A DNA stretch of 64,000 nucleotides. Origin: Amedibacillus dolichus DSM 3991. GTDB lineage: Bacteria > Bacillota_I > Bacilli_A > Erysipelotrichales > Erysipelotrichaceae. How positions within the stretch are numbered: position 1 is the first letter of the stretch; each line of letters begins with the position of its first letter. Below, one piece after another: positions 1-64,000 of the stretch. The notes under the pieces were generated by a model, which saw only the letters and a list, made by a program, of their open reading frames with translations, made no database searches and was not told the DNA's origin. The DNA lies in assembly GCF_000154285.1 (NCBI RefSeq), contig NZ_DS483474.1, positions 1 to 64,000 on the forward strand. Reading direction: 5' to 3'. The translations under genes and the position numbers were made by a program.

Positions 1-336
1 AATCATGCTATACTAAAGACAAAGGAAAGGTTGGTGAGGAAGCTAATGGAAAAGCATGAGAAATTCAAAGATGATGAAGGATTGTGGTCGCTGGCAATGT
101 CAAGGCAGATGGCAGAGTGGAGAGAGAAGAACAATCTGTTGGATAGCTATGATGAAGGCAAACAGAAGGGGTTAGAACTTGGCACTTTGAATTTATTGGC
201 CATGCAAATCAAACAGAAATTCGCTATTGATGCAAAGGAATGGTTATCCACCTTAAGCCTATCTCAGCTATACGAGCTTTCCAATCAGCTTCTTACCTGC
301 GATACTTGGGAAGAACTACAGCAGCACATGCATTAA
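1..336 (+). CDS. Rpn/PD-(D/E)XK nuclease-transposase family protein, C-terminal part (5' end outside window)
   Basis: The frame is open from base 1 and ends at TAA 334-336, so only the C-terminal ~111 residues are present; an internal TTG at 31 is not the real start. The sequence matches the C-terminal third of the gene at 33035-34024 (minus strand) almost base for base over the first ~160 nt, then at clearly lower identity. The nuclease core is outside the window. It differs from the other copy in a hinge: here only GLELGT, where the other copy has several eight-residue GTKLGLEQ-like repeats. The family is known as recombination-promoting nuclease or putative transposase; activity of this copy cannot be judged. 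Confidence 0.85.
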   Translation, partial: NHAILKTKERLVRKLMEKHEKFKDDEGLWSLAMSRQMAEWREKNNLLDSYDEGKQKGLELGTLNLLAMQIKQKFAIDAKEWLSTLSLSQLYELSNQLLTCDTWEELQQHMH

Positions 337-355
337 CCATATTCTTATATTCTCA

Positions 356-390
356 AAAAGGTGAATCACAATGCAAATTCACCTTTTTTA
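356..390 (+). terminator. Rho-independent terminator of the Rpn-family gene
   Basis: The arms AAAAGGTGAAT and AATTCACCTTTT form a strong hairpin followed by a T run, 20 bases after the stop codon. It closes the plus-strand gene. Confidence 0.85.
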
Positions 391-449
391 TAACTATTCA
401 AGACCTCTTTCATCGCATTAACCTTATCCATAAGCACTTTTTCTACTAT

Positions 450-473
450 CAAAAAAGCCGAAAAGCTATTTTC
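450..473 (-). terminator. Weak terminator-like hairpin after the alcohol dehydrogenase gene
   Basis: On the minus strand AAAATAGC can pair with GGCTTTT and a six-T run follows, just past the dehydrogenase stop. The stem is short, so this is a modest candidate. Confidence 0.4.
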
Positions 474-476
474 ATA

Positions 477-1637
477 CTATAACGCTCTACGATAAATTTC
501 TTTCACATCTTCCTTACTTAATGCCACATAGGCCTTTGATAAGGAAGCACTTGCTTTTTCTGCCATGACATCAAAATGTGTTTCATCACAAATTCCAACC
601 TCACGCAGTGTCATAGGAAGCTTCATTGCCTCAAAATATGCCTTTGTTTTTTGAATAGCCTCTTTCGCAATAGCATAAGCATCTTGATTTGCAGCAATAC
701 CCCATACATTCACTCCATACGCCTTGAATTTTTCTACTGTTTGATCATTCAATACATACTCCATCCAATGCGGTGTCAATATTGCCAAACCAACTCCATG
801 CGTAATATCATAATAAGCACTCAGCTGATGCTCCATCGGGTGTACGCTCCATTGTACGACCTTTCCTAATTTAATAAAGTTATTGATTGCCCAACTGCTT
901 GCCCACATCAAATTTGCACGAGCTTCGTAATCTTCAGGATTTTCAATCGCCTTTACCCCAAATTCAATACAGGTCTTTAAAAGTCCCTCTGCCATGCGAT
1001 CTTGCATAAAGCCTTCCACATTGGAAAAATAACATTCTAAAATATGCGACATGATATCGGCAGTTCCTGCTGCTGTTTGATAGGCTGAAACACTGAAAGT
1101 ATAGCTTGGATCAAGAATACTTGCCTTTGGTCGCATATCCTCATGCGAAGTACCGATTTTATCATTTGTTTCTAAATTACTAATAACCGCAAAGGTATCC
1201 ATTTCCGAACCGGTTGCCGCTAATGTCAGAATGGATACAATCGGCAATACACTTACAATCTTACTTGGATCTAACACAATATCCCAAGCATCACCCTCAT
1301 AGCTTACCGCTGCGGCAATAACCTTCGCACAATCAATTGTAGAACCTCCGCCAATCGGAAGCACTACTTCAATACCCTCCTTACGACAAAGCTCTACCCC
1401 TTTGCGAACAGTTGTAATACGTGGATTGGGCTCTACTCCGGATAATTCATGATAGCTAATTCCATTTGCTTGAAAGATATCGGTTACTGCATCGTAAATA
1501 CCATTGCGTTTAATACTTCCTCCACCATATACAAGCAGTACGCTTTTCCCATAGGCAGAAACAATATTCGCGATATGACGAACCTGTCCTTTCCCAAAAT
1601 AAACCGTTGTCGGTACGGAATAAACAAAATTTTCCAT
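477..1637 (-). CDS. Iron-containing alcohol dehydrogenase (YugJ/BdhA type)
   Basis: A 386-residue class III dehydrogenase that would interconvert a primary alcohol or polyol and its carbonyl with NAD(P)H. The nucleotide-binding GGGS lies at 97-100, and the metal ligands typical of the family are visible: D194 and H198 in DIMSH, then H266 and H280. The N-terminus (MENFVYSVPT, YFGKGQ) resembles the NADH-dependent butanol dehydrogenase YugJ/BdhA branch rather than glycerol dehydrogenases. An AAGGAGGATAAG ribosome site supports the ATG at 1637. It is transcribed alone; the substrate cannot be read from the sequence. It is distinct from the second iron dehydrogenase at 34974-36095. Confidence 0.88.
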   Translation of the reverse strand: MENFVYSVPTTVYFGKGQVRHIANIVSAYGKSVLLVYGGGSIKRNGIYDAVTDIFQANGISYHELSGVEPNPRITTVRKGVELCRKEGIEVVLPIGGGSTIDCAKVIAAAVSYEGDAWDIVLDPSKIVSVLPIVSILTLAATGSEMDTFAVISNLETNDKIGTSHEDMRPKASILDPSYTFSVSAYQTAAGTADIMSHILECYFSNVEGFMQDRMAEGLLKTCIEFGVKAIENPEDYEARANLMWASSWAINNFIKLGKVVQWSVHPMEHQLSAYYDITHGVGLAILTPHWMEYVLNDQTVEKFKAYGVNVWGIAANQDAYAIAKEAIQKTKAYFEAMKLPMTLREVGICDETHFDVMAEKASASLSKAYVALSKEDVKEIYRRAL

Positions 1638-1689
1638 TCTCTTATCCTCCTTCTTTAATTATCTTTATTATACTACCAAGCAAGAAATA

Positions 1690-2109
1690 TTAAATAAGAA
1701 TTCCATTGCAGTGATCAATTTCATGCTGAATAATTTGTGCTGTAAAACCCTTATAGCTTTTAATTTTCAGTTTCATATCGGTATCATAATATTGCACCTT
1801 AATCTGTGGATAACGCTTTGCTTCCCGCTCCCCTGCAAGTGATAAGCAACCCTCCATCACTCGATAAGCAATACCACTCGTTTTTATAATTACGGGATTC
1901 AACATCACCTCATATTGTCCGCTTTCCTTATTCAAAAAAGCAATGATACATTTCTGCACACCAATCATATTGGCTGCCATACCAACACATTGCATCGCGT
2001 TGGCCTTTAAGGTATCCAGCAAATCATCAGCGATTCCTTTATCTTCCTTAGTCGCCGGTAAGCTTTTCATTTGCAAAAACAATTCATCTCGCATTATATC
2101 TTTTATCAT
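1690..2109 (-). CDS. Peptide deformylase-like protein (short, deviant motif 1)
   Basis: This 139-residue protein has the deformylase zinc motifs EGCLS (86-90, Cys88) and HEIDH (129-133), so removal of the formyl group from nascent proteins is the expected role. Motif 1 deviates: GMAANMIG (43-50) has methionine where bacterial deformylases have the catalytic-site glutamine of GxGxAAxQ. It is also shorter than typical type 1 or 2 enzymes. Similar short forms occur as second deformylase genes in Gram-positive bacteria, so it may be a paralogue with altered activity and not the housekeeping copy. It sits alone between the dehydrogenase and the liv operon. Confidence 0.8.
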   Translation of the reverse strand: MIKDIMRDELFLQMKSLPATKEDKGIADDLLDTLKANAMQCVGMAANMIGVQKCIIAFLNKESGQYEVMLNPVIIKTSGIAYRVMEGCLSLAGEREAKRYPQIKVQYYDTDMKLKIKSYKGFTAQIIQHEIDHCNGILI

Positions 2110-2181
2110 CTTTCATTTTCCTTTCCGTTTTCTATCAACAGTATAGCATCGAATGCTTCTATCGTCATGTATTTCTTCATC

Positions 2182-2204
2182 AAAAAACCGGCTCTTCCCG
2201 CCGG
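2182..2204 (-). terminator. Terminator of the liv/CBS-ACT operon
   Basis: On the minus strand GCCGG pairs with CCGGC around a 7-base loop and six T follow, directly after the CBS-ACT stop codon at 2211. Confidence 0.85.
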
Positions 2205-2210
2205 CTTTGC

Positions 2211-2858
2211 TTAATTTGGATTTTTGGTAATCGACAATACACGATATCCGCTTGCATTCAGATCCTTTTCTAAGGCATCGGTTTGAAAAGTATTGATACG
2301 AATGATCAAATCGGAATAGCCATTGTGCTGGGAATAAACACCTAAATGTGTAATATTACAATTATTGCGTTTAAAAATATCGGAAACATCTCCAATCGTT
2401 CCTAGTTCATCTTTTACCTCAACACATACACGACTACCACTTTCACGATACCCTAAGATATCCAAAAAGGCGCTTAAAACATCATTGCTAGTCAGGATTC
2501 CGACAACCTCATTGGCATCGTTTACGACCGGCAAGCAACCAATGTCATGTTTAAACATAACAAGCGCTGCATCTTCAAGAAAACGGTCCTCATGAATCGT
2601 AATCACATCACGAATCATGATGGCATCGACACTTGTCTTTGAAAGCAAGTAATTTAATTCATAAATGCTTAAGCTAGTTGCTTTGGTTGCTCCTTGCTTA
2701 CTGATCATGCTCTCCGTTACTAAGCCTACCAGCTTTTTACCGCTAACAACCGGAATACGATGCAGCTCTCTGTCATTCATGATATCAACAACCTCACTGA
2801 TTTTGCTATTGACATCAATACAGACCGGATTTTTTGTCATTCGATTTTTTACATACAT
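2211..2858 (-). CDS. CBS-pair and ACT domain protein (AcuB-like)
   Basis: A 215-residue cytosolic protein with two tandem CBS domains (about 1-135, including the repeated RIPVVSG and CLPVVND segments) followed by an ACT-like domain (about 140-210). CBS pairs bind adenosyl nucleotides and ACT domains usually bind amino acids, so this is probably a sensor or regulator for the branched-chain amino acid uptake operon it ends. The ATG at 2858 is preferred over an upstream in-frame ATG at 2903 because GGGAGGATAAGAGC precedes it; the longer form would overlap livF by 41 bases. The ligand and target are not visible. Confidence 0.82.
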   Translation of the reverse strand: MYVKNRMTKNPVCIDVNSKISEVVDIMNDRELHRIPVVSGKKLVGLVTESMISKQGATKATSLSIYELNYLLSKTSVDAIMIRDVITIHEDRFLEDAALVMFKHDIGCLPVVNDANEVVGILTSNDVLSAFLDILGYRESGSRVCVEVKDELGTIGDVSDIFKRNNCNITHLGVYSQHNGYSDLIIRINTFQTDALEKDLNASGYRVLSITKNPN

Positions 2859-2862
2859 GCTC

Positions 2863-3567
2863 TTATCCTCCCAAATATGCCTTCTGAATGTCTGAACTTT
2901 CAATCAGCTCGGCACCTGTACCACTCATTACGATTTTTCCTGTTTCCATTACATAGCCACGATCGGCAATCGACAATGCCATCTTTGCATTTTGTTCCAC
3001 CAATAATACAGTCGTTCCTTCGGCATTGATATCCTTGATGATTTGAAAGATCTCTTTAACCAAAATCGGCGCTAACCCCATGCTTGGCTCATCTAGCAAT
3101 AAAATCTTCGGTCTTGCCATCAAGGCTCTGCCCATCGCAAGCATCTGTTGTTCTCCACCGGAAAGCGTGGAAGCATCTTGATTGCTGCGTTGCTTTAAAA
3201 TCGGAAATCGTTGATAAATATTATTTAAATCCTCTTTAATGCCTTCTTTATCTTTGCGTAAATAGGCACCGATGATCAAATTTTCATATACGCTCATTCC
3301 CGGAAAGATATGTCTGCCTTCGGGAACCTGTGTAATTCCTTCCTTTACGATATTTTTAGCACTTGTTTTATTCAAAGAATGTCCAAGAAAAATAATATCC
3401 CCACTTGTTTTCTTCAAAAGTCCGCTGATACTGTGTAAAAGAGTCGTTTTTCCTGCACCGTTTGCGCCGATCAAACTGACAATCTCGCCTTCCTTTACTT
3501 CCATAGATACGTCCTTTAAGGCATGGATAACACCATAATGGACATTTAAATCCTTAACCTCTAACAT
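2863..3567 (-). CDS. livF: Branched-chain amino acid ABC transporter ATPase LivF
   Basis: This 234-residue ATPase carries Walker A GANGAGKTT (34-42), the signature LSGGEQQ, Walker B LLLDEPS and the family segment GLAPILVKEIF. It powers uptake of leucine, isoleucine and valine (or related amino acids) together with LivG, LivH, LivM and the binding protein. It starts one base after livG ends, which implies translational coupling within the minus-strand operon livJ-livH-livM-livG-livF-CBS/ACT. Confidence 0.95.
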   Translation of the reverse strand: MLEVKDLNVHYGVIHALKDVSMEVKEGEIVSLIGANGAGKTTLLHSISGLLKKTSGDIIFLGHSLNKTSAKNIVKEGITQVPEGRHIFPGMSVYENLIIGAYLRKDKEGIKEDLNNIYQRFPILKQRSNQDASTLSGGEQQMLAMGRALMARPKILLLDEPSMGLAPILVKEIFQIIKDINAEGTTVLLVEQNAKMALSIADRGYVMETGKIVMSGTGAELIESSDIQKAYLGG

Positions 3568-3568
3568 C

Positions 3569-4345
3569 TTAAATATCCTCCCCTAAATACGCCTTAATAA
3601 CGCGCTTATCCTGCTTAATCACTTCCGGAATTCCATTTGCGATACATTTTCCGTAATCCAATACATAAATGCGTTCACATATTGTCATAACCAATGACAT
3701 ATCATGTTCAATTAACACGATCGTAAGATTGTATTGCTCCTTAATTTGATGAATCAGCTTTGTTAAATCGGCAGTTTCCTGTGGATTCATTCCGGCTGCC
3801 GGTTCATCTAAAAACAAAATCTTCGGTTCTGTTGCTAAGGCTCTGGCAATCTCTAAGCGACGTTGTTCTCCATAAGGCAGATTTTTTGCTTTCTCATTAC
3901 GTTTTTCATAAAGATTGACAACCTTTAATAAATCCTTAGCACGCTCCTTTACTAATGCTTCCTCACGATAAAAGGCAGGTGTTCTGAAAATTGCCTGTAA
4001 GCTTCCATAATGAATGTTTTTATGCATAGCAATCTTCACATTGTCAAGAACACTTAACTCCTTAAATAGACGAATATTCTGAAATGTTCTGGCTAGCCCC
4101 AAACGTGTAATAATATATGGCTTTAAACCACCGATCTCTTTCATCGCTCCATCTACATTTAACTGAATGCTTCCCTCACTTGGCTCATAAACACCGGTCA
4201 ATAAATTAAATAGGGTCGTTTTTCCTGCTCCGTTAGGACCGATCAAACCAATCAATTCTTTTTCATTGATTTCCATATTTACATTGGAAACGGCGCATAA
4301 CCCGCCGAAGTTTTTTGTTAAACCGCTAACCTTCAACAAGCTCAT
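3569..4345 (-). CDS. livG: Branched-chain amino acid ABC transporter ATPase LivG
   Basis: A 258-residue ATPase with Walker A GPNGAGKTT near 36-44, the long helical insert typical of LivG (around HYGSLQAIFRTPAFY), LPYGEQRRLE as signature and FLDEPAAGMNPQE as Walker B. LivG differs from LivF in this insert and in its C-terminal region. It pairs with LivF on the cytoplasmic face of the LivHM channel. It begins one base after the livM stop. Confidence 0.95.
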   Translation of the reverse strand: MSLLKVSGLTKNFGGLCAVSNVNMEINEKELIGLIGPNGAGKTTLFNLLTGVYEPSEGSIQLNVDGAMKEIGGLKPYIITRLGLARTFQNIRLFKELSVLDNVKIAMHKNIHYGSLQAIFRTPAFYREEALVKERAKDLLKVVNLYEKRNEKAKNLPYGEQRRLEIARALATEPKILFLDEPAAGMNPQETADLTKLIHQIKEQYNLTIVLIEHDMSLVMTICERIYVLDYGKCIANGIPEVIKQDKRVIKAYLGEDI

Positions 4346-4346
4346 A

Positions 4347-5306
4347 CTACTTCGCCTCCTTTTTTCGCTGAAACCTTTTCAAGATTGCAGAGAAGGTAAA
4401 TTCCTTGGTACCGAAAATGCCCTTTGGACGAAATACCATAATCAACACCAAAGCCGCACCGTAAATAATCATACGAATATCCGCAAACTGCTGTAAGAAC
4501 ATATTGATAAAGCCAATCACAATAGCTGCTAATACCGATCCGGTAAAGCTTCCCATACCCCCGAATACAACAAGGATCAAAATATCTACGGATTTGGTCC
4601 ATGTGAATAAATCCGGTTTTACAACATAGAAGTTACAAGCATACAGGGCACCTGCCAATGCCGCAATCATTGCGCCAATCACAAAAGCAATCGTTTTATA
4701 TTTCGTAGTATTGATTCCCATAGCTTCACTTGCAATCTCATCTTCACGAATCGAGATACAAGCACGCCCCGGTGCACTCAAGCCGAAGTTTAAAATAACG
4801 ATCATGGAAAGCACGATACAACCAAACAAAACCGGCCAGCTTGTCAGCTTCGGAATTCCAAATAAACCGGCAGCTCCGTTGGTAATTGTCATATTTAATA
4901 CTACGATACGTACAATTTCGGAAAAGCCTAAGGTTGCAATTGCCAAATAATCTCCCTTTAAGCGTAGAGTCGGAATGGCTACGATCAAGGCAACCACCGC
5001 ACTGATTGCCGCTCCGATGATTGCACCTAAAGCAAGCCCCATTAAGGTTGGATTGCTTTTCGTAACAATAGCTGCCGCATAGGCACCGATACACATAAAG
5101 CCGGCATGTCCCAAAGAGAACTGTCCGGTTACACCGATAATCAAATTTAGGGATACAGCCAATATAATGTTAATTCCGATTGTATAAATGGTTGTCTGAT
5201 AATATGCGTTAATGATGCCTGTCTGCATCGCAATGCTCATGATTACAAAAATGCCGATAATGGTTAGCAGCCAACATAGATTTGTTTTACTAAACATATT
5301 CTTCAT
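4347..5306 (-). CDS. livM: Branched-chain amino acid ABC transporter permease LivM
   Basis: This 319-residue integral membrane protein has about nine hydrophobic segments, the family motif GQFSLGHAGFMCIGAY (near 60-75), and the permease loop around EIASEAMGINTTKYK that contacts the ATPases. It forms the membrane channel with LivH. The gene follows livH after 3 bases. Nothing is unusual about its length. Confidence 0.95.
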   Translation of the reverse strand: MKNMFSKTNLCWLLTIIGIFVIMSIAMQTGIINAYYQTTIYTIGINIILAVSLNLIIGVTGQFSLGHAGFMCIGAYAAAIVTKSNPTLMGLALGAIIGAAISAVVALIVAIPTLRLKGDYLAIATLGFSEIVRIVVLNMTITNGAAGLFGIPKLTSWPVLFGCIVLSMIVILNFGLSAPGRACISIREDEIASEAMGINTTKYKTIAFVIGAMIAALAGALYACNFYVVKPDLFTWTKSVDILILVVFGGMGSFTGSVLAAIVIGFINMFLQQFADIRMIIYGAALVLIMVFRPKGIFGTKEFTFSAILKRFQRKKEAK

Positions 5307-5309
5307 ACG

Positions 5310-6188
5310 CTACACCTTCTCTTTCACATTCTTACCAAGTAAGCCGGCAGGCTTAATAATCAAAATCAAAATCAAAATTGCATATACAACCGCATCTTTG
5401 TATAGAGAGCTTCCATACGCCGTAACAAGCGACTCTACAATTCCGATAAAGAAACCACCAAACATTGCTCCCGGTAAAATTCCGATACCGCCGAATACCG
5501 CTGCCACAAACGCTTTGATACCGGGAACCATTCCCATCAAAGGATTGATCGTATTATAGTACATACCGACCAATACGCCACCTGCACCGGCAAGCGCTGA
5601 GCCAATCGCAAATGTATAGGAAATCGTTGCATCAACATTGATTCCCATTAGTTTTGCGGCATCGGCATCAACGGAAACCGCACGCATGGAACGTCCCACC
5701 TTTGTTTTTTTAACAACAAAAGTTAAAATCAACATCAATACGATAGTAATCGCAAAAATATAAATTTGTTGGAGCTGAATATGCAAGCCGAAGATTGTAA
5801 AAGCTTCATTGCTTAAGGTGGTCGGATAGGTCTTTACTCCCGGCCCCATAATTTTCTGTGTAGAATACTCCAAGAAATAGCTCACACCGATTGCGGTAAT
5901 CAATGCCGCAATTCGCGTAGCATTACGCAGCGGCTTATAGGCAATGCGCTCGATAACCACACCGAGAACCGCACAAAATGCCATTGCCACAAGCAGTGCA
6001 AGAAAGAAATTCAAATGAAATTGTGAAATTGCCAGAAAGCCGACATACGCTCCCAGCATATAAATATCCCCATGTGCAAAGTTAATCAGCTTGATGATTC
6101 CATATACCATGGTATATCCAAGTGCGATCAATGCATAAATGCTGCCAATCGACAATCCATTGATTAGCTGTTGAAAAAATTGTGTCAT
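5310..6188 (-). CDS. livH: Branched-chain amino acid ABC transporter permease LivH
   Basis: A 292-residue membrane permease with the LivH hallmark segments GLSIGSIYALIALGYTMVYG and LINFAHGDIYMLGAY near the N-terminus and GVVIERIAYKPLR in the first cytoplasmic loop. The ATG at 6188 is preferred over the in-frame ATG at 6203 because GGGAG lies 7 bases before it. A 13-bp perfect hairpin separates it from livJ, so it is probably made at a lower level than the binding protein. Confidence 0.93.
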   Translation of the reverse strand: MTQFFQQLINGLSIGSIYALIALGYTMVYGIIKLINFAHGDIYMLGAYVGFLAISQFHLNFFLALLVAMAFCAVLGVVIERIAYKPLRNATRIAALITAIGVSYFLEYSTQKIMGPGVKTYPTTLSNEAFTIFGLHIQLQQIYIFAITIVLMLILTFVVKKTKVGRSMRAVSVDADAAKLMGINVDATISYTFAIGSALAGAGGVLVGMYYNTINPLMGMVPGIKAFVAAVFGGIGILPGAMFGGFFIGIVESLVTAYGSSLYKDAVVYAILILILIIKPAGLLGKNVKEKV

Positions 6189-6228
6189 ACCTTCACTCCC
6201 CATCGTTTGATATATCTTCTAATTATGG

Positions 6229-6259
6229 AAAATAGGAGGAAGCCGTTTCCTCCTATTTT
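6229..6259 (-). promoter_or_regulatory. Intercistronic hairpin between livJ and livH
   Basis: AAAATAGGAGGAA and its exact complement flank a five-base loop, giving a 13-bp stem that ends in a T-rich run on the minus strand. It may be a partial terminator or an mRNA 3'-end stabiliser that keeps binding protein in excess over the permease. The stem contains AGGAGGA, a ribosome-site-like sequence that would be hidden in the duplex. Confidence 0.7.
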
Positions 6260-6272
6260 GCTAGCCCTCATT

Positions 6273-7445
6273 TTATTTATTTGGATCTACCTTAACAGCA
6301 TCGCTTTGTACGCCATTAACCAATTTTACAACCAATACATCTTTGGTTGGTGTATGTGTTTTATCAAAGGTAAAGGAGCCTGTAACACCATTAAATTTCA
6401 TGGAATCAAGTGCTTCTTTAGCAGCGTCCATATCCTTCTTGCCTGCCTTTTCATAAGCCTCGATCATAACATTGGTTGCATCGTAAGCAAGTGCTGAGAA
6501 CATACTAGGTTCTTCACCGTACTCTTCCTTATATGCCTCAATGAAAGCTGTTAGTTCATCACTTGCATTGACCGTTGTATAAGCAGTAGTAAAATAAACA
6601 TCATTCAGATTTTCAGCACCTGCAAGTTTCACAAGATCACTGGAATCAAAGCCATCCCCACCGATGATCGGAACATCAATGCCAAGGCTTCGAGCCTGTT
6701 TAATGATCAAACCTACTTCATTGTAATATCCGGGAATATAAAGAACATCGAAATCCATATCCTTAATCTTTGTTAATTGAACATTGAAATCCGTGTCCTT
6801 TTCCGCATAATTTAATTCCGTAACGATCTCTCCGCCTTTTTCCTTAAACTTCTTCTTAAATGATTTTGCCATTCCTTTTGCATAATCATTGCTTGAATCG
6901 GAAAGCATTGCCGCTTTACGTTTACCTAAATTGTCATAGGCGAATACTCCCATCGCTGCTCCCTGTGTGTTATCTTCAAAGCAAACACGATAGACGTAAT
7001 CATAAACCTTTCCATTGTTCATCGTTGCTCCATTCGCTGTTGCTGACGGAGATACCACCAAAACCTTGCTGTCATTTGCGACCTGATAGGTTGCTAAGGA
7101 ATTTCCTGATGTTGCCGGACCTACCATACCATCAACCCCATCACTTGTTGCCAGCTTGGTTGCCAATGCCGTTGCCTCCTCAGCAGCTGATTTATTATCA
7201 CCCTCAACAATTTCATATTTGAATTTATGCTCACTGTTTTCATTCGCCTGCTTAATTGCTAATTTCGCACCGTTATACTCTGTTGTTCCATAGTTCGCAA
7301 CATTTCCCGTCAATTCAAAGTTCATACCAATACGAATTGTATTTTCATCTCCTCCACCGGAGCCACCATCACCACAACCGGCTAGTGTAGTAAGCGCCAT
7401 ACATGACACCGCTGTCATTGCTACCAATTTTTTAAAGCTTCCCAT
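6273..7445 (-). CDS. livJ: Branched-chain amino acid ABC transporter substrate-binding lipoprotein LivJ
   Basis: A 390-residue type I periplasmic-binding-fold protein with a lipoprotein signal: positively charged start, hydrophobic core, lipobox LAGC near 21-24, then a Gly/Asp linker. The mature part has the family motifs IGMNFELTGNVANYG, VDGMVGPATSGNS and GDNKSAAE. It captures branched-chain or related amino acids outside the membrane. The start at 7445 is chosen because GGAAGGAGAG precedes it and it places the signal peptide correctly; an in-frame start at 7469 would add eight charged residues. Confidence 0.93.
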   Translation of the reverse strand: MGSFKKLVAMTAVSCMALTTLAGCGDGGSGGGDENTIRIGMNFELTGNVANYGTTEYNGAKLAIKQANENSEHKFKYEIVEGDNKSAAEEATALATKLATSDGVDGMVGPATSGNSLATYQVANDSKVLVVSPSATANGATMNNGKVYDYVYRVCFEDNTQGAAMGVFAYDNLGKRKAAMLSDSSNDYAKGMAKSFKKKFKEKGGEIVTELNYAEKDTDFNVQLTKIKDMDFDVLYIPGYYNEVGLIIKQARSLGIDVPIIGGDGFDSSDLVKLAGAENLNDVYFTTAYTTVNASDELTAFIEAYKEEYGEEPSMFSALAYDATNVMIEAYEKAGKKDMDAAKEALDSMKFNGVTGSFTFDKTHTPTKDVLVVKLVNGVQSDAVKVDPNK

Positions 7446-7480
7446 ACCATTCTCTCCTTCCACTTTCAAATGATATATCC

Positions 7481-7509
7481 ATTATAATCAAATCATTTTC
7501 TATTTTCAA
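7481..7509 (-). promoter_or_regulatory. Promoter of the liv operon
   Basis: TTGAAA and TATAAT are spaced by exactly 17 bases on the minus strand, about 35 bases before the livJ start codon. A CodY-box-like sequence (7555-7569, three mismatches to the usual consensus) lies upstream of the -35, but that match is weak. Confidence 0.8.
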
Positions 7510-7623
7510 TAACTTTTCACAAAGTTTTCACATATTTTCCATTTTTATTACATAATTTTTCTGTAAATATATTTCATGCTTTAGGAACCATCTTTTATAA
7601 GATATCTAAGCACTTTTTTATGT

Positions 7624-7690
7624 CGGAGAAAAAGAAAAGGAAAGTCTCCTTATCCTGCATAGCAATCATACAGAATAAGAAGGCTTCCCC
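7624..7690 (-). terminator. Terminator of the site-2 protease gene
   Basis: On the minus strand GGAAGCCTTCTTATTCTG pairs imperfectly with CAGGATAAGGAGACTTTCC, followed by TTTTCTTTTT. It lies 25 bases past the stop codon of the protease gene. Confidence 0.7.
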
Positions 7691-7714
7691 GTTTTGCAAG
7701 AATTATAAAATTTG

Positions 7715-8377
7715 TTACAACCCCAAAAGCATTGTCCAAAAGCTTGTAAAAGCTTCCATAATAATTCCTCTTGCATGAATCAGCGGTCCATCAAGAACAC
7801 CTAATGCCAGTAAGAAGAATACCAAATACATAAAATAGTTTTCATAACGCATTAGCTTAAAGTAATTTTCTTCACTTAAAATACCCGCTAAAATCTTTGA
7901 ACCATCTAATGGCGGAATTGGAATAAGATTAAAAACCGCTAAACCGATATTCATCTGTGCCAATATAACAAGCATTTGAAAAATATAGTTTATGATGGTT
8001 GAAGAAAGCACCCCTTGTGGATAAAATCGCAGTATCAGACAATATCCCATGATAGATAAAAAAGCCAAAATAAAATTTGCAAACGGTCCGGCAAGCGCAG
8101 TCCACATCATGCCTTCTTTTTTATTGCGATAAAAATAAGGATTTACCTGCACCGGTTTTGCCCACCCGAAGCCGAAAAACAATAAGCAAATCGTACCGAA
8201 AGGATCTAAATGTTTAAGTGGGTTTAAAGTCATTCTTCCCGCAGAGTTTTGGGTAATATCTCCCATTTTATAAGAAACAAAAGCATGGGCTGCCTCATGC
8301 ACAGATAAGGATATAACAACAGCCGGTAAAATATAAATTAAATCCGAAAGAAACTGTTGAAGATTAAAATGAAACAT
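7715..8377 (-). CDS. Site-2 protease family membrane metalloprotease (M50)
   Basis: A 220-residue polytopic membrane protein with the zinc motif HEAAH (near residues 26-30) and the second ligand region NLIPIPPLDG, both diagnostic of M50 proteases. The short form without PDZ domain resembles the YwhC/Rip3-like group found in many Bacillota; the substrate is unknown. ATG 8377 is favoured over GTG 8380 because AGGAGG is 7 bases upstream. The gene is alone between two terminators. Confidence 0.88.
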   Translation of the reverse strand: MFHFNLQQFLSDLIYILPAVVISLSVHEAAHAFVSYKMGDITQNSAGRMTLNPLKHLDPFGTICLLFFGFGWAKPVQVNPYFYRNKKEGMMWTALAGPFANFILAFLSIMGYCLILRFYPQGVLSSTIINYIFQMLVILAQMNIGLAVFNLIPIPPLDGSKILAGILSEENYFKLMRYENYFMYLVFFLLALGVLDGPLIHARGIIMEAFTSFWTMLLGL

Positions 8378-8569
8378 CACGATTCCTCCTCAATACTAAT
8401 AGTATCAGTATATCATATTTCATACATAAGGAAAACTTATAAATCATTCAATGCCGGGCTCTTGCTTGTTATATAGAAATCATGCAAGCAATTTGTGCAT
8501 ATAGCCCTATCGTTTTGAAATCATCAATTTGAACAATATATATATATATACTACAAGCTTTGATAATAA

Positions 8570-8594
8570 AAAGTACGGCTGTACCGTACCTTTT
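8570..8594 (-). terminator. Terminator of the fba gene
   Basis: GGTACGG and CCGTACT-type arms form a tight hairpin with an A run on one side and a T run on the other. It lies just past the aldolase stop and could stop transcription in both directions. Confidence 0.8.
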
Positions 8595-8613
8595 ATTCCT
8601 TGATTGTATTTAA

Positions 8614-9480
8614 TTAAGCTTTACCAGCAGAACCGAATTGTTCCATCATTGCAACAACTTTAGCCTGAATTGCATCTGCACCTGGTTTAAGCAGTTTACG
8701 AGGATCGTATCCTTTACCTTCTAAATCTTTACCAGCTTCGATATATTTACGAGTAGCTGCTGCAAATTCCAACTGAAGTTCCGTATTTACATTGATCTTA
8801 GAAACACCCAAAGAGATTGCTTTAGCAACCTGCTCAGCAGGAATACCTGAACCACCGTGCAATACAAGTGGCTTACCGTTTGTACTTTCCTGAATTTCTC
8901 CAAGACGATCAAAGTTCAAGCCTGCCCAATCTGCAGGATATTTACCATGGATATTACCAATACCTGCTGCTAAGAAATCAACACCTAGGTTGGCGATTGT
9001 AGCACATTCTGCAGGATCTGCCAATTCACCCATAGAAGTAACACCGTCTTCTTCACCGCCGATGCCACCAACTTCACATTCAATAGAAATTCCTTTTGAG
9101 TGAGCCAATTCGATCATTTCTTTTGATTTTTCTAGGTTTTCTTCAAATGCATAGTGAGAACCATCGAACATTACAGAAGTAAATCCTGCTTCGATGCAAG
9201 CCTTTGCACCCTCATATGAACCATGGTCAAGGTGTAATGCTACCGGAACTGTAATTCCTAGGTAATCATGGATTTCCTTTACCATAGCTACAACGTTTTT
9301 AAATCCACACATGTATTTTCCTGCACCTTCGGAAACACCTAACATAACCGGTGATTTTGCTTCTTCGGCAGCAAGTAAAATAGCTTTTGTCCATTCCATG
9401 TTGTTGATGTTGAATGCTCCGACTGCATAATGACCTGCATGAGCTTTTTCAATCATTTCTTTTGCTGATACTAATGCCAT
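8614..9480 (-). CDS. fba: Class II fructose-bisphosphate aldolase
   Basis: This 288-residue zinc enzyme splits fructose 1,6-bisphosphate into dihydroxyacetone phosphate and glyceraldehyde 3-phosphate. Visible motifs are HLDHG with the metal-binding region near 81-86, the YEGAKACIEAGFTSVMFDGS segment, the glycine-rich HGGSGIP phosphate loop and the NVNTE motif. Its length and start (MALVSAKEM) fit the Gram-positive FbaA group. The gene is monocistronic with its own promoter and terminator, and is the glycolytic partner of the PPi-phosphofructokinase at 60893-62551. Confidence 0.96.
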   Translation of the reverse strand: MALVSAKEMIEKAHAGHYAVGAFNINNMEWTKAILLAAEEAKSPVMLGVSEGAGKYMCGFKNVVAMVKEIHDYLGITVPVALHLDHGSYEGAKACIEAGFTSVMFDGSHYAFEENLEKSKEMIELAHSKGISIECEVGGIGGEEDGVTSMGELADPAECATIANLGVDFLAAGIGNIHGKYPADWAGLNFDRLGEIQESTNGKPLVLHGGSGIPAEQVAKAISLGVSKINVNTELQLEFAAATRKYIEAGKDLEGKGYDPRKLLKPGADAIQAKVVAMMEQFGSAGKA

Positions 9481-9515
9481 ATAAATAAGTCCTCCTTATA
9501 TTCATATACATTATT

Positions 9516-9544
9516 ATTCTACTTCATTTTTACTTTTTTGAAAA
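9516..9544 (-). promoter_or_regulatory. Promoter of fba
   Basis: TTTTCA and TAGAAT are spaced by 17 bases on the minus strand, with a leader of about 30 bases before the aldolase start codon. Confidence 0.55.
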
Positions 9545-9573
9545 GGTTATTTTGCTTTTTCTATCTGCTATTT

Positions 9574-9604
9574 TAAAAAAAGAGCATCTTTTAACAGACA
9601 CTCT
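9574..9604 (-). terminator. Terminator of the DUF1934-argS-rpoE operon
   Basis: On the minus strand AGAGTGTC pairs with GATGCTCT (two G:U pairs) and is followed by seven T. It lies 9 bases past the rpoE stop. Confidence 0.8.
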
Positions 9605-9612
9605 CCATATCC

Positions 9613-9945
9613 TTAATATTCTTCGTCCTTATCCTTCTTCTCAGCTTCATCACTTTCATCGAAGTCATCGCCTTCATCATCATTTTCATCAATCATCAGA
9701 TCATCGGTATCAACAACAACCTCACTGAAGGTATGACGCTCACGTAAATCCCATTTATTTTCACCAATGTTTACAAAGCGGTCATCTAAGGAAAGATCGC
9801 TGTAAAACTGAGCGATATTATCCTCCTCCTGTGCTTTGGTAAAGCCCATTTCCTGACTTACCTCTTCCCATAGTTTAAGAAATACCAATGCTTTTTTCTT
9901 GCTGTTTAGCTGATCAAAAGCAACATCTATCATAGCTTTTTTCAT
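9613..9945 (-). CDS. rpoE: DNA-directed RNA polymerase delta subunit
   Basis: A 110-residue protein with the winged-helix HARE-HTH domain (about 1-70) and a very acidic C-terminal tail rich in Asp and Glu (about 75-110). This layout is specific to the delta factor of Gram-positive RNA polymerase, which speeds recycling of the enzyme and reduces nonspecific DNA binding. The ATG at 9945 follows AGGAGGCAAGGATTG; a longer frame to 10002 only extends into the end of argS. The rpoE-argS-DUF1934 grouping recalls the rpoE/argS/ywiB neighbourhood of Bacillus. Confidence 0.92.
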   Translation of the reverse strand: MKKAMIDVAFDQLNSKKKALVFLKLWEEVSQEMGFTKAQEEDNIAQFYSDLSLDDRFVNIGENKWDLRERHTFSEVVVDTDDLMIDENDDEGDDFDESDEAEKKDKDEEY

Positions 9946-9958
9946 CAATCCTTGCCTC

Positions 9959-11602
9959 CTACATTTTTTCCGTTGCTTCCACACCGATAAATGCCAATGC
10001 ATTCTTCAACGTAATTTTCGTTGCCTTAAGCAGTGCAATACGCTGTGCACTCAGTGCTTCATTGTTCATATCAATAACCTTGCAGGCATTGTAAAAGCTG
10101 TGGAAGTGTTGTGCTAACTTCTGTACATAGTTGCATACACGATGCGGTGCACGATACTTCGCAGCATCGCTGACAACTCCGCTAAATTCATTGATATACT
10201 TCATCAATGCGATTTCTTTTTCATGCGTTAATAACTCATAAGACTGCGCCGGTGCTAATTGCGGAGCTTGTCTTAAAATAGAACAAATTCTCGCATGGGC
10301 ATATTGTGCATAATACACCGGATTATCATTGCTCTGTTTTCTTGCAAGTCCTAAATCAAAGTCAAAATGTGTATCTACCGCACGCTGAACAAAGAAATAA
10401 CGAACAGCATCAACGCCTACCTCATCGCAAAGCTCACGAATCGTAACGGCATTGCCCAAACGCTTGCTCATTTTTACTTCTTCTCCGTTTTCAACTAAGC
10501 GCACCATTTGGATAATATCCACTTGCAGCTTATCCGGATCGTTGCCCAATGCTTCAATGCTGGCCTTTAAACGTGGAATATATCCATGATGATCTGCCCC
10601 AAGCAAATCCACCAACAAATCAAAGCCACGATCCAACTTATCCTTATGATATGCAATATCCGGAACTAGATATGTATAAGAGCCATCTTTTTTTCTTAAT
10701 ACACGATCCTTATCATCACCGAATTTTGTTGTCGCAAACCATAAAGCGCCATCTTCCTCATAGGTTAAGCCCTTTTCATGCAGCTGTGCTAGTGCAGTTT
10801 CCACCTTACCGGCATCACGTATCGCCTGCTCACTGCTCCATACATCGAAATGTACACGGAAATAATCCAAATCCCGTTTAATTTTATTTAATTCAAATTC
10901 AATTCCCTTTTCCTTAAAAAATTTCAGATTGGCATCGTTTTCTTCTGCATAAGCCTCTCCATATTCCTTCGCTAACGCAATGGCAATCTTCTTCACATCT
11001 TCTCCATGATAGCCATCTTCAGGAAGGGTAAAGTCCATACCCAAATATTCCCGATAACGTGCCTGTAAAGACAAGCCCAAGTTAATGATCTGATTTCCTG
11101 CATCATTCACATAATACTCGCGGCATACATCATACCCACTGGCCTTCATAAGTCTTGTAATGCTATCTCCCCATGCCGCACCGCGCGCATGTCCTAAATG
11201 CAAATCTCCGGTTGGATTGGCAGAAACATATTCCACATTCACCTTTTGTCCTTTACCGGTTTCGTTTTCCCCATAGTGATCACCTGCTTCTAATACACGT
11301 GCAATGATTTCAGCCATTGAGGTCTTACGAATGACAAAGTTGATAAATCCCGGGCCGGCAATTTCACAGCTTTCAATATTTGCTGCATCGTGATCTAAAT
11401 GTTCAATAATTCCCTGTGCAATAACACGTGGGTTATTCTTTAATATTCTGGTTAGCTGCATTGCCATATTCGTAGAATAATCGCCATGACTTAAATCTCT
11501 TGGAATTTCAATAACGATATCTTCTGCAACTAACTCTACATCAAACGCTTTTTTCGCTGCTGCCGCAAGCGCCTGCTTCAATCCGCTTTCTATTTGATTC
11601 AT
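9959..11602 (-). CDS. argS: Arginyl-tRNA synthetase
   Basis: A 547-residue class I synthetase with the N-terminal Add-1 domain, the HIGH-type signature HLGHARG following SANPTGDL, the KMSK-like KMSKRLGN loop, and the C-terminal DALR anticodon-binding domain (about 430-547). It charges tRNA-Arg. The ATG at 11602 is preceded by GGAGGATTTTTC and overlaps the preceding gene's TGA in an ATGA arrangement, so the two are translationally coupled. No T-box leader is seen upstream. Confidence 0.96.
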   Translation of the reverse strand: MNQIESGLKQALAAAAKKAFDVELVAEDIVIEIPRDLSHGDYSTNMAMQLTRILKNNPRVIAQGIIEHLDHDAANIESCEIAGPGFINFVIRKTSMAEIIARVLEAGDHYGENETGKGQKVNVEYVSANPTGDLHLGHARGAAWGDSITRLMKASGYDVCREYYVNDAGNQIINLGLSLQARYREYLGMDFTLPEDGYHGEDVKKIAIALAKEYGEAYAEENDANLKFFKEKGIEFELNKIKRDLDYFRVHFDVWSSEQAIRDAGKVETALAQLHEKGLTYEEDGALWFATTKFGDDKDRVLRKKDGSYTYLVPDIAYHKDKLDRGFDLLVDLLGADHHGYIPRLKASIEALGNDPDKLQVDIIQMVRLVENGEEVKMSKRLGNAVTIRELCDEVGVDAVRYFFVQRAVDTHFDFDLGLARKQSNDNPVYYAQYAHARICSILRQAPQLAPAQSYELLTHEKEIALMKYINEFSGVVSDAAKYRAPHRVCNYVQKLAQHFHSFYNACKVIDMNNEALSAQRIALLKATKITLKNALAFIGVEATEKM

Positions 11603-11997
11603 GAAAAATCCTCCTTCAGTTCCCAAACGATCCGTATGCAATCGATGATTTCATGATTTTGCATCACATCATATTCAATAAATATAATATTTTCGCTCTG
11701 TATATATTTATGCGTATACAATTCAAATTCCAACAAGCCAAATTCTGACATAACCTTTCCCTTAGTTTCTTCTAAGGGGCGAAAGCAATGTGTACTTTCC
11801 ACATCACTGCTGCGCTTAATAAAAAGATCTGTCTCATTCGCCAACACCTCCACACAAGCGTTGGTTCCCTTTTCGTTATATGTAAAGCTTTGACCTGTAT
11901 CACTCTGTTTTCTTTCAATCATTCCTTGATACAGCACGGTTTTTTCTTTGGTTGTTAAAGAATGCTGTACCGCCTGCATATAGGCCTTCATTTGCAT
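11599..11997 (-). CDS. DUF1934 family protein (YwiB-like beta-barrel)
   Basis: A ~132-residue protein of the DUF1934 family, a small lipocalin-like barrel conserved next to argS in Gram-positive bacteria. Its molecular role is not known. Start choice is uncertain: GTG 12003, ATG 11997 and ATG 11991 are all in frame and none has a good ribosome site. The likely -10 box ends only about 20 bases upstream, so the leader is very short or the message nearly leaderless. It ends in an ATGA overlap with argS. Confidence 0.75.
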   Translation of the reverse strand: MQMKAYMQAVQHSLTTKEKTVLYQGMIERKQSDTGQSFTYNEKGTNACVEVLANETDLFIKRSSDVESTHCFRPLEETKGKVMSEFGLLEFELYTHKYIQSENIIFIEYDVMQNHEIIDCIRIVWELKEDFS

Positions 11998-12003
11998 CAC
12001 CAC

Positions 12004-12633
12004 ATATTTACCATGAGCATTATAACAGAATTATCACAGCGTTCAAGCCTTTTTGATTATATTTTTTTAAAGATTTTATGATATTTTCAAGAACATACCA
12101 ATTAGCACCCGTTTCCTTAACAAATTCCATACATTTTAGCATCTATTATATTTCACTTTTATAATAAAAATATGCATTATCAATATTATAAAAGTAGAAT
12201 ATAAACGCAAATCTACGTTATTTTCAAGCGTTTTGATATAACAAAAAACCATGCTTCCAGTTCTATTTCATTTGATCTCTTTCTTCTTCTTTCACAAAAA
12301 TAAGTCTGCTTTCTCTCCACTCATAACAAAAACTCTTCCTTATATTATATATAGCAAGCTTCCATCTCTTGTATTCTATCTCCTTCCACACTACTCTTCC
12401 TTATAATATATATAGCATACATTTTTTACTTTCCTATTATCCTATTTTTTAAAAGATGGAAAATCATCAAAAATACGCTTACTACACTATCTATATTTTT
12501 ATAATATTCTACTTTTATAATAATATCTTTTGCTTTTATTTAGACTCTTTTTTTCCATTCGCATCATAATTCCATCTGATAATTGTTTAAAAAGAATGGA
12601 ATGGTTCACACTAAGGAAAAAGAAGGTGTGTCT
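12004..12633. other. AT-rich intergenic region with repeated TTCTACTTTTATAATA motifs
   Basis: No gene is supported here. The motif TTCTACTTTTATAATA occurs at 12507-12522, as an exact inverted copy at 12184-12199, and as a one-gap variant at 12152-12166; the last two form a stem-loop. A second repeat of about 25 bp beginning ACTCTTCCTTATA occurs at about 12332 and 12393. The promoter for DUF1934-argS-rpoE is at the left edge. Confidence 0.6.
12019..12046 (-). promoter_or_regulatory. Promoter of the DUF1934-argS-rpoE operon
   Basis: TTGAAC and TATAAT are separated by 16 bases on the minus strand; the -10 box lies only about 20 bases before the candidate start codons, leaving a very short leader. 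Confidence 0.65.
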
Positions 12634-14496
12634 ATGAAGCTGTGGAAGCGTGTTTTATTAACTGTCATTTTTATCTTTCTTTCCCTTTACTGTCTCCTAT
12701 ATGGCTATGCGCTTTTCCATCATTTATCCCTTGATGAGCAACGTAAAAACATTACCCTATACGATATCAACGGTGAAGTCTTATATGAATCCAATTTTAA
12801 AAAAAATATGAGTTGGACACCACTCGAGGATATTCCGCAATTTTTACAAGATGCTGTTGTTAGTGTTGAGGATAAGCGTTTCTACACACATGCCGGAATT
12901 GATCCGATCCGTATCACCAAGGCACTTGCCCAAAACATAGCACATGGCCATATCGTCGAAGGCGGCTCCACCATTACGCAGCAATATGCTAAAAACTTAT
13001 TTTTGACAAACGAGCAAACACTTGTTCGCAAGATGCATGAGCTGTTATATGCGATGCGTTTGGAAATGCAATATAGCAAACAGGAAATCCTCGAAGGCTA
13101 TCTAAATACTGCCTACTTCGGTCATGGCATTTATGGAATACAAGCAGCTGCCGATTATTTCTTTAACACCTCTCTCGATCAACTTACCATTGCACAAAGT
13201 GCTATGCTCATCGGTATCCCAAACGGTCCAAGTCTTTACTCTCCCTTCTTAAACCCCAAGCTTGCGAAAGAACGCCAAACGCTGATTCTTGATGTATTGG
13301 AGCATAATCATGTAATTACCCCGCAACAAAAAAAGTTCGCCTTAAGCGAGAATATCCGACTATCCACCAAAACTGACACCAAGCTTGCCGGCATGGAACA
13401 ATACTACGTCGATGCGGTCTTACAAACATTAAACCAAATGGACATTGACTTTCAAAAGGAGGTTCATGTTTATACATACTATGATCCTTCCATTCAACAA
13501 GCATTGGATCAATCCATTAAGGCCTATACTACTTATGAAGATGAAATCGAGGTAGCCGCAATTATCACGCAGCCCTTTAGTGGCAATGTATTGGCAATGG
13601 CAGGTGGAAAAGATTACACCCTTTCACAATATAATCGTGCTATGTATTCCTCACGACAAGTCGCAAGCACCATCAAGCCACTTTTATATTACTGTGCTCT
13701 ACAAAACGGCTTTACCCCTACCTCTACATTTTTATCACAACCAACCACCTTTCATGGCGAAGATGGGGAAGAATATGCACCTACCAATTATGACAACCTC
13801 TATGCCAACGATGAAATCACCATGATCAATGCCTTAGCTTTAAGTGATAACATCTATGCGGAAAAGATGCATTTGTTTTTAGGTATGCAAACCCTCCATG
13901 AAGCACTGCTCGATTTTGGCATTACCCAATCCCAGCCATCTCCTTCCCAAGCATTGGGAACCGTAAATATGTCCCTATTGGAGTTAAGTCGTATCTATAA
14001 CACCTTTGCCGGTGAAGGCTTGTATATCAAGCCTGCCTTGATTTCCAAGATCAGCAGTCCCGATGGAATTCAATATGAGCGCAAGATCACACCTAAGCGA
14101 TTATTAGATCGTGATGAAACCCTAGTCTTAAATCAAATGCTGACAGCTACCTATGACCTTGCGAACAAATCCTATAACTGGCCAAGCATGTATGGCTATC
14201 AGCCAAAGGTAACAACAGCAGTAAAATCCGGTACAAGCGATTGGGATTCCTTGGTCATCGGCTACAATCCCGAATATACGGTAGGTGTATGGAGCGGTTT
14301 CGATGATAACCGCACTCTTGATAAACAATACTACTCACTCAGTAAACGCATCTATCAAAACACCTTCAACCTGCTATATGAGAAGCGAAAGGGTGTTTGG
14401 TATGAGCCAAGCAATCGAATCATCGAAAAACGAATCAACCCGATTTCCGGAGCAGAAATTTCAAACGGATCTGTATATTGGTTTTTACCCTCTTAG
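12634..14496 (+). CDS. Class A penicillin-binding protein (bifunctional transglycosylase/transpeptidase)
   Basis: A 620-residue type II membrane protein: short basic tail, one membrane helix (about 7-30), GT51 glycosyltransferase domain with EDKRFYTHAGID (79-90, Glu79 catalytic) and GGSTITQQYAKN (110-121), then a transpeptidase domain with STIK (Ser345, Lys348), a SDN motif and KSGT (531-534). It polymerises and cross-links peptidoglycan outside the membrane. KSGT in place of KTGT is a common variant. ATG 12634 is chosen because it gives a normal membrane anchor; upstream in-frame TTG/ATG codons (12583, 12601) would add 11-17 residues without a convincing ribosome site. It is shorter than many PBP1A proteins and lacks a disordered C-terminal tail. 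Confidence 0.92.
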   Translation: MKLWKRVLLTVIFIFLSLYCLLYGYALFHHLSLDEQRKNITLYDINGEVLYESNFKKNMSWTPLEDIPQFLQDAVVSVEDKRFYTHAGIDPIRITKALAQNIAHGHIVEGGSTITQQYAKNLFLTNEQTLVRKMHELLYAMRLEMQYSKQEILEGYLNTAYFGHGIYGIQAAADYFFNTSLDQLTIAQSAMLIGIPNGPSLYSPFLNPKLAKERQTLILDVLEHNHVITPQQKKFALSENIRLSTKTDTKLAGMEQYYVDAVLQTLNQMDIDFQKEVHVYTYYDPSIQQALDQSIKAYTTYEDEIEVAAIITQPFSGNVLAMAGGKDYTLSQYNRAMYSSRQVASTIKPLLYYCALQNGFTPTSTFLSQPTTFHGEDGEEYAPTNYDNLYANDEITMINALALSDNIYAEKMHLFLGMQTLHEALLDFGITQSQPSPSQALGTVNMSLLELSRIYNTFAGEGLYIKPALISKISSPDGIQYERKITPKRLLDRDETLVLNQMLTATYDLANKSYNWPSMYGYQPKVTTAVKSGTSDWDSLVIGYNPEYTVGVWSGFDDNRTLDKQYYSLSKRIYQNTFNLLYEKRKGVWYEPSNRIIEKRINPISGAEISNGSVYWFLPS

Positions 14497-14677
14497 CAAT
14501 CCTCACTACATACACTGAAAAGTGCAAGGCTATCCTAAAACCATCAAAAAATCAAAAAAATTAAAAATTTTTTCGTTCCTTACCAAAAGTGCGTTTAACC
14601 CCCTAAATTAAAAGCTCTGCGGCAAATCGACAACGACTTGAAAACTTACGAAAATGAAAGTTTTGAATTTTTAAGGG

Positions 14678-14706
14678 TTGCATAAAATCGGGGGCTTTGT
14701 TACAAT
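14678..14706 (+). promoter_or_regulatory. Promoter of the NlpC/P60 secreted protein gene
   Basis: TTGCAT and TACAAT are spaced by 17 bases, 25 bases before the start codon. A small inverted repeat (AAAACTT/AAGTTTT) lies about 35 bases upstream of the -35 box. Confidence 0.7.
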
Positions 14707-14731
14707 GAGAACGTTGAGTCGAGGTGATTTG

Positions 14732-15859
14732 ATGAATTTTATTGAAAAAAACACAAAAAAAGTAGCGCTGTTTGTCTGTTTGGCAACTGCAGCTTCTGGT
14801 ATAACAACAGTATTTGCGGCACAAGATGCTGCGGGGTGGCATGGGAAAGGTGCTGATCGTATCTACAAGGTAGACGGGTTGGCAAAAGTAAACGCTTGGA
14901 TTTTCGAATCTGACGGAACTTACTATGTTGATGCACTTGGACACCCAGTAACAAGTGAATTTAAGGTAATTGACGGTAAGACATATTACTTCAATGCAGA
15001 AGGTAAAAAAGTTAGCGGAACAACGATCATCGGCGGAAAGCGTTATTTCTTTGATAAGAATGGTGTACTTCCACTTGGGTGGTCTGAAGATAAAACAGCT
15101 TATTACAATGAATTTGGTGTTAAGTTAACCGGTATTCAGGTAATTGATGGCAAGACATACAACTTCGGTGATGCAGGTACTCTACAAAACGGTTGGAAAG
15201 ATGTAAACGGAAAATCTGTTTATTTCCATAACGGAGAGCTTGCTTCCGGTGAAATTGTACTTCACGGTAAGAAATATAACTTCAATACAGATGGCACATT
15301 ATCTAAAGGTTGGGTACGTGTCGGAGAAGAAAAAGCATATTATGATGATTACGGATATCGTATTCACGGTTGGAAAGAAATTGATGGCAAGAAATATTAT
15401 TTCAACAAGGAAGGCTTTGCAGCTACTGATACAGAATACGCAGGATATTCTTTCGATTCTGACGGTGTAGCTAGCAAGATTGAAGAAAAAGAAGAAACAA
15501 GCAATGGGTTCGATACAGCTACAAGCGGAAGTATTCCGAACGCAAAAGGCGGTGTTGCAGCTGCAGCATTAGCACAGCTAGGTCGTTTTCAAGATTGCAC
15601 AAGTCTTGTATCAAACGCTCTAGCAGCACAAGGAATTTACCATCACGGTTGGCCTGCATCTTATTTCTCATTAGGTACAGTAACCTCTGATCCTCAGCCA
15701 GGTGATTTGATTTACTATGCAAATGGTGGTACCGGTTTAGCACATATCGCTGTTTATATCGGTAATGGTCAAGCTGTACATGGTGGTTGGCAGGGAAATC
15801 AAACTGTCATCGCATCTGCTTACGTAGGTTCAGGACCAGTATTCATTCGTCTAAGATAA
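14732..15859 (+). CDS. Secreted NlpC/P60-type hydrolase with cell-wall-binding repeats
   Basis: A 375-residue exported protein. Residues 1-29 form a signal peptide ending VFA. Residues ~40-255 hold about ten ~20-residue aromatic/glycine repeats of the choline-binding type (for example GWKEIDGKKYYFNKEG). After a short linker, residues ~273-375 form an NlpC/P60 domain with Cys289 in DCTSLV, His338 in AHIAVYIG and His350 in VHGG as the likely triad. It probably cuts stem peptides during wall remodelling or acts as a lysin. The order (binding repeats first, peptidase last) and the single copy of each are clear. ATG 14732 follows GAGGTGATTT. It is transcribed alone. Confidence 0.9.
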   Translation: MNFIEKNTKKVALFVCLATAASGITTVFAAQDAAGWHGKGADRIYKVDGLAKVNAWIFESDGTYYVDALGHPVTSEFKVIDGKTYYFNAEGKKVSGTTIIGGKRYFFDKNGVLPLGWSEDKTAYYNEFGVKLTGIQVIDGKTYNFGDAGTLQNGWKDVNGKSVYFHNGELASGEIVLHGKKYNFNTDGTLSKGWVRVGEEKAYYDDYGYRIHGWKEIDGKKYYFNKEGFAATDTEYAGYSFDSDGVASKIEEKEETSNGFDTATSGSIPNAKGGVAAAALAQLGRFQDCTSLVSNALAAQGIYHHGWPASYFSLGTVTSDPQPGDLIYYANGGTGLAHIAVYIGNGQAVHGGWQGNQTVIASAYVGSGPVFIRLR

Positions 15860-15865
15860 ACCAAA

Positions 15866-15892
15866 AGAGAACGCATCTGTTCTCTTTTTTTA
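15866..15892 (+). terminator. Terminator of the NlpC/P60 gene
   Basis: AGAGAAC and GTTCTCT form a hairpin around a six-base loop followed by a run of T, six bases past the stop. Confidence 0.92.
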
Positions 15893-16360
15893 TATATCTT
15901 TCCATCTTCTTTATAAGGTATAACGCAATTTCCTAACAATAAGTAATATTCTTATATAGCCTTTAGATAGAGTTCACTAAAACTATCCTCTAAAAGATAT
16001 GTACAACATATACTCAAGATAGCCGAAAAATCATAAGAGTCAAAGAGTGAATATCACTTTTTGGACTCTTTTTCTTTCACTATTCAAAATATCCTTTGTA
16101 AATCACTGTTTTTATTCCGTATAAGCGATATTTACAAATTTTAGCGCTCATTCACAACAAATTCATTTTCACCTCTTAAATCAAAAATAAACACAATTTT
16201 AACAAAGTGTCCTCCTACCTTATCCAAATTCCTTATCTTGTTTAAGAACAAAGAACATAATCACAGGCATATTTTATATCCACATAGTATACAAATAGTT
16301 AATCTTTCATACTTCCAGCAATTATTTATCAATAACACTAAGACAATAAGATCTACATAT
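15893..16360. other. Intergenic region without recognisable gene
   Basis: I see no coding frame with a ribosome site. The only structured element is a terminator-like hairpin at 16035-16076. Confidence 0.5.
16035..16076 (+). terminator. Orphan terminator-like hairpin
   Basis: AAGAGTC/GACTCTT and AAAGAGTGA/TCACTTTTT make a ~20-bp stem with a three-base loop, followed by TTTTTCTTT. No gene ends nearby on the plus strand; it may be a back-up terminator for the NlpC/P60 gene, the end of an unannotated small RNA, or a remnant. Confidence 0.6.
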
Positions 16361-16392
16361 AAAAAAAACGTATCAGCTTAAAACCGATACGT
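16361..16392 (-). terminator. Terminator of murA
   Basis: ACGTATC and GATACGT form a hairpin with an eight-T run on the minus strand, 10 bases past the murA stop. Confidence 0.9.
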
Positions 16393-16400
16393 ATATGCCA

Positions 16401-17663
16401 TTAGGCAACTGTTTCTTTCCAAATATTAGCACCGATAGCTTGTAGCTTTTCGATAATATGCTCATACCCACGTTCAATATGATAAATATCATGAATGGTT
16501 GTTACCCCATCTGCAAGCAAACCGGCAATTACCAAGCAAGCTCCACAACGCAAATCGGTTGCGCAAACCTCTGTTCCCGATAACGGTGTTGGCCCTTCAA
16601 TAAAGGAAGAAGCCTGCATGACATTGATATTCGCCCCCATTTTATTCAGCTCGTAGCAATGCTTAAAACGTTCGATATAAATGGTTTCCGTTACCATAGA
16701 ATGACCCTGTGCCTGTGTTAAAAGTGCCGTTAAAGGCTGTTGAATATCTGTCGCAAAACCCGGATAAGGCAAGGTTTTAATATCCGTACCGATTAGCTTA
16801 CTTATCCCTTTTACGCGAACACTATCTACATCGACTTCCATTTCCACACCGATTTCCTTTAGCTTTGATAATAAAGCCTCTAAATGATGAGGAATAATAT
16901 TTTCAACAACCACATCTTCAGCAGCCGCAGCTGCCATCACAATATAGGTAGCCGCCTCAATACGATCCGGTATAATTTCATGGAAACAACCGCTCAGCTT
17001 TTCCACACCGTCAATAATGATCACATTGGTTCCTGCTCCACGAATATTGGCACCCATTTTATTCAACAGGGTTGCTACATCAATAATTTCCGGTTCCTTT
17101 GCCGCATTTTCAATCGTTGTTCTGCCCTTGGCATAAACCGCAGCCATCATGATGTTGATCGTTGCACCGACACTGGCAATATCCAAGAAAATCTCCGTTC
17201 CTACCAATTCCTTCGCATCTAAAACATAAGAGCCATGCTCATACTTTACCTCTGCTCCAAGGGCTTCAAAACCCTTTAAATGCAAATCAATCGGACGTGG
17301 TCCCAAATAACAGCCTCCCGGCATAAGAATTTCCACATGTCCATACTTTCCTAACAAAGCTCCCATAAAATAATAAGAAGCCCGAAGCTTATTGACAGCA
17401 TCATGCGTTAATGGACGATTCACCATATCCTGTGGATCAATCACAATCGTATCAGAAGATCGAATATCGACAGCCACACCTAAAAAATCCAACAAAACAG
17501 ATAAAGACTTTACATCGGAAATATCAGGGACATCACAAATCGTTACCGGTCCATTCGCTAAAATTGCTGCCGGAATCAACGCAACCGTTGCATTCTTAGA
17601 ACCGCCGATACGCACCGTTCCCTTTAATTTATGTTTCCCTTCTATTTTAATGACGTCTTCCAT
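16401..17663 (-). CDS. murA: UDP-N-acetylglucosamine 1-carboxyvinyltransferase
   Basis: A 420-residue two-domain enzyme of the EPSP-synthase fold that transfers enolpyruvate from PEP to UDP-GlcNAc, the first committed step of peptidoglycan synthesis. Lys23-Asn24 in GGSKNA and the catalytic Cys118 in PGGCYLGPRP are present; because Cys is kept, the enzyme is expected to be fosfomycin-sensitive. Gram-positives often have two paralogues (murA/murZ); which one this is cannot be decided here. GAGAGGAGAATCGTA precedes the ATG. It diverges from the DUF1846 gene. Confidence 0.95.
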   Translation of the reverse strand: MEDVIKIEGKHKLKGTVRIGGSKNATVALIPAAILANGPVTICDVPDISDVKSLSVLLDFLGVAVDIRSSDTIVIDPQDMVNRPLTHDAVNKLRASYYFMGALLGKYGHVEILMPGGCYLGPRPIDLHLKGFEALGAEVKYEHGSYVLDAKELVGTEIFLDIASVGATINIMMAAVYAKGRTTIENAAKEPEIIDVATLLNKMGANIRGAGTNVIIIDGVEKLSGCFHEIIPDRIEAATYIVMAAAAAEDVVVENIIPHHLEALLSKLKEIGVEMEVDVDSVRVKGISKLIGTDIKTLPYPGFATDIQQPLTALLTQAQGHSMVTETIYIERFKHCYELNKMGANINVMQASSFIEGPTPLSGTEVCATDLRCGACLVIAGLLADGVTTIHDIYHIERGYEHIIEKLQAIGANIWKETVA

Positions 17664-17708
17664 TACGATTCTCCTCTCATCACCATTATTGTATTAAATT
17701 TATCATAA

Positions 17709-17766
17709 CACTGTGCTATTTTCCAACAAAAAAAAGCACAGTAAAACATGCAAGACATTTGCATGT
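17709..17766 (-). promoter_or_regulatory. Two dyad elements upstream of murA
   Basis: ACATGCAA/TTGCATGT (17746-17766) is a perfect 8-bp hairpin followed, on the minus strand, by TTTT and a few bases later an eight-T run; ACTGTGCT/AGCACAGT (17710-17742) is a second 8-bp inverted repeat with the T run in its loop. They could be an attenuator or protein-binding dyads for murA. Confidence 0.45.
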
Positions 17767-17896
17767 ATATTATAAAGCATTTTCCCTCACATAGCTATAA
17801 ATTTCGCTTTTTTCTTTCCGCTTCGTCAATTCCAAAATTTTGCAGATATTTCTTTTAAGATTTCTTACATTATCATTAGAAATCAGACCATAATTT

Positions 17897-17905
17897 TGAT
17901 ATAAT
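17897..17905 (+). promoter_or_regulatory. Extended -10 promoter of the DUF1846 gene
   Basis: TGATATAAT is a perfect extended -10 element about 35 bases before the start codon; the -35 region (TTAGAA, 18-base spacing) is weak, as expected for this promoter type. Confidence 0.7.
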
Positions 17906-17940
17906 AGAACAGGTTTAAAAGAGATAGATGGAGGGTTAAC

Positions 17941-19425
17941 ATGAAAAACGTCGCTTTCGACAATGCCAAGTATTTAAAGCTGCAATCCGAGCATATCTTA
18001 GAGCGCATCAGCAGCTTCGACAATAAGCTATATCTGGAATTCGGTGGCAAGCTGTTTGACGACCATCACGCATCTCGCGTACTTCCAGGCTTTCGGCCTG
18101 ACAGCAAGCTGAAAATGCTGATGGAATTGAAGGATAAGGCAGAAATCGTAATCGCTGTATGTGCCAGCGATATTGAAAAAAATAAAATCCGCAGTGATAT
18201 GGGAATCACTTATGATGTGGAGGTTTTGCGTCTTATTGATGCCTTCCGTGATTGCGGCATGTATGTCGGCAGTGTTGTCATTACACAATATGCCAACCAA
18301 TGTGCTGCGGACAGCTTCAAAGCAATGCTGGAGCATTTGGGAATCCGTGTATTTGTACATTATATTATTCCGGGATATCCAAACAATATCCCATTGATCG
18401 TTTCTGATGAAGGACTTGGAAAAAACGAATATATCGAAACCACACGCCCGTTGGTAGTCATCACTGCTCCGGGACCCGGTTCCGGGAAAATGGCAACCTG
18501 CCTGTCCCAGCTTTACCACGAACATAAACGTGGTGTAAAAGCCGGTTATGCAAAATTCGAAACCTTCCCGATTTGGAACCTTCCTTTGAAGCACCCGGTG
18601 AATTTGGCTTATGAAGCCGCAACTGCCGATTTAAATGACATCAATATGATCGATCCGTTTCATTTGGAGGCTTATGGGGAAACAACCGTTAATTACAATC
18701 GTGATGTAGAGATATTTCCGGTTTTAAACGCTATGTTTGAGCGTATCTTAGGAAAAAGTCCTTATAAATCTCCTACCGATATGGGAGTGAATATGGTTGG
18801 CTATTGCATTTGTGATGATGAATGTGCCAAGCAAGCAAGCGTTGATGAAATCTTACGTCGCTACTACAAAGCGAAGGTCGATTATGTAAAAGGCTATACC
18901 GGCGAGGATACTATTCATAAAATTCAGATCATCATGTCGCAGGCCGATATTCAGTTAGAGCAAAGACGAGTTGTAGCTCCTGCTATTGCCAAGGCACAGG
19001 AAACCGGCGCTCCGGCAGTCGCAATCGAGTTGCCAGATGGACATATCGTTACCGGTAAAACGACTTCTTTATTAGGCGCAAGCTCCGCTGCCCTACTAAA
19101 TGCCCTAAAGGAATTGGCACATATCAATGATGATATTCCGCTGATTTCTCCCAATATTATAGAGCCGATTCAAAAGCTAAAGGTAAATGCCTTGGGAAAT
19201 CACAATCCGCGTTTACATACCGATGAAGTCTTGATTGCCTTAGCGATTTCCGCAACGACCAATCCGGTAAGCCACCACGCTTATCAAATGCTAGATCAAT
19301 TAGCAAACTGTGAGGCACATAGCACTGTTATTTTATCCAGTGTCGATGCCAATACTTTTCGCAAGCTGCATGTTCACCTGACTTGTGAGGATAAATATCA
19401 AACCAAAAAATTGTATCATAATTAG
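17941..19425 (+). CDS. DUF1846 (UPF0371) family protein
   Basis: A 494-residue cytosolic protein matching the DUF1846 family along its length (N-terminal NAKYLKLQSEHILERI, FGGKLFDDHHASRVLPGF, and the nucleotide-loop-like TAPGPGSGKMATCLSQLYHE near 178-197). The GPGSGK segment resembles a P-loop and suggests nucleotide handling, but the biochemical role of the family is unknown. The start follows GGAGGGTTAAC. The gene stands alone between a divergent murA and convergent fhs. Confidence 0.88.
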   Translation: MKNVAFDNAKYLKLQSEHILERISSFDNKLYLEFGGKLFDDHHASRVLPGFRPDSKLKMLMELKDKAEIVIAVCASDIEKNKIRSDMGITYDVEVLRLIDAFRDCGMYVGSVVITQYANQCAADSFKAMLEHLGIRVFVHYIIPGYPNNIPLIVSDEGLGKNEYIETTRPLVVITAPGPGSGKMATCLSQLYHEHKRGVKAGYAKFETFPIWNLPLKHPVNLAYEAATADLNDINMIDPFHLEAYGETTVNYNRDVEIFPVLNAMFERILGKSPYKSPTDMGVNMVGYCICDDECAKQASVDEILRRYYKAKVDYVKGYTGEDTIHKIQIIMSQADIQLEQRRVVAPAIAKAQETGAPAVAIELPDGHIVTGKTTSLLGASSAALLNALKELAHINDDIPLISPNIIEPIQKLKVNALGNHNPRLHTDEVLIALAISATTNPVSHHAYQMLDQLANCEAHSTVILSSVDANTFRKLHVHLTCEDKYQTKKLYHN

Positions 19426-19438
19426 CTCTCAGCTACTT

Positions 19439-19461
19439 GCTCCCTTAGGGGAGCTTTTTAT
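19439..19461 (+). terminator. Terminator of the DUF1846 gene
   Basis: GCTCCC and GGGAGC pair around a four-base loop and five T follow. Confidence 0.9.
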
Positions 19462-19471
19462 ATGAGCAAAT

Positions 19472-19504
19472 AAAAAAAGAAGATCTATCCGAAGATAAAT
19501 CCTC
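19472..19504 (-). terminator. Terminator of purD-fhs
   Basis: On the minus strand GAGGATTTATC and GATAGATCTTC pair (two G:U pairs) around a stable TTCG tetraloop, followed by seven T. Confidence 0.92.
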
Positions 19505-19512
19505 TGCAATCT

Positions 19513-21183
19513 TTAGAATAATCCGACAATATGTCCTTCCTCATTGATATCCATATTAAGTGCCGCAGGAGCTTTCGGTAAGCCCGGCATCGTTAATACC
19601 TTTCCGGTAAGGGCTACGATAAAACCTGCACCCAAAGATGGTCTTAACTCACGAACGGTAATACGGAAATTGGTTGGTGCACCATAAGCTTTGTCATTAT
19701 CACTTAGGGACATCTGTGTTTTTGCCATACAAATCGGCATCTTATCCCAACCAAGTGTATTATATAAAGCAATCTGTTGCTGTGCTTCTTCCGTAAAATC
19801 CACACCGTCAGCACCATACACTACTTTAGCAATCGTTTCGATTTTATGCTCAATGCTGTCATTTACATCATATAGCGGTGCATAGCTATTTGGCTGATCA
19901 CAAAGCTCTACCAATTGGTTTGCTAGATCAATAGCACCATCTCCACCTTTTGCCCATACCTGAGATAAGGACATTGCATGCCCATGCTCCTTACACCAAT
20001 TTTGCAGTGCTTCTACCTCACTTGGCGTATCTGTTGCAAATTCATTGATGGCAATGATATATGGCAATCCAAAATGCTTCACCGTATCAATATGCTTTGC
20101 CAAATTCGCACAACCCTCTAACATAGCGTCAACATTTTCTTCCTTTAGATCCTCATAAGCAACTCCGCCATGCTGTTTCAAGGCACGAATCGTTGCGACA
20201 ATAACCACTGCATTTGGCTTTAGTCCTCCAAATCGGCATTTGATATCCAAGAACTTTTCCGCTCCCAGATCTGCACCGAAACCGGCTTCGGTAACCGTAT
20301 AATCCGCTAGCTTCAAGCAGGTCTTGGTCGCAAGAATAGAGTTGCAGCCATGGGCAATATTCGCAAAAGGACCGCCATGAATCAATACCGGATTATGTTC
20401 AAGTGTTTGTACCATATTCGGCTTGATCGCATCTTTCAGCACCATTGCCAAAGCACCCTCGATTTTCAAATCCTTCACATAGATCGGTTCGGATTTGGAA
20501 TTGTAAGCGACAAGCATTTCGCCCAATCGGCGTTTTAGATCCATCAAGGAAGTGGACAGGCAAAGTACCGCCATTACCTCACTGGCAACGGTGATATTAA
20601 AGCCATCATGACGCTCTACCCCGTTTGCCTTCGGTCCTTGTCCGATTTCAATGGAGCGCAACGTACGATCGTTCATATCCAAGCAACGCTTCCATGCTAC
20701 ATGTTCAATATCAATATCCAATTCATTCCCCTGATGAATATGATTGTCCAAGCAGGCACTCACAAGATTATTGGCAGTCGTGATCGCATGCATATCACCG
20801 GTAAAATGCAGGTTGATATCCTCCATTGGTACAACCTGTGCATAGCCTCCACCGGCTGCACCACCCTTTAATCCGAAAACCGGACCAAGGCTTGGCTCAC
20901 GTAAAGCAATCATCGTTTTCTTTCCGATTTTATTTAAGGCATCACCTAACCCGACAGTCGTTGTGGATTTTCCCTCTCCTGCCTTAGTTGGATTGATGGC
21001 AGTTACCAAGATCAGCTTTCCATCTTCCTTATTTTCATTGCGACGTAACAAGTCCAAGGAAACCTTAGCCTTATAATTTCCATAGTATTCTAAATCTTCT
21101 TCACCAATGCCGATTTTAGCGGCAACATCACGAATATGCTCTAATTTACATTCCTGTGCGATTTCTAAATCTGTCTTAAACAT
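19513..21183 (-). CDS. fhs: Formate-tetrahydrofolate ligase
   Basis: A 556-residue ligase that makes 10-formyl-tetrahydrofolate from formate, tetrahydrofolate and ATP. The P-loop [18 protein letters not shown] (near 66-83), [17 protein letters not shown] and the GGxPxAPA-like C-terminal segment ([12 protein letters not shown]) are all present and the length is typical. Its product feeds purine synthesis, consistent with the purD gene 9 bases upstream in the same operon. GTAGGAGGTTGCT precedes the ATG. Confidence 0.96.
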
Positions 21184-21192
21184 AGCAACCTC

Positions 21193-22425
21193 CTACATAT
21201 CCTTTTTTCCGATATCGTTGCGATAGAACAATTTATCACAGCGAACCTTACGAACGTCCTCATACGCCTTTGCATAAGCTTCTTTCAAGGTCGGAGCACT
21301 TGCGGTAATCGTCAATACACGTCCACCATCGGTATAAAGCTTTCCATCTTTTTCCGCTGTTCCCATGTGATAAACCATGGAATCAACGTCCTCTAAGCCT
21401 TCAATCAAAGCTCCCTTGGTAGAAGTTGCAGGATACCCCTCACTTGCCATAACCACACCAAGCGTTGTATTCGGATCCCATTCCATTTCGGTTTTTGAAT
21501 GGTTCATAATATTTTCGATAATATCGCATATATCGGTTTTTAAGCGTGGAAGAATAACCTCAGCTTCCGGATCTCCGAAGCGTGCGTTAAATTCTATTGT
21601 TTTTACACCATGTTCCGTTAGCATCAATCCACCATATAAGAAACCGGTAAAACTATGTCCTTCCTTTACCATAGCACTTGCCATAGGAAGCATGACATTG
21701 TTCATAGCCTCGTCAATGATTTCCTTGGTAATCGTATGAACCGGAGAATACACACCCATACCTCCGGTATTCGGACCGGTATCGCCATCTCCTACACATT
21801 TATGATCCTGTGCGATTTCACATGGAATGACCATATCTCCGCTTACAAAGCAAATCAGTGAAAATTCAAAGCCTGTTAAGCATTCCTCGATTACGACCTT
21901 ATTGCCGGGGATTGAGAATGCTGTTTCGATAGCTTCTATCGCCTCGTCCATTTCATGTGCAACCGTAACCCCTTTACCTGCCTTCAAGCCATCTTCCTTG
22001 ATAACAATTGGAACACCTTGCTTTTCCACATAACGTATTGCGTCCTTCATCGTATCAAAGGTATGATAGCGTGCGGTAGGAATACCGTACTTATCCATGA
22101 TTTTCTTTGAAAAATCTTTACTTGTTTCTACCTGTGCTGCGTCCTTAGTAGGACCGAAGATCTTTAACCCTTCCTTTTGGAAAGCATCAACAACCCCTAG
22201 CGACAAGGTATGCTCCGGTCCGACAATCGTTAAATCAATATGTTTTTCTTTCGCAAAGGCTAGCAAGCCATCAACATCACTATCGGAGATATTAACACAC
22301 TCTGCCAGCTGCGCCATACCCGGATTCCCCGGTGCTGCATAAATCTTTCTTACACGTCCACTTCTTGAAACAGCATGCACAAGCGCATGCTCTCTGCCAC
22401 CTTTCCCAATGACCAATACTTTCAT
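21193..22425 (-). CDS. purD: Phosphoribosylamine-glycine ligase
   Basis: A 410-residue ATP-grasp enzyme that joins glycine to phosphoribosylamine, the second step of purine synthesis. The start MKVLVIGKGGREHALVHA, the KEDGLKAGKGV loop and EFNARFGDPE are diagnostic. It leads a two-gene operon with fhs, away from any other pur gene in the window, which is less usual than a full pur cluster. The leader contains the palindrome CGTATATATATACG (22442-22455). Confidence 0.95.
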   Translation of the reverse strand: MKVLVIGKGGREHALVHAVSRSGRVRKIYAAPGNPGMAQLAECVNISDSDVDGLLAFAKEKHIDLTIVGPEHTLSLGVVDAFQKEGLKIFGPTKDAAQVETSKDFSKKIMDKYGIPTARYHTFDTMKDAIRYVEKQGVPIVIKEDGLKAGKGVTVAHEMDEAIEAIETAFSIPGNKVVIEECLTGFEFSLICFVSGDMVIPCEIAQDHKCVGDGDTGPNTGGMGVYSPVHTITKEIIDEAMNNVMLPMASAMVKEGHSFTGFLYGGLMLTEHGVKTIEFNARFGDPEAEVILPRLKTDICDIIENIMNHSKTEMEWDPNTTLGVVMASEGYPATSTKGALIEGLEDVDSMVYHMGTAEKDGKLYTDGGRVLTITASAPTLKEAYAKAYEDVRKVRCDKLFYRNDIGKKDM

Positions 22426-22478
22426 TTGCCCACGTCCTTTCCGTATATATATACGTTTAAAGTTAAAATTACACTCTT

Positions 22479-22507
22479 ATTTTACTTTATTTACCGCATA
22501 TTTACAA
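22479..22507 (-). promoter_or_regulatory. Promoter of purD-fhs
   Basis: TTGTAA and TAAAAT are spaced by 17 bases on the minus strand. No purine riboswitch or clear PurR box is visible downstream. Confidence 0.65.
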
Positions 22508-22581
22508 TGTAGAATAAGCCAAGAGTTATGCTTTTTTCACTCGAAAATCCATCGGTATGCAAGGGATTTTTTTAAGGATAT

Positions 22582-22610
22582 TTGACAAAGGCGCAAATGT
22601 ATCGTACTAT
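22582..22610 (+). promoter_or_regulatory. Promoter of the first EIIA-Glc gene
   Basis: A consensus TTGACA and TACTAT with 17-base spacing lie 27 bases before the start codon, suggesting strong constitutive expression. Confidence 0.85.
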
Positions 22611-22636
22611 GGGGTAGCATATATAGGAGGATAGCT

Positions 22637-23125
22637 ATGTTTTTTAGTAAAAAGAAGAAAGGAAACGTAGTAGAAATACTAGCTCCCGTTGATGGAGATG
22701 CTGTTCCCCTTGAGGACGTTCGTGATCAGGTCATTGCGCAAGGTCTGATGGGAGAAGGGATTGCAATCGATCCTATCAATGAAACAGTGTTTGCTCCATG
22801 TGAGGGAGAAATTACGCATATCAGCGAACAGGAGCATGTCATTGGCATGTGCTGTGAGAATGGAAGCAACATCTTAATTCATGTCGGTATCAATACCGGA
22901 GAGCTGCATGGTGAAGGCTTTGAAATTCTAACCAGAGTAAACGATTATGTTTATGCCGGTACGCCCTTACTTTCCTTTGACCTTGCTTATATAAAAGAAA
23001 AAGGACTTTGCCCTTATGTTATTACGGTAAGCCCTAAAAATGAAAAATATGATGTTTCCATCGAGCTTGACCATGGAGAAGTCCAAGCCAACGAAAGTGT
23101 TATCTTTATGATTGATGAAGCATAG
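22637..23125 (+). CDS. crr: PTS glucose-family EIIA protein
   Basis: A 162-residue soluble EIIA of the glucose/N-acetylglucosamine family that passes phosphate from HPr to a membrane EIIBC. The fold motifs VFAPCEGEI and GSNILIHVGINTGEL are present; His in LIHVG is the phospho-accepting residue and the earlier His in EHVIG its partner. It is one of two such genes here (other at 30748-31224), and neither is fused to the EIICB at 25915-27522, which lacks its own EIIA. Which serves that transporter is open. It has its own strong promoter and terminator, and a group II intron follows directly. Confidence 0.9.
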   Translation: MFFSKKKKGNVVEILAPVDGDAVPLEDVRDQVIAQGLMGEGIAIDPINETVFAPCEGEITHISEQEHVIGMCCENGSNILIHVGINTGELHGEGFEILTRVNDYVYAGTPLLSFDLAYIKEKGLCPYVITVSPKNEKYDVSIELDHGEVQANESVIFMIDEA

Positions 23126-23127
23126 TC

Positions 23128-23172
23128 AAACCGTTGATAAAGCTTATAAAAGCCTTATCAAACGGTTTTTTT
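23128..23172 (+). terminator. Terminator of the EIIA gene, used as intron target
   Basis: AACCGTT-GATAA-GC and GC-TTATC-AAACGGTT form a long hairpin followed by seven T. The group II intron starts immediately after the last T. Confidence 0.9.
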
Positions 23173-25076
23173 GTACGCCAAGCATGGCATACATCTAGGT
23201 GGTGAAAGTCCACTGTGGGGGTGTTCATCGCAACCGCCAACCACTAGCCAAAGTCAAGGGTGTCCATCGTGAGGTGGAATCTGAAGGAAGATGGAGGCAA
23301 AACTCCGGTCTGAGGAATACGAATCACATCAGGCATATCATGGGGACAAGTGTGCAAAACAACACAAAATCCAAAAGAGTTGCGGATAAGACTATGATAT
23401 GTAAATGTGGCAGATATATGGAGGGAAAGAGGTATGATCTTATCTTGGGAGGTCTTACAGAGGGAAACCTAGTAACAACGAACTGTAAGAAGTACCAAGG
23501 GCAGGCACTCAGCCGAAGTCGTAGTAGTGAAGAAGTTTCTGTAATGGAAATGGAGCGAAGGACCGAACAAATTTATCAGTTATTGAAATCGAAGTTGAAA
23601 TTGTATGCGAGATCACGAGGACAGTAAATAAACTAGTACTACTAAGTAAACAGAAACGGATGAAAGGTAGAAGTCAGTATACAATTAGCGAAGAAATGGA
23701 GGTAACGAATATGACAACTGATAGAAGTTTATTAGAAGATATGTTAAGTGATGAAAATCTAAACAAAGCATATCTGCAAGTCGTGCGAAACAAAGGAGCC
23801 GAAGGAGTAGATGGTATGAAATATACGGAACTCAAGGATTACCTAAAAGAGCATGGCGAAGAAATCAAAGAACAGATACGAACAAGAAAGTATAAGCCAA
23901 AACCGGTAAAAAGAGTAGAGATACCAAAAGACAATGGCGGAGTAAGAAACTTAGGAGTGCCAACCGTAGTAGATTGATTTATTCAACAAGCAATCGTACA
24001 AATACTAACACCAATCTATGAGCCATTATTTAGTGAACATAGCTTTGGATTTCGACCAAACAGATGTTGTGAAATGGCAATCGTCAAAGCATTGGAATAT
24101 ATGAATGAAGGGTATCATTGGGTAGTTGATATAGACCTAGAGAAATTCTTTGATAATGTGAGCCACGATAAACTAATTACAATAGTAATGAGGAATGTGA
24201 AAGATGGAGAAATCGTATCACTGATACGAAAATATCTAGTGAGTGGAATTATGATAGACAATGAATATAAAGAGTCAGTCATAGGAACACCACAAGGAGG
24301 AAATTTATCTCCACTATTAAGTAACGTTATCCTAAATGAATTAGACAAGGAACTAGAAGCAAGAGGACTCCATTTCACAAGGTATGCGGATGACTGTATT
24401 ATACTAGTAGGCTCGTCAAAAGCAGCAGATAGGGTTATGGCAAATGTATCAAAGTACATCGAAAAGAAACTAGGGCTTAAAGTCAATATGACAAAGAGCA
24501 AGGTGTCAAAACCGAATGAAATCAAGTATCTGGGATTTGGATTTTACTATGATAGATATTCACAGTTGTGGAAAGCAAAGCCACATGAAATATCCATTCA
24601 AAAGTTGAAAGAGAAGATAAAGAAACTGACAAGCCGAAGCTGGTCAGTAGATATGAACTATCGACTAATAAAATTGAAACAACTAATAGTAGGATGGGTA
24701 AATTACTATCGCATAGGATATTTCAAAATAAAAGCAAAGGAAATTGATAGAAATATAAGATTTCGACTGCGGATATGTATATGGAAACAATGGAAGAAAC
24801 CATATACGAGATATAAAGCACTGAAGAAATTAGGTTTAGAAGAATGGAAGTGTAAGACATGGTCAAATACACGAAAGAGTTACGCGAGATGTGCTTCAAC
24901 ATTCTTAAAAGTCGCAATATCGAAGGAAGTATTAAAGAAAAGAGGTCTAGTAACGCTACTAGACCAATAACAGTTGAAACATATTTAGAATAAATTTGAA
25001 CCGCCGTATGCCGAACGGCACGTACGGTGGTGTGAGAGGTCGGTAATTGAAATAATCAATTACCTCCTACTCGATT
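23173..25076 (+). mobile_element. Group II intron (probable class C)
   Basis: The element begins GTACGCC (a variant of the GTGYG 5' consensus), continues with a typical domain I start (TCTAGGTGGTGAAAGTCCAC), contains a reverse transcriptase/maturase gene, and ends with a domain V hairpin (about 24998-25031, including CGTACGGTGG), a domain VI stem GGTAATTG/CAATTACC and CTACTCGAT. The exact 3' boundary is uncertain by a few bases. Insertion right behind a terminator hairpin and T run is the known habit of class C introns, and the encoded protein lacks an endonuclease domain, which also fits. Its protein carries an in-frame TGA, so self-mobility is doubtful. Confidence 0.88.
23711..24970 (+). 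pseudogene. ltrA: Group II intron reverse transcriptase/maturase with in-frame TGA
   Basis: The frame runs from ATG 23711 (GGAGGT seven bases upstream) to TAA 24970, 419 codons, broken only by TGA at 23975-23977 (codon 89). Sequence on both sides is collinear and well conserved: RNKGAEGVDG, LGVPTVVD before the stop and FIQQAIVQIL after it, where relatives have arginine at the stop position, so a single CGA-to-TGA change explains it. The RT domain has GTPQGGNLSPLLSN and the YADD active site (225-228); a maturase X domain with GWVNYYRIGYFK follows. No endonuclease domain is seen. Unless read through or reinitiated at 24074, no complete protein is made. It would otherwise promote intron splicing and retrohoming. 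Confidence 0.9.
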
Positions 25077-25214
25077 ATTTATAATCAGCGGATACTATAA
25101 CAGTAATAAGTGTCAAATATGCCCTATACTATGCTTTTTTAGCTTCTGATTGTTTCCCCTTATTAACTGCTAAAGGAAGAAATACATGAAACATCTTACT
25201 TCTGTATTTCTTAT

Positions 25215-25242
25215 AAAAAACCTCAAATCTAACGATTTGAGG
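25215..25242 (-). terminator. Terminator after the four-helix membrane protein gene
   Basis: CCTCAAAT and ATTTGAGG form an 8-bp hairpin followed on the minus strand by six T; the plus strand side is also T-rich, so it may work in both directions. Confidence 0.88.
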
Positions 25243-25333
25243 CTTATTTTATAACATTAAATAGTATTGATATCCCTAATTACCCAATTCTATTTAATCC
25301 CATCTATCCCTTTTTACACTCACTAAGCAAGGC

Positions 25334-25852
25334 TTACGAACGAACGGCTGCGATGCCGATAACAAAAGCCAGTATTCCCATAAAAACTAACAAGCTAACG
25401 GTAATCAGTACATTGCTTAACTGCTTTGTTTTTTTAATTTCCCTAAATGCTTCCTTTATGCTAAAGCCTTGCCACTTGAAATATTTTATCAAGCAGTAAA
25501 TCAACAGCGCTGCCGAAGCATAATTAAATAAAAGCAGCTGCGCAATCGCAATGATCAGCATTTCTATACGTGTTGCTTCTACATATTCAAAATTTTCAAG
25601 ATTGTTAATCAAACGCTTTAAGGCATAAAACACATATAAATTCACAACACAAACAATAAATCCTGTGGTAATGAATAAATTCGTTGAGAGTAACTCGTTC
25701 ACGCCACCCTTTGTTTGCGTAGCTAACAATCCGAAATAAACTAAGAAAAGCAGAACCATGGCAATGCACATATATTGTGCAAACTTTGCCATTTTAAATT
25801 CACCGTATTTTTTCAGTTTTCTTTTTTGTTTCATCACATCACGTTTTTTCAT
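25334..25852 (-). CDS. Four-helix membrane protein of unknown function
   Basis: I do not recognise this 172-residue protein. It has a basic N-terminus (KKRDVMKQKRKLKK), then four predicted membrane helices (about 22-44, 60-80, 97-122, 148-170) and no charged catalytic motif. It lies 62 bases downstream of the PTS EIICB gene on the same strand, with a hairpin between, so it may be partly co-expressed with it. GAGGGTCTT precedes the ATG. Confidence 0.7.
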   Translation of the reverse strand: MKKRDVMKQKRKLKKYGEFKMAKFAQYMCIAMVLLFLVYFGLLATQTKGGVNELLSTNLFITTGFIVCVVNLYVFYALKRLINNLENFEYVEATRIEMLIIAIAQLLLFNYASAALLIYCLIKYFKWQGFSIKEAFREIKKTKQLSNVLITVSLLVFMGILAFVIGIAAVRS

Positions 25853-25868
25853 AAGACCCTCATTTCTA

Positions 25869-25903
25869 AGAACAAAGCAGGATTCTACACCTGCTCTGTT
25901 CTT
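25869..25903 (-). terminator. Hairpin between EIICB and the downstream membrane gene
   Basis: AGAACA-AGCAGG and CCTGCT-TGTTCT form a 12-bp stem with one mismatch just past the EIICB stop. It lacks a good U run on the minus strand, so partial termination or RNA protection is likely. Confidence 0.5.
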
Positions 25904-25914
25904 TTATGTTAAGC

Positions 25915-27522
25915 TTAGTCAAGGTGCAAAATGTCTTTTACTTTCGTTGTAATACCTTGTACACGAACACCGTAAATTACCTGAACTGCATTCTTTGCAC
26001 GAACTACTCCCATAGCCTCTAAATAATTTTTAAAGTCATCATCGGATGCAATAAGTGTATCATCTTTTACGGTTACGCGCAATCTACTAGCGCAACAAGT
26101 TACTGTTTCGATATTATCAGCACCACCTAGGGCTTCAATAATACGTACTTCTAATGAATCTTCTTCACTACCTGTACTTGCACCATCAGCCTGTCCGTCC
26201 TTGATGGCATTGTATTCCTTCTTGCTCATCAGCTTCACTTCTGCTTCCCCTCTACCTGGAGTCGGCAAATCCCATTTCTCAATACAGAATTTGAAAGCAA
26301 AGTAGTAAACAACAAAGGTTAATGGAAGCAGCCATAATGCATGAATCGCATGTACCTTATGAGGCTGGAATAGGTTAGGAATCATGAAGAACAATGCCGT
26401 ACCATTGATAGAAATTTCAAATACCTCTGCTAATACATAGCACAAGCCGCAAAGTGGAGCATATACTAACCAATACAATGCAGGAGCTACGAATAAGAAG
26501 GTATATTCAATCGGTTCAGAAATACCAACCATCGCTAAGGTAAATACTGCCGGCACTAATAACGCTGCAATTTTCTTTCTATTTTCTTTACGAGCACACT
26601 TATACATCGCAAATGCAGCACCTGGAAGTCCTGCTAACTGGAACAATAAACGTCCATTCGTAAAGTTACGTGTAATATATCCGGTAGCATCAGCACTTGC
26701 TGCCTGTCCGTTGATAATGTTTTTTACGCCCTCATAAACAACACCATCAATTTCCATCGTTCCACCAACACTTGAGTATTCGATTGGGAACGCAATCAAG
26801 TGATGTATACCAAATGGAAGCAACGCCTTATCAAGTGTACCGAATAGGAAAGTACCAAACAATCCACTAGAAGTAATGAAACCGGTAATTCCTTGTAATC
26901 CACTTGCGATATAAGGCCAAATATAGTAAGTAGCAATCGCTAATGGAATAGAAACAATCGCACAAATCATAACTACAAACTTTGTACCTGCAAAGAAAGC
27001 AAACATTGCTGGTAGTTGAATATCAACAAGCTTGTTGTGAATCCATGCTGTTAATAGCCCGGAAATCAAACCGGAGAAAATCCCCATATTGTATCCAAAC
27101 ATACCAAATGCAGAAGACCAAATAGCATTGAAGTTCAAGGCCTCATTCTGTGAATAACCATTTGCAACTAATGCCTCAATACTTGTTGTTTCCGCAGTCC
27201 AGCCTTCAAAGCCTGCCCAAGCTTCAATTCCTCTCATATATGTAAGGAATAAAACCAAGCCGGCAAATGCTGCCCAACCTTTTTCTTTCTTAGCCAATGT
27301 AAATGAGATAGCTACTGCAAACCAAAGCTGCAATGTGTTCATGAAATAGAATCCCAAATTGGTAATCATCGTTAGTAAATTGTAAAATAGCGTACCTTCT
27401 TCAAGGATATAGTTCGTAAATGCACTACCAATACCTACGAAGAAACCAACAAGAACCAATAAAATGATGGGAACCATCATTGCACCGGCAAAAGTTTGCA
27501 ATTTTGCCTGAATGTTTTTCAT
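25915..27522 (-). CDS. PTS glucose-superfamily EIICB transporter
   Basis: A 535-residue sugar permease: EIIC membrane domain with ~10 helices (about 1-425, containing GTLDKALLPFGIHHL and GISEPIEYTFLF) and a C-terminal EIIB domain (about 455-535) with the phospho-cysteine region TCCASRLRV (Cys477). It transports and phosphorylates a hexose or glucoside; the family covers glucose, GlcNAc, maltose and alpha-glucosides and I cannot choose among them. No EIIA domain is fused, so it needs one of the separate EIIA proteins. It is divided from pepV by an intergenic region with a 25-bp dyad and a TGTGGTAA motif. Confidence 0.9.
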   Translation of the reverse strand: MKNIQAKLQTFAGAMMVPIILLVLVGFFVGIGSAFTNYILEEGTLFYNLLTMITNLGFYFMNTLQLWFAVAISFTLAKKEKGWAAFAGLVLFLTYMRGIEAWAGFEGWTAETTSIEALVANGYSQNEALNFNAIWSSAFGMFGYNMGIFSGLISGLLTAWIHNKLVDIQLPAMFAFFAGTKFVVMICAIVSIPLAIATYYIWPYIASGLQGITGFITSSGLFGTFLFGTLDKALLPFGIHHLIAFPIEYSSVGGTMEIDGVVYEGVKNIINGQAASADATGYITRNFTNGRLLFQLAGLPGAAFAMYKCARKENRKKIAALLVPAVFTLAMVGISEPIEYTFLFVAPALYWLVYAPLCGLCYVLAEVFEISINGTALFFMIPNLFQPHKVHAIHALWLLPLTFVVYYFAFKFCIEKWDLPTPGRGEAEVKLMSKKEYNAIKDGQADGASTGSEEDSLEVRIIEALGGADNIETVTCCASRLRVTVKDDTLIASDDDFKNYLEAMGVVRAKNAVQVIYGVRVQGITTKVKDILHLD

Positions 27523-27579
27523 AACATTTCCTCCTTTTTTCTATCATTAGAATACCATACATAGTTTTGAATAGCTAGG

Positions 27580-27617
27580 AAGGGATAACTAGCACTTATC
27601 CCTTAACATTGTGGTAA
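27580..27617 (-). promoter_or_regulatory. Dyad and TGTGGTAA motif upstream of EIICB
   Basis: AAGGGATAA and TTATCCCTT form a perfect 9-bp inverted repeat around seven bases (27580-27604), and ATTGTGGTAA lies directly beside it (27608-27617). Both are 60-95 bases before the EIICB start codon, upstream of a candidate extended -10 (TGGTATTCT). The position suits a regulator binding site; the dyad lacks a T run and is not a terminator. Confidence 0.55.
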
Positions 27618-27673
27618 TTTTTAAACATTTACAATAGAAATGAAAAGGCTTACCTCATTTGGAGCGTTATTCC

Positions 27674-29062
27674 TTATTTGCCATCACACGCCAACTTTTT
27701 CAAAGCATAATAATAGATTTCACAAGCCTTCAAAAGCGAGGACAGCGGCATTTGTTCATTGGGCATGTGCGGTTTGGGATCCTCACCCTCAAAAGTTGCG
27801 CCAAACGCTACCCCACAGTCAAGTGTACGAGCATAAGAAGCGCCACCCTTCGTAAAGGCTCCTGCCTCCTCATGCATAACCTGTTCATAGGCCGCTTTCA
27901 AAGCTTGAATAAGCGGTGATGCTTGTGGAACATACAGCATACGCTTTTCCTTCAACACTGCAAAATCCGCTTGATACGGCTTGACAATATCCATAATATG
28001 TTCTTTCGCTTTTACGATATCAACACCATGAATATAGCGATAATCTATATATAAATGAAATATATCTCCCTCCATAGCAAAAGACATAGGACAAATCGAA
28101 GTTTTTCCCATTTCCTCATCTTCATGATATAAGCCACTTTTTGCACCATAAAAATCGTCTAATAAATAAGCTTTGAAATATTGCAGAAGCTCACAAAAAC
28201 CATGCTGTGCAAAAGGATAATCACATAAATCCTCACACAGCTTCCACAAAGCATTTTCTCCTCGCTGTGGATTACGGGATAAAGAAGTCTTTCCACGATA
28301 AATCAGCACCGCAAGTTCTTCTTCATAGCGAACAGTATCCGCCTGCTTAGCATACTCCATTAAATCCTCCTGTGGATATTGGATATGCAATTCAATATGA
28401 TCACACACATAATTCATCGGTTTTTCACAATGAATATGTGTAATCACATTTTCTTCCTTATCCTTTTGTGCAGAAAATATCAGCTCATATTGTAAAATTC
28501 CTTTTTCCCCATTTACAATCGGAAAATTCCCATCTGGTGAAAATCCCATGATAGGTTGCTTGTGTTTAGCAAAATAATGTTCCATACACTCCCATGTTGT
28601 TTCCTCTGCACCTCCGGCAATAATACGAATATCATGCTTCAAGGAAATTCCTTCCTCTTTCAGTAAACGAGCCGCATACAACGCCGCAAGCAAAGGCCCC
28701 TTATCATCATTTACCCCTCGCCCATAAAGCATATCGCCTTTCTGCACCAAGGTAAAAGGATCACTGTCCCAAAGCTTGAGATCACCTGCCTCAACCACAT
28801 CTAAATGTGCCAATACTCCAATATAATCATCTCGATCCTCAATATTGGCATACACCGCATAGCCATCAACATCATGCACTGTAAAGCCACAACGCTTAGC
28901 AATATCCAAAAAAGCATCCATCGCACAACGAATGCCATCTCCGAAAGGCGCATCTTCTTTCACACTAGTTACATCGCGTACCGATGCAATCTGCACAAGC
29001 CTTTGCAGATCCATCAATAGCTCTTCTTGGTAAAATTTTATTCTTTTTTCAAGCTCATTCAT
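27674..29062 (-). CDS. pepV: Dipeptidase PepV (M20 family, Sapep type)
   Basis: A 462-residue cytosolic di-zinc or manganese peptidase that hydrolyses dipeptides. Motifs: HLDVVEAGD with the first metal ligands, GRGVNDDKGP with the bridging Asp, AGGAEETTWECMEHY with the catalytic Glu pair, and SPDGNFPIVNGEKG typical of PepV. The lid domain lies in the middle. ATG 29062 follows GGAGGAAATAAT; the frame upstream overlaps the divergent regulator gene and is not coding. It is divergent from the PRD regulator with only 73 bases between starts. Confidence 0.92.
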   Translation of the reverse strand: MNELEKRIKFYQEELLMDLQRLVQIASVRDVTSVKEDAPFGDGIRCAMDAFLDIAKRCGFTVHDVDGYAVYANIEDRDDYIGVLAHLDVVEAGDLKLWDSDPFTLVQKGDMLYGRGVNDDKGPLLAALYAARLLKEEGISLKHDIRIIAGGAEETTWECMEHYFAKHKQPIMGFSPDGNFPIVNGEKGILQYELIFSAQKDKEENVITHIHCEKPMNYVCDHIELHIQYPQEDLMEYAKQADTVRYEEELAVLIYRGKTSLSRNPQRGENALWKLCEDLCDYPFAQHGFCELLQYFKAYLLDDFYGAKSGLYHEDEEMGKTSICPMSFAMEGDIFHLYIDYRYIHGVDIVKAKEHIMDIVKPYQADFAVLKEKRMLYVPQASPLIQALKAAYEQVMHEEAGAFTKGGASYARTLDCGVAFGATFEGEDPKPHMPNEQMPLSSLLKACEIYYYALKKLACDGK

Positions 29063-29135
29063 ATTATTTCCTCCTAATTCTTGACTTTCCTTATATAACA
29101 GTTTACATTTATGGAGATAAGAGAGGGGTTTGTTT

Positions 29136-30683
29136 ATGGTAAATAATCGTTTTCTTGATGTTATCAAAATTCTTTTAGAACATGATGATTATATCACAAT
29201 CAATGCTATTTCAAAGCGTTTGCAGGTATCCAATAAAACCATTCGCAACGATCTTAAGCAAGTAGAGGAATGGTTAAAGGAAAACGATTTAACACTTGTG
29301 AAAAAAACCGGTGTCGGTGTAACTATCCTCGGTAAGCAAGATGCAAAGGTACATGTCATGCACCTCATGCAGCAAAAAAATGCCCAAAGCATTGACTACT
29401 CTCCGCAATTTCGTAAGATCTATATCGGAATGCGTCTTATTTTATGTCCGCAAAACTGTCGCATTTATGAGTTGGCAAACGAGCTTTATGTCAGTCGTGC
29501 CACCATTCACAAGGATTTATTAGCACTTGCACCGATGTTAGAGACCTACAAAATCACGCTGCATCGCAAAAATAATAACGGCTTAAGCGTGGAGGGAAAA
29601 GAACGTAACTATCGTGCAATGCTGTTGGAATTGATGAATCATGATAACGGATATCAGAAATTTACCGCCATGATCAAAGATCCCGACTTTCCCTGTACCG
29701 GTGATTTCGTATTTCCGGCACTTGACTACATTGACGATGAAATCAAAGAGTTTTTACAAGTTTTAAAACACTCGGAAAATTCATATTTACATACGCTTCT
29801 ATGCCCTTCCCTTTTCCAAGTATTGCTGCACCTGTTTATCTGCTTTATTCGTGTACGGGAAGGACACTATGTTTCACTATCCGATCCCTTTATAGAGGAA
29901 TTAAAAAGCAAGCCGTTTTATGAAGAAACCAAAAAGCTTATCCAAGCCTTAGAGGAATACTATCATATTTCCTTTAGCGAAACGGAAATTCGCTATTTAC
30001 AAGTATTCCTTATTTCCTTACAAAGCAGCAGCGATACCGCAAAGGACGAGCAAGAGGAAGCAAGAGAGTTAAGCGACCTTTTAATTGCGGAATGGGAAAA
30101 GCACCTTAACTATTCTTTTCATGAGGATACAGAACTGAAAAGTGCCTTATATGCGCATCTGTGTCCTGCCATTACCCGCTTTCGCCACGGCATCAGTATC
30201 GAAAATCCCTTGATGTATGAAATTAAAACCTTATATAAAAATACCTTTTCCATCGCAAAAGCATCTGCACATATTCTTACTGAACGCTATCAAGCACCTA
30301 TCAGTGATGAAGAAATCGGTTATTTCGCCTTGCATCTTGCCATGGCATTGGAACGTGCAAAGAAGCCGCTTCGTACCGTACTTATCTGCCATGACAGCAG
30401 CAGCGCAACCAAGCTTTTGAAACGCAAGCTAATGACGCAGTTTCCGGAACTTGACATCGTAGCAGTACAAAGCTATCTTACTGTCCATGACTTTCCATTC
30501 CACGAAATTGACCTCATTCTCTCCACCATGGAACTAAATCTAGACAACGATATTCCTTTTATCGTTATCAATCCTTTATTGTATGATTGCGACATTGCCC
30601 ATTTAAAAACAATCATCACAAGCTATTTCCAAAAGAAAAACGATCCGCTGTTAAAAGCCGTTCAACAAAAGCAAGCTCGTTAG
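29136..30683 (+). CDS. PRD-domain transcriptional regulator (BglG/MtlR family)
   Basis: A 515-residue regulator: N-terminal HTH (about 5-60, SNKTIRNDLKQVEEW), a second HTH-like region (about 95-150, YVSRATIHKDL), two PRD domains (about 200-300 and 310-410, with histidines such as those in SYLHTLLCPSL and CPAITRFRHGI), and a C-terminal EIIB-like domain (about 415-490). No EIIA domain follows. Such proteins sense PTS flux by phosphorylation of PRD histidines and activate sugar genes by binding DNA. It is flanked by PTS EIICB, EIIA and pepV genes and is the best local candidate for controlling them. GAGAGGGG precedes ATG 29136. Confidence 0.88.
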   Translation: MVNNRFLDVIKILLEHDDYITINAISKRLQVSNKTIRNDLKQVEEWLKENDLTLVKKTGVGVTILGKQDAKVHVMHLMQQKNAQSIDYSPQFRKIYIGMRLILCPQNCRIYELANELYVSRATIHKDLLALAPMLETYKITLHRKNNNGLSVEGKERNYRAMLLELMNHDNGYQKFTAMIKDPDFPCTGDFVFPALDYIDDEIKEFLQVLKHSENSYLHTLLCPSLFQVLLHLFICFIRVREGHYVSLSDPFIEELKSKPFYEETKKLIQALEEYYHISFSETEIRYLQVFLISLQSSSDTAKDEQEEARELSDLLIAEWEKHLNYSFHEDTELKSALYAHLCPAITRFRHGISIENPLMYEIKTLYKNTFSIAKASAHILTERYQAPISDEEIGYFALHLAMALERAKKPLRTVLICHDSSSATKLLKRKLMTQFPELDIVAVQSYLTVHDFPFHEIDLILSTMELNLDNDIPFIVINPLLYDCDIAHLKTIITSYFQKKNDPLLKAVQQKQAR

Positions 30684-30710
30684 CTTTGGCAAAATGCCAA
30701 AGCTTTTCTT
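30682..30710 (+). terminator. Terminator of the PRD regulator gene
   Basis: GCTTTGGC and GCCAAAGC pair around five bases and TTTTCTT follows, immediately past the stop codon. Confidence 0.88.
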
Positions 30711-30717
30711 ATGAAAA

Positions 30718-30742
30718 GAAGCAGAGCCTGTTCGCACTGCTT
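30718..30742 (-). terminator. Terminator of the second EIIA-Glc gene
   Basis: AAGCAG and CTGCTT with inner G:C pairs form a hairpin followed on the minus strand by CTTTTC; weaker than its neighbour. Confidence 0.6.
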
Positions 30743-30747
30743 TCTAT

Positions 30748-31224
30748 TTAACGATAAGATGCCGCAGTATCCTTACCACCGACAACCTCACTGTCATATT
30801 CAACCTTAAATTCTTCATAGGCATTGGCATTGGTAAAGATGACCATGGTTGTTAAATCGTATTTTTCTTTTAAATAGGCACTATCGATTTCCATGATCAT
30901 ATCTCCTGCTTTTACCACATCATTTAACTGCACATGACAAGTAAAGCCTTTACCATTTTCATTTACTGTTTCTAATCCGATATGTACCAAAATTTCCATG
31001 CCGTCATCAAGTGTTATCCCATACGCATGGTTACTTGGAAATACTGCACTGATTTTTCCATCTGCCAAGGCATAAAACTGTTCACTTGTCGGTTCGATTG
31101 CAAATCCATCACCCATCATCTTTTGTGCGAAAACAGGGTCACTTACCTTTTCAATCGCTATCAATTTCCCACTTACCGGTGCAAGCAGCTTTTTCATTTC
31201 TTTTTCTTTTTTCTTGAAAAACAT
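30748..31224 (-). CDS. PTS glucose-family EIIA protein (second copy)
   Basis: A 158-residue EIIA of the glucose family, related to the protein at 22637-23125 but clearly diverged. ILVHIGLETV contains the phospho-histidine and SNHAYGI the partner histidine; the cysteine of the APC motif is replaced (YALADGKI). A basic, lysine-rich start (FFKKKEKEMKK) is shared with the other copy. Its promoter region carries a TGTGGTAA motif like that in front of EIICB, so this copy is the more likely partner of that transporter. It diverges from the epimerase-like gene. Confidence 0.9.
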   Translation of the reverse strand: MFFKKKEKEMKKLLAPVSGKLIAIEKVSDPVFAQKMMGDGFAIEPTSEQFYALADGKISAVFPSNHAYGITLDDGMEILVHIGLETVNENGKGFTCHVQLNDVVKAGDMIMEIDSAYLKEKYDLTTMVIFTNANAYEEFKVEYDSEVVGGKDTAASYR

Positions 31225-31257
31225 ATCTATTTCCTCCTTATGCTTCTCGTTATATTT

Positions 31258-31286
31258 AGGATACGATGATTACACAGAATTATCAA
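31258..31286 (-). promoter_or_regulatory. Promoter of the second EIIA-Glc gene
   Basis: TTGATA and TATCCT are spaced by 17 bases on the minus strand, about 35 bases before the start codon. Confidence 0.65.
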
Positions 31287-31316
31287 GTATTGAATGATGT
31301 TCACACTTTCCCTTTT

Positions 31317-31360
31317 ATTGTGGTAAAAGATAACTTTGAATGTTGATAAACTGCCACAAT
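31317..31360. promoter_or_regulatory. Inverted pair of TGTGGTAA-type motifs between EIIA and the epimerase-like gene
   Basis: ATTGTGGTAA on the plus strand (31317-31326) and ATTGTGGCAG on the minus strand (31351-31360) face each other 24 bases apart, between two divergent promoters. The location suits shared control of both genes. Confidence 0.5.
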
Positions 31361-31389
31361 GATGCGCCATTTTTATATTTTAGTAAGTA

Positions 31390-31418
31390 TTGCTTTCTTT
31401 AAGCGAAAAACATAAAAT
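31390..31418 (+). promoter_or_regulatory. Promoter of the epimerase-like gene
   Basis: TTGCTT and TAAAAT are separated by 17 bases, about 30 bases before the start codon. Confidence 0.6.
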
Positions 31419-31449
31419 GGTAATGTAAAGAGAAACGGAGGACATACAA

Positions 31450-32166
31450 ATGAAACATATTAAAATTGCTGCTGGTTTAGCACACGTAAATTATGGAAGA
31501 ATTGCAGACGTTGTCAAGGAAGCAAGCGAAGCTGGAGTAGATTACATACATTCCGATGCTGCAGATATGCACGATCTTCAAAATATGAAGCTGATGGGTG
31601 GACATCAAATCATTGCCGGGATTCGTCCGGAAACCGATAAACCAATCGAATGCCACATTTATACTGTAAGTATGGACGAAATGTTCATTGAACAAATTCA
31701 TCAGGCCGGTGCAGATATGCTGATTATCCCTGCGGAGCACTTCATCGGTGCACAGCTTGCTTATATCATTAATTGGTGTCGTGAACGAAAAATGAAGGTT
31801 GGCTTAACGCTTGGTTGCTACACACCGCTTTGCTTTGTTGAAGAATCTATTTATGACATTGATCGTTTGCACATCGTTACCCATGGTGTTGATGAAACAG
31901 ATGGAAAAGATAACTGGGGTTGGAGAAAAAGTGCTATTGATTTAGTAAAACGTGCTCGTAAAATGATTGACGAAAAAAATCCGAAATGTGAGTTGGCAAT
32001 CGACGGTGGTTTACGCGCAGATAACATGGAGCCGCTTTTGGAATGCAATCCTGATGTTGTTGTGCTATCTTCCGCTATCTTCAAGGATCCTGACGGTTAT
32101 ACCGCCGGTGTTCAAAAATGCCGTGCCGCAATTGATGCTGCTGCAAAAAAATTTAATTTAGAATAA
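31450..32166 (+). CDS. Ribulose-phosphate 3-epimerase-like protein
   Basis: A 238-residue TIM-barrel protein of the ribulose-phosphate epimerase family. The metal and catalytic residues align: His34 and Asp36 in HSDAAD, His69 in ECHIY, and Asp185 in AIDGGL. The canonical DGHFVPN loop after the first motif is replaced by DMHDLQN, so the substrate is probably not ribulose 5-phosphate itself but another ketose or sugar phosphate (relatives act on allulose 6-phosphate, for example). GGAGGACATACAA precedes the ATG. It is followed by a terminator and then a YitT-type membrane gene. Confidence 0.82.
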   Translation: MKHIKIAAGLAHVNYGRIADVVKEASEAGVDYIHSDAADMHDLQNMKLMGGHQIIAGIRPETDKPIECHIYTVSMDEMFIEQIHQAGADMLIIPAEHFIGAQLAYIINWCRERKMKVGLTLGCYTPLCFVEESIYDIDRLHIVTHGVDETDGKDNWGWRKSAIDLVKRARKMIDEKNPKCELAIDGGLRADNMEPLLECNPDVVVLSSAIFKDPDGYTAGVQKCRAAIDAAAKKFNLE

Positions 32167-32174
32167 TTATAAAA

Positions 32175-32199
32175 AATCCTCTCCTTTGGAGGATTTTTT
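32175..32199 (+). terminator. Terminator of the epimerase-like gene
   Basis: AATCCTC and GAGGATT pair around seven bases and six T follow. It lies between the epimerase-like gene and the next start, so the second gene may depend on read-through. Confidence 0.85.
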
Positions 32200-32214
32200 A
32201 AAGAAGGAGGATAC

Positions 32215-32847
32215 ATGAAAAACAAAAGTCTTATCTATGATTTTTTATGGATTACGATTTCGGCAATACTAACCGCCATGGCAGTAAATTTAATCTTCTC
32301 ATTTACCGGATTGGCTCCCGGCGGAATTACCGGTTTATGTATTATTTTTTCTACCATTACGGGTATTAGTGTTGATATTATGACCTTATGCATTTCCTTG
32401 CCCCTGCTCGTACTTGGGGTTATCTTCATCGGAAAAAGCTTTGGTATCAAAACACTTTACATAACCTTTATTACTCCGCTATGCATGCGTTTGATCCCTT
32501 CCATTCCTATTACCGAAGGGCTAAAAAATATCCATCCGATCCTTGAGCTTGCCATTGCGGCATTGGTTGGTGGACTGCTTGTAGGAGCCGCCATCGGGAT
32601 CGCCCTTAATCGTGAATGTGCTACCGGTGGAACAGATTTAATTGCTTTATTGATTCAGCATTTCATTAAAGTATTAAAGGTTCCCCATATTTTATTCGTA
32701 CTTGATGGTTCCGTAGTTATAGCTTCAGGAATCATCAATCAAAATGCACTGATTGCGGTATTTAGCTTTCTTTCACTTATGGTAATCATACAGACCATCA
32801 ACTTCTTTACCACAAAGAAAATCGCCGCTCCTCGTAATCAACACTAG
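32215..32847 (+). CDS. YitT family membrane protein (short form)
   Basis: A 210-residue integral membrane protein with about six helices and the YitT repeats: LAPGGITGLCIIFS near 32-45 and CATGGTDLIALLI near 134-146. The C-terminal DUF2179 domain of full-length YitT proteins is missing, giving a short but otherwise intact membrane unit. Transported compound and role are unknown. AGAAGGAGGATAC precedes the ATG. Confidence 0.85.
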   Translation: MKNKSLIYDFLWITISAILTAMAVNLIFSFTGLAPGGITGLCIIFSTITGISVDIMTLCISLPLLVLGVIFIGKSFGIKTLYITFITPLCMRLIPSIPITEGLKNIHPILELAIAALVGGLLVGAAIGIALNRECATGGTDLIALLIQHFIKVLKVPHILFVLDGSVVIASGIINQNALIAVFSFLSLMVIIQTINFFTTKKIAAPRNQH

Positions 32848-32887
32848 ACAATCATAAAAATGAAAATCGATTTTATAAAAAATATTT

Positions 32888-32924
32888 ACAGGTATCTATC
32901 AAAAGGTTGATGCCTGTTTTTATA
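32888..32924 (+). terminator. Terminator of the YitT-type gene
   Basis: ACAGGTATCTATC and GGTTGATGCCTGT pair around AAAA with one mismatch and G:U pairs, followed by TTTTTATAT. Confidence 0.8.
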
Positions 32925-32999
32925 TACTCTTTCATATACAATAATGTATCTTTTATTATTGCTGTATATGATAGAGTAATCGATTCTATTACCGGATAA

Positions 33000-33027
33000 T
33001 AAAAACAGAGGAGCTTAACACCTCTGT
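33000..33027 (-). terminator. Terminator of the second Rpn-family gene
   Basis: ACAGAGG and CCTCTGT form a hairpin followed by TTTTTATT on the minus strand, just past the stop. Confidence 0.88.
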
Positions 33028-33034
33028 ATGCTTA

Positions 33035-34024
33035 TTAGTCCTTGATAGCTTGCTTAAGTTCTTCCCAAGTATTGCAGGTAAGAAGCTGATTGGATAGCTC
33101 ATATAGCTGGGATAGGCTTAAAGTGGATAACCACTCTTTTGCATCAATAGCGAATTTCTGCTTGATTAGTGTAGCTAATAGGTTTACGGTTCCTAGCGTA
33201 GTTCCGATTTGAGTACCTTTTTCTAAACCAAGCTTTGTGCCCTGTTCTAACCCTAGTTTTGTACCTTCCTCTAGACCTTTTTTCTTGCCTTCATCATAAC
33301 TATCCAACAGGTTATTCTTCTCTCTCCACTCTGCCATCTGCCTTGACATTGCCAGCGACCACAATCCTTCATCATCTTTGAATTTCTCATGCTTTTCCAT
33401 TAGCTTCCTCACCAACCTTTCCTTTGTCTTTAGTATAGCATGATTCGCATTGTTTTTAAACAAGTAGCACACCTGTTCAAAATCATTCATTGCTTCCATT
33501 CCCTTTTCTTTCGCTATTTCATCAATCATCGGCAGTTGAATATAGATTCTACGTAATAATGGCTCTTTGCTTTCTGCCTCTCCATATGGATCTCGCATAA
33601 TATAGCGATTGATCAATCGTTTCTCATTTTGCGGACATGCATTTACAAAGATGATCTGATAAATCGGTTGCAGCTGACGATAGTTCTCTCCCTCTACGAG
33701 CTGCTTGCTAAGCATGTTTGCCCCATAGTATTCAAATCGTTTCCATTCCGATGCCTGTAAGAAGGTAGTTTGCATTTCAAAGTCATATTCATGACCTTGC
33801 TCGTCCTTGACATGAATATCCAAGATGCTTTGCTTTTGCGCAAGCAGTGTTGGATCAAGATTTGGATTCAAAACGATGCTTTCTTTTGGGTGAATACCGG
33901 TAACACGTTCAATGATGGTGTTACGGATATACGTGGAATCCTCATCTTCACTTCCAAGAGCATATTTAAAGAAAAAGTCATTGCAGTAATTCACTTCATT
34001 ACTGCATGTTGTATTGGTAAGCAT
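33035..34024 (-). CDS. Rpn family PD-(D/E)XK nuclease / putative transposase
   Basis: A complete 329-residue member of the recombination-promoting nuclease family. The N-terminal half carries a PD-(D/E)XK core with Asp69 in ILDIH and ExQ in DFEMQ (Glu83, Gln85). A coiled, charged region follows, then three eight-residue repeats (GTKLGLEQ, GTKLGLEK, GTQIGTTL at 254-277) and a helical tail. E. coli RpnA-like proteins are calcium-stimulated DNases that raise RecA-independent recombination. The C-terminal third is nearly identical to the partial gene at 1-336, which lies in opposite orientation. No inverted repeats of an insertion sequence are seen at the ends. AGAGGATCGAT precedes the ATG. Confidence 0.88.
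   Translation of the reverse strand: MLTNTTCSNEVNYCNDFFFKYALGSEDEDSTYIRNTIIERVTGIHPKESIVLNPNLDPTLLAQKQSILDIHVKDEQGHEYDFEMQTTFLQASEWKRFEYYGANMLSKQLVEGENYRQLQPIYQIIFVNACPQNEKRLINRYIMRDPYGEAESKEPLLRRIYIQLPMIDEIAKEKGMEAMNDFEQVCYLFKNNANHAILKTKERLVRKLMEKHEKFKDDEGLWSLAMSRQMAEWREKNNLLDSYDEGKKKGLEEGTKLGLEQGTKLGLEKGTQIGTTLGTVNLLATLIKQKFAIDAKEWLSTLSLSQLYELSNQLLTCNTWEELKQAIKD
33188..33265 (-). repeat. 24-bp coding repeats in the Rpn-family gene
   Basis: Residues 254-279 are built from three 24-bp units encoding GTKLGLEQ-like octapeptides. The copy at 1-336 has only a fraction of one unit at this point, so unit number varies between copies. Confidence 0.75.
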
Positions 34025-34102
34025 ATCGATCCTCTCCTTTCACTGAAATATACCTACATATATCTCATACGAAGGAAAAAAGAAAAAGCAGTGAAAAATG
34101 GT

Positions 34103-34145
34103 AAAAAAATAGATGATATGCAGACTTTGCTACCATCATCTATTT
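34103..34145 (-). terminator. Terminator of the dehydrogenase-HAD operon
   Basis: AAATAGATGAT and ATCATCTATTT are perfect 11-bp arms around a 17-base loop, followed by a T run on the minus strand. Confidence 0.82.
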
Positions 34146-34168
34146 CACTTACTGTACTTTCTTCATTG

Positions 34169-34981
34169 CTACAAAAAATATCGCTGCAATACCTCACCTA
34201 CTCCATCATCTTCATTTGATAAAGCCGAAACCTCATCACATAGCATTTGAATATTTTCTTTCGCATTGCACATCGCAATCGTATGTCCTGCCACCTCAAA
34301 CATCGCCATATCATTCTCTCCATCACCGATCGCAATCACATTCGCCAAAGGAATTTTACGATACTCCATAACATCTTTTATCGCATTTCCTTTATTCACA
34401 TCAGCTGCATTTACATCAAAGCTGATATCATTATAGCTAGCTACAGTGATACCATCAATCCCCTCTATACGTTGGCGTAGTTTTCTTAAAAGTACCTTAT
34501 CCGTATCATAAATAAGGATTTTTACAATATCTTTCGATTTATCTTTTAATTCTTCCCAAGATAAATTCGGATAGGATTTGGTATATGGAAACTGTGGCAG
34601 CTTCACCCATTCGTCATACATAAAGCGTGCATCATAAGCTTCATGGGCATAAATTGTATCCTTACTTTTAAAGAAAGCCGGACTTTTCGTTTCCTTCAAG
34701 CAATCAATGATTTCCGCAAGGCATTTCTGTGGGATACACTTTTTTACAATCGTATCCCCTTTATCATAACAACCTCCATTACTGGAAATAACTTGTACCC
34801 GCTCATCAACTAAAGAGGCTTGATACTTTGTGAAAAAATATGGTCTTCCACTTACAAAATATACTTGTATCCCTTTATCTAAGCAAGCTTTTAAAACCTC
34901 TTTATTCTTTTGTGAAATCGTGGAATCCTTACCAAATAGAGTACCATCTAAATCTAAACAAACCGCTTGATATTTATTCAT
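34169..34981 (-). CDS. HAD superfamily (Cof-type) sugar phosphatase
   Basis: A 270-residue HAD phosphatase of the Cof/YidA group (type IIB cap). Motif 1 is DLDGTL (near 9-14), motif 2 SGRP, motif 3 the lysine in NKGNAI, and motif 4 IGDGENDMAMF. These enzymes remove phosphate from sugar phosphates or similar small molecules. The start overlaps the end of the iron dehydrogenase gene by 8 bases, so the two are coupled; the phosphatase may serve the same catabolic route by relieving sugar-phosphate stress. Substrate unknown. Confidence 0.88.
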   Translation of the reverse strand: MNKYQAVCLDLDGTLFGKDSTISQKNKEVLKACLDKGIQVYFVSGRPYFFTKYQASLVDERVQVISSNGGCYDKGDTIVKKCIPQKCLAEIIDCLKETKSPAFFKSKDTIYAHEAYDARFMYDEWVKLPQFPYTKSYPNLSWEELKDKSKDIVKILIYDTDKVLLRKLRQRIEGIDGITVASYNDISFDVNAADVNKGNAIKDVMEYRKIPLANVIAIGDGENDMAMFEVAGHTIAMCNAKENIQMLCDEVSALSNEDDGVGEVLQRYFL

Positions 34982-36095
34982 AAGCTTCTTTCAAAATCGT
35001 TTCCAAGAATTCTCTGCTTCCAAATGGCAAATGATCAAGTACCGGCCAAGCAATGATCGCATCAAATTGTTCTTGCGTTACTCCACATTCTTTTAATGTT
35101 TTATATAAGCCAATCGTTTTTAAGAAGGCTACTATCTCTGTGTATAGATCCTTACTGCCTTCATGGAACAAAGAGGCTACTGTTTCCATTTTTTCTTTAT
35201 TATCCGCATAGGCATGTTTGATAAATGGAGGGAATACGATAGCTAATGCTTCTCCATGTGCCATGTGTACGATACCACCGATATCCTCAGATAATGGGTG
35301 TGGAGCACTCGCTCCAGAATTGGCAAGGGCACGTCCTGCCAAAGTATCCGCTAAAGTCATCATTTTGCGATATTCGATATTATTAGGCTCTTCTAATACC
35401 ATAGGAAGATACTTAATAATCAGCTTCATCGCCTGCAAGGAATCCATTTCACTGTAAAATGATGCCCTTGGATTGATATAGCTTTCAAATGCATGCGTAA
35501 AAGCATCAAATCCGGTTGCTGCTGTGATACGCTTTGGCAAAGTTAATGTTAATTCGCTGTCTAAGATACATTCCTTTGAGAACAAGCTGCTATGATAGAA
35601 CGTAATTTTTTCTGTTCCCTTCGTGATTACAGATGCTTGTGTTAGCTGTGAACCGGTACCAGATGTTGTCGGTACCGTAATAATCGGAAGTACCGTATCA
35701 CTATATGGTCCATAATCAACGAATGGTGAATCATAAGCAAAAATTTCCTCCCAAACGATTTTGTCCTGTCCATTTGTAAAAGCCAAAGCCTTTGCCGTAT
35801 CGATAGAGCTGCCTCCACCGACAGCTAACACTACATCACAAGGGTGTTCCTTTAGCATCGCAAAGCCTTCTTCAATCATTTCAGCGCTTGGATTAGGTTC
35901 TACCTTATCAAAATGAATAACTTGCATATCGACAGCTGCTAATAGGCTCTTCACTCGCTCATACAATGGCTGTAACGGTGCATCGGCAGTAGTTACCAAA
36001 AAAACACGCTCTCCATATTTCTTACATATATCCCCTAATTCTTCTAATCGATGTTCTCCAAAATGGATTTTCGTTGGCTGATAATAATTAAACAT
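34974..36095 (-). CDS. Iron-containing alcohol dehydrogenase (second, class III)
   Basis: A 373-residue dehydrogenase with the NAD loop GGGSSID (near 94-100), the family segment PTTSGTGSQLTQASVIT, and metal ligands Asp and His in GFDAFTHAFE followed by histidines in APHPLSEDI and MAHGEALA. It differs from the dehydrogenase at 477-1637. Likely reaction is oxidation or reduction of a short polyol or aldehyde; its position divergent from an FSA-type aldolase and near dihydroxyacetone kinases recalls glycerol dehydrogenase neighbourhoods, but it is not a GldA sequence type as far as I can tell. CAAGGAGGAATATAT precedes the ATG. Confidence 0.87.
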   Translation of the reverse strand: MFNYYQPTKIHFGEHRLEELGDICKKYGERVFLVTTADAPLQPLYERVKSLLAAVDMQVIHFDKVEPNPSAEMIEEGFAMLKEHPCDVVLAVGGGSSIDTAKALAFTNGQDKIVWEEIFAYDSPFVDYGPYSDTVLPIITVPTTSGTGSQLTQASVITKGTEKITFYHSSLFSKECILDSELTLTLPKRITAATGFDAFTHAFESYINPRASFYSEMDSLQAMKLIIKYLPMVLEEPNNIEYRKMMTLADTLAGRALANSGASAPHPLSEDIGGIVHMAHGEALAIVFPPFIKHAYADNKEKMETVASLFHEGSKDLYTEIVAFLKTIGLYKTLKECGVTQEQFDAIIAWPVLDHLPFGSREFLETILKEAYE

Positions 36096-36186
36096 ATATA
36101 TTCCTCCTTGTATAATATCTATTATAAGTATAGTTTATTTACCCATTTCTTGACTAGGGCAGCTACGTAATAAACAAGCCATTATC

Positions 36187-36243
36187 ATTATGGTAATAAA
36201 TCGACAATATTCGAAAATATCACGTAATGATGTGGTAATAAAA
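36187..36243 (+). promoter_or_regulatory. Direct pair of TGGTAATAAA motifs upstream of the FSA-type aldolase
   Basis: ATTATGGTAATAAA (36187-36200) and TGATGTGGTAATAAAA (36228-36243) are direct repeats 42 bases apart, about four helical turns, between the divergent dehydrogenase and aldolase promoters. The core matches the TGTGGTAA motif near the EIIA and EIICB genes. Confidence 0.55.
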
Positions 36244-36281
36244 TTTACGTCTACACTCTATGCAGAAGCAAGTAACTATCC

Positions 36282-36287
36282 TATAAT
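36282..36287 (+). promoter_or_regulatory. -10 box of the FSA-type aldolase gene
   Basis: A perfect TATAAT lies 28 bases before the start codon without a good -35 box, which would fit activation through the upstream TGGTAATAAA repeats. Confidence 0.6.
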
Positions 36288-36314
36288 GAAAATAAACAAA
36301 TGGAGGTTATATGT

Positions 36315-36968
36315 ATGCGTTATATCATTGATACAGCAAACAGAGAACAAATTGATGAGGTTCTACAAATGGGAATTGATGGAGTAACTGCCAACCCTAC
36401 GATGTATTATACAAATCAAGAGGCTTTCTATCCCTTTATAGAACATTATGCCAAACAGAATTTATCCTTTTTAAGCGCTGAGGTCATGGGAGGCAGCGTT
36501 GAGGAAATGCTGGAACAAGCAAAAAAAATCCATGCTATTCATAGCGATATCGTAATTAAAATCAACTTTTCCAAGCAGGGTTTAAAGGTTTGCAGCCTAC
36601 TGCATAAGCAAGGATATCGCTGTGCTATGACCTTGTTATTTACCTTGCCCCAAGTTTGTGCCGCATTACAAGCCGGTGCAGATTATATCTTTCCGTTTAT
36701 CGGACGCAATGATGAAATTGGTGCTGACGGATTATCCTTTATTAAGAATGTTCAACGTATGATTGATCAAAAGAAGTATTCTACAAAAGTAGTAGCAGCA
36801 TCGATCAAAAACCTGCATCAGTTGGAAGAACTAGCTACTATGGGAGTCGATTATGCTGCTGTGCCTTATGCACTTTATATGAAATCCTTGGAGCATTCCT
36901 TAACAACAAGTGGAGCAGAGAAATTTAAAGAGGATTGGGAAAAACTAAAGGAAGATCAGTTAATATAA
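36315..36968 (+). CDS. Fructose-6-phosphate aldolase / transaldolase-like protein
   Basis: A 217-residue TIM-barrel of the small transaldolase family. Asp6 in IIDTAN, the TANPT motif (25-29) and Lys82 in IVIKINFS (Schiff-base lysine) match the FSA/TalC group. FSA-type enzymes split fructose 6-phosphate into dihydroxyacetone and glyceraldehyde 3-phosphate; others in the group are transaldolases. Dihydroxyacetone kinase genes begin about 140 bases downstream on the other strand, which favours a dihydroxyacetone-producing role, though this is inference. ATG 36315 is chosen because GGAGG lies eight bases upstream; an in-frame ATG at 36300 is itself part of the ribosome site. Confidence 0.85.
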   Translation: MRYIIDTANREQIDEVLQMGIDGVTANPTMYYTNQEAFYPFIEHYAKQNLSFLSAEVMGGSVEEMLEQAKKIHAIHSDIVIKINFSKQGLKVCSLLHKQGYRCAMTLLFTLPQVCAALQAGADYIFPFIGRNDEIGADGLSFIKNVQRMIDQKKYSTKVVAASIKNLHQLEELATMGVDYAAVPYALYMKSLEHSLTTSGAEKFKEDWEKLKEDQLI

Positions 36969-36990
36969 TTACAAACTTATTATCAAATAT

Positions 36991-37055
36991 AAAAAGATTA
37001 GATAGCTTTCATGAATACAAGCCTTTCATGAAGAACATACCTAATCTTTTTATTT
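36991..37055. repeat. 65-bp hairpin repeat, copy A (also a two-way terminator)
   Basis: AAAAAGATTAG and CTAATCTTTTT form the outer stem; inside are two TTCATGAA blocks that can also pair. It sits between the convergent aldolase and DhaL genes and has U runs on both strands. It is about 86% identical over 65 bases to the element at 46474-46538, in the same orientation. Confidence 0.85.
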
Positions 37056-37108
37056 GTTTTTTAATTAATTCATCATACTTAAAAAGTTTTGTTTTCCCTA
37101 TCCTCTAT

Positions 37109-37729
37109 CTACAAGGATTTAACAAATGCCTCCATCATTAGCATCGCTACACAAGCTCCCGGATCTTTTAAAGAGCGACTTGCTTCTCCTCGCGTTGCCG
37201 CACGCCCATGTATTGCTATCATTGTTGAAGTATTTTCATATCCTGCTTTTGATGCATCATACGCTTTTTGTGCTGCAGCTTGAATATCCTCATTTGCTTC
37301 AACACTCTTCTCTAAAGATAGGATTGCGGGATCAATGCCATCTAAAAATGTTTTCTCTCCAACCTTTGCTTTTCCACGATGCATTACACCATCTTCATAA
37401 GCCTTAAATAAACTACATAATTCTATCAATGATAGATCTGTCTTTCCTTTTAATACCTTTCCTGCTTGCATCAAACCCGAAGCCATCAACGTTCCCATAG
37501 TTGAAGGAACTGCAACAGACATTGCCTTTCCTGCCATATACAGCAATTTTCCTATATCAGTTTCATCAGTATTTTGGATTGATTCACTTGCTGCTTTAAA
37601 GCCATCGCTCATTGTCAGTCCTAAATCCCCATCTCCAACTATGCTATCTAATTGAATTAAATTCTCACGATTTTCTTGCATTACCTCTGCAATACAAGCT
37701 AATAGTCTTTTTAAATAATTGCAATCCAT
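37109..37729 (-). CDS. dhaL: Dihydroxyacetone kinase subunit DhaL (copy 1)
   Basis: A 206-residue all-helical nucleotide-binding subunit. The metal and ADP-binding aspartates are in VGDGDLGLTM; the usual His or Thr after the second Asp is Leu here. It hands phosphate from ATP, or from a PTS-charged ADP, to the ketose held on DhaK. It is the last gene of the minus-strand operon and follows its DhaK partner by 11 bases. AGGAGGCTATATA precedes the ATG. The second DhaL (43153-43794) has the more typical GDGDHGINM. Confidence 0.92.
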   Translation of the reverse strand: MDCNYLKRLLACIAEVMQENRENLIQLDSIVGDGDLGLTMSDGFKAASESIQNTDETDIGKLLYMAGKAMSVAVPSTMGTLMASGLMQAGKVLKGKTDLSLIELCSLFKAYEDGVMHRGKAKVGEKTFLDGIDPAILSLEKSVEANEDIQAAAQKAYDASKAGYENTSTMIAIHGRAATRGEASRSLKDPGACVAMLMMEAFVKSL

Positions 37730-37740
37730 TATATAGCCTC

Positions 37741-38751
37741 CTAATACTGTTTAAAAAACGGTGTATTTGCAGGATAATCTAACAATTCCTTTAGTTCATC
37801 ATCTAACTTCAATAACGAAATTGATAAGCCTGCCATTTCGAGTGATGTTGCATATTCACCAACATAATAACGATATCCGCAAATTCCTTTTTCTTCTAAA
37901 ATAGCATTAATCTTTCTTGTAACAATATATTGCTCATCTAGTGGTGTAGCTCCTAATCCATTTACCAATACCGCAACTTCATCTCCAGTTTCAAAAGGAA
38001 GATCCTCTAAAATACGCTCCATCATTTCTGAAGTAATTTGATCGGCAGGTTCAATTTTGCCACGACGGATTCCTGTTTCGCCATGGATCCCCATACCGAT
38101 TTCCATTTCATCATCACCGATTTCAAATCCTGCATGTCCGACACGTGGAACAACACAGCTCGTCAAAGCAACCCCTAATGTACGTGTATTCCAACTTGCC
38201 TTTTCGGCAATACGTTTAACGTTATCTAAATCCATCATTTTATCAGCGGCTGCCCCTGCACATTTATATACAAAGAATATTCCAGCCACACCTCGACGAG
38301 TAGATTTTTCCTCTGGTGTTTTTGGACCCGGACTAGCCACATCATCGGCTCCCAATACTGTTTCTACTCGGATATCATCTTCAAAATCTGCCATTTCTGC
38401 TGCCATATCAAAATTAAAGATATCACCGTTATAATTCCCATAAATATACAGTACACCTGCACCTGAGTCAATTTCTTTTGTAATAGCATGCATTTGTTCA
38501 GCACTCGGAGACTGAAATACATCTCCTACACAACAACCATCTAACATTCCATCTCCAACATAACCAAGAAATAACGGAAGATGTCCACTTCCTCCACCAG
38601 TCGCAATTCCTACTTTTCCTTCTTTTTTATTTTTTGTAACCAAGCATTGCTTATCATTATTTATATAAGTAATTTGATTTTTATGAGCTACATAAATTCC
38701 TTCTAACATTTCACACAAATAGTTTTCTGGATCATTTATAATTTTTTTCAT
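37741..38751 (-). CDS. dhaK: Dihydroxyacetone kinase subunit DhaK (copy 1)
   Basis: A 336-residue ketose-binding subunit. The glycine-rich GGGSGH (52-57), Asp110 in NYNGD and His223 in GIHGETG, which forms the covalent hemiaminal with the ketone in known enzymes, are intact. It binds dihydroxyacetone or a similar short ketose for phosphorylation by DhaL. The start overlaps the end of the histidine phosphatase gene by 20 bases, implying coupled translation. It differs from the second DhaK at 42136-43134, including at the motif (GHHGEPG there). Confidence 0.93.
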   Translation of the reverse strand: MKKIINDPENYLCEMLEGIYVAHKNQITYINNDKQCLVTKNKKEGKVGIATGGGSGHLPLFLGYVGDGMLDGCCVGDVFQSPSAEQMHAITKEIDSGAGVLYIYGNYNGDIFNFDMAAEMADFEDDIRVETVLGADDVASPGPKTPEEKSTRRGVAGIFFVYKCAGAAADKMMDLDNVKRIAEKASWNTRTLGVALTSCVVPRVGHAGFEIGDDEMEIGMGIHGETGIRRGKIEPADQITSEMMERILEDLPFETGDEVAVLVNGLGATPLDEQYIVTRKINAILEEKGICGYRYYVGEYATSLEMAGLSISLLKLDDELKELLDYPANTPFFKQY

Positions 38752-39364
38752 TATTTAACCCCTTTTCTACATATGTCATATTATTAACATCTTCTACTTT
38801 AAATTTTCCATTTTCAAAGGAAATAAGCGTAACACAACAATTTCCAAAACGTGTTTCATCTCGAAGTAGTGTTTCATACAATGATTCATTTACTACTCGA
38901 ATAGCTGCTAATATAGATAATCCGTGCGATACGCACATAATATTACCATGTTGATCTTTATTCAGTGTTATAATCTCATGTAATGTATGTGCCATTCGAT
39001 TAGTTAAATCATCTATTGTTTCTCCACCAACCGATGACCAATCATATGTTACACGTTCAATATATGTTTCACAGCCAGGAAATGAGTTTGGTTTTGTCTC
39101 TAAAGTTCCAAAGTTCATTTCTTTTAACCCACGACACATAATAGGTTTTAAATTTCTTTTTCCTAACGCATAGCAGGCTGTATCGTAGGCTCTTTCACTT
39201 GTAGAAGTATAAGCTTTTAGAAACGGAATATCTGCTAAGCCTTTACCTAAAGCTTTACCTTGCATAATTCCATTTGCAGTCAATGGTGTATCTGACCACC
39301 CCTGCAATGTATGCCAAGTATTCGAAAGTGTTTCTCCGTGTCTGATAAAATATAGCTTTAGCAT
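38732..39364 (-). CDS. Histidine phosphatase family protein (phosphoglycerate mutase-like)
   Basis: A 210-residue member of the RHG family: RHGETLSNT near 8-16 with the phosphorylated histidine, the Arg in STSERAYDT, Glu in EMNFGTLE, and the second histidine in VSHGLS. Such proteins are mostly small-molecule phosphatases; a true mutase would carry longer conserved loops. Within a sugar catabolic operon it probably dephosphorylates a sugar or polyol phosphate. It sits 10 bases after the class II aldolase gene and overlaps dhaK copy 1. Its ribosome site is weak. Confidence 0.87.
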   Translation of the reverse strand: MLKLYFIRHGETLSNTWHTLQGWSDTPLTANGIMQGKALGKGLADIPFLKAYTSTSERAYDTACYALGKRNLKPIMCRGLKEMNFGTLETKPNSFPGCETYIERVTYDWSSVGGETIDDLTNRMAHTLHEIITLNKDQHGNIMCVSHGLSILAAIRVVNESLYETLLRDETRFGNCCVTLISFENGKFKVEDVNNMTYVEKGLNNEKNYK

Positions 39365-39374
39365 AAATCATTCC

Positions 39375-40046
39375 TTATTTGCTATTTGGAAATTTTATTT
39401 CTTTCGGATACTCCCATTTTTGTAGTTCCTCTTGTTTAAAAGCCTTAGGTTCTACTCCATTACTAACTGTTAATGCATTATAGTAAAGTTGAGCAAGCTC
39501 TTCGATATAAGCGGCTTTTAAGAAGGCTTCATAAATATCTTTTGAATCAAACGCTACAACACCATGACTTTCCATCAAAAAGCTTTCTGCTTCTTTGCAT
39601 GCTTCAATAACACTATTAGCTAAATCCATAGTTCCCGGCCGACCATAAGGAGCAACTGGCACACGCGCTTTTGTTAAACCTAAGTTTGCAACCTCATATA
39701 CAATAGCGGGAATCGGTTTATTTAGTAATGCAAATGTTGTCCCATACATTGAATGCGTGTGGGCAATAGCATTTGCATCAGGTCTTGTTTTATAAATCAT
39801 AAGATGCATCAGTGATTCACTAGTTGGTTTTAATCCGGATAGATTTTCGATTACATTTGCTTCCATATCCATAACAATCATATCTCTTGGAGTTAAAACC
39901 TCTCGATCTACGCTTGTCGGAGTAATTACGACATATCCTGTTTCTTTATCTCTTGCCGAAAAATTCCCTGATTTGTGTTTACACAACCCATCTTTCTGTG
40001 CTCTTTTTGCGATTTCACAAACATCTTTTTTTAAACTTTCTAACAT
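39375..40046 (-). CDS. Class II aldolase/adducin family protein
   Basis: A 223-residue zinc protein of the fuculose-phosphate aldolase/ribulose-phosphate 4-epimerase family. The zinc ligands are visible in AHTHSMYG and ESHGVV, with KSGNFSARD as the phosphate-loop motif. Aldolases of this group cut ketose 1-phosphates to dihydroxyacetone phosphate and an aldehyde; epimerases act on L-ribulose 5-phosphate. The operon context of ketose kinases suggests the aldolase role, but sequence alone does not fix the substrate. GAGAGGATATAGAA precedes the ATG. Confidence 0.88.
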   Translation of the reverse strand: MLESLKKDVCEIAKRAQKDGLCKHKSGNFSARDKETGYVVITPTSVDREVLTPRDMIVMDMEANVIENLSGLKPTSESLMHLMIYKTRPDANAIAHTHSMYGTTFALLNKPIPAIVYEVANLGLTKARVPVAPYGRPGTMDLANSVIEACKEAESFLMESHGVVAFDSKDIYEAFLKAAYIEELAQLYYNALTVSNGVEPKAFKQEELQKWEYPKEIKFPNSK

Positions 40047-40048
40047 TT

Positions 40049-42118
40049 CTATATCCTCTCTTTCGAAATTATGCTTAATAATTCTTCTTTAGTAGCTGCA
40101 TTTTTCAATTGTGCCAATATTTCATCATCTTCTGTTATTTCAATCAAAGCGTATAACGCTTTTAAATGAACATCTTTATTAGGTGTTGCAATAACTACAA
40201 TAATGCTTGCTTCCATATATTCATTCATAATCACCGCTTCATCTAGCTTTAATAAAGACATACCTAGATGATTCACACCTTCATCAATACCCGCATGTGC
40301 AAGGATTAAACCATCTGCAATTGTCCAAATAGGCTTATCTGACTCTATTGTCCGAATCATCTGTTCTATATACGACTCCTCGATTGCCCCTTGCATAAGA
40401 AGCGGTTTGGCAGCTAATTGAATGGCTACTCTCCAATCCTCTATAGTGTTTTCAACACGAATCATATCCTCGGTAAGCAAATCCACTAGTCCTACATCAT
40501 TGCTTACCTTTTCATTTGATACGACATTTTGAGAATAATTTTCTTCTCCTAAATAGTTCTTTAAAGAATTTTTCAACCCTTGATAATCCTTGATATCCAC
40601 ATATTTTTCAATCACCTGTATAATGCTTGATGAATTAACTTCATACGCCGATCGATTTAATAATTCATTAAATACTTTTTTTCTTAATGTAACCACATCG
40701 TTTTCATTCATAATCGGTTTTACTAAAAACTGTGATTTATCTGTGTCTAACAAAACGGTTGTAAATACCGCATCAAATTCTTGTTCAAATTCATAAAATT
40801 GTCGTGATGAAAGCGTACAAATAAATTCAAGCTCAGGGAAAGCTTTTTGTAATTTTAAAAATAAAAAATTAGAAATTGAAACACCATTCGTACAAACAAC
40901 AATAGCTCTGCGTTTTTTTTCAACCATTTCAAGAGTTCCTTCTTTTGTCATCCAACCTCCGAATAAAATAGTAATATATGCTAATTCTTCTTCCGGAAAA
41001 GGACTTTTTATCATTTCTTCAAATGGTTGCATTGCATGTCTGGTAAGTTCAAACAAATAGCTATGCTGTGGTAAAATCATATTAAGTATTTTGCCCTCTA
41101 TGTGGTAATGATAACGAATACGATACATCGCTGGTCTTAAATGTTGAATTAACGCATCTAGCAATGATTTTCTATCTTTAAATGTAATACATACTAAGTT
41201 TTCAAAATTATATAATACTTTAGATGCTGCTTCAAACAGCTCTAATTCGAAGCTAGTATCATAACCATCTGCATAATTTATACTAGATATTTGAAATTGT
41301 GTAACAATGAATATTTTATCCATTGCATTTTCTATACGATATTTTTCAAAAACCTTCAAAATAATTCCATATTCTTTTGTTCCTACAATATGCTGATAAT
41401 CCTCCGGTAAAACATCTAAATGTTTTCCAGCCTTTATTCGTAAATATAGAAAATACAAAATATATGGAATTTCACGGATTCTTTCATCTGTATATTGTAC
41501 TTTTAAAAGCGACTCTACTTTTTCCACATCGGATTTAAATCCGTTCAAAACATCTTCATTAATTTCTAATACTGAAACTAACATTGATTTGCCATTTAAC
41601 GATTTTAAAATCGAACGGACCAAATAAATAATTAAATTGCGCTTCTCATATTCTTTTCCTACAATATAATACCCTTTACTGCGATCATATAACAGCTTTA
41701 AATCGTATGAATCCAAAATATTCATTTGCAATTTCTTCATATCATTGATAACTGTATTTTTGCTGATTTTCAAAATATTCGTAAAATGTTGAATGCTTAA
41801 TTCCTCTTTATGAGCTAACAATATCATAATGATAAATTTTAAACGCTCATTTTCTTCAAATACATATTCTTTTTCATTATATGTATTTTCACTTACTTTA
41901 TAATTTGCGATGATATCTTTACTAATAACAAATTTTCCTGTTTTTAAGCGTTTAATTTCTTCAAATCCATTCTCATTTAAATAGTAATTGATTTTCTGCA
42001 ATGAATAACTGATCTGTTTCCTTGATAGATTTAATTCTTTTTCCAATTGAGCGCCGCTAATCGCAGGATGATTAACCAGCATCATTAATATTTGAAACCC
42101 TCTTTTATCCAGCGACAT
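40049..42118 (-). CDS. PRD/EIIB/EIIA transcriptional regulator of the gat-dha operon
   Basis: A 689-residue multidomain regulator: two N-terminal HTH regions (about 5-60 and 80-150), PRD1 and PRD2 (about 175-285 and 290-400, including ALIQHLRPAMYRIRYHYH), a galactitol-type EIIB domain (about 405-490, Cys in VVCTNGVSISN), and a C-terminal EIIA domain of the mannitol/fructose type (about 540-689, His in LILAHAGIDEG). This is the MtlR/LicR-like architecture, a DNA-binding activator controlled by PTS phosphorylation, not an RNA antiterminator. It lies inside the operon it probably controls. AGGAGGAGAGCAAAGT precedes the ATG. Confidence 0.9.
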   Translation of the reverse strand: MSLDKRGFQILMMLVNHPAISGAQLEKELNLSRKQISYSLQKINYYLNENGFEEIKRLKTGKFVISKDIIANYKVSENTYNEKEYVFEENERLKFIIMILLAHKEELSIQHFTNILKISKNTVINDMKKLQMNILDSYDLKLLYDRSKGYYIVGKEYEKRNLIIYLVRSILKSLNGKSMLVSVLEINEDVLNGFKSDVEKVESLLKVQYTDERIREIPYILYFLYLRIKAGKHLDVLPEDYQHIVGTKEYGIILKVFEKYRIENAMDKIFIVTQFQISSINYADGYDTSFELELFEAASKVLYNFENLVCITFKDRKSLLDALIQHLRPAMYRIRYHYHIEGKILNMILPQHSYLFELTRHAMQPFEEMIKSPFPEEELAYITILFGGWMTKEGTLEMVEKKRRAIVVCTNGVSISNFLFLKLQKAFPELEFICTLSSRQFYEFEQEFDAVFTTVLLDTDKSQFLVKPIMNENDVVTLRKKVFNELLNRSAYEVNSSSIIQVIEKYVDIKDYQGLKNSLKNYLGEENYSQNVVSNEKVSNDVGLVDLLTEDMIRVENTIEDWRVAIQLAAKPLLMQGAIEESYIEQMIRTIESDKPIWTIADGLILAHAGIDEGVNHLGMSLLKLDEAVIMNEYMEASIIVVIATPNKDVHLKALYALIEITEDDEILAQLKNAATKEELLSIISKERI

Positions 42119-42135
42119 ACTTTGCTCTCCTCCTA

Positions 42136-43134
42136 TTATTTTTGTTTAACACCAACACAATCTACCGGAACTTCTAACAGTTGTTTAAATTCATCATTTA
42201 ATCTTAATACCGTTAACGCAGCTCCTCGCATCTCTAATGAAGTTACATAATCACCAACATAAGACTTATAAACTTTGATATTACGAGATGCGAAATAATC
42301 CTCGATGGCATCATACAGCACATACAATTCCATCAATGGCGTACCGCCTAATCCTGAAACGATAACCGCAATTTCTTCTCCATCTACTAATTCTAAATCA
42401 TTTAAAATATATTCTGATAATTCCTTGCCAATTTCATTTGCCGGTTTCAATTCTTTAACAGTCATGCCCGGCTCTCCATGATGACCGATACCGTACTCCA
42501 TCGTGCCTTCTTTAATTTCAAAATTTGCATGACCAACTGCCGGAATGGAACAAGAAGTTAAACCAACACATATACTACGTGTTTGGTCAACCGTTCTTTG
42601 CGCAATATCAATAACTTCATCTAAGCTAGCGCCTAGATTTGCCTTTGCGCAAGCAATTTTCCACATAAATAAACTTCCGGCAATACCATGTCGTTTTTCT
42701 TTTTCTGTTTTCGGAGCACTTGCCAAATCATCATTTGCCGTAACATATTTTACTTCTATTCCGTCCATAGCTGCCATTTGGATAGCCATTTTCACATTCA
42801 TATTATCGCCTGCATAATTTCCAAACAAGCAAGCTACTCCCGCACCGCTATCCGCTTCTAAAAATGCTTGATGAAAAGTAGTTGCAGGCGGAGAAGAAAA
42901 GACTTCTCCAACCGCAACTGCATCTAGCATATTTTCGCCAACATAGCCTAGAAAGCATGGCTCATGCCCACTTCCGCCACCACTGACAATTCCTACTTTT
43001 CCTTTTTTTAAAGTATTCTTTACAACCACATGATTATTCTCTGAACTGATATGAATTTGATCTTTATGCGCTTTTGCATAACCCTTTAACATATCATCAA
43101 CAATCATATCCCCTTGATTCATAAATCTTTGCAT
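42136..43134 (-). CDS. dhaK: Dihydroxyacetone kinase subunit DhaK (copy 2)
   Basis: A 332-residue ketose-binding subunit with GGGSGH (52-57), Asp110 in NYAGD, and the covalent-binding histidine in GHHGEPG (His219 the likely one). The start MQRFMNQGD is typical of the family; ATG 43134 is chosen over an in-frame TTG at 43143 because AAAGGATTGACTTTT precedes it. It pairs with the DhaL 18 bases upstream. The presence of a second, diverged DhaK in one operon suggests two different ketose substrates or mixed complexes. Confidence 0.93.
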   Translation of the reverse strand: MQRFMNQGDMIVDDMLKGYAKAHKDQIHISSENNHVVVKNTLKKGKVGIVSGGGSGHEPCFLGYVGENMLDAVAVGEVFSSPPATTFHQAFLEADSGAGVACLFGNYAGDNMNVKMAIQMAAMDGIEVKYVTANDDLASAPKTEKEKRHGIAGSLFMWKIACAKANLGASLDEVIDIAQRTVDQTRSICVGLTSCSIPAVGHANFEIKEGTMEYGIGHHGEPGMTVKELKPANEIGKELSEYILNDLELVDGEEIAVIVSGLGGTPLMELYVLYDAIEDYFASRNIKVYKSYVGDYVTSLEMRGAALTVLRLNDEFKQLLEVPVDCVGVKQK

Positions 43135-43152
43135 AAAAGTCAATCCTTTCTT

Positions 43153-43794
43153 TTATGCCATTAATGATATAGCTGTTTCGCACAATGTTTCAATCATAAT
43201 GGCACAGGAAGTAGCTCCTGCATCTTGATGCCCAATAGATTTTTCCCCTAATCGAGATGCTCTTCCTAATTTTGCTTGCATTGGTATTGTAGCGAGCATT
43301 CCTCCATGTGCTGCTTTTTTACACGCAAGTAACGCTTTCTTAACATCTTTTGATTGCGCATATACATTTTGATAAGCAGCAACACTTGGATCTAATACAT
43401 CAACTAAGGTTTTATCATTAGGTTTTGCATTAGAAATCATTTTAATATTTTCATAAGCTTGAGTTAACATACTTCCAATGACACTACCATCAATTATTTC
43501 TTTATCTTTGCATGCCATCTGCATTCCCATAAAAATTGAGCCATATAAAGGACCCATGGAACCTCCGATTTTATTCATCAATACTTTAGCTAACACACCT
43601 AAGCTTGCATATAAATTTTCAGTGTTATTAATTTCCTCTAAAGCAAGTGTAACTCCCTTATTCATGTTAATCCCATGATCTCCATCACCAATAGCACCGT
43701 CTACTTCACTTAGATAATCTTTGTTTTTTTGAATTGCTTCAATAATAGCTACTACTATTTGCTTTCCATCTTTATTTGTAAATTCCACAATCAT
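43153..43794 (-). CDS. dhaL: Dihydroxyacetone kinase subunit DhaL (copy 2)
   Basis: A 213-residue DhaL with the canonical metal-binding motif IGDGDHGINM near 30-39 and GGSMGPLYG near 77-85. It starts in an ATGA overlap with the EIIC stop codon, so its translation is coupled to the transporter. No DhaM (the PTS multiphosphoryl donor) gene is present in the window; if DhaM is absent from the genome, the kinase would have to use ATP directly. Confidence 0.93.
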   Translation of the reverse strand: MIVEFTNKDGKQIVVAIIEAIQKNKDYLSEVDGAIGDGDHGINMNKGVTLALEEINNTENLYASLGVLAKVLMNKIGGSMGPLYGSIFMGMQMACKDKEIIDGSVIGSMLTQAYENIKMISNAKPNDKTLVDVLDPSVAAYQNVYAQSKDVKKALLACKKAAHGGMLATIPMQAKLGRASRLGEKSIGHQDAGATSCAIMIETLCETAISLMA

Positions 43795-45167
43795 TCACCT
43801 AAATTATTCTGTACTGTTTCAGCTTCTGCTTGCTGATTCTCTTTTTTCAATTCTCTATAATAGAATACGTAGCATACTCCCCATACAACTAAGACTACCA
43901 AAGGAATCCAATTTCCATTGATAATATCGAAAACTTGTGAGATAGCATAAGTAAATACCGGAGCATCAATAGATGAATTAGAAATCATTTCTCCTGCTTG
44001 TAATGCAACAGCACCCGTCGCATTAGCTAAATCAGTAATGAATGGAGCAAATGCCGTACCTACCCATAAGAAAGCAGGAACACCTAGCGTACATAAAATT
44101 AACATTCTTGGCAAATTACCCTTTGTTACCAAGTATGCAGGAACAGCTAATGCAAGGTTGATGATACCGGCAAATGGCAAGATCTCATTACCAGGTAGGA
44201 ACAATGCGCAAAGTAATGTTACAGGAACTGCCCAAATAACAGCTAACCAAATCTCATTAGATCCACCTAAGAAAGGCCAATCTAAACCTACAAGCAATGT
44301 TCTTCCTTCAAAGCGTTTGTTCATATAATCACTAACTGCTTCACTAATTGGTGATAATGCTTGCATAAAATATTTCGTAATAACTGGGAATAATGTCAAT
44401 GCTGTCGCACATTGAATCGCTAATGTCAATGTTTTGGAAACATCATAACCGGCCATTAACCCAAATACAATACCTAAAATAAAGCCTAGCACATGATTTT
44501 CAGCGAAAATACCTACTTTGTCTTTCAATGCCGCTGCATCAAATTTTTTATTGAAAACAGGAATTTTTCTTAATAAAACATCTACAGGATACATTAAAGC
44601 TCCAAATAAAACCATTTTATGCGTACATGTTACTCCTGGGATTCCAGATAATTCCTCTATACGCTTTTGATGAACATCGGCTGTTTTTAATTCAAATATA
44701 ATTTGAATTGCGGCAACTAAAAATGCTAAAGGGACACTTCCTGTAATTGCAACTACACCTACTGCAGTAAAGATTTTCCCCCAAACATTCCATAAATCAG
44801 CATTAAATGTGTTTGTTTTCTTTAAAACTAACATAACAATATTAATTAAAATCATCAATGGAAACATCAAAAAAGCGTATGGCCAAGACCACGAAATCGT
44901 TGACATCGTTGTCCAACCACCATCAATAATCGGTAATGAAATACCTACATTTTTCAACATTGCCTCTGCTGCCGGAGTAATTGCGCCGGTCATGAAATTT
45001 ATCAGCATTGTCATACCGGTAAAAGCAACCCCAAGTGTTAAACCGGCAGAAATTGCATCTTTTAACTTCATTTTAACAATTAATCCTGCAAGAATAATAA
45101 TTATTGGTACGAAAATCGCTGCCCCTAAATCCAATAACGACTGTACAACAGTTGATAATAATTCCAT
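43791..45167 (-). CDS. PTS galactitol-family EIIC permease
   Basis: A 458-residue polytopic membrane protein (about ten to twelve helices) of the GatC/SgcC family, recognised by segments such as LDLGAAIFVPIIIILAGL, MLMNFMTG-like helices and GLDWPFLGGSNEIWLAV. It forms the sugar channel of a PTS whose EIIA and EIIB are encoded upstream. Relatives carry galactitol, pentitols and other polyols or ketoses; this one cannot be assigned. AAGGTAG precedes the ATG. Confidence 0.9.
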   Translation of the reverse strand: MELLSTVVQSLLDLGAAIFVPIIIILAGLIVKMKLKDAISAGLTLGVAFTGMTMLINFMTGAITPAAEAMLKNVGISLPIIDGGWTTMSTISWSWPYAFLMFPLMILINIVMLVLKKTNTFNADLWNVWGKIFTAVGVVAITGSVPLAFLVAAIQIIFELKTADVHQKRIEELSGIPGVTCTHKMVLFGALMYPVDVLLRKIPVFNKKFDAAALKDKVGIFAENHVLGFILGIVFGLMAGYDVSKTLTLAIQCATALTLFPVITKYFMQALSPISEAVSDYMNKRFEGRTLLVGLDWPFLGGSNEIWLAVIWAVPVTLLCALFLPGNEILPFAGIINLALAVPAYLVTKGNLPRMLILCTLGVPAFLWVGTAFAPFITDLANATGAVALQAGEMISNSSIDAPVFTYAISQVFDIINGNWIPLVVLVVWGVCYVFYYRELKKENQQAEAETVQNNLGE

Positions 45168-45199
45168 ATATTTCTACCTTCTTTCTTTCATATAAATAA

Positions 45200-45484
45200 T
45201 TATTTTGCTTGATTAATTGCTTCAATCAAACGTTCTAGCTCTTTATTTTGATTCATACCAGTTAAGAATGCTATTCCGTTAATTACAGGAACATCATATT
45301 CTTTAGATACCTTGGTAATTGTAATATACGCACAAGCATCTACTAAATGACGATCAACAGATTTTAGATCTACAGCTTCTACTACTGCATCAACACCCTT
45401 TTCTTTCAATAGTCGATTTACTTTTGATGCTACCGTTTGAGATGTCGCAACTCCACTACCACATGCAACAATAACTTTTTTCAT
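45200..45484 (-). CDS. PTS galactitol-family EIIB protein (second of two)
   Basis: A 94-residue soluble EIIB with the phospho-cysteine loop VACGSGVATSQ (Cys8). It is closest in layout to the EIIB encoded just upstream (45498-45782), so the operon has a tandem pair. The two could serve alternative EIIC proteins or one may signal to the PRD/EIIB/EIIA regulator. Confidence 0.92.
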   Translation of the reverse strand: MKKVIVACGSGVATSQTVASKVNRLLKEKGVDAVVEAVDLKSVDRHLVDACAYITITKVSKEYDVPVINGIAFLTGMNQNKELERLIEAINQAK

Positions 45485-45497
45485 ATTGATTCACTCC

Positions 45498-45782
45498 TTA
45501 TTTTAAAATATCCAATAATCTTTGAAATTCTTCTTCTTTTTGATTAGCATTTCCGTAAAGAAATACTAATCCATCAATTTTAGGAATATCGCATTTTTCA
45601 TCAGTTTTCATAACTTCAACATATGCAACTGCTCCCTTTAGTTCACGATGTAGTTCTCGAATATTTACTGCCTCTACCTTTACATCGTATAAATGATTCT
45701 TTTCAAGCATTCGATTGATACGGAATGCAACTGCCTGACTTGTCGCAACTCCATTACCACATGCAACAATAATACGTTTCAT
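45498..45782 (-). CDS. PTS galactitol-family EIIB protein (first of two)
   Basis: A 94-residue EIIB with VACGNGVATSQ (Cys8), paralogous to the next gene but clearly diverged after the P-loop. The start is ATG 45782, overlapping the EIIA stop by one base (TGATG); an apparent extra codon upstream is TTG. GAAAGG lies just upstream. Confidence 0.9.
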   Translation of the reverse strand: MKRIIVACGNGVATSQAVAFRINRMLEKNHLYDVKVEAVNIRELHRELKGAVAYVEVMKTDEKCDIPKIDGLVFLYGNANQKEEEFQRLLDILK

Positions 45783-46246
45783 CAAAACCCTTTCAAATGT
45801 TTTACAATATCAAGAAATTTTTCTTTTGTTTCAGCTGCAAGAAGTTGATCCATGATCTCCTTATCTTGGAAATTCTCAATTAGTAATTGTAATAGTTCTA
45901 CATGTCCCTCTTCACGTTTAAAACCTAATAGGAATACTACTCTAACTTTCAAGATATTGTCGTTATTTGCCATTTCGCACCAATCTATTTCATGCTTCAA
46001 ACGCACAGGAGCGATAAATTGCTTAATAATATTTACTGGATCTGAATGAGGTATTGCAACTGGATAGGGCTCTACCGGTAATGCTGTTGGATAGTTAAAT
46101 TCCCTTTCTTTTATTGCCTGCAGAAAGTTTGCCGTTACATATCCTAATGTTTGAGCTTTAACACTCATTTTCTCAAAAAACTCATCTGTACTTTGAACAT
46201 CTAAATCTAATTCACAAAGTTCATCGCAAATTAACGAAGCGTCCAT
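45782..46246 (-). CDS. PTS galactitol-family EIIA protein
   Basis: A 154-residue EIIA of the mannitol/fructose/Ntr fold with the phospho-histidine in VAIPHSD (near 64-70). First gene of the operon; GGAGGTGCAAAT precedes the ATG. It accepts phosphate from HPr and passes it to one or both EIIB proteins. Confidence 0.92.
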   Translation of the reverse strand: MDASLICDELCELDLDVQSTDEFFEKMSVKAQTLGYVTANFLQAIKEREFNYPTALPVEPYPVAIPHSDPVNIIKQFIAPVRLKHEIDWCEMANNDNILKVRVVFLLGFKREEGHVELLQLLIENFQDKEIMDQLLAAETKEKFLDIVKHLKGF

Positions 46247-46473
46247 ATTTGCACCTCCTAACTATCTAAAAGAAAAATAATATAAGCGCTTGATATTCTT
46301 CTTACAAACCTAATTTTACTTTACTAAAAATGTTTTCTCAATCTTTGTTTGGTACTAAATTTGCCAATCATTTTGGACATCACAATGATGTGCAAAATAT
46401 AACAAAATAAAGAACAACTACTACACCGTTTCATTATTTTGAAATCTATAAAATAAGCTTGGATTCGAATAAA
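46247..46473. other. Promoter region of the gat-dha operon
   Basis: Apart from the promoter and cre-like site near the EIIA start I see no gene or further structure before the 65-bp repeat at 46474. Confidence 0.5.
46279..46307 (-). promoter_or_regulatory. Promoter with overlapping cre-like site, gat-dha operon
   Basis: TTGTAA and TATATT are separated by 17 bases on the minus strand, about 30 bases before the EIIA start codon. The palindromic core AAGCGCTT (46283-46291 region) overlaps the -10 side and resembles a CcpA cre site, which would fit catabolite repression of the operon. Confidence 0.55.
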
Positions 46474-46538
46474 AAAAAGATTAGCTAGTCCTCGTGAATA
46501 CAAACCCTTCATGAAGATCCTACCTAATCTTTTTATTT
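46474..46538. repeat. 65-bp hairpin repeat, copy B (also a terminator)
   Basis: Same element as at 36991-37055: outer arms AAAAAGATTAG/CTAATCTTTTT and a conserved core with GTGAATACAA and TTCATGAAGA. Nine of 65 positions differ, none in the outer stem. It lies just past the stop of the unknown gene at 46593-47534 and would terminate it on the minus strand. Confidence 0.85.
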
Positions 46539-46592
46539 CACTGTTCTTTAGCTTGCAAAACCGTAAAAGTCTTACTCAGAATTTCGCAATGC

Positions 46593-47534
46593 TTAAATTC
46601 TTTCTATCACTTCTCGTTGATAGCCTTTAATATCCAATGTTCTTTTTTTATCCTCACTTAGATGCATAATCGGCAAATCAATCCTTTCAAAATCATTCAA
46701 CAGCAGCAATGGCTCCTTAAAAACACAAAACGGCTGTCCTATTCGATAATCATTGCTTTCCTGATAGCTTCTAAAATCCTCAAACAAAAACTCATTTTTA
46801 GGAAGCATAACATTGCTTATTTCCTCTTTATACAAATATCTTGCAAAGCTATACAGTCCAAATGCAAAAAAAGAAATTGCCCTTGTAAACGCATTTTCAC
46901 CAAAGCCCTTTACCCTTCGATGAGCTTTACAAAGATGATTCAATGCCAAAGAAAACGATTCCCAATTTTTTTCAACTAGGGCAAGCAAGCCTTGCACAAC
47001 CATTTTTTCTTCCGCTGTACGCTTTGCTTGTAAAAAGCTTTTTCCTTCCTCTGTAATATATTGTTTCCATGCCGGCTCTTGATAATACAAATACATCACT
47101 AAATTTGTAATACAGCAAGCTGACTTTAAACCATTTTTACTAAGTCCGTTTGCTTTAGGAAATATGCTTTTAATATCATGGAAACGATTGGCACAAAAGA
47201 GATAAGGCAAAATATTCCAAGCATAAAGCGAGTGATCAACACCACCGCTCAGTATGGTAAGCTGTCCCCATACAACTGCGGAGCTTAACGCATTATGCAA
47301 ATATCGCATATCATTTTCTTCTAATGCCAAGTACACTCCCAAATAGATTGTCTTTTTCCCATAGTTTCCACCTAATAGCGTTAAAAAAATTTCTATGCTC
47401 TCTTTCTTTGTTTTCTTCTGACAATATTTTTTCCATATTTGCAATCGTCTGTCCATATATGCCTCCATATTGGCATATCCGAACATTTTCTCTACATTTT
47501 CCAAATAAAGCTGAATAAGCTTCTTATTATCCAT
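46593..47534 (-). CDS. Unknown soluble, mostly helical protein
   Basis: I do not recognise this 313-residue protein. It has no signal peptide or membrane helix, is rich in helix-forming and aromatic residues (FFAFGLYSFARYLY, LYYQEPAWKQYI), and shows no catalytic motif; the pattern resembles helical-repeat proteins such as some immunity or stress proteins, but this is only a likeness. ATG 47534 is preferred because GTGAGGTATGCT precedes it. It ends a four-gene minus-strand cluster whose other members are small membrane proteins. Confidence 0.7.
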   Translation of the reverse strand: MDNKKLIQLYLENVEKMFGYANMEAYMDRRLQIWKKYCQKKTKKESIEIFLTLLGGNYGKKTIYLGVYLALEENDMRYLHNALSSAVVWGQLTILSGGVDHSLYAWNILPYLFCANRFHDIKSIFPKANGLSKNGLKSACCITNLVMYLYYQEPAWKQYITEEGKSFLQAKRTAEEKMVVQGLLALVEKNWESFSLALNHLCKAHRRVKGFGENAFTRAISFFAFGLYSFARYLYKEEISNVMLPKNEFLFEDFRSYQESNDYRIGQPFCVFKEPLLLLNDFERIDLPIMHLSEDKKRTLDIKGYQREVIERI

Positions 47535-47570
47535 AGCATACCTCACCATATATACCAGATGAAACGCTTT

Positions 47571-47768
47571 CTACATCAATGCCTTCAATCCGATCAAGAT
47601 AAGCACAATCGCAATAATCGGAACAGGCATTGTACAAATCAGAAATACATTTAATTTTTTCTTTGCCTCCTTTGTATTTTCTTGTTTCATTTTTTTGATT
47701 TTTTCAAAAACAAGAAACGGAAAGGAAAGAAACATAAAACCACCTATCAAAAGCATTGCCAGATACAT
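47571..47768 (-). CDS. Small two-helix membrane protein
   Basis: A 65-residue protein with two hydrophobic helices (about 1-22 and 42-64) joined by a lysine-rich loop (EKIKKMKQENTKEAKKK). ATG 47768 is chosen because GGAGGAATACAA precedes it; an in-frame codon at 47792 lies inside the intergenic side of the previous gene. No family recognised. Confidence 0.65.
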   Translation of the reverse strand: MYLAMLLIGGFMFLSFPFLVFEKIKKMKQENTKEAKKKLNVFLICTMPVPIIAIVLILIGLKALM

Positions 47769-47796
47769 TTGTATTCCTCCATTTATATCCATACAT

Positions 47797-48360
47797 CTAT
47801 TCCTTTATTTGCTCAGCTTGATCTTTATGCTGATAAACAATCGGCTTTCCCTCTTTCTCCATTCGCTTAATGAAGTTTTGACTTGCCGGCAGCATGGTAT
47901 CTACGAAAAAGGCCCTTCTCTTTCTGCCTTGAACATACACCTTCAATCCTCCACGTCCTGCTTTGGCATAGCATATCGTTGAAAATTTCCAATGTCGCCG
48001 ATATAGAAAGCCTTTGATAACCGTTATATCATCATTTTCTACCATGATATCCCACACCCCTTGTATCGGTGCTGCCATCAGCAGCAAACACAAAGCAAAC
48101 ATACCGCCTACGATCCAAGTAAAGAGCGGGGAATAGGTTTCGATTTCCCCAATATCCTCACAAATCGAAAAGACACCTAAGAAAAATGCCATGGCAATAC
48201 CACCGAGGATCGCAAAATCAATCGGAGCACGTACCACAAAACTATCCAATGATGATGACTTCTTCTTTGATGAGCGTGCCGTTAAGAGATCCAAAACGAT
48301 ACAAACAAGAAATGCAACAATAAAAAATTTAAAATACATCAAAAACGTAAGAAATTCCAT
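47797..48360 (-). CDS. Membrane protein with cytosolic PH-like region, unknown
   Basis: A 187-residue protein with about three membrane helices (5-24, 49-70, 80-97) followed by a ~75-residue beta-rich region (DDITVIKGFLYRRHWKFSTI onward) that resembles bacterial PH-like domains attached to membrane segments. Function unknown. GTTAAGGAGGATATC precedes the ATG. It lies 33 bases from the next upstream gene. Confidence 0.68.
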   Translation of the reverse strand: MEFLTFLMYFKFFIVAFLVCIVLDLLTARSSKKKSSSLDSFVVRAPIDFAILGGIAMAFFLGVFSICEDIGEIETYSPLFTWIVGGMFALCLLLMAAPIQGVWDIMVENDDITVIKGFLYRRHWKFSTICYAKAGRGGLKVYVQGRKRRAFFVDTMLPASQNFIKRMEKEGKPIVYQHKDQAEQIKE

Positions 48361-48392
48361 GATATCCTCCTTAACAGCTCATATAGTAAGTT

Positions 48393-48857
48393 TTACCATC
48401 GTTCCTCTATGATACCGAAGCGGCTGTTTTTCAAATAGGTAATCTTCAGATGCTCTTCTTTGTGAACTCCTGTACTATATACGATCACATGTACTTTTTC
48501 ATTGGTATGTGAATCAAGCACTTCAATGCTTCTTGCTTGTTTTCTGGTTTCTCTGCTATAATCCCAAACAACAACCTCACCGGTTGTATATTCATAGTTT
48601 CCTGCCATAGCGTTAGGAAAATCCAAGATTCCCGGAATCACTCGCCATACAACCATGACGATTACACATATACCACCGACAACTTTCACTACACAATCAA
48701 CTCTTTTTTCGATTTTTCTAAGCGATTGACGTTTGCTTGGCGCAACCTTCCCCAAATGTATCCATTGTCTTTTTTGAACCAGTAAAACAAGATAGCCGAT
48801 TGTAAACAAAACAGCTAATAAAACCTCAGCATACAGCTTTACAATAACCTCTTCCAT
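48393..48857 (-). CDS. Two-helix membrane protein with extracellular-like beta domain, unknown
   Basis: A ~154-residue protein with two membrane helices (about 8-27 and 56-77) and a C-terminal beta-rich part (NYEYTTGEVVVWDYS to the end). I cannot place it in a family. The start is uncertain between ATG 48857 and TTG 48863; AAGGG lies 4-10 bases upstream. It is the first gene of the unknown cluster. Confidence 0.65.
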   Translation of the reverse strand: MEEVIVKLYAEVLLAVLFTIGYLVLLVQKRQWIHLGKVAPSKRQSLRKIEKRVDCVVKVVGGICVIVMVVWRVIPGILDFPNAMAGNYEYTTGEVVVWDYSRETRKQARSIEVLDSHTNEKVHVIVYSTGVHKEEHLKITYLKNSRFGIIEERW

Positions 48858-48920
48858 CTCCAATTTTCCCTTCTAAGCCTTATCAATCAACATCATTTTA
48901 TACGATGGATACACGCAATC

Positions 48921-49235
48921 CTATGCCTGCATTTCTTCTAATCTGCGATACAGATCAATAAATTCATCACATAAGGTCTTTAAGATTTCCGCATTCATCA
49001 GCTGATCTTGGGCATGGGTAAACAAGATGCTCAGCTCCACCCTATTCCCACCGGCTTCCTGCTGAACCATTTCCATGTGGATACGATGTGCCTTTGCATA
49101 CGCTTCGTTCCCATTGCGTACATATTCATTACAAGCCTCATAATTCCCTGCCTTTGCTTCTTGAATTGCTTGTAAATAACCGTTTTTCGCTTCTCCTGCT
49201 TTGGTGATAATTTCCAAGATATCCATCTCTTTCAT
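48921..49235 (-). CDS. PTS lactose/cellobiose-family EIIA (orphan)
   Basis: A 104-residue helical EIIA of the LacF/CelC family with the phospho-histidine His74 in FTHAQDQLM and the metal-linked Asp77. No EIIB or EIIC of this family is nearby. It starts in an ATGA overlap with the HD phosphohydrolase gene, so the two are translated together, an unusual pairing that hints at a regulatory EIIA. GGAGGAAAAAACA precedes the ATG. Confidence 0.9.
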   Translation of the reverse strand: MKEMDILEIITKAGEAKNGYLQAIQEAKAGNYEACNEYVRNGNEAYAKAHRIHMEMVQQEAGGNRVELSILFTHAQDQLMNAEILKTLCDEFIDLYRRLEEMQA

Positions 49236-50476
49236 TGTTTTTTCCTCCCTGCTCTTGCCACTTGATCATTGGGATAATAAATTTTTTCATCTTGCTTAAG
49301 ATCGGCACGTGTCATTGCCGCAACAATCTCACTTACCTGTGATAATTCAATAATTTCTCCTGCTTCATCAACCACCCATATATTGACACCCTTTTCACTT
49401 TCTTTATAAGGAGAATAGGGTAGCTGAGATACGCTGTCATGATATACATAATACATAGGATCAAATCCCATTGCCCTAACCTTGGCCTGTATGCGTTCAA
49501 TATCTTTTTCACTATGATATTCTACATATTCAAATAAATAACGATTTAATAAGCGATAGCTCAAATCTCGTAAAATTTCATCTTCACAATCCTGCAAAAG
49601 CGTAAAGCCATATAAACATGCCGCCTCGTCCATCACAAACAAATCCTCAATGGTCGGCTGTCCGTTTAAAAACGCATGAAACATACCTACCCTATCCAAA
49701 CTTTTTGGATTTGTGCGATACACGTCTTTTAAGCGTTTAAACAAAATCGACAGCATGGCTTCATAGCTTCTAGCGACCGGGTGAAGATACACTTGCCAAT
49801 ACATGTGATAGCGTGCCATGATATAATCCTCGATGCTGTGAATCCCACTTTGTTTAACAACGATCGTATCGTCCTGTAAACGAATCGTTCGCAAGCATCG
49901 TTCCAAATCAAACTTACCATAACTGGTACCGGTAAAATACGCATCACGTAATAAATAATCCATGCGATCGGCATCAAGCTGCCCGCTAATGATTTGATTC
50001 AAACAAGAGCGTTCATGTTTATGTGCAATGATATTCGCTACATCGTTTGGCAGTGTAGCCTTACAGCTTGCTAGTAAATGATGAATCTCACTATCTCCCA
50101 TAAGTATCTTGACCGTATATTCCTCATGTGGAAAGACGCTGATATCCTCAAATGCATGAGAAAACGGTCCATGTCCGATATCATGCAAAAGCCCTGCAAG
50201 CATGACACACACTTTTTCATATTCACTTAGTGCTGTTCGTAAGCTATCAATCTCATATACCATACGGCGAACGATTTCATATACTCCAAGCGAATGTGAG
50301 AAGCGTGAATGCTCGGCAGTATGATACACCTGAAAATCACCGCCTAGCTGATGAATACGACGCAAACGCTGCATTTCCTTGGCATTGATACAATCCCAAA
50401 CAATTTGCTTATCAACGTGGATATAGCCATGGATCGGATCACGCATAACCTTTGTTTCATCGGTTTTTTTAAACAT
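49232..50476 (-). CDS. HD-domain phosphohydrolase (dGTPase/SAMHD1-like, YwfO type)
   Basis: A 414-residue protein with the N-terminal signature DPIHGYIHVD and HD-domain ligands in HSRFSHSLGV (His61), LLHDIGHGPFSH (His98-Asp99) and a later Asp in DADRMDYLLRD. Relatives such as B. subtilis YwfO hydrolyse (d)NTPs. It probably degrades nucleotides or a signalling nucleotide in the cytosol. It lies 24 bases after the NUDIX gene and overlaps the orphan EIIA by 4 bases. CGGAGGTGGTGGCAGT precedes the ATG. Confidence 0.9.
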   Translation of the reverse strand: MFKKTDETKVMRDPIHGYIHVDKQIVWDCINAKEMQRLRRIHQLGGDFQVYHTAEHSRFSHSLGVYEIVRRMVYEIDSLRTALSEYEKVCVMLAGLLHDIGHGPFSHAFEDISVFPHEEYTVKILMGDSEIHHLLASCKATLPNDVANIIAHKHERSCLNQIISGQLDADRMDYLLRDAYFTGTSYGKFDLERCLRTIRLQDDTIVVKQSGIHSIEDYIMARYHMYWQVYLHPVARSYEAMLSILFKRLKDVYRTNPKSLDRVGMFHAFLNGQPTIEDLFVMDEAACLYGFTLLQDCEDEILRDLSYRLLNRYLFEYVEYHSEKDIERIQAKVRAMGFDPMYYVYHDSVSQLPYSPYKESEKGVNIWVVDEAGEIIELSQVSEIVAAMTRADLKQDEKIYYPNDQVARAGRKKQ

Positions 50477-50500
50477 ACTGCCACCACCTCCGATATTCGA

Positions 50501-50908
50501 TTATGAAAAGTCTTTATTCGTCGCAAGCGAAGCCTTATGCTTTCCTAAGGCATCAAGGATCGCATAATCGCTTGGCTCAAAAGTATAATCGTACAATTCT
50601 TGATAGGATACATAACGTACCTCATGATGAGCATGCAGCTCTAAGCTTCCGCCGATTTTTCGACAGCGATAGGCATGTACGTGAATATCCATCGCTTCTC
50701 GATGATCGACAACAGATAAGACATGCTCCAGCACTTCGACATCTAAATGCAATTCTTCTTTGATTTCCCGCACAACGGCTTCCTCTCTTGTTTCATTGTG
50801 CTCGATCTTGCCACCGGGAAATTCCCATATATTTTCATGAACACCTTTTCCCCTTTTCGCAATCAAATAGGTTTGATTTTCTTCGATGATACCGCAAACT
50901 ACTTCCAT
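50501..50908 (-). CDS. MutT-type NUDIX hydrolase
   Basis: A 135-residue NUDIX protein; the box GGKIEHNETREEAVVREIKE continues with EELHL near 36-60, intact for metal binding. The sequence (AKRGKGVHENIWEFPGGK) is of the MutT/CtfA (deoxy)nucleoside triphosphate group, likely cleaning oxidised or excess nucleotides. ATG 50908 follows GGGTGGATATT. Co-directional with the HD phosphohydrolase, suggesting a shared nucleotide-pool function. Confidence 0.9.
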   Translation of the reverse strand: MEVVCGIIEENQTYLIAKRGKGVHENIWEFPGGKIEHNETREEAVVREIKEELHLDVEVLEHVLSVVDHREAMDIHVHAYRCRKIGGSLELHAHHEVRYVSYQELYDYTFEPSDYAILDALGKHKASLATNKDFS

Positions 50909-51023
50909 AATATCCACCCTTGTGCTTTCTGTAATCCCATTATAACGCATGCACATTCACTATGTAAATGAGAATATAACATGCTATAATAAAAGCAAGT
51001 AAACAAAGAAGGGGTGTGTATTT

Positions 51024-52004
51024 ATGAATGTCGCAACCATCGGCACCGGCGGAATTGTGGAAAACTTTTTAGAAGCCTGCAAACAAAACGATATTTCCTG
51101 CCTTGCCATGTATTCCAGAGTAAAGGATCATGCGAAAGCATTAGCTGAAAAGTATCAAGTTGAAAGCATTTATACCGATTTAGATGCCATGCTTGCCAGA
51201 GAGGATATTGATTTTATTTATATTGCCTCTCCAAACAGCCTACACTATTCACAAGCAAAAAAAGCCTTACGTTATGGTAAACATGTAATTTGTGAAAAGC
51301 CGTTTACCTCTACGCTGGCAGAATTTGACGATTTGCTTTCTTATGCCACAAACCATCATTTATTTCTCTTTGAAGCAATCGTTACGCTGTATATGCCAAA
51401 CTATGCGCTAATCAAAGAAAACCTAGCAAAGCTTGGTCCTTTGCACTTAGTACAATGCAACTTTTCTCAATACTCCAGCCGCTATGACGCCTTATTAGAA
51501 GGCAAGATTACCAATGTTTTTAATCCGGCTTTTTCCGGCGGTGCCTTAGCAGATATCGGCATTTATAATCTGCATTATGTAATCGGTCTATTCGGTAAAC
51601 CGAAAGCAATGCGCTATTATCCGAATATGCATGCCTGTGGTATTGATACCAGCGGAGTTGCTATTTTGGAATATGATGGTTTTATTGCCACCTGTTCCTG
51701 CGCTAAGGATTCAACTAGCAAGAATATTTCTCAGCTGCAAGGAGAAAAGGGATATTTACTGATGGAATCACAAACGAGTCGCTGTTCTAGCTTAAAGCTT
51801 GTTGTCAAGGGTGAAGAACAAGAGCTTACCCAACCTAGCAATCCGATTTCCTTATATCATGAAGTAAAAGAATTTAAAAAGATCTTCGAAGCACAAGATC
51901 ATGAACGCTGTCAAAAGCAGCTAGCTCACAGCCGTTTGGTTATGGAATGCTACGAAAAGCTACGCAAAGATGCCGGTATTTTCTTCGAGGTGGATCAGCA
52001 ATGA
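51024..52004 (+). CDS. Gfo/Idh/MocA family NAD(P)-dependent oxidoreductase
   Basis: A 326-residue dehydrogenase: Rossmann domain with VATIGTGGIVENF (3-15), CEKPFTS near 93-99 containing the family EKP motif, and a C-terminal alpha/beta substrate domain. Such enzymes oxidise or reduce sugars, inositols or related compounds; the substrate is not visible. A TATAAT lies 40 bases upstream. It ends in an ATGA overlap with the next gene. Confidence 0.9.
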   Translation: MNVATIGTGGIVENFLEACKQNDISCLAMYSRVKDHAKALAEKYQVESIYTDLDAMLAREDIDFIYIASPNSLHYSQAKKALRYGKHVICEKPFTSTLAEFDDLLSYATNHHLFLFEAIVTLYMPNYALIKENLAKLGPLHLVQCNFSQYSSRYDALLEGKITNVFNPAFSGGALADIGIYNLHYVIGLFGKPKAMRYYPNMHACGIDTSGVAILEYDGFIATCSCAKDSTSKNISQLQGEKGYLLMESQTSRCSSLKLVVKGEEQELTQPSNPISLYHEVKEFKKIFEAQDHERCQKQLAHSRLVMECYEKLRKDAGIFFEVDQQ

Positions 52005-52366
52005 GTATTTTTGAAAATGATTTTTTGATGCGTGAAATCAAAGATATGACCAAGCTGCTTGGCAATGTCTTTTTACACCGCAAGGAAAGTGAAGAAATCG
52101 AGGAACAAGATCTTCAAGATGAGGAATATCGCAAGCTTTTAAGACAGCTAAAGAAAAAGCTGGAGGAGCAACAATATAGGGAAGCAGTGGCAGAATTAAA
52201 AGACGCTTTTCAACAGGGAAGTATGGAATATCTTACGATTGCGCTCTATTGCTTTGATGCTATCAATGCCCATGAGGAAAATGAATTAGCCAAAGCAGGC
52301 TATTCTCGCAATGAATTGTATAATGATTTATCCTTTATCAGTGAACAATATGGAATACGATTATAA
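52001..52366 (+). CDS. DUF6483 family protein
   Basis: A 121-residue soluble helical protein with the start FENDFLMREIKDMTKLLGNV characteristic of the DUF6483 family, followed by a charged coiled-coil-like segment and a tail with a tetratricopeptide-like look. Function unknown. Translationally coupled to the oxidoreductase by the ATGA overlap. Confidence 0.82.
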   Translation: MSIFENDFLMREIKDMTKLLGNVFLHRKESEEIEEQDLQDEEYRKLLRQLKKKLEEQQYREAVAELKDAFQQGSMEYLTIALYCFDAINAHEENELAKAGYSRNELYNDLSFISEQYGIRL

Positions 52367-52396
52367 AAAAAGCAATCCACCATGGTTGCTTTTTTA
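52363..52396. terminator. Two-way terminator between DUF6483 and dbpA genes
   Basis: AAAAAAGCAA and TTGCTTTTTT arms with an inner CCA/TGG pair lie between convergent genes and give U runs on both strands. Confidence 0.88.
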
Positions 52397-52403
52397 TAGG
52401 CTA

Positions 52404-53822
52404 TTACTTTGCAATCTCCACACGTACTTCCTTCCCTTTGATACGCTTCAAGGATTTTAAAGCCACTTCTCCCTTGCCATGCAAAATATCGACATACGAA
52501 TGATGCTCCTGCACCTGAATAACACCAACATCATCAAAACAAATGCCTTCAAGCTGACACAGTGCGCCGGCAATATCACCGGCACGAAGCTTCTTGGCTT
52601 TTCCCGCACCGATATAGATGCGCAATACATCTTTACGCAAAGCAGCCCCCTTATCTTCCTTTCTTTCACTTGACTGCGATAAATAGCTTAGATCATAATC
52701 TTGTGTTAAAAGTTCTGTAGAGGCATCACGCATGGACAATGAATATCCTAAATAATCCTCTAATTGCATAAGCTTCTCTTGATCTCTTGCAGTTACAAAA
52801 GAGATTGCTTTCCCACTTGTATCCTTACGTGCCGTTCGTCCTAAACGATGGATATAGGTTTCCTTTTTATCGGGAAAATCAACGTTAATAACATGACTGA
52901 TATCGGCAATATCAATACCACGTGCCGCAACATCACTAGCAACTAAAATACGCTTTTCCCCACTTCGAAAAGCTTTTAAATTTGCCAAACGCTCCTCCTG
53001 CAACAAGCCCCCATGCAGCTTAGTTACACGGATATGATGCGCCTTTAATACTTGATAAATGTTTTCGACTCTTTCTTGTGTACGTACGAAAAGTATCGCA
53101 CTTTCAACTGTTTCCTTACCTAACAGATGTAACAATGCCGTTTCTTTATCCTGTTGATTAAGCTTATATACATAATGCTCGATATTTTGATGCACATCTT
53201 GCTTAGCTTCCATCGCAATGCTTAGTGGATCGTGCAAAAAGCGATTTGCCAGCTGTATGATTTCCTTTGGCATCGTAGCGGAGAATAAGGCAGTTGTTCG
53301 CTTTTTCGGCAAATAATCAAGCACTGCCTCTACCTCATCGAGAAAGCCCATATCCAACATAATATCGGCTTCATCAATGACTACATAACGAATGCTTGAG
53401 GCATCGAAGGTATGCTCACGTAAATGGTCTAAGATTCTTCCGGGAGTGGCACATATAACATGGGTTCGCTGTTGTAAGTCCTGCTTTTGAAAACGAAAAG
53501 GAAACTTACCGTAAATTGCCAGGCTTTTGATGCGTTTTTTAGCCCCGATTTGATCAAATTCCGTTTGTATCTGCATCGCCAGCTCACGTGTCGGAGCCAG
53601 AATCAAGGATTGTGGCAGCTTTTCATTCCAAATAAGCTGCTGTAAGATCGGAATCGCAAAACTTGCGGTTTTTCCACTTCCGGTCTTGGCTTGTACGATA
53701 ACATCTTGCTTGGCAAGCAAATGTGGAATAACTGCCTCCTGCACTGCAAACGGCTTATGATAACCTAAAATATCCAATGCTTCCATGATCCCCTGTTCTA
53801 ATCCGAAATCCTTAAATTCCAT
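52404..53822 (-). CDS. dbpA: DEAD-box RNA helicase, DbpA/YxiN type
   Basis: A 472-residue ATP-dependent helicase with AKTGSGKT (motif I), PTRELA (Ia), DEAD (II), SAT (III) and HRLGRTAR (VI), followed by a C-terminal ~75-residue RRM-like DbpA domain (RIYIGAGKAKKLRAGDIAGA onward). In known DbpA/YxiN proteins this domain binds hairpin 92 of 23S rRNA, so a role in large-subunit assembly is expected. It is monocistronic on the minus strand. Confidence 0.92.
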   Translation of the reverse strand: MEFKDFGLEQGIMEALDILGYHKPFAVQEAVIPHLLAKQDVIVQAKTGSGKTASFAIPILQQLIWNEKLPQSLILAPTRELAMQIQTEFDQIGAKKRIKSLAIYGKFPFRFQKQDLQQRTHVICATPGRILDHLREHTFDASSIRYVVIDEADIMLDMGFLDEVEAVLDYLPKKRTTALFSATMPKEIIQLANRFLHDPLSIAMEAKQDVHQNIEHYVYKLNQQDKETALLHLLGKETVESAILFVRTQERVENIYQVLKAHHIRVTKLHGGLLQEERLANLKAFRSGEKRILVASDVAARGIDIADISHVINVDFPDKKETYIHRLGRTARKDTSGKAISFVTARDQEKLMQLEDYLGYSLSMRDASTELLTQDYDLSYLSQSSERKEDKGAALRKDVLRIYIGAGKAKKLRAGDIAGALCQLEGICFDDVGVIQVQEHHSYVDILHGKGEVALKSLKRIKGKEVRVEIAK

Positions 53823-53871
53823 GCTTTACCTGCTCCCTTCTGTTATGAAAATACTCCTTCGATAAGGAGTA

Positions 53872-55080
53872 TCAATGCATTTTTTTACGTAGCTTAAAGG
53901 CTATTTGACTAGCTTTAAACAACAGCTTATTTACCGGAAAGTCAAACTCTCCGACATATTCTAAAATGGTTGGGTGGAAGTTGCTTTTGAATTTTGTTAA
54001 ACCACCATCTAAGCTTCCTTCAATACCTCCCATGTTGCACCATTCAAAGCCTCTATCGAAACATGCTTGAATCGTATGATACCAAGTAAGATAAGGTGCC
54101 ATGTAGCGCTTAAAGGCATCGTCCATACCTGCATACAAAACCTCTGCGGTATTTCCAAACATTACACTTAATGTTCCACAGATATATACCTTCTTTCCAT
54201 GTAGGTCCAATTCTTCCTTCAACATCTTTTTTTGACGCTCTAAAGAAACCTGCTGTTCCTCTAAAGTAAAGCGTTTCTTCTTGGCATTTTCCGGACAAAT
54301 CTCCAATTCATGTAAGCAGGCAGTATAACGCTTTATTACCTCGTTGTATTCCTGTTCTAAATCAATATACGCCATTTGAAGAAGGGCATGTTCACCATAA
54401 ATCTCCATCAGTTTTCGGAAATATTCTTTATCCCGCAGATTGATTTGTTTACGTTCCTCTGTCAGCTTCATGAGATGAGCGAATTCCGCTACTTTTTCAA
54501 CACCACAGGTTTCTATTTGAAGCTTCTTTTTTTTGGCGGTATGAATATTGCGCTTCGCTCTCTTAGGAAGCTGTTCTATATAATCTTCACACTTTTTTAC
54601 CGATGCATGAAAGCGCGGCTGCACAGTAGCGTCCATTGTCGTTGAAAAACCACTATGAATACAACCGGCTGCCTGTAAATTCGCTATTGCCGTTTTAGCA
54701 CTTGTTAAAGCTTGTCGCTGTTCATCATCTAAGAAAAACTGCTTATAGACAATACCCGGATCGACCTTTACAAATAAACATCTTTTTTTCTTCGCCCATT
54801 TACGCAAAGCTTGAAAAAAATATATCACCAAATCTTTATCTTGATAATCCATAATCGGTCCTCTTGGAATATACATCATCGTAAAGCCCAAAGGCAATGA
54901 TTTAATAAGAATTGAAGCAGAGGCGACCAACTTCTCATCATCATAGACACCAACAATTTCATGCTTCCAATTATCCTTAACACTTGCCCACGCCGCAGAT
55001 TGCAAAAGATTGCTTAACGCATGCTGTGATACAAAAGCATCATGCTCCTGCTTAGGAATATTTATGTTAAACTGATACAT
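53872..55080 (-). CDS. FemA/FemB family peptidoglycan bridge ligase
   Basis: A 402-residue cytosolic aminoacyltransferase with two GNAT-like domains and the helical arm typical of the family (about 245-310, EVIKRYTACLHELEI then KKKRFTLEEQQVSLERQKK). Conserved YIPRGPIMDY and the C-terminal NMGGIEGS segment are seen. It adds amino acids from charged tRNA to lipid II to build the cross-bridge. ATG 55080 is selected because ACGGAGGTAGTGCG precedes it; in-frame codons up to 55158 add non-family residues. Confidence 0.9.
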   Translation of the reverse strand: MYQFNINIPKQEHDAFVSQHALSNLLQSAAWASVKDNWKHEIVGVYDDEKLVASASILIKSLPLGFTMMYIPRGPIMDYQDKDLVIYFFQALRKWAKKKRCLFVKVDPGIVYKQFFLDDEQRQALTSAKTAIANLQAAGCIHSGFSTTMDATVQPRFHASVKKCEDYIEQLPKRAKRNIHTAKKKKLQIETCGVEKVAEFAHLMKLTEERKQINLRDKEYFRKLMEIYGEHALLQMAYIDLEQEYNEVIKRYTACLHELEICPENAKKKRFTLEEQQVSLERQKKMLKEELDLHGKKVYICGTLSVMFGNTAEVLYAGMDDAFKRYMAPYLTWYHTIQACFDRGFEWCNMGGIEGSLDGGLTKFKSNFHPTILEYVGEFDFPVNKLLFKASQIAFKLRKKMH

Positions 55081-55740
55081 CGCACTACCTCCGTATATCA
55101 TTATTTTACCCATTGAATTCCTTATGATTATATCATATCCCCATGATTTCGCCATCATTTTCCTTTACGAAAAAACAAACACAGTCAAAAATACGGATAC
55201 GCATTTTCCTAGCTGTCTTTGTTCATGGATACTATCAAAAAGCAAACTTCATACTTATTCCATCATACTCTGACGCTTGAAAAGATTGATAAAGTCATTT
55301 TTTATATTCATTGCATTTTTCTTCTAAGAATCGAAAATCACAACATCTTTTTTGAACTCGAAAAGGCAAAGTATTATTGCTTCTGTTTATGTATAGGTTG
55401 TAAGTAATATCTCTAAGCTTCTCGCCATCACGATTTAACCATCGTAATTGATTTTGTAACAATGTTTTATATATTCTCCAATTATAAAATATGGGCTACT
55501 ACATCGTAGTTAGCCCAATCTTTTTTCGCTCCCATTTCTTTAACTGGTAGGGATCACCGCTTTTTAATACACCTATATTATAGCATTTTTCCATTTGTAT
55601 AGGTATTTAATGTTTCCAAATGCTGCACTTTCCTTTATGCAAAAACAAAGATAGTCGATACGTATCTCTCAAACACATGAACTTTTGACTGTCAAAGGAT
55701 ATAGCCGTAACAATCTACTCGAATACTTATTTTCTTATAG
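55081..55740. other. Intergenic region with a 28-bp repeat and a hairpin
   Basis: No supported gene. TTTCCTTTACGAAAAAACAA at 55159 extends to a 28-bp sequence that recurs with four changes at 55629-55656. A hairpin with GGGCTA/TAGCCC arms (55493-55517) precedes a T run. Short frames here lack ribosome sites. Confidence 0.5.
55491..55527 (+). terminator. Terminator-like hairpin without an adjacent gene
   Basis: GGGCTACTAC and GTAGTTAGCCC form a 9-bp stem with one bulge and a short loop; AATC then six T follow. No plus-strand gene ends here, so it may mark an unseen small RNA or a remnant. Confidence 0.6.
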
Positions 55741-58700
55741 CTATTCTGTTCTAAGTGCTGTTACCGGATCCTCTTTAGCTGCCTTACGTGATGGAATGAT
55801 ACCACCCAACAAGGTCAATAAGGTGCTTAATACAATCAGAATGACTGCCGCAAGTGGTGGTAAAGACGCATTGATTTGATTATTTCCCGCAATCGAATGA
55901 ATAATTTGATTTGCCGGAAGCAACAACAGCAATGTAATTACGATTCCGATGATTCCCGCCAACAATCCGATAATAAAGGTTTCCGCATTAAAGACCTCGG
56001 AAATATTACGCTTACTAGCACCGATGGCACGTAAGATTCCGATTTCTTTCTTTCGCTCCAGCACGCTGATATACGTAATAACTCCAATCATGATAGAAGA
56101 AACAATGAGTGAAATAGCTACAAAGGCAATAAGAACATAGCTAATGACATTGATGATATCACTGACTGAGGACATCAGCGTACCGACCATATCCGTATAT
56201 GTGATTACCTTATCTTCAGCACCCTGCTGCTCCATACGTTCATTATAGTTGTTTAAGATATTTAAAATTTCCTCTTTACTTTCAAAATCTTTGGGATATA
56301 TGTTGATTTGTGATGGACTGTCGAAATCCGCATAGCCAAGCTGCTTTAAGTTATTCTCATAAGTATAGCGTTCCTTGGACATCAAGGAAATCATCAGTTC
56401 GCCAAGCTCCTGCTCATTCATATTCATCGTAATAGCTTGTGCAAAGGCATTGGCATCAAAGGAAAATGCATCACTCATGGAAGTCTGTAAGTCCATTAAG
56501 CTTGACTGTAATTTACTCTGTATCGCCTGTGCCATGACACTTTCGACATCTTGCATATACGTTTGCATGATTTGTTGCAGCTGCGCTTGCAGATCATTGG
56601 ACTGTATTGTTTCCTGTAAGAATGAGTGAAGGATTACCTGTGCTTCCTCACTTTTCAAATATTCCATGAAGTATTTTCCTATATCCTGCATATCTGCTAA
56701 ATTATGCTCTTTTGCATAAGCATCATATCCTGCTAAAACCGTTCGTAAGCTTTTCTCCATCTGTTCCTTGCTGATGCTTATTTCTTTATTTTCCTTAATT
56801 GCTTCTTGTATCGTTTGATGAAGTACTCCGGCTACCTGTGGACTTTTCAAATACTCTTGTAAATGCGTTTGGTAATCAGCGAATGGATTGGTTTTTATAT
56901 ATTCCTCAAACCCCTTCATCAGTTTTTCCACAAGGGCTTGTAGCTGCTGTGGCTGTATAGATATATCCAGCTGTGTTAAAATCGCATTTAGATCCATTGG
57001 CGGAAGCTCGATTCCTGCCATGATTCCATTAAGATTTTGCATATCAGGCTTGAGCTTCGATGTATCGAATTGTATAGCCTCTCTCATTTTCGCTTCATCA
57101 ATCGTAAATAAGGATTTCATATCTAGGCTCGCAGTATCACCTTTCGCATCAAAGGCTTTTCCGGTAAATACATTGATATTTGGCTGTTTTTGCTGTGCCT
57201 TAACGATAGCACTGCTGCTTGCGTCTTTGATTACGTCCTTTACCAAAGCATCGGTATAATAAATACCTGACATCAGCATCGTTGCGGTTGCATCTTCCTT
57301 TGGTTGAACGATTCCAACAAGCTTCAAATCCTCACCCTTCTGTACAAGCTCTTGCATATACGCACGATCCTTGGTTTTATCCTTCCATACATGATAGGTT
57401 GCATCATAAGCATAATAATCGGCAGCATTTACACGTTTGAAGGTAATTCCTAGAATATCCTCATAATCGTAGGCATCATCGGCTTTGGGCACGATGACCT
57501 CCTCATTGCGAGCAAACTGCTCCACCATTTGATCCAGCTCTTTGGCATCACGAAGTCCTAAGGTGTATAACAGAAAATCCGTAACACTTCCTCGCCCACT
57601 TAAAACAAGCACACACTCGTTAGCATTTGTTGGCCAATGTCCTGCCTTTACATCATATTGATTCTTATACAATGCATCATTTTGTGGTAACGGATAAAAA
57701 ACATTGGTGCTCATCATGCTTGACATCATATTGTTAGAGCTGCTAGTAGAACCAAGACCAAGTGTTTGAAAGGATTGATCCGGGTGTACTTGGCGAACAT
57801 CATTTTCCTCCATACGATAAATTTGCGGAGTTATTTGATAGGTGTATTCCACTGCATTCGTATAGCGTTCAATACCCGATCCTCCTGTTTCAAGATATTG
57901 CTTGAGGCTTGCTAAATCGTTTGATCCGATAGTAGAAAACATACTTGTCAGCATATTGCCGACTTGAATATCGCCTTGTGGCTCTTGTTCCTCCTGCTGC
58001 ATAGCCTCTCCCATCATAGAGGTCATATCAAAACCGGAGCTTTGAATTTGCAGCGGATATTGCGATAAAGTGTTTTCTTCTACATCTTTAATATACGTAC
58101 TAACACCATTGGATAAGGATAAAATAGCTGCAATACCGATAATTCCAATCGATCCTGCAAAGGCAGTTAAGATCGTTCTTCCTTTTTTGGTTTTCAGGTT
58201 ATTGAAGCTTAGCGATAAGGAGGTCATTAACGACATAGAGGTTTTGCCCATACTTTGATGAACGGCTTGTTTTTCTTCCTCTACAACAAAAGGATTGCTG
58301 TCGGATATGATCTTTCCATCACGTAAATTTACGATACGATTGGCATATTGCTCTGCCAATTCGGGATTGTGCGTAACCATGACAACCAAGCGATCCTTGG
58401 CAACCTCTTGCAACAGATCCATGACCTGAATGCTTGTATCCGAGTCAAGTGCTCCTGTCGGCTCATCGGCTAACAGGATATCCGGATCATTTACCAAAGC
58501 TCTGGCAATTGCGACACGCTGCATTTGTCCACCGGACAGCTGGTTTGGCTTCTTGTGTAGCTGTGCACCTAAACCTACCTGCTGCAAGGCATGGATTGCC
58601 AGCTTTTTACGTTCACTTTTGGAAGTTCCGGAAATGGTAAGAGCTAATTCCACATTGGATAAGATAGTTTGATGTGGAATCAGGTTATAGCTTTGAAATA

Positions 58701-58962
58701 CAAAGCCAATCGTATGATTACGGTAGGAATCCCAATCCCGATCACGATAATTTTTTGTGGATATGCCATTGATAATCAAATCTCCGCTGTCATAGCGATC
58801 CAAACCACCGATGATATTTAACAATGTCGTTTTTCCTGAACCACTTGGCCCCAGGATTGCGACAAATTCACTATCACGCAAATGTAGGCTTACATCATCT
58901 AAGGCTTTTTGAACAAGTGTACCGGTTTTATATTCCTTATGAATATGTTTGATTTGCAGCAT
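55741..58962 (-). CDS. Fused ABC transporter ATPase/permease with large exposed domain (MacB/FtsX-like)
   Basis: A 1073-residue fusion: ATPase (1-225) with GPSGSGKTT Walker A (38-46), QLSGGQMQR-type signature and [10 protein letters not shown] Walker B; one membrane helix near 265-290; a ~600-residue extracellular region with helical, Gln/Met-rich stretches; then three FtsX-type helices (about 945-1065). The layout matches type VII ABC exporters that move lipoproteins, peptides or act in wall stress. The upstream lipoprotein gene is probably its partner. AAAGGAAGATATAC precedes the ATG. Confidence 0.88.
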
Positions 58963-59020
58963 GTATATCTTCCTTTCCCTAGCTTATACCCTTATTTTTG
59001 GGGGTAATAAACATTTCTAT

Positions 59021-60040
59021 CTAATACGCAGTTCCATAGGATTCCCCACTTGGATTGCTTGTATTTAATACCGTAAGTGCATTGACTGCACCTTGTTGGA
59101 CATCTTCGTAAATTTCCTGCGCTGGTTGCTTTTGAGAGTACAAGTATGCAGCTTCACCATCAAAATATACCGCATACAATACTTCCGCATCATAATCAGG
59201 TATCATATTGTATAAGTTTTCTATGCTCGTTGCCTCCAATGCCATGTTTCTTGTTTCATAGCCTTGCCCCTCTACATCGTACACCTGATAAATAACGCTG
59301 CTGTAATCTTGCTTCACATCTAAGGAGGTAATCAGCGAATGTCCCTTGGCATTGATTTGCGGTAAAGAATAATAGCTTGTATAGCTTGCATTTGTTTCTA
59401 GTTCATCAATCATAGAAACAATATTTGTATCCTTTATCATTGCCGGTAAATTCACAAAACCATTCTTTGCGTATTCAATACCAAATTCTTTTTGAAAAGC
59501 CGTTAGCAGCTTATCTCCCTTGTCCATGACTTCTTTTAGATAAGGAATATTTTCGTATTCTACACGATTATCTTTGATTTGTATATCTACTTCTTGTTGC
59601 GTACTATCAATACATATATCATCTTGATAAACATTTCGTTGATAGCTTGCACGATAAACTTGATAAGCAGTGTCTGTGGATCTTACCACCGCTATATCTT
59701 GAATCGTCTTTGCATCGGCTTCCATTGTTTTTTTATAGGAATATACAATGCTTGGTTTTCCATAGTTTTCAAGTGAAAACGAAAAGGTTTCCTGTGCATT
59801 GTTTACATCTTTCCATGTAATATGCACGCTTCGATGATCTGCATCACTTACCACAGATGCGTCCTGTATGCCGATTTCCCAAGCATTCGAATCATAGCTT
59901 TTCGCTTTGCTTGCTTCTTCAAGCACCTCAATGGTTTCTGTCCAAAAATCTTGTTTTGCTTCCGGATCGCTTTTTTGACAAGCAGTCATAAGACATACAC
60001 TTAATAGGCATAAACCATACAATCTCCATCGTTTTTTCAT
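59021..60040 (-). CDS. Predicted lipoprotein of unknown function
   Basis: A 339-residue exported lipoprotein: basic start, hydrophobic core and lipobox LMTAC (Cys21). The rest is soluble, beta-rich and without a family I recognise. ATG 60040 fits GGAGGT nine bases upstream; an ATG at 60049 would abut that site. It is 58 bases upstream of the ABC exporter and shares its operon, so it may be a substrate-binding or accessory subunit. Confidence 0.78.
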   Translation of the reverse strand: MKKRWRLYGLCLLSVCLMTACQKSDPEAKQDFWTETIEVLEEASKAKSYDSNAWEIGIQDASVVSDADHRSVHITWKDVNNAQETFSFSLENYGKPSIVYSYKKTMEADAKTIQDIAVVRSTDTAYQVYRASYQRNVYQDDICIDSTQQEVDIQIKDNRVEYENIPYLKEVMDKGDKLLTAFQKEFGIEYAKNGFVNLPAMIKDTNIVSMIDELETNASYTSYYSLPQINAKGHSLITSLDVKQDYSSVIYQVYDVEGQGYETRNMALEATSIENLYNMIPDYDAEVLYAVYFDGEAAYLYSQKQPAQEIYEDVQQGAVNALTVLNTSNPSGESYGTAY

Positions 60041-60511
60041 ATTCTCCATACCTCCTTTCGTGTCCATAGATATTGAATATATTCAAAAGCATTTATTTTT
60101 TTACAGTTTAACACTGCTTTTCGGCTTTGTCAAAGCTCATAAAAAGAATCGCAGGATAAGCAAAAAAAAGCTTGGCACTCATTTGTGATTTTATAGCTTA
60201 CAGCTTCCTTATACCTACTAATAAAACATACCGTACACATAACCTATGCACCTGCATAATAGTGTCAATTTCCATTTATTATGCAATGTATTTTCTATGT
60301 TTTAAGCATTAAGTTTTCTATGACAAAGATAAAATATTATAGGCTTTTCTGTGTATTTATGATATCCTAAAAGTAGAAGGATTGTGAATGCTTGCACAAA
60401 GATTTTATATCCGTTCGTTAAACAGTTACAATTATCTTTATAAGCTATACATTTCTAGTTAAACGGGTTTATCGCATTCGCATCTGTATATCACGGAAGG
60501 AGGCGAACAGA
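60041..60511. other. Intergenic region between the lipoprotein promoter and the small peptide gene
   Basis: It contains the divergent minus-strand lipoprotein promoter on the left and the leader of the 34-residue peptide gene on the right. A TTGTGA/TTATAT pair with 17-base spacing (60382-60410) could drive the latter. No other gene is seen. Confidence 0.5.
60105..60133 (-). promoter_or_regulatory. Promoter of the lipoprotein-ABC operon
   Basis: A consensus TTGACA and TAAACT are spaced by 17 bases on the minus strand, about 65 bases before the start codon. Confidence 0.75.
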
Positions 60512-60616
60512 ATGCAAACGCTAATGAACATTTCCTACTTTTATATTTTTCTATTGCTAGTTTTAGGTGCGGCGGTGGTTTATATGGTGTACAAGTATTT
60601 AAAAAACCACAAATGA
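60512..60616 (+). CDS. 34-residue single-helix membrane peptide
   Basis: A short gene with an excellent ribosome site (GGAAGGAGGCGAACAGA) before ATG 60512. The peptide has a polar start (MQTLMNIS), one hydrophobic helix (about 9-26) and a basic tail (YKYLKNHK). A clear terminator follows 31 bases later, so it is a complete transcription unit. Size and shape are those of type I toxin peptides and of small membrane-regulator peptides; I do not recognise a family. The antisense frame at 60459-60641 is a shadow. Confidence 0.72.
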   Translation: MQTLMNISYFYIFLLLVLGAAVVYMVYKYLKNHK

Positions 60617-60647
60617 TTTTTATTATCAAGGATTTAAACAATATTTT

Positions 60648-60676
60648 AGGCTGTTGGCAATCGACAGCCTTTTCTT
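60648..60676 (+). terminator. Terminator of the small membrane peptide gene
   Basis: AGGCTGT and ACAGCCT pair around nine bases and TTTTCTT follows. Confidence 0.85.
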
Positions 60677-60679
60677 ATA

Positions 60680-60763
60680 TATGAAACAGTTTGTTTCTTT
60701 AAAAACAAGTTTGACTGTTTGTATCTTGTATTAAGTCTATAAACAAATATTTTCTGTTTCATA
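60680..60763. other. Long stem-loop downstream of the small peptide gene
   Basis: TATGAAACAG and CTGTTTCATA are perfect 10-bp arms 64 bases apart, with a second pairing TTTGTTT/AAACAAA inside. It could be part of an RNA, for example an antisense regulator, or a DNA-binding dyad. Confidence 0.5.
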
Positions 60764-60848
60764 GATTGTGCAGTCTTTTATAAAATACTTATGACGAATA
60801 TAAGAGTATCGTTAAAGCAATAAGTATTTCTTAGTTTATTACTATTGA

Positions 60849-60881
60849 AAAAAGCTCACCATAATATCCATTATGATGAGC
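60849..60881 (-). terminator. Terminator of pfp
   Basis: GCTCATCATAAT and ATTATGGTGAGC pair around four bases on the minus strand, followed by six T. Confidence 0.92.
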
Positions 60882-60892
60882 AAATGCTTTTC

Positions 60893-62551
60893 TTATTCTT
60901 TTTCTAATGCAAGTGTTCTTGTGGTAATATCACAAACCTCAGCAGGTCCGTAATACTGGATTGCACCAGGATATACGAAGCAAGTGTTTTCAGCCCATTC
61001 TTCACGGTGAGCTTCAAAGAATTTGAATGGTTTTCCCTCCAATTCAACAAGTGCTTTACGAATAACCGGTTTATCTTCTCCATGTCTTCTTTCGATGTTC
61101 ATCATCTTTGTGATTGGCATACCACCGGCTACCCATTCATTTGCCGGTTTTGATAGGTTACTGATCTTAGATAGATAACCGTTATAACCATACTGAATCA
61201 ACATAAATGCGTTGTATCCAAGTGAGTAGCAGTAATCAGAATCAAAGTTAGATGGGAATGCACATCTTCCTTCATAACCGAAGAAGTGGTGAAGTGCATT
61301 AAACTTACCGTTGTAAGTACCGGCAGCCTTGCGCTGAGCCAATTTGTCCGCAACCAATGCAGAGAATAGCTTTTCGGATTCAATCAAAGAAACCTGTACG
61401 TTACCGTGTGGATCTCTTTCTAAGAACAACTGCTGTTGGATTGCTTCCGGAAGAATTGCGAATACTTCCATAGATTCTTTTGTTAATCCGTTTTCAATGA
61501 AAGCATATTTTTCTTTCCAAGTAGGAAGTGCATTGAATGCATCTGCCTTTGAACCTGCCAACAATTCATTGATTTCGTGAATCAAAGTTGAGAATTCAGG
61601 AACGAACTCAACAACACCCTCAGGAATGATTGCTACACCGAAGTTCATACCCTTTGCGGCACGTTTTTCAACAGAATCCGCAATGTAGTCTGCAATCTGA
61701 GAAAGAGACATTTTCTTTTCAGAAACCTCTTCGGAAATCAAGCAGATGTTTGGCTGTGTTTCAAGTGCACATTCCAAAGCCACGTGAGATGCAGAGCGTC
61801 CCATAACCTTGATGAAGTGCCAATATTTCTTAGCGGAATTGGCATCACGTTCGATATTACCAATCAATTCGCTGTATGTTTTCGTTGCTGTATCGAAACC
61901 GAAAGAGCATTCGATATCTTCGTTCTTCAAGTCTCCGTCGATTGTCTTAGGACAGCCGATAACCTGAACACCTGTGTTGTTTGCTGCAAAATATTCAGCT
62001 AACACCGCAGCATTGGTATTGGAATCATCACCACCGATAATTACGATTGCGGTAATTCCATGCTTTTTACAAACCTCAGCAGCAACTGCAAACTGTTCGT
62101 TTGTTTCCAATTTTGTTCTACCGGAACCGATAATATCAAATCCACCGGTATTGCGATATTCGTTAATATATTGATCATCGAAAACCAAATAGTCATCTTC
62201 GATCAGTCCGCTTGGTCCGTTCTTGAAGCCATACAATTCATTGTCTGGATTGGTTGCCTTCAAAGCATCATACAAACCACAGATTACGTTGTGTCCGCCC
62301 GGAGCCTGTCCACCGGAAAGAATAACACCTACAACCTGTTTTTTAGCTTCTGATGTGTTTGCTCCCTTTTGGAAAGTGATTTCCTTTTTTCCGTATGTAT
62401 TTGGGAACAAAGCCTTGATTTTTTCTTGATCTGCAACACTTTGAGTTTCTTCACCCTCTAGCACGCTGATTTCGGAAATTCCGTTTCTCAACATTGCCGG
62501 AAGCTTTGGAGAATACTCGTATCTTGCTTTTTGTAACGATGAAATTTTCAT
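60893..62551 (-). CDS. pfp: PPi-dependent fructose-6-phosphate 1-phosphotransferase
   Basis: A 552-residue phosphofructokinase of the long, plant-like PPi group. GGDDSN (173-178) has the second Asp that excludes ATP, and PKTIDGD (201-207) carries the lysine typical of PPi enzymes. It reversibly phosphorylates fructose 6-phosphate with pyrophosphate, saving ATP in glycolysis. No ATP-type PfkA is in the window. AAGGAGATATAAT precedes the ATG. It is monocistronic with its own promoter and terminator. Confidence 0.94.
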
Positions 62552-62579
62552 ATTATATCTCCTTCTTTATAACAGTTAA

Positions 62580-62608
62580 ATTATAAGATATATTGCTGTA
62601 AAAGTAAA
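62580..62608 (-). promoter_or_regulatory. Promoter of pfp
   Basis: TTTACT and TATAAT are spaced by 17 bases on the minus strand, about 30 bases before the start codon. Confidence 0.7.
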
Positions 62609-62746
62609 CCTTTTACCCCATCATACAGCAACATACTTTTTCGGATATTTTTTCGGCAAATGGAACAAGTGGAGAATACTATTTAATTTTTTGATATTTT
62701 GATTACTTTTGACATACAAGTTTCAAATAGTGTCTGCACATAGTTG

Positions 62747-62775
62747 TTGATATTTGCTAAGCTGGATAGTATAAT
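62747..62775 (+). promoter_or_regulatory. Promoter of the AbiE operon
   Basis: TTGATA and a perfect TATAAT with 17-base spacing lie 47 bases before the antitoxin start. Confidence 0.85.
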
Positions 62776-62777
62776 AA

Positions 62778-62807
62778 CTGCATACATTATTTATTTTTTG
62801 TATGCAG
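62778..62807 (+). promoter_or_regulatory. Operator-like palindrome in the AbiE promoter
   Basis: CTGCATAC and GTATGCAG are perfect 8-bp arms around 14 bases, starting two bases after the -10 box and covering the transcription start. AbiEi antitoxins of known systems repress their own operon by binding inverted repeats here. Confidence 0.7.
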
Positions 62808-62822
62808 AAAGTTGGTGTATGA

Positions 62823-63428
62823 TTGAGTAAAAAAGAACTTTTAAAAACGATAATCGAAAATAATGGCGGCATTGCAAAAACTTCAGATTTTGCCGTTAAC
62901 GGGATAAATAAATACGAGGTAGCGGCTTTTTGTAAAAAAGGAGTCATTGAAAGAATTCGCAGAGGCTTTTATCAGCTCCCCCAAAGTAAAAATATTACAG
63001 AAGAACAGCTCATACGAAAGCTTCTTCCCCAGGGAATTATTTGTGTAGAGTCCGCTTTGTTTCACTACGGATATAGTGATTTTTCTCCCCGTAAATGGTC
63101 GATTGCTGTACCGAGAACAGCGTCCCGTAGCGTAAAGAACATTGAAGAATTTCCGATGAAGGCTTACTATATTCAAAAGGAATTTTTAGATATAGGTAAG
63201 TCCATAAGCAATTTTAACGGTGTAATATTGCCTGTATATGATCGTGAACGAACAATATGCGATTGTTTTAAGTACCGCACAAAACTTGATAACGAAATTT
63301 TTAATAAGGCTGTCAATGCCTATGCTGCCGATGAAAAAAAGAACCTTGCAAATTTGTCTAAATATGCAAAAGAAATGGAGCTTTATACAAAGGTTATGAA
63401 TGTAATGGAGGTGCTGCTTAATGCCTGA
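62823..63428 (+). CDS. AbiEi-type antitoxin (type IV toxin-antitoxin)
   Basis: A 201-residue protein with the N-terminal winged-helix domain of AbiEi (about 1-60, including GVIERIRRGFYQLP) and the C-terminal antitoxin domain (VPRTASRSV, VYDRERTICDCFKYR). It counters the nucleotidyltransferase encoded next and should also repress the operon. The start must be TTG 62823 because an in-frame TGA directly precedes it and the next ATG is far inside; no strong ribosome site is seen, which implies low expression. Confidence 0.88.
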   Translation: MSKKELLKTIIENNGGIAKTSDFAVNGINKYEVAAFCKKGVIERIRRGFYQLPQSKNITEEQLIRKLLPQGIICVESALFHYGYSDFSPRKWSIAVPRTASRSVKNIEEFPMKAYYIQKEFLDIGKSISNFNGVILPVYDRERTICDCFKYRTKLDNEIFNKAVNAYAADEKKNLANLSKYAKEMELYTKVMNVMEVLLNA

Positions 63429-64000
63429 TATAGCTGCGTCCGTGTTGACACGACTCAAAAATAAGGCAAAAGAAAGCGGAAGAAGTTATCAGCTTTGTTT
63501 GCAGCTCTTTTGTCAGGAAGAGTTTTTACGCCGTTTGGAAAAGTCCAAGTATGCCGAAAACCTCGTGTTAAAAGGAGGCTTGTTCCTCTATTCGCTTACT
63601 GACTTTGATAGCCGAGTAACGGTTGATGTAGATTTTTTGCTTCAAAGAATACCTAATACACCGGAAAAATTAAAAGGCATACTTGAAGAAATTATTACAG
63701 TTCAAACCGGCAATGATTTTGTAACCTTTGAGATAAAAGATATTACACCTATTGCTGTTACGAAGAAATATGCCGGTATAGGCGCTTCAATGGTCGCTTA
63801 TATTAAAAATACTCGAACACCCTTTGGCATTGATTTCGGTGTTGGCGATATCATTGTGCCAAAGCAAGAAAAAAGAAAAATCCCCACTCAGCTTGATGAT
63901 TTTATTGCGCCGACAATCAATACTTATTCCATTGAAACGACCGTTGCCGAGAAAATTGACGCAATCCTCAGTCTGATGGAGTTTTCCAGTCGCATGAAAG
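63421..64000 (+). CDS. AbiEii-type nucleotidyltransferase toxin (3' end outside window)
   Basis: The first ~193 residues of a nucleotidyltransferase of the AbiEii/AbiGii family; the frame is open to the window end. LVLKGGLFLY (48-57) with the GG motif, RVTVDVDF with the catalytic Asp69-x-Asp71, and ETTVAEKIDAI with the later Lys are visible. Known members block growth by modifying tRNA or a related target and abort phage infection. It overlaps the antitoxin gene by 8 bases. Confidence 0.9.
   Translation, partial: MPDIAASVLTRLKNKAKESGRSYQLCLQLFCQEEFLRRLEKSKYAENLVLKGGLFLYSLTDFDSRVTVDVDFLLQRIPNTPEKLKGILEEIITVQTGNDFVTFEIKDITPIAVTKKYAGIGASMVAYIKNTRTPFGIDFGVGDIIVPKQEKRKIPTQLDDFIAPTINTYSIETTVAEKIDAILSLMEFSSRMK

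Follow-up and report, generated by a model that had tools for sequence, protein, structure and literature searches.

A PTS-linked operon with two distinct DhaK/DhaL pairs and a FucA-type aldolase as a candidate route for retro-aldol sugar catabolism

The present study describes, in a window of 64,000 nucleotides (the whole stretch of DNA that was analysed), an operon that we propose, with moderate confidence and on the basis of sequence, to be a PTS-coupled retro-aldol catabolic system whose free fragment or fragments would be phosphorylated by DhaK/DhaL kinases. Eleven genes on the minus strand (37109-46246) encode EIIA, two EIIB proteins, a Gat-type EIIC, DhaL1, DhaK1, a regulator, an aldolase, a histidine phosphatase, DhaK2 and DhaL2. 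Since neighbouring genes along the stretch 46246 to 37109 either lie 2 to 32 bp apart or overlap by 4 to 20 bp, the set very likely forms one transcription unit. Every gene listed here is an open reading frame that matched its named Pfam family above the cut-off: PTS_EIIA_2, PTS_IIB (twice), EIIC-GAT, Dak2 (twice), Dak1 (twice), the HTH/PRD/EIIA families of the regulator, Aldolase_II and His_Phos_1 in the operon, and TAL_FSA, Fe-ADH and HAD hydrolase beside it. Thus, the minus-strand gene list of an earlier note on this DNA, including its two EIIB paralogues, was borne out. The TAL_FSA gene is convergent to the 11-gene unit and divergent from the pair formed by an Fe-ADH (34974..36095, minus strand; Pfam 5.9e-46, no NCBIfam equivalog cut-off reached) and a Cof-type HAD-IIB phosphatase (34169..34981, minus strand; Pfam 1.8e-53, TIGR00099 over the cut-off). 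Therefore, these three genes are neighbours and not members of the operon. Scans for promoters, terminators and cre sites gave nothing beyond chance.

In the proposed pathway, the Gat-family PTS (EIIA, EIIB2 and EIIC) would bring in a ketose-like sugar as its phosphate, which the FucA-type zinc aldolase would split into one phosphorylated and one free short fragment. The products could be DHAP and an aldehyde such as glyceraldehyde; alternatively, they could be dihydroxyacetone (DHA) and the phosphate of an aldehyde. For entry into glycolysis, the free fragment(s) would be phosphorylated by the two-subunit DhaK/DhaL enzymes, and the PRD regulator would govern the operon via PTS phosphorylation. 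We infer both the substrate and the phosphoryl donor in this scheme. Human TKFC, a single DhaK-type enzyme that uses ATP on both glyceraldehyde and DHA, offers a precedent (PMC6429413). A bolder reading, put forward only tentatively, is that the operon represents a novel, horizontally spread ketose PTS route, which would combine retro-aldol cleavage with two ATP-dependent, DhaM-free DhaKL enzymes for different carbonyl substrates. With the same reserve, it might be viewed as the PTS equivalent, in bacteria, of the fructose-1-phosphate/triokinase route, one to which a second, unrelated DhaK was repeatedly recruited by lineages.

The core of the operon, i.e., EIIA-EIIB-EIIC, the regulator, the aldolase and DhaK2-DhaL2, recurs in relatives and in Anaerostipes, Kluyvera, Hafnia, Klebsiella and IncN plasmids. 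The gene set had been thought to be without a known match; it is not unique, as the core was found in other genomes, and no description of it was found in the open-access literature. Its distribution is patchy, spanning gut Firmicutes, enteric bacteria and some conjugative plasmids. The Firmicutes core loci are L119, L039, L125 and L157, along with L123, which however gave no regulator match; those of Enterobacterales are L091-L113, L136, L137 and L168-L170. A separate HPr gene closes the main operon in enterics. No dehydrogenase, isomerase or PfkB kinase belongs to the core of the Firmicutes or Enterobacterales loci. The extra EIIB (EIIB1), the histidine phosphatase, TAL_FSA, Fe-ADH and the HAD phosphatase lie outside the core.

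The operon begins with EIIA (45782..46246, minus strand; PTS_EIIA_2, 3.5e-27), a protein of the galactitol/fructose type whose orthologues head the core operon in L119, L039, L123, L157 and the enterics. EIIB2 (45200..45484, minus strand; Pfam 3e-12), which carries VACGSGVATSQTVASK, is the cognate EIIB, sharing 62-76% identity with the single EIIB of each other core operon. EIIB1 (45498..45785, minus strand; Pfam 3.5e-06) retains the phospho-cysteine in the motif VACGNGVAT. Its matches across 309 genomes of the order do not exceed 48%, the best being cognate EIIBs; EIIB1 is therefore a lineage-specific extra, particular to the source genome. The galactitol-family permease EIIC (43791..45167, minus strand; EIIC-GAT, 1.3e-66) scored 225.7 bits against PF03611 (cut-off 24.2) and 283 bits against NCBIfam TIGR00827, under the cut-off of 542, and is 48-79% identical to its core orthologues. 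The PRD/EIIB/EIIA regulator (40049..42118, minus strand; Pfam PTS_EIIA_2, PRD, HTH_11 and Mga) has a LicR/MtlR/Mga-like architecture and belongs to the core in both Firmicutes and enterics.

The source genome (G000; 2.19 Mb, 98% complete) holds only two Dak1 genes, both in this operon. DhaK1 (42136..43143, minus strand; Dak1, 1.3e-111) falls in its own clade of seven rows (support 100/100), separate from that of DhaK2 (37741..38751, minus strand; Dak1, 3.8e-120), which bears the GGGSGHLPLFLG signature. DhaL1 (43153..43794, minus strand; Dak2, 9e-51) is of the GDGDHG type, is 62% identical to its counterpart in L119, and scored 175 bits against TIGR02365, over the cut-off of 138.3. DhaL2 (37109..37729, minus strand; Dak2, 2.3e-38) is of the GDGDLG type, stayed under that cut-off with 128.7 bits and has a divergent nucleotide-site loop (PSTMGT). 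Equivalents of H56, D109 and H218 of E. coli DhaK are present in both kinases, as reported earlier for the ketone-binding His and the catalytic Asp, and are conserved in every DhaK copy compared; the position of Lys104, as found in E. coli and L. lactis DhaK, is Gly in both.

DhaK2/DhaL2 is the core kinase, and DhaK1/DhaL1 is a second one, recruited separately. A second, non-orthologous DhaK stands beside the same PTS-aldolase core in three lineages (Firmicutes, enterics and G101, the last with a fused K-L chain), each on a different branch of the tree, making it plausible that the kinases perform two different jobs. DhaK1/DhaL1 would then probably act on another carbonyl substrate or stereoisomer. 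The earlier note had assigned the two pairs to two substrates. The distinct subfamilies and DhaL signatures (GDGDHG vs GDGDLG) favor this view. The presence of both pairs is not obligatory: in G051 and in G351 the core is accompanied by a single DhaK, which weakens the idea that both kinases are required. Relatives of both types also occur beside a PTS and an FBA-type aldolase (DhaK2-type in L121 and L122; DhaK1-type in L132, L133, L135 and L160). Furthermore, the closest DhaK2 relatives are also found in ABC-transporter operons devoid of an aldolase, and hence this kinase has no fixed link to aldol cleavage.

A search of the whole source genome with the DhaM model (TIGR02364) gave no match at E values up to 10, and none of the six EIIA-man domains located elsewhere in the genome scores with it. 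The lack of DhaM noticed previously in the operon therefore extends to the genome, and it is common to relatives, as DhaM was absent from nine other genomes with related operons (seven DhaKL-operon relatives, Anaerostipes and Kluyvera). From this absence only, we infer that both kinases most likely use ATP. Since DhaL1 exceeds the curated cut-off for PTS-type DhaL, a PTS donor is possible as well. EIIB1 was considered as a stand-in for DhaM, and no evidence spoke for this role or against it. GDGDHG is not proof of a DhaM-dependent DhaL, as L132, L133 and L135 carry it in genomes without DhaM. Nor is the Lys104-to-Gly change a strict marker of missing DhaM, as L021 has Gly together with a DhaM neighbour. 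An adjacent DhaKLM in enterics was likewise rejected, the second pair there being DhaK-DhaL with no DhaM beside it.

The aldolase (39375..40046, minus strand; class II aldolase/adducin family, Pfam 3.7e-47) has equivalents of FucA E73, H92, H94, Y113 and H155, as does every core orthologue examined; the alignment covered nine core or partial loci, and all catalytic residues were kept. It scored 137.8 bits against the L-fuculose-1-phosphate aldolase equivalog and did not reach the cut-off of 264. At the FucA phosphate-site residue G44, most copies have S, Q or T instead, and FucA-like binding of a 1-phosphate is therefore uncertain. The histidine phosphatase (38732..39364, minus strand; Pfam 1.8e-38) overlaps DhaK2 by 20 bp and is missing from most core operons, with a 33% homologue adjoining the aldolase in L158. 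Like the second EIIB, it is an addition in the source genome.

Four other explanations were weighed. The kinases could act before the aldolase: the PTS would supply a ketose whose phosphate sits at the far end, DhaKL would add a phosphate at C1, and the aldolase would cut the bisphosphate into DHAP and an aldehyde phosphate. We regard this order as unlikely. Gly in place of Lys104 in both DhaKs could admit a longer substrate. Besides, the operon at locus L134 of G052 combines a Gat-PTS with DhaKL, an alcohol dehydrogenase and, farther down, an aldolase that is RhaD-like by sequence, and is compatible with a C1 kinase ahead of a ketose-1-phosphate aldolase. However, a bisphosphate-specific feature was sought in the aldolase and none was found, and the covalent His link of DhaK, established for the E. 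coli and human enzymes, requires an open-chain carbonyl, which disfavors cyclising hexulose phosphates. It is improbable that DhaK1 has mainly a sensory role resembling that of Lactococcus lactis DhaQ, signalling ketone binding to the PRD regulator and leaving DhaK2/DhaL2 as the sole metabolic kinase. Anaerostipes hominis (L039) does have DhaK1 without DhaL1 immediately before the regulator gene, an order also seen in the window and L119. But DhaK1 keeps D109 besides H56 and H218, reaches 217 bits with the DhaQ model TIGR02362 (cut-off 413), and is paired with a DhaL1 of its own in the window, in L119 and in the DhaK1-type operons L132, L133 and L135, all of which disfavor a DhaQ identity.

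That a known galactitol, tagatose or pentitol PTS pathway hides behind generic annotation appears very improbable; although EIIA, EIIB and EIIC are Gat-family proteins, no component reached a galactitol-specific NCBIfam cut-off, and the operon has no GatD-type dehydrogenase, GatY/GatZ or tagatose kinase. The least probable reading is the scheme of the earlier note, where FSA would release DHA from fructose 6-phosphate for one DhaKL and the other would act on a tetrulose from a PTS polyol. The two distinct kinase subfamilies agree with it, and DhaK1 relatives adjoin RpiB, as a tetrulose route predicts (tetritol pathways are outlined in PMC12780249). In contrast, the TAL_FSA protein (36300..36968, plus strand; Pfam TAL_FSA, alignment) has the transaldolase residues E59, L110 and F131, as in TalB, instead of Q59/A110/Y131 of FSA. 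The label 'FSA-type aldolase' was therefore withdrawn, and FSA as the source of DHA rejected. This gene is convergent to the operon and was not found at other core loci; an FSA-like copy with Q59/A110/Y131 is located 84 kb off in the same genome. Moreover, the operon has neither a polyol dehydrogenase nor RpiB, and DhaK2-clade loci, including the ABC-transporter operons of the closest DhaK2 relatives, are without RpiB, so that for a tetrulose substrate as such the evidence points both ways. Of the genes of about 160 aa that adjoin DhaK2 in ABC-transporter loci and resembled RpiB at first, the one tested for an RpiB-linked erythrulose route (in L042) proved ureidoglycolate-lyase-like.

Dihydroxyacetone kinase is the routine annotation of DhaK homologues, and DhaM is presumed to be needed when the subunits are separate. 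The occurrence of two DhaK subfamilies in genomes without DhaM, with a shared active-site substitution and a link to PTS and aldolase, suggests that this annotation is probably misleading for many genes. As the operon occurs in gut bacteria and in conjugative IncN plasmids of Enterobacteriaceae, a growth comparison between strains that carry it and strains that do not could reveal its sugar directly.

The operon shares its EIIA, EIIB and EIIC family with the galactitol PTS (gatABC) and with the Gat-type pentitol PTS of Listeria and Bacillus, but has an aldolase and DhaKL in place of a polyol-phosphate dehydrogenase. Its aldolase possesses all catalytic and zinc residues of FucA; in contrast, it stays under the equivalog cut-offs, has G44 and S71 substituted, and is coupled to PTS and DhaKL rather than to FucK and FucI. 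The tetritol pathway of Mycolicibacterium smegmatis employs DhaK-type erythrulose kinases. The operon resembles that pathway in having DhaK-type kinases, which in M. smegmatis use a ketose different from DHA. It differs from the pathway, which is outlined in PMC12780249, in lacking RpiB or a TIM-like isomerase, in PTS instead of ABC uptake and in having an aldolase. Like the PEP-dependent DhaK-DhaL-DhaM of E. coli and L. lactis, the kinases are two-subunit enzymes with the covalent His and catalytic Asp, and DhaL1 passes the DhaL model. Unlike that system, they occur in a genome without DhaM, both DhaKs have Lys104 changed to Gly and fall in separate clades, and DhaL2 is under the DhaL cut-off with a divergent loop. 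Finally, whereas K and L of the operon are separate genes and proteins, they have the same domains and covalent mechanism as the single-chain ATP-dependent DHA kinases and human triokinase TKFC, with ATP as the likely donor.

Eleven genes, recognized as open reading frames with family matches, run on the minus strand from 46246 down to 37109 in the order EIIA, EIIB1, EIIB2, EIIC, DhaL1, DhaK1, PRD regulator, class II aldolase, histidine phosphatase, DhaK2, and DhaL2. Because the gaps are short (2 to 32 bp) and three junctions overlap (EIIA/EIIB1 and EIIC/DhaL1 by 4 bp each, phosphatase/DhaK2 by 20 bp), the natural reading of this spacing is a single transcription unit. On the plus strand, the TAL_FSA gene (36300-36968) converges on the operon, and Fe-ADH and HAD (36095-34169, minus strand) make up a divergent unit of their own. 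Both Dak1 genes of the 2.19-Mb, 98% complete genome lie in the operon, and no DhaM was found in that genome. Thus, the two DhaK/DhaL pairs, two EIIBs, and missing DhaM of the earlier note are borne out. An Rpn/PD-(D/E)XK nuclease-family transposase gene (33035-34024) adjoins the island; the window also encodes an ABC ATPase and FtsX-type permease fusion (1073 aa, 55741-58962) and a phosphofructokinase-family protein (552 aa, 60893-62551).

In a maximum-likelihood tree of 51 DhaK sequences, DhaK1 forms a separate clade (7 rows, support 100/100), and further groups comprise DhaK2, the DhaM-linked DhaKs (including those of E. coli and L. lactis), and a second DhaK of enterics. The enteric second copies and a fused copy from genome G101 fall outside the DhaK1 clade, their exact joins being uncertain owing to long branches. 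At the sites of GDADHG and GGASGP in E. coli DhaL, DhaL2 carries GDGDLG and a PSTMGT loop, and DhaL1 is near canonical at both. The two pairs are therefore distinct, as had been proposed. Likewise, both DhaKs keep the ketone-binding His and the catalytic Asp; equivalents of E. coli H56, D109, and H218 are present in all DhaKs compared. The position of K104, near D109, is Gly in DhaK1, DhaK2, the enteric second DhaK, and the fused copy, and Lys in E. coli, L. lactis, and the copies with DhaM neighbours at L025-L028 and L036. Gly here is no absolute sign of missing DhaM, as L021 combines Gly with a DhaM neighbour and L134 has Lys without a DhaM match.

A protein scan of named genomes and genomes of the order, followed by neighbour mapping, revealed that EIIA-EIIB-EIIC, the PRD regulator, the aldolase, and DhaK2-DhaL2 co-occur across loci. 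The gene set is not unique, contrary to the earlier note, which knew of no exact match: G052, of the same family, has the full order EIIA-EIIB-EIIC-DhaL1-DhaK1-regulator-aldolase-DhaK2-DhaL2, minus EIIB1 and the histidine phosphatase. Anaerostipes hominis shares this order minus DhaL1; in G101, the second of two kinases is a DhaK and DhaL fused into one chain, and the operon contains no regulator match; G051 and G351 each have a single kinase pair. The core also occurs in Kluyvera, Hafnia, Klebsiella spallanzanii, and further enterics (L091, L096, L099, L101, L102, L108, L113, L168-L170). An HPr gene comes next at these loci if the contig continues, and in most of them a second, divergent DhaK-DhaL pair lies beyond. 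The enteric set sits between ilvA and ilvC in L091 and L170, which were probed with ilv queries, and in plasmids. The same segment recurs on plasmids of E. coli and Klebsiella, one of which was typed as conjugative IncN, and the aldolase is present at 60 to 80% identity in 38 plasmid records. The gene set occurs patchily: among 397 genomes of the Anaerostipes family, 4 have it, as do 4 of 295 Enterobacteriaceae; in a phylum sample of 392, only the query does.

In plasmids L136 (NZ_CP027125.1 13160-33467) and L137 (CP067444.1), the enteric operon lies within a piece of chromosome comprising an ilvD-like fragment, ilvA, the operon, fabV, a second DhaL-DhaK, ilvY, ilvC, and ppiC. IS1 elements flank it on both sides in L136, suggesting IS1-mediated capture. 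The dedicated HPr gene ends the operon (11389-11655 in L136; same place in L091-L108 and L168-L170), and its product shares 27% identity with the HPr domain of E. coli DhaM.

EIIB2 shares 62 to 76% identity with every single EIIB of other core operons and is, by sequence, the cognate EIIB. The second EIIB of the earlier note is real, and EIIB1 retains the phospho-cysteine in alignment; it is not core, however, as no orthologue was found among 309 genomes of the order, where its best matches (at most 48% identical) are headed by cognate EIIBs of core operons. The histidine phosphatase is absent from most core operons; a homologue (33% identity) at L158 directly adjoins the aldolase and a partial gene resembling RhaD-type aldolases by sequence. 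No FSA-type gene, and no Fe-ADH or HAD gene like the window's, recurs consistently at core loci; the three are neighbours of the operon and not core.

The window TAL_FSA protein has E, L, and F at FsaA positions 59, 110, and 131, as do TalB and the Thermus transaldolase 1wx0, where FsaA has Q, A, and Y; it is therefore probably a transaldolase. Mutants of FSA and TalB show that positions 59 and 131 separate the two activities. At the three positions, the other TAL_FSA gene of this genome (contig C5:120619-121236) agrees with FsaA in having Q, A, and Y. The scheme in which FSA-derived DHA feeds one kinase pair and the other pair acts on a tetrulose is the least probable reading that we considered.

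About evenly balanced, in our judgment, is the proposal that the PTS would take up a ketose-like sugar, the aldolase would cleave it, and DhaK/DhaL would phosphorylate the free fragment(s) with ATP, DhaK2/DhaL2 being the core kinase and DhaK1/DhaL1 an added one. Its main support is the repeated linkage of PTS, aldolase, and DhaKL. L121 and L122 combine DhaK2-type DhaKL with a PTS that is mannose-type by sequence and an FBA-type aldolase, and DhaK1-type pairs (L132, L133, L160, with variations in L135) accompany a fructose-type PTS, FBA-type aldolase, xylose-isomerase-like protein, RpiB, and a cupin. Kinase action ahead of aldol cleavage is unlikely; a sensor role for DhaK1 appears more doubtful. 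Ranked lower still is a known Gat-type pathway under generic annotation; no description of this gene set was found in open-access literature.

DhaK2-type pairs accompany ABC transporters as well, in L042 together with a ureidoglycolate-lyase-like protein and Fe-ADH. Others lie in loci that probably encode microcompartments and also carry a class II aldolase, an aldehyde dehydrogenase, a CoA transferase, and an Fe-ADH (annotated in L059); no diol dehydratase is visible there. Similar probable microcompartment loci are L065-L070, L072, L073, and L075. The ABC operons are ribose-type, from Clostridia, Spirochaetes, and Chloroflexi (L042, L046, L061, and others), and a small gene of about 160 aa often adjoins DhaKL in them, the ureidoglycolate-lyase-like one of L042 being a DUF4867 relative. 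The L121/L122 operons, from genomes G175 and G181, additionally encode a serine hydrolase and an EutQ-like cupin.

The class II aldolase can be aligned with FucA along its length. Equivalents of the catalytic residues E73, H92, H94, Y113, and H155 are kept at each of the nine loci compared, core or partial, which makes aldol cleavage likely, with either DHAP or DHA as the prospective donor half; of the phosphate-end residues, N29 and S72 are retained and T43 mostly so, whereas G44 is S, Q, or T in most copies. DhaM is also absent from nine genomes with related operons (G052, G101, G175, G181, G244, G191, G051, Anaerostipes, and Kluyvera intermedia; completeness of G175 is only 74%) and is present elsewhere in the genomes of Hafnia and K. 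spallanzanii. Since DhaM is missing here and in these nine genomes, the simplest inference is that the two-subunit kinases would use ATP, the donor of fused DHA kinases; human TKFC uses ATP (PMC6429413). Each component belongs to a known family; what is new is how they are combined, with DhaM lost and two kinases side by side.
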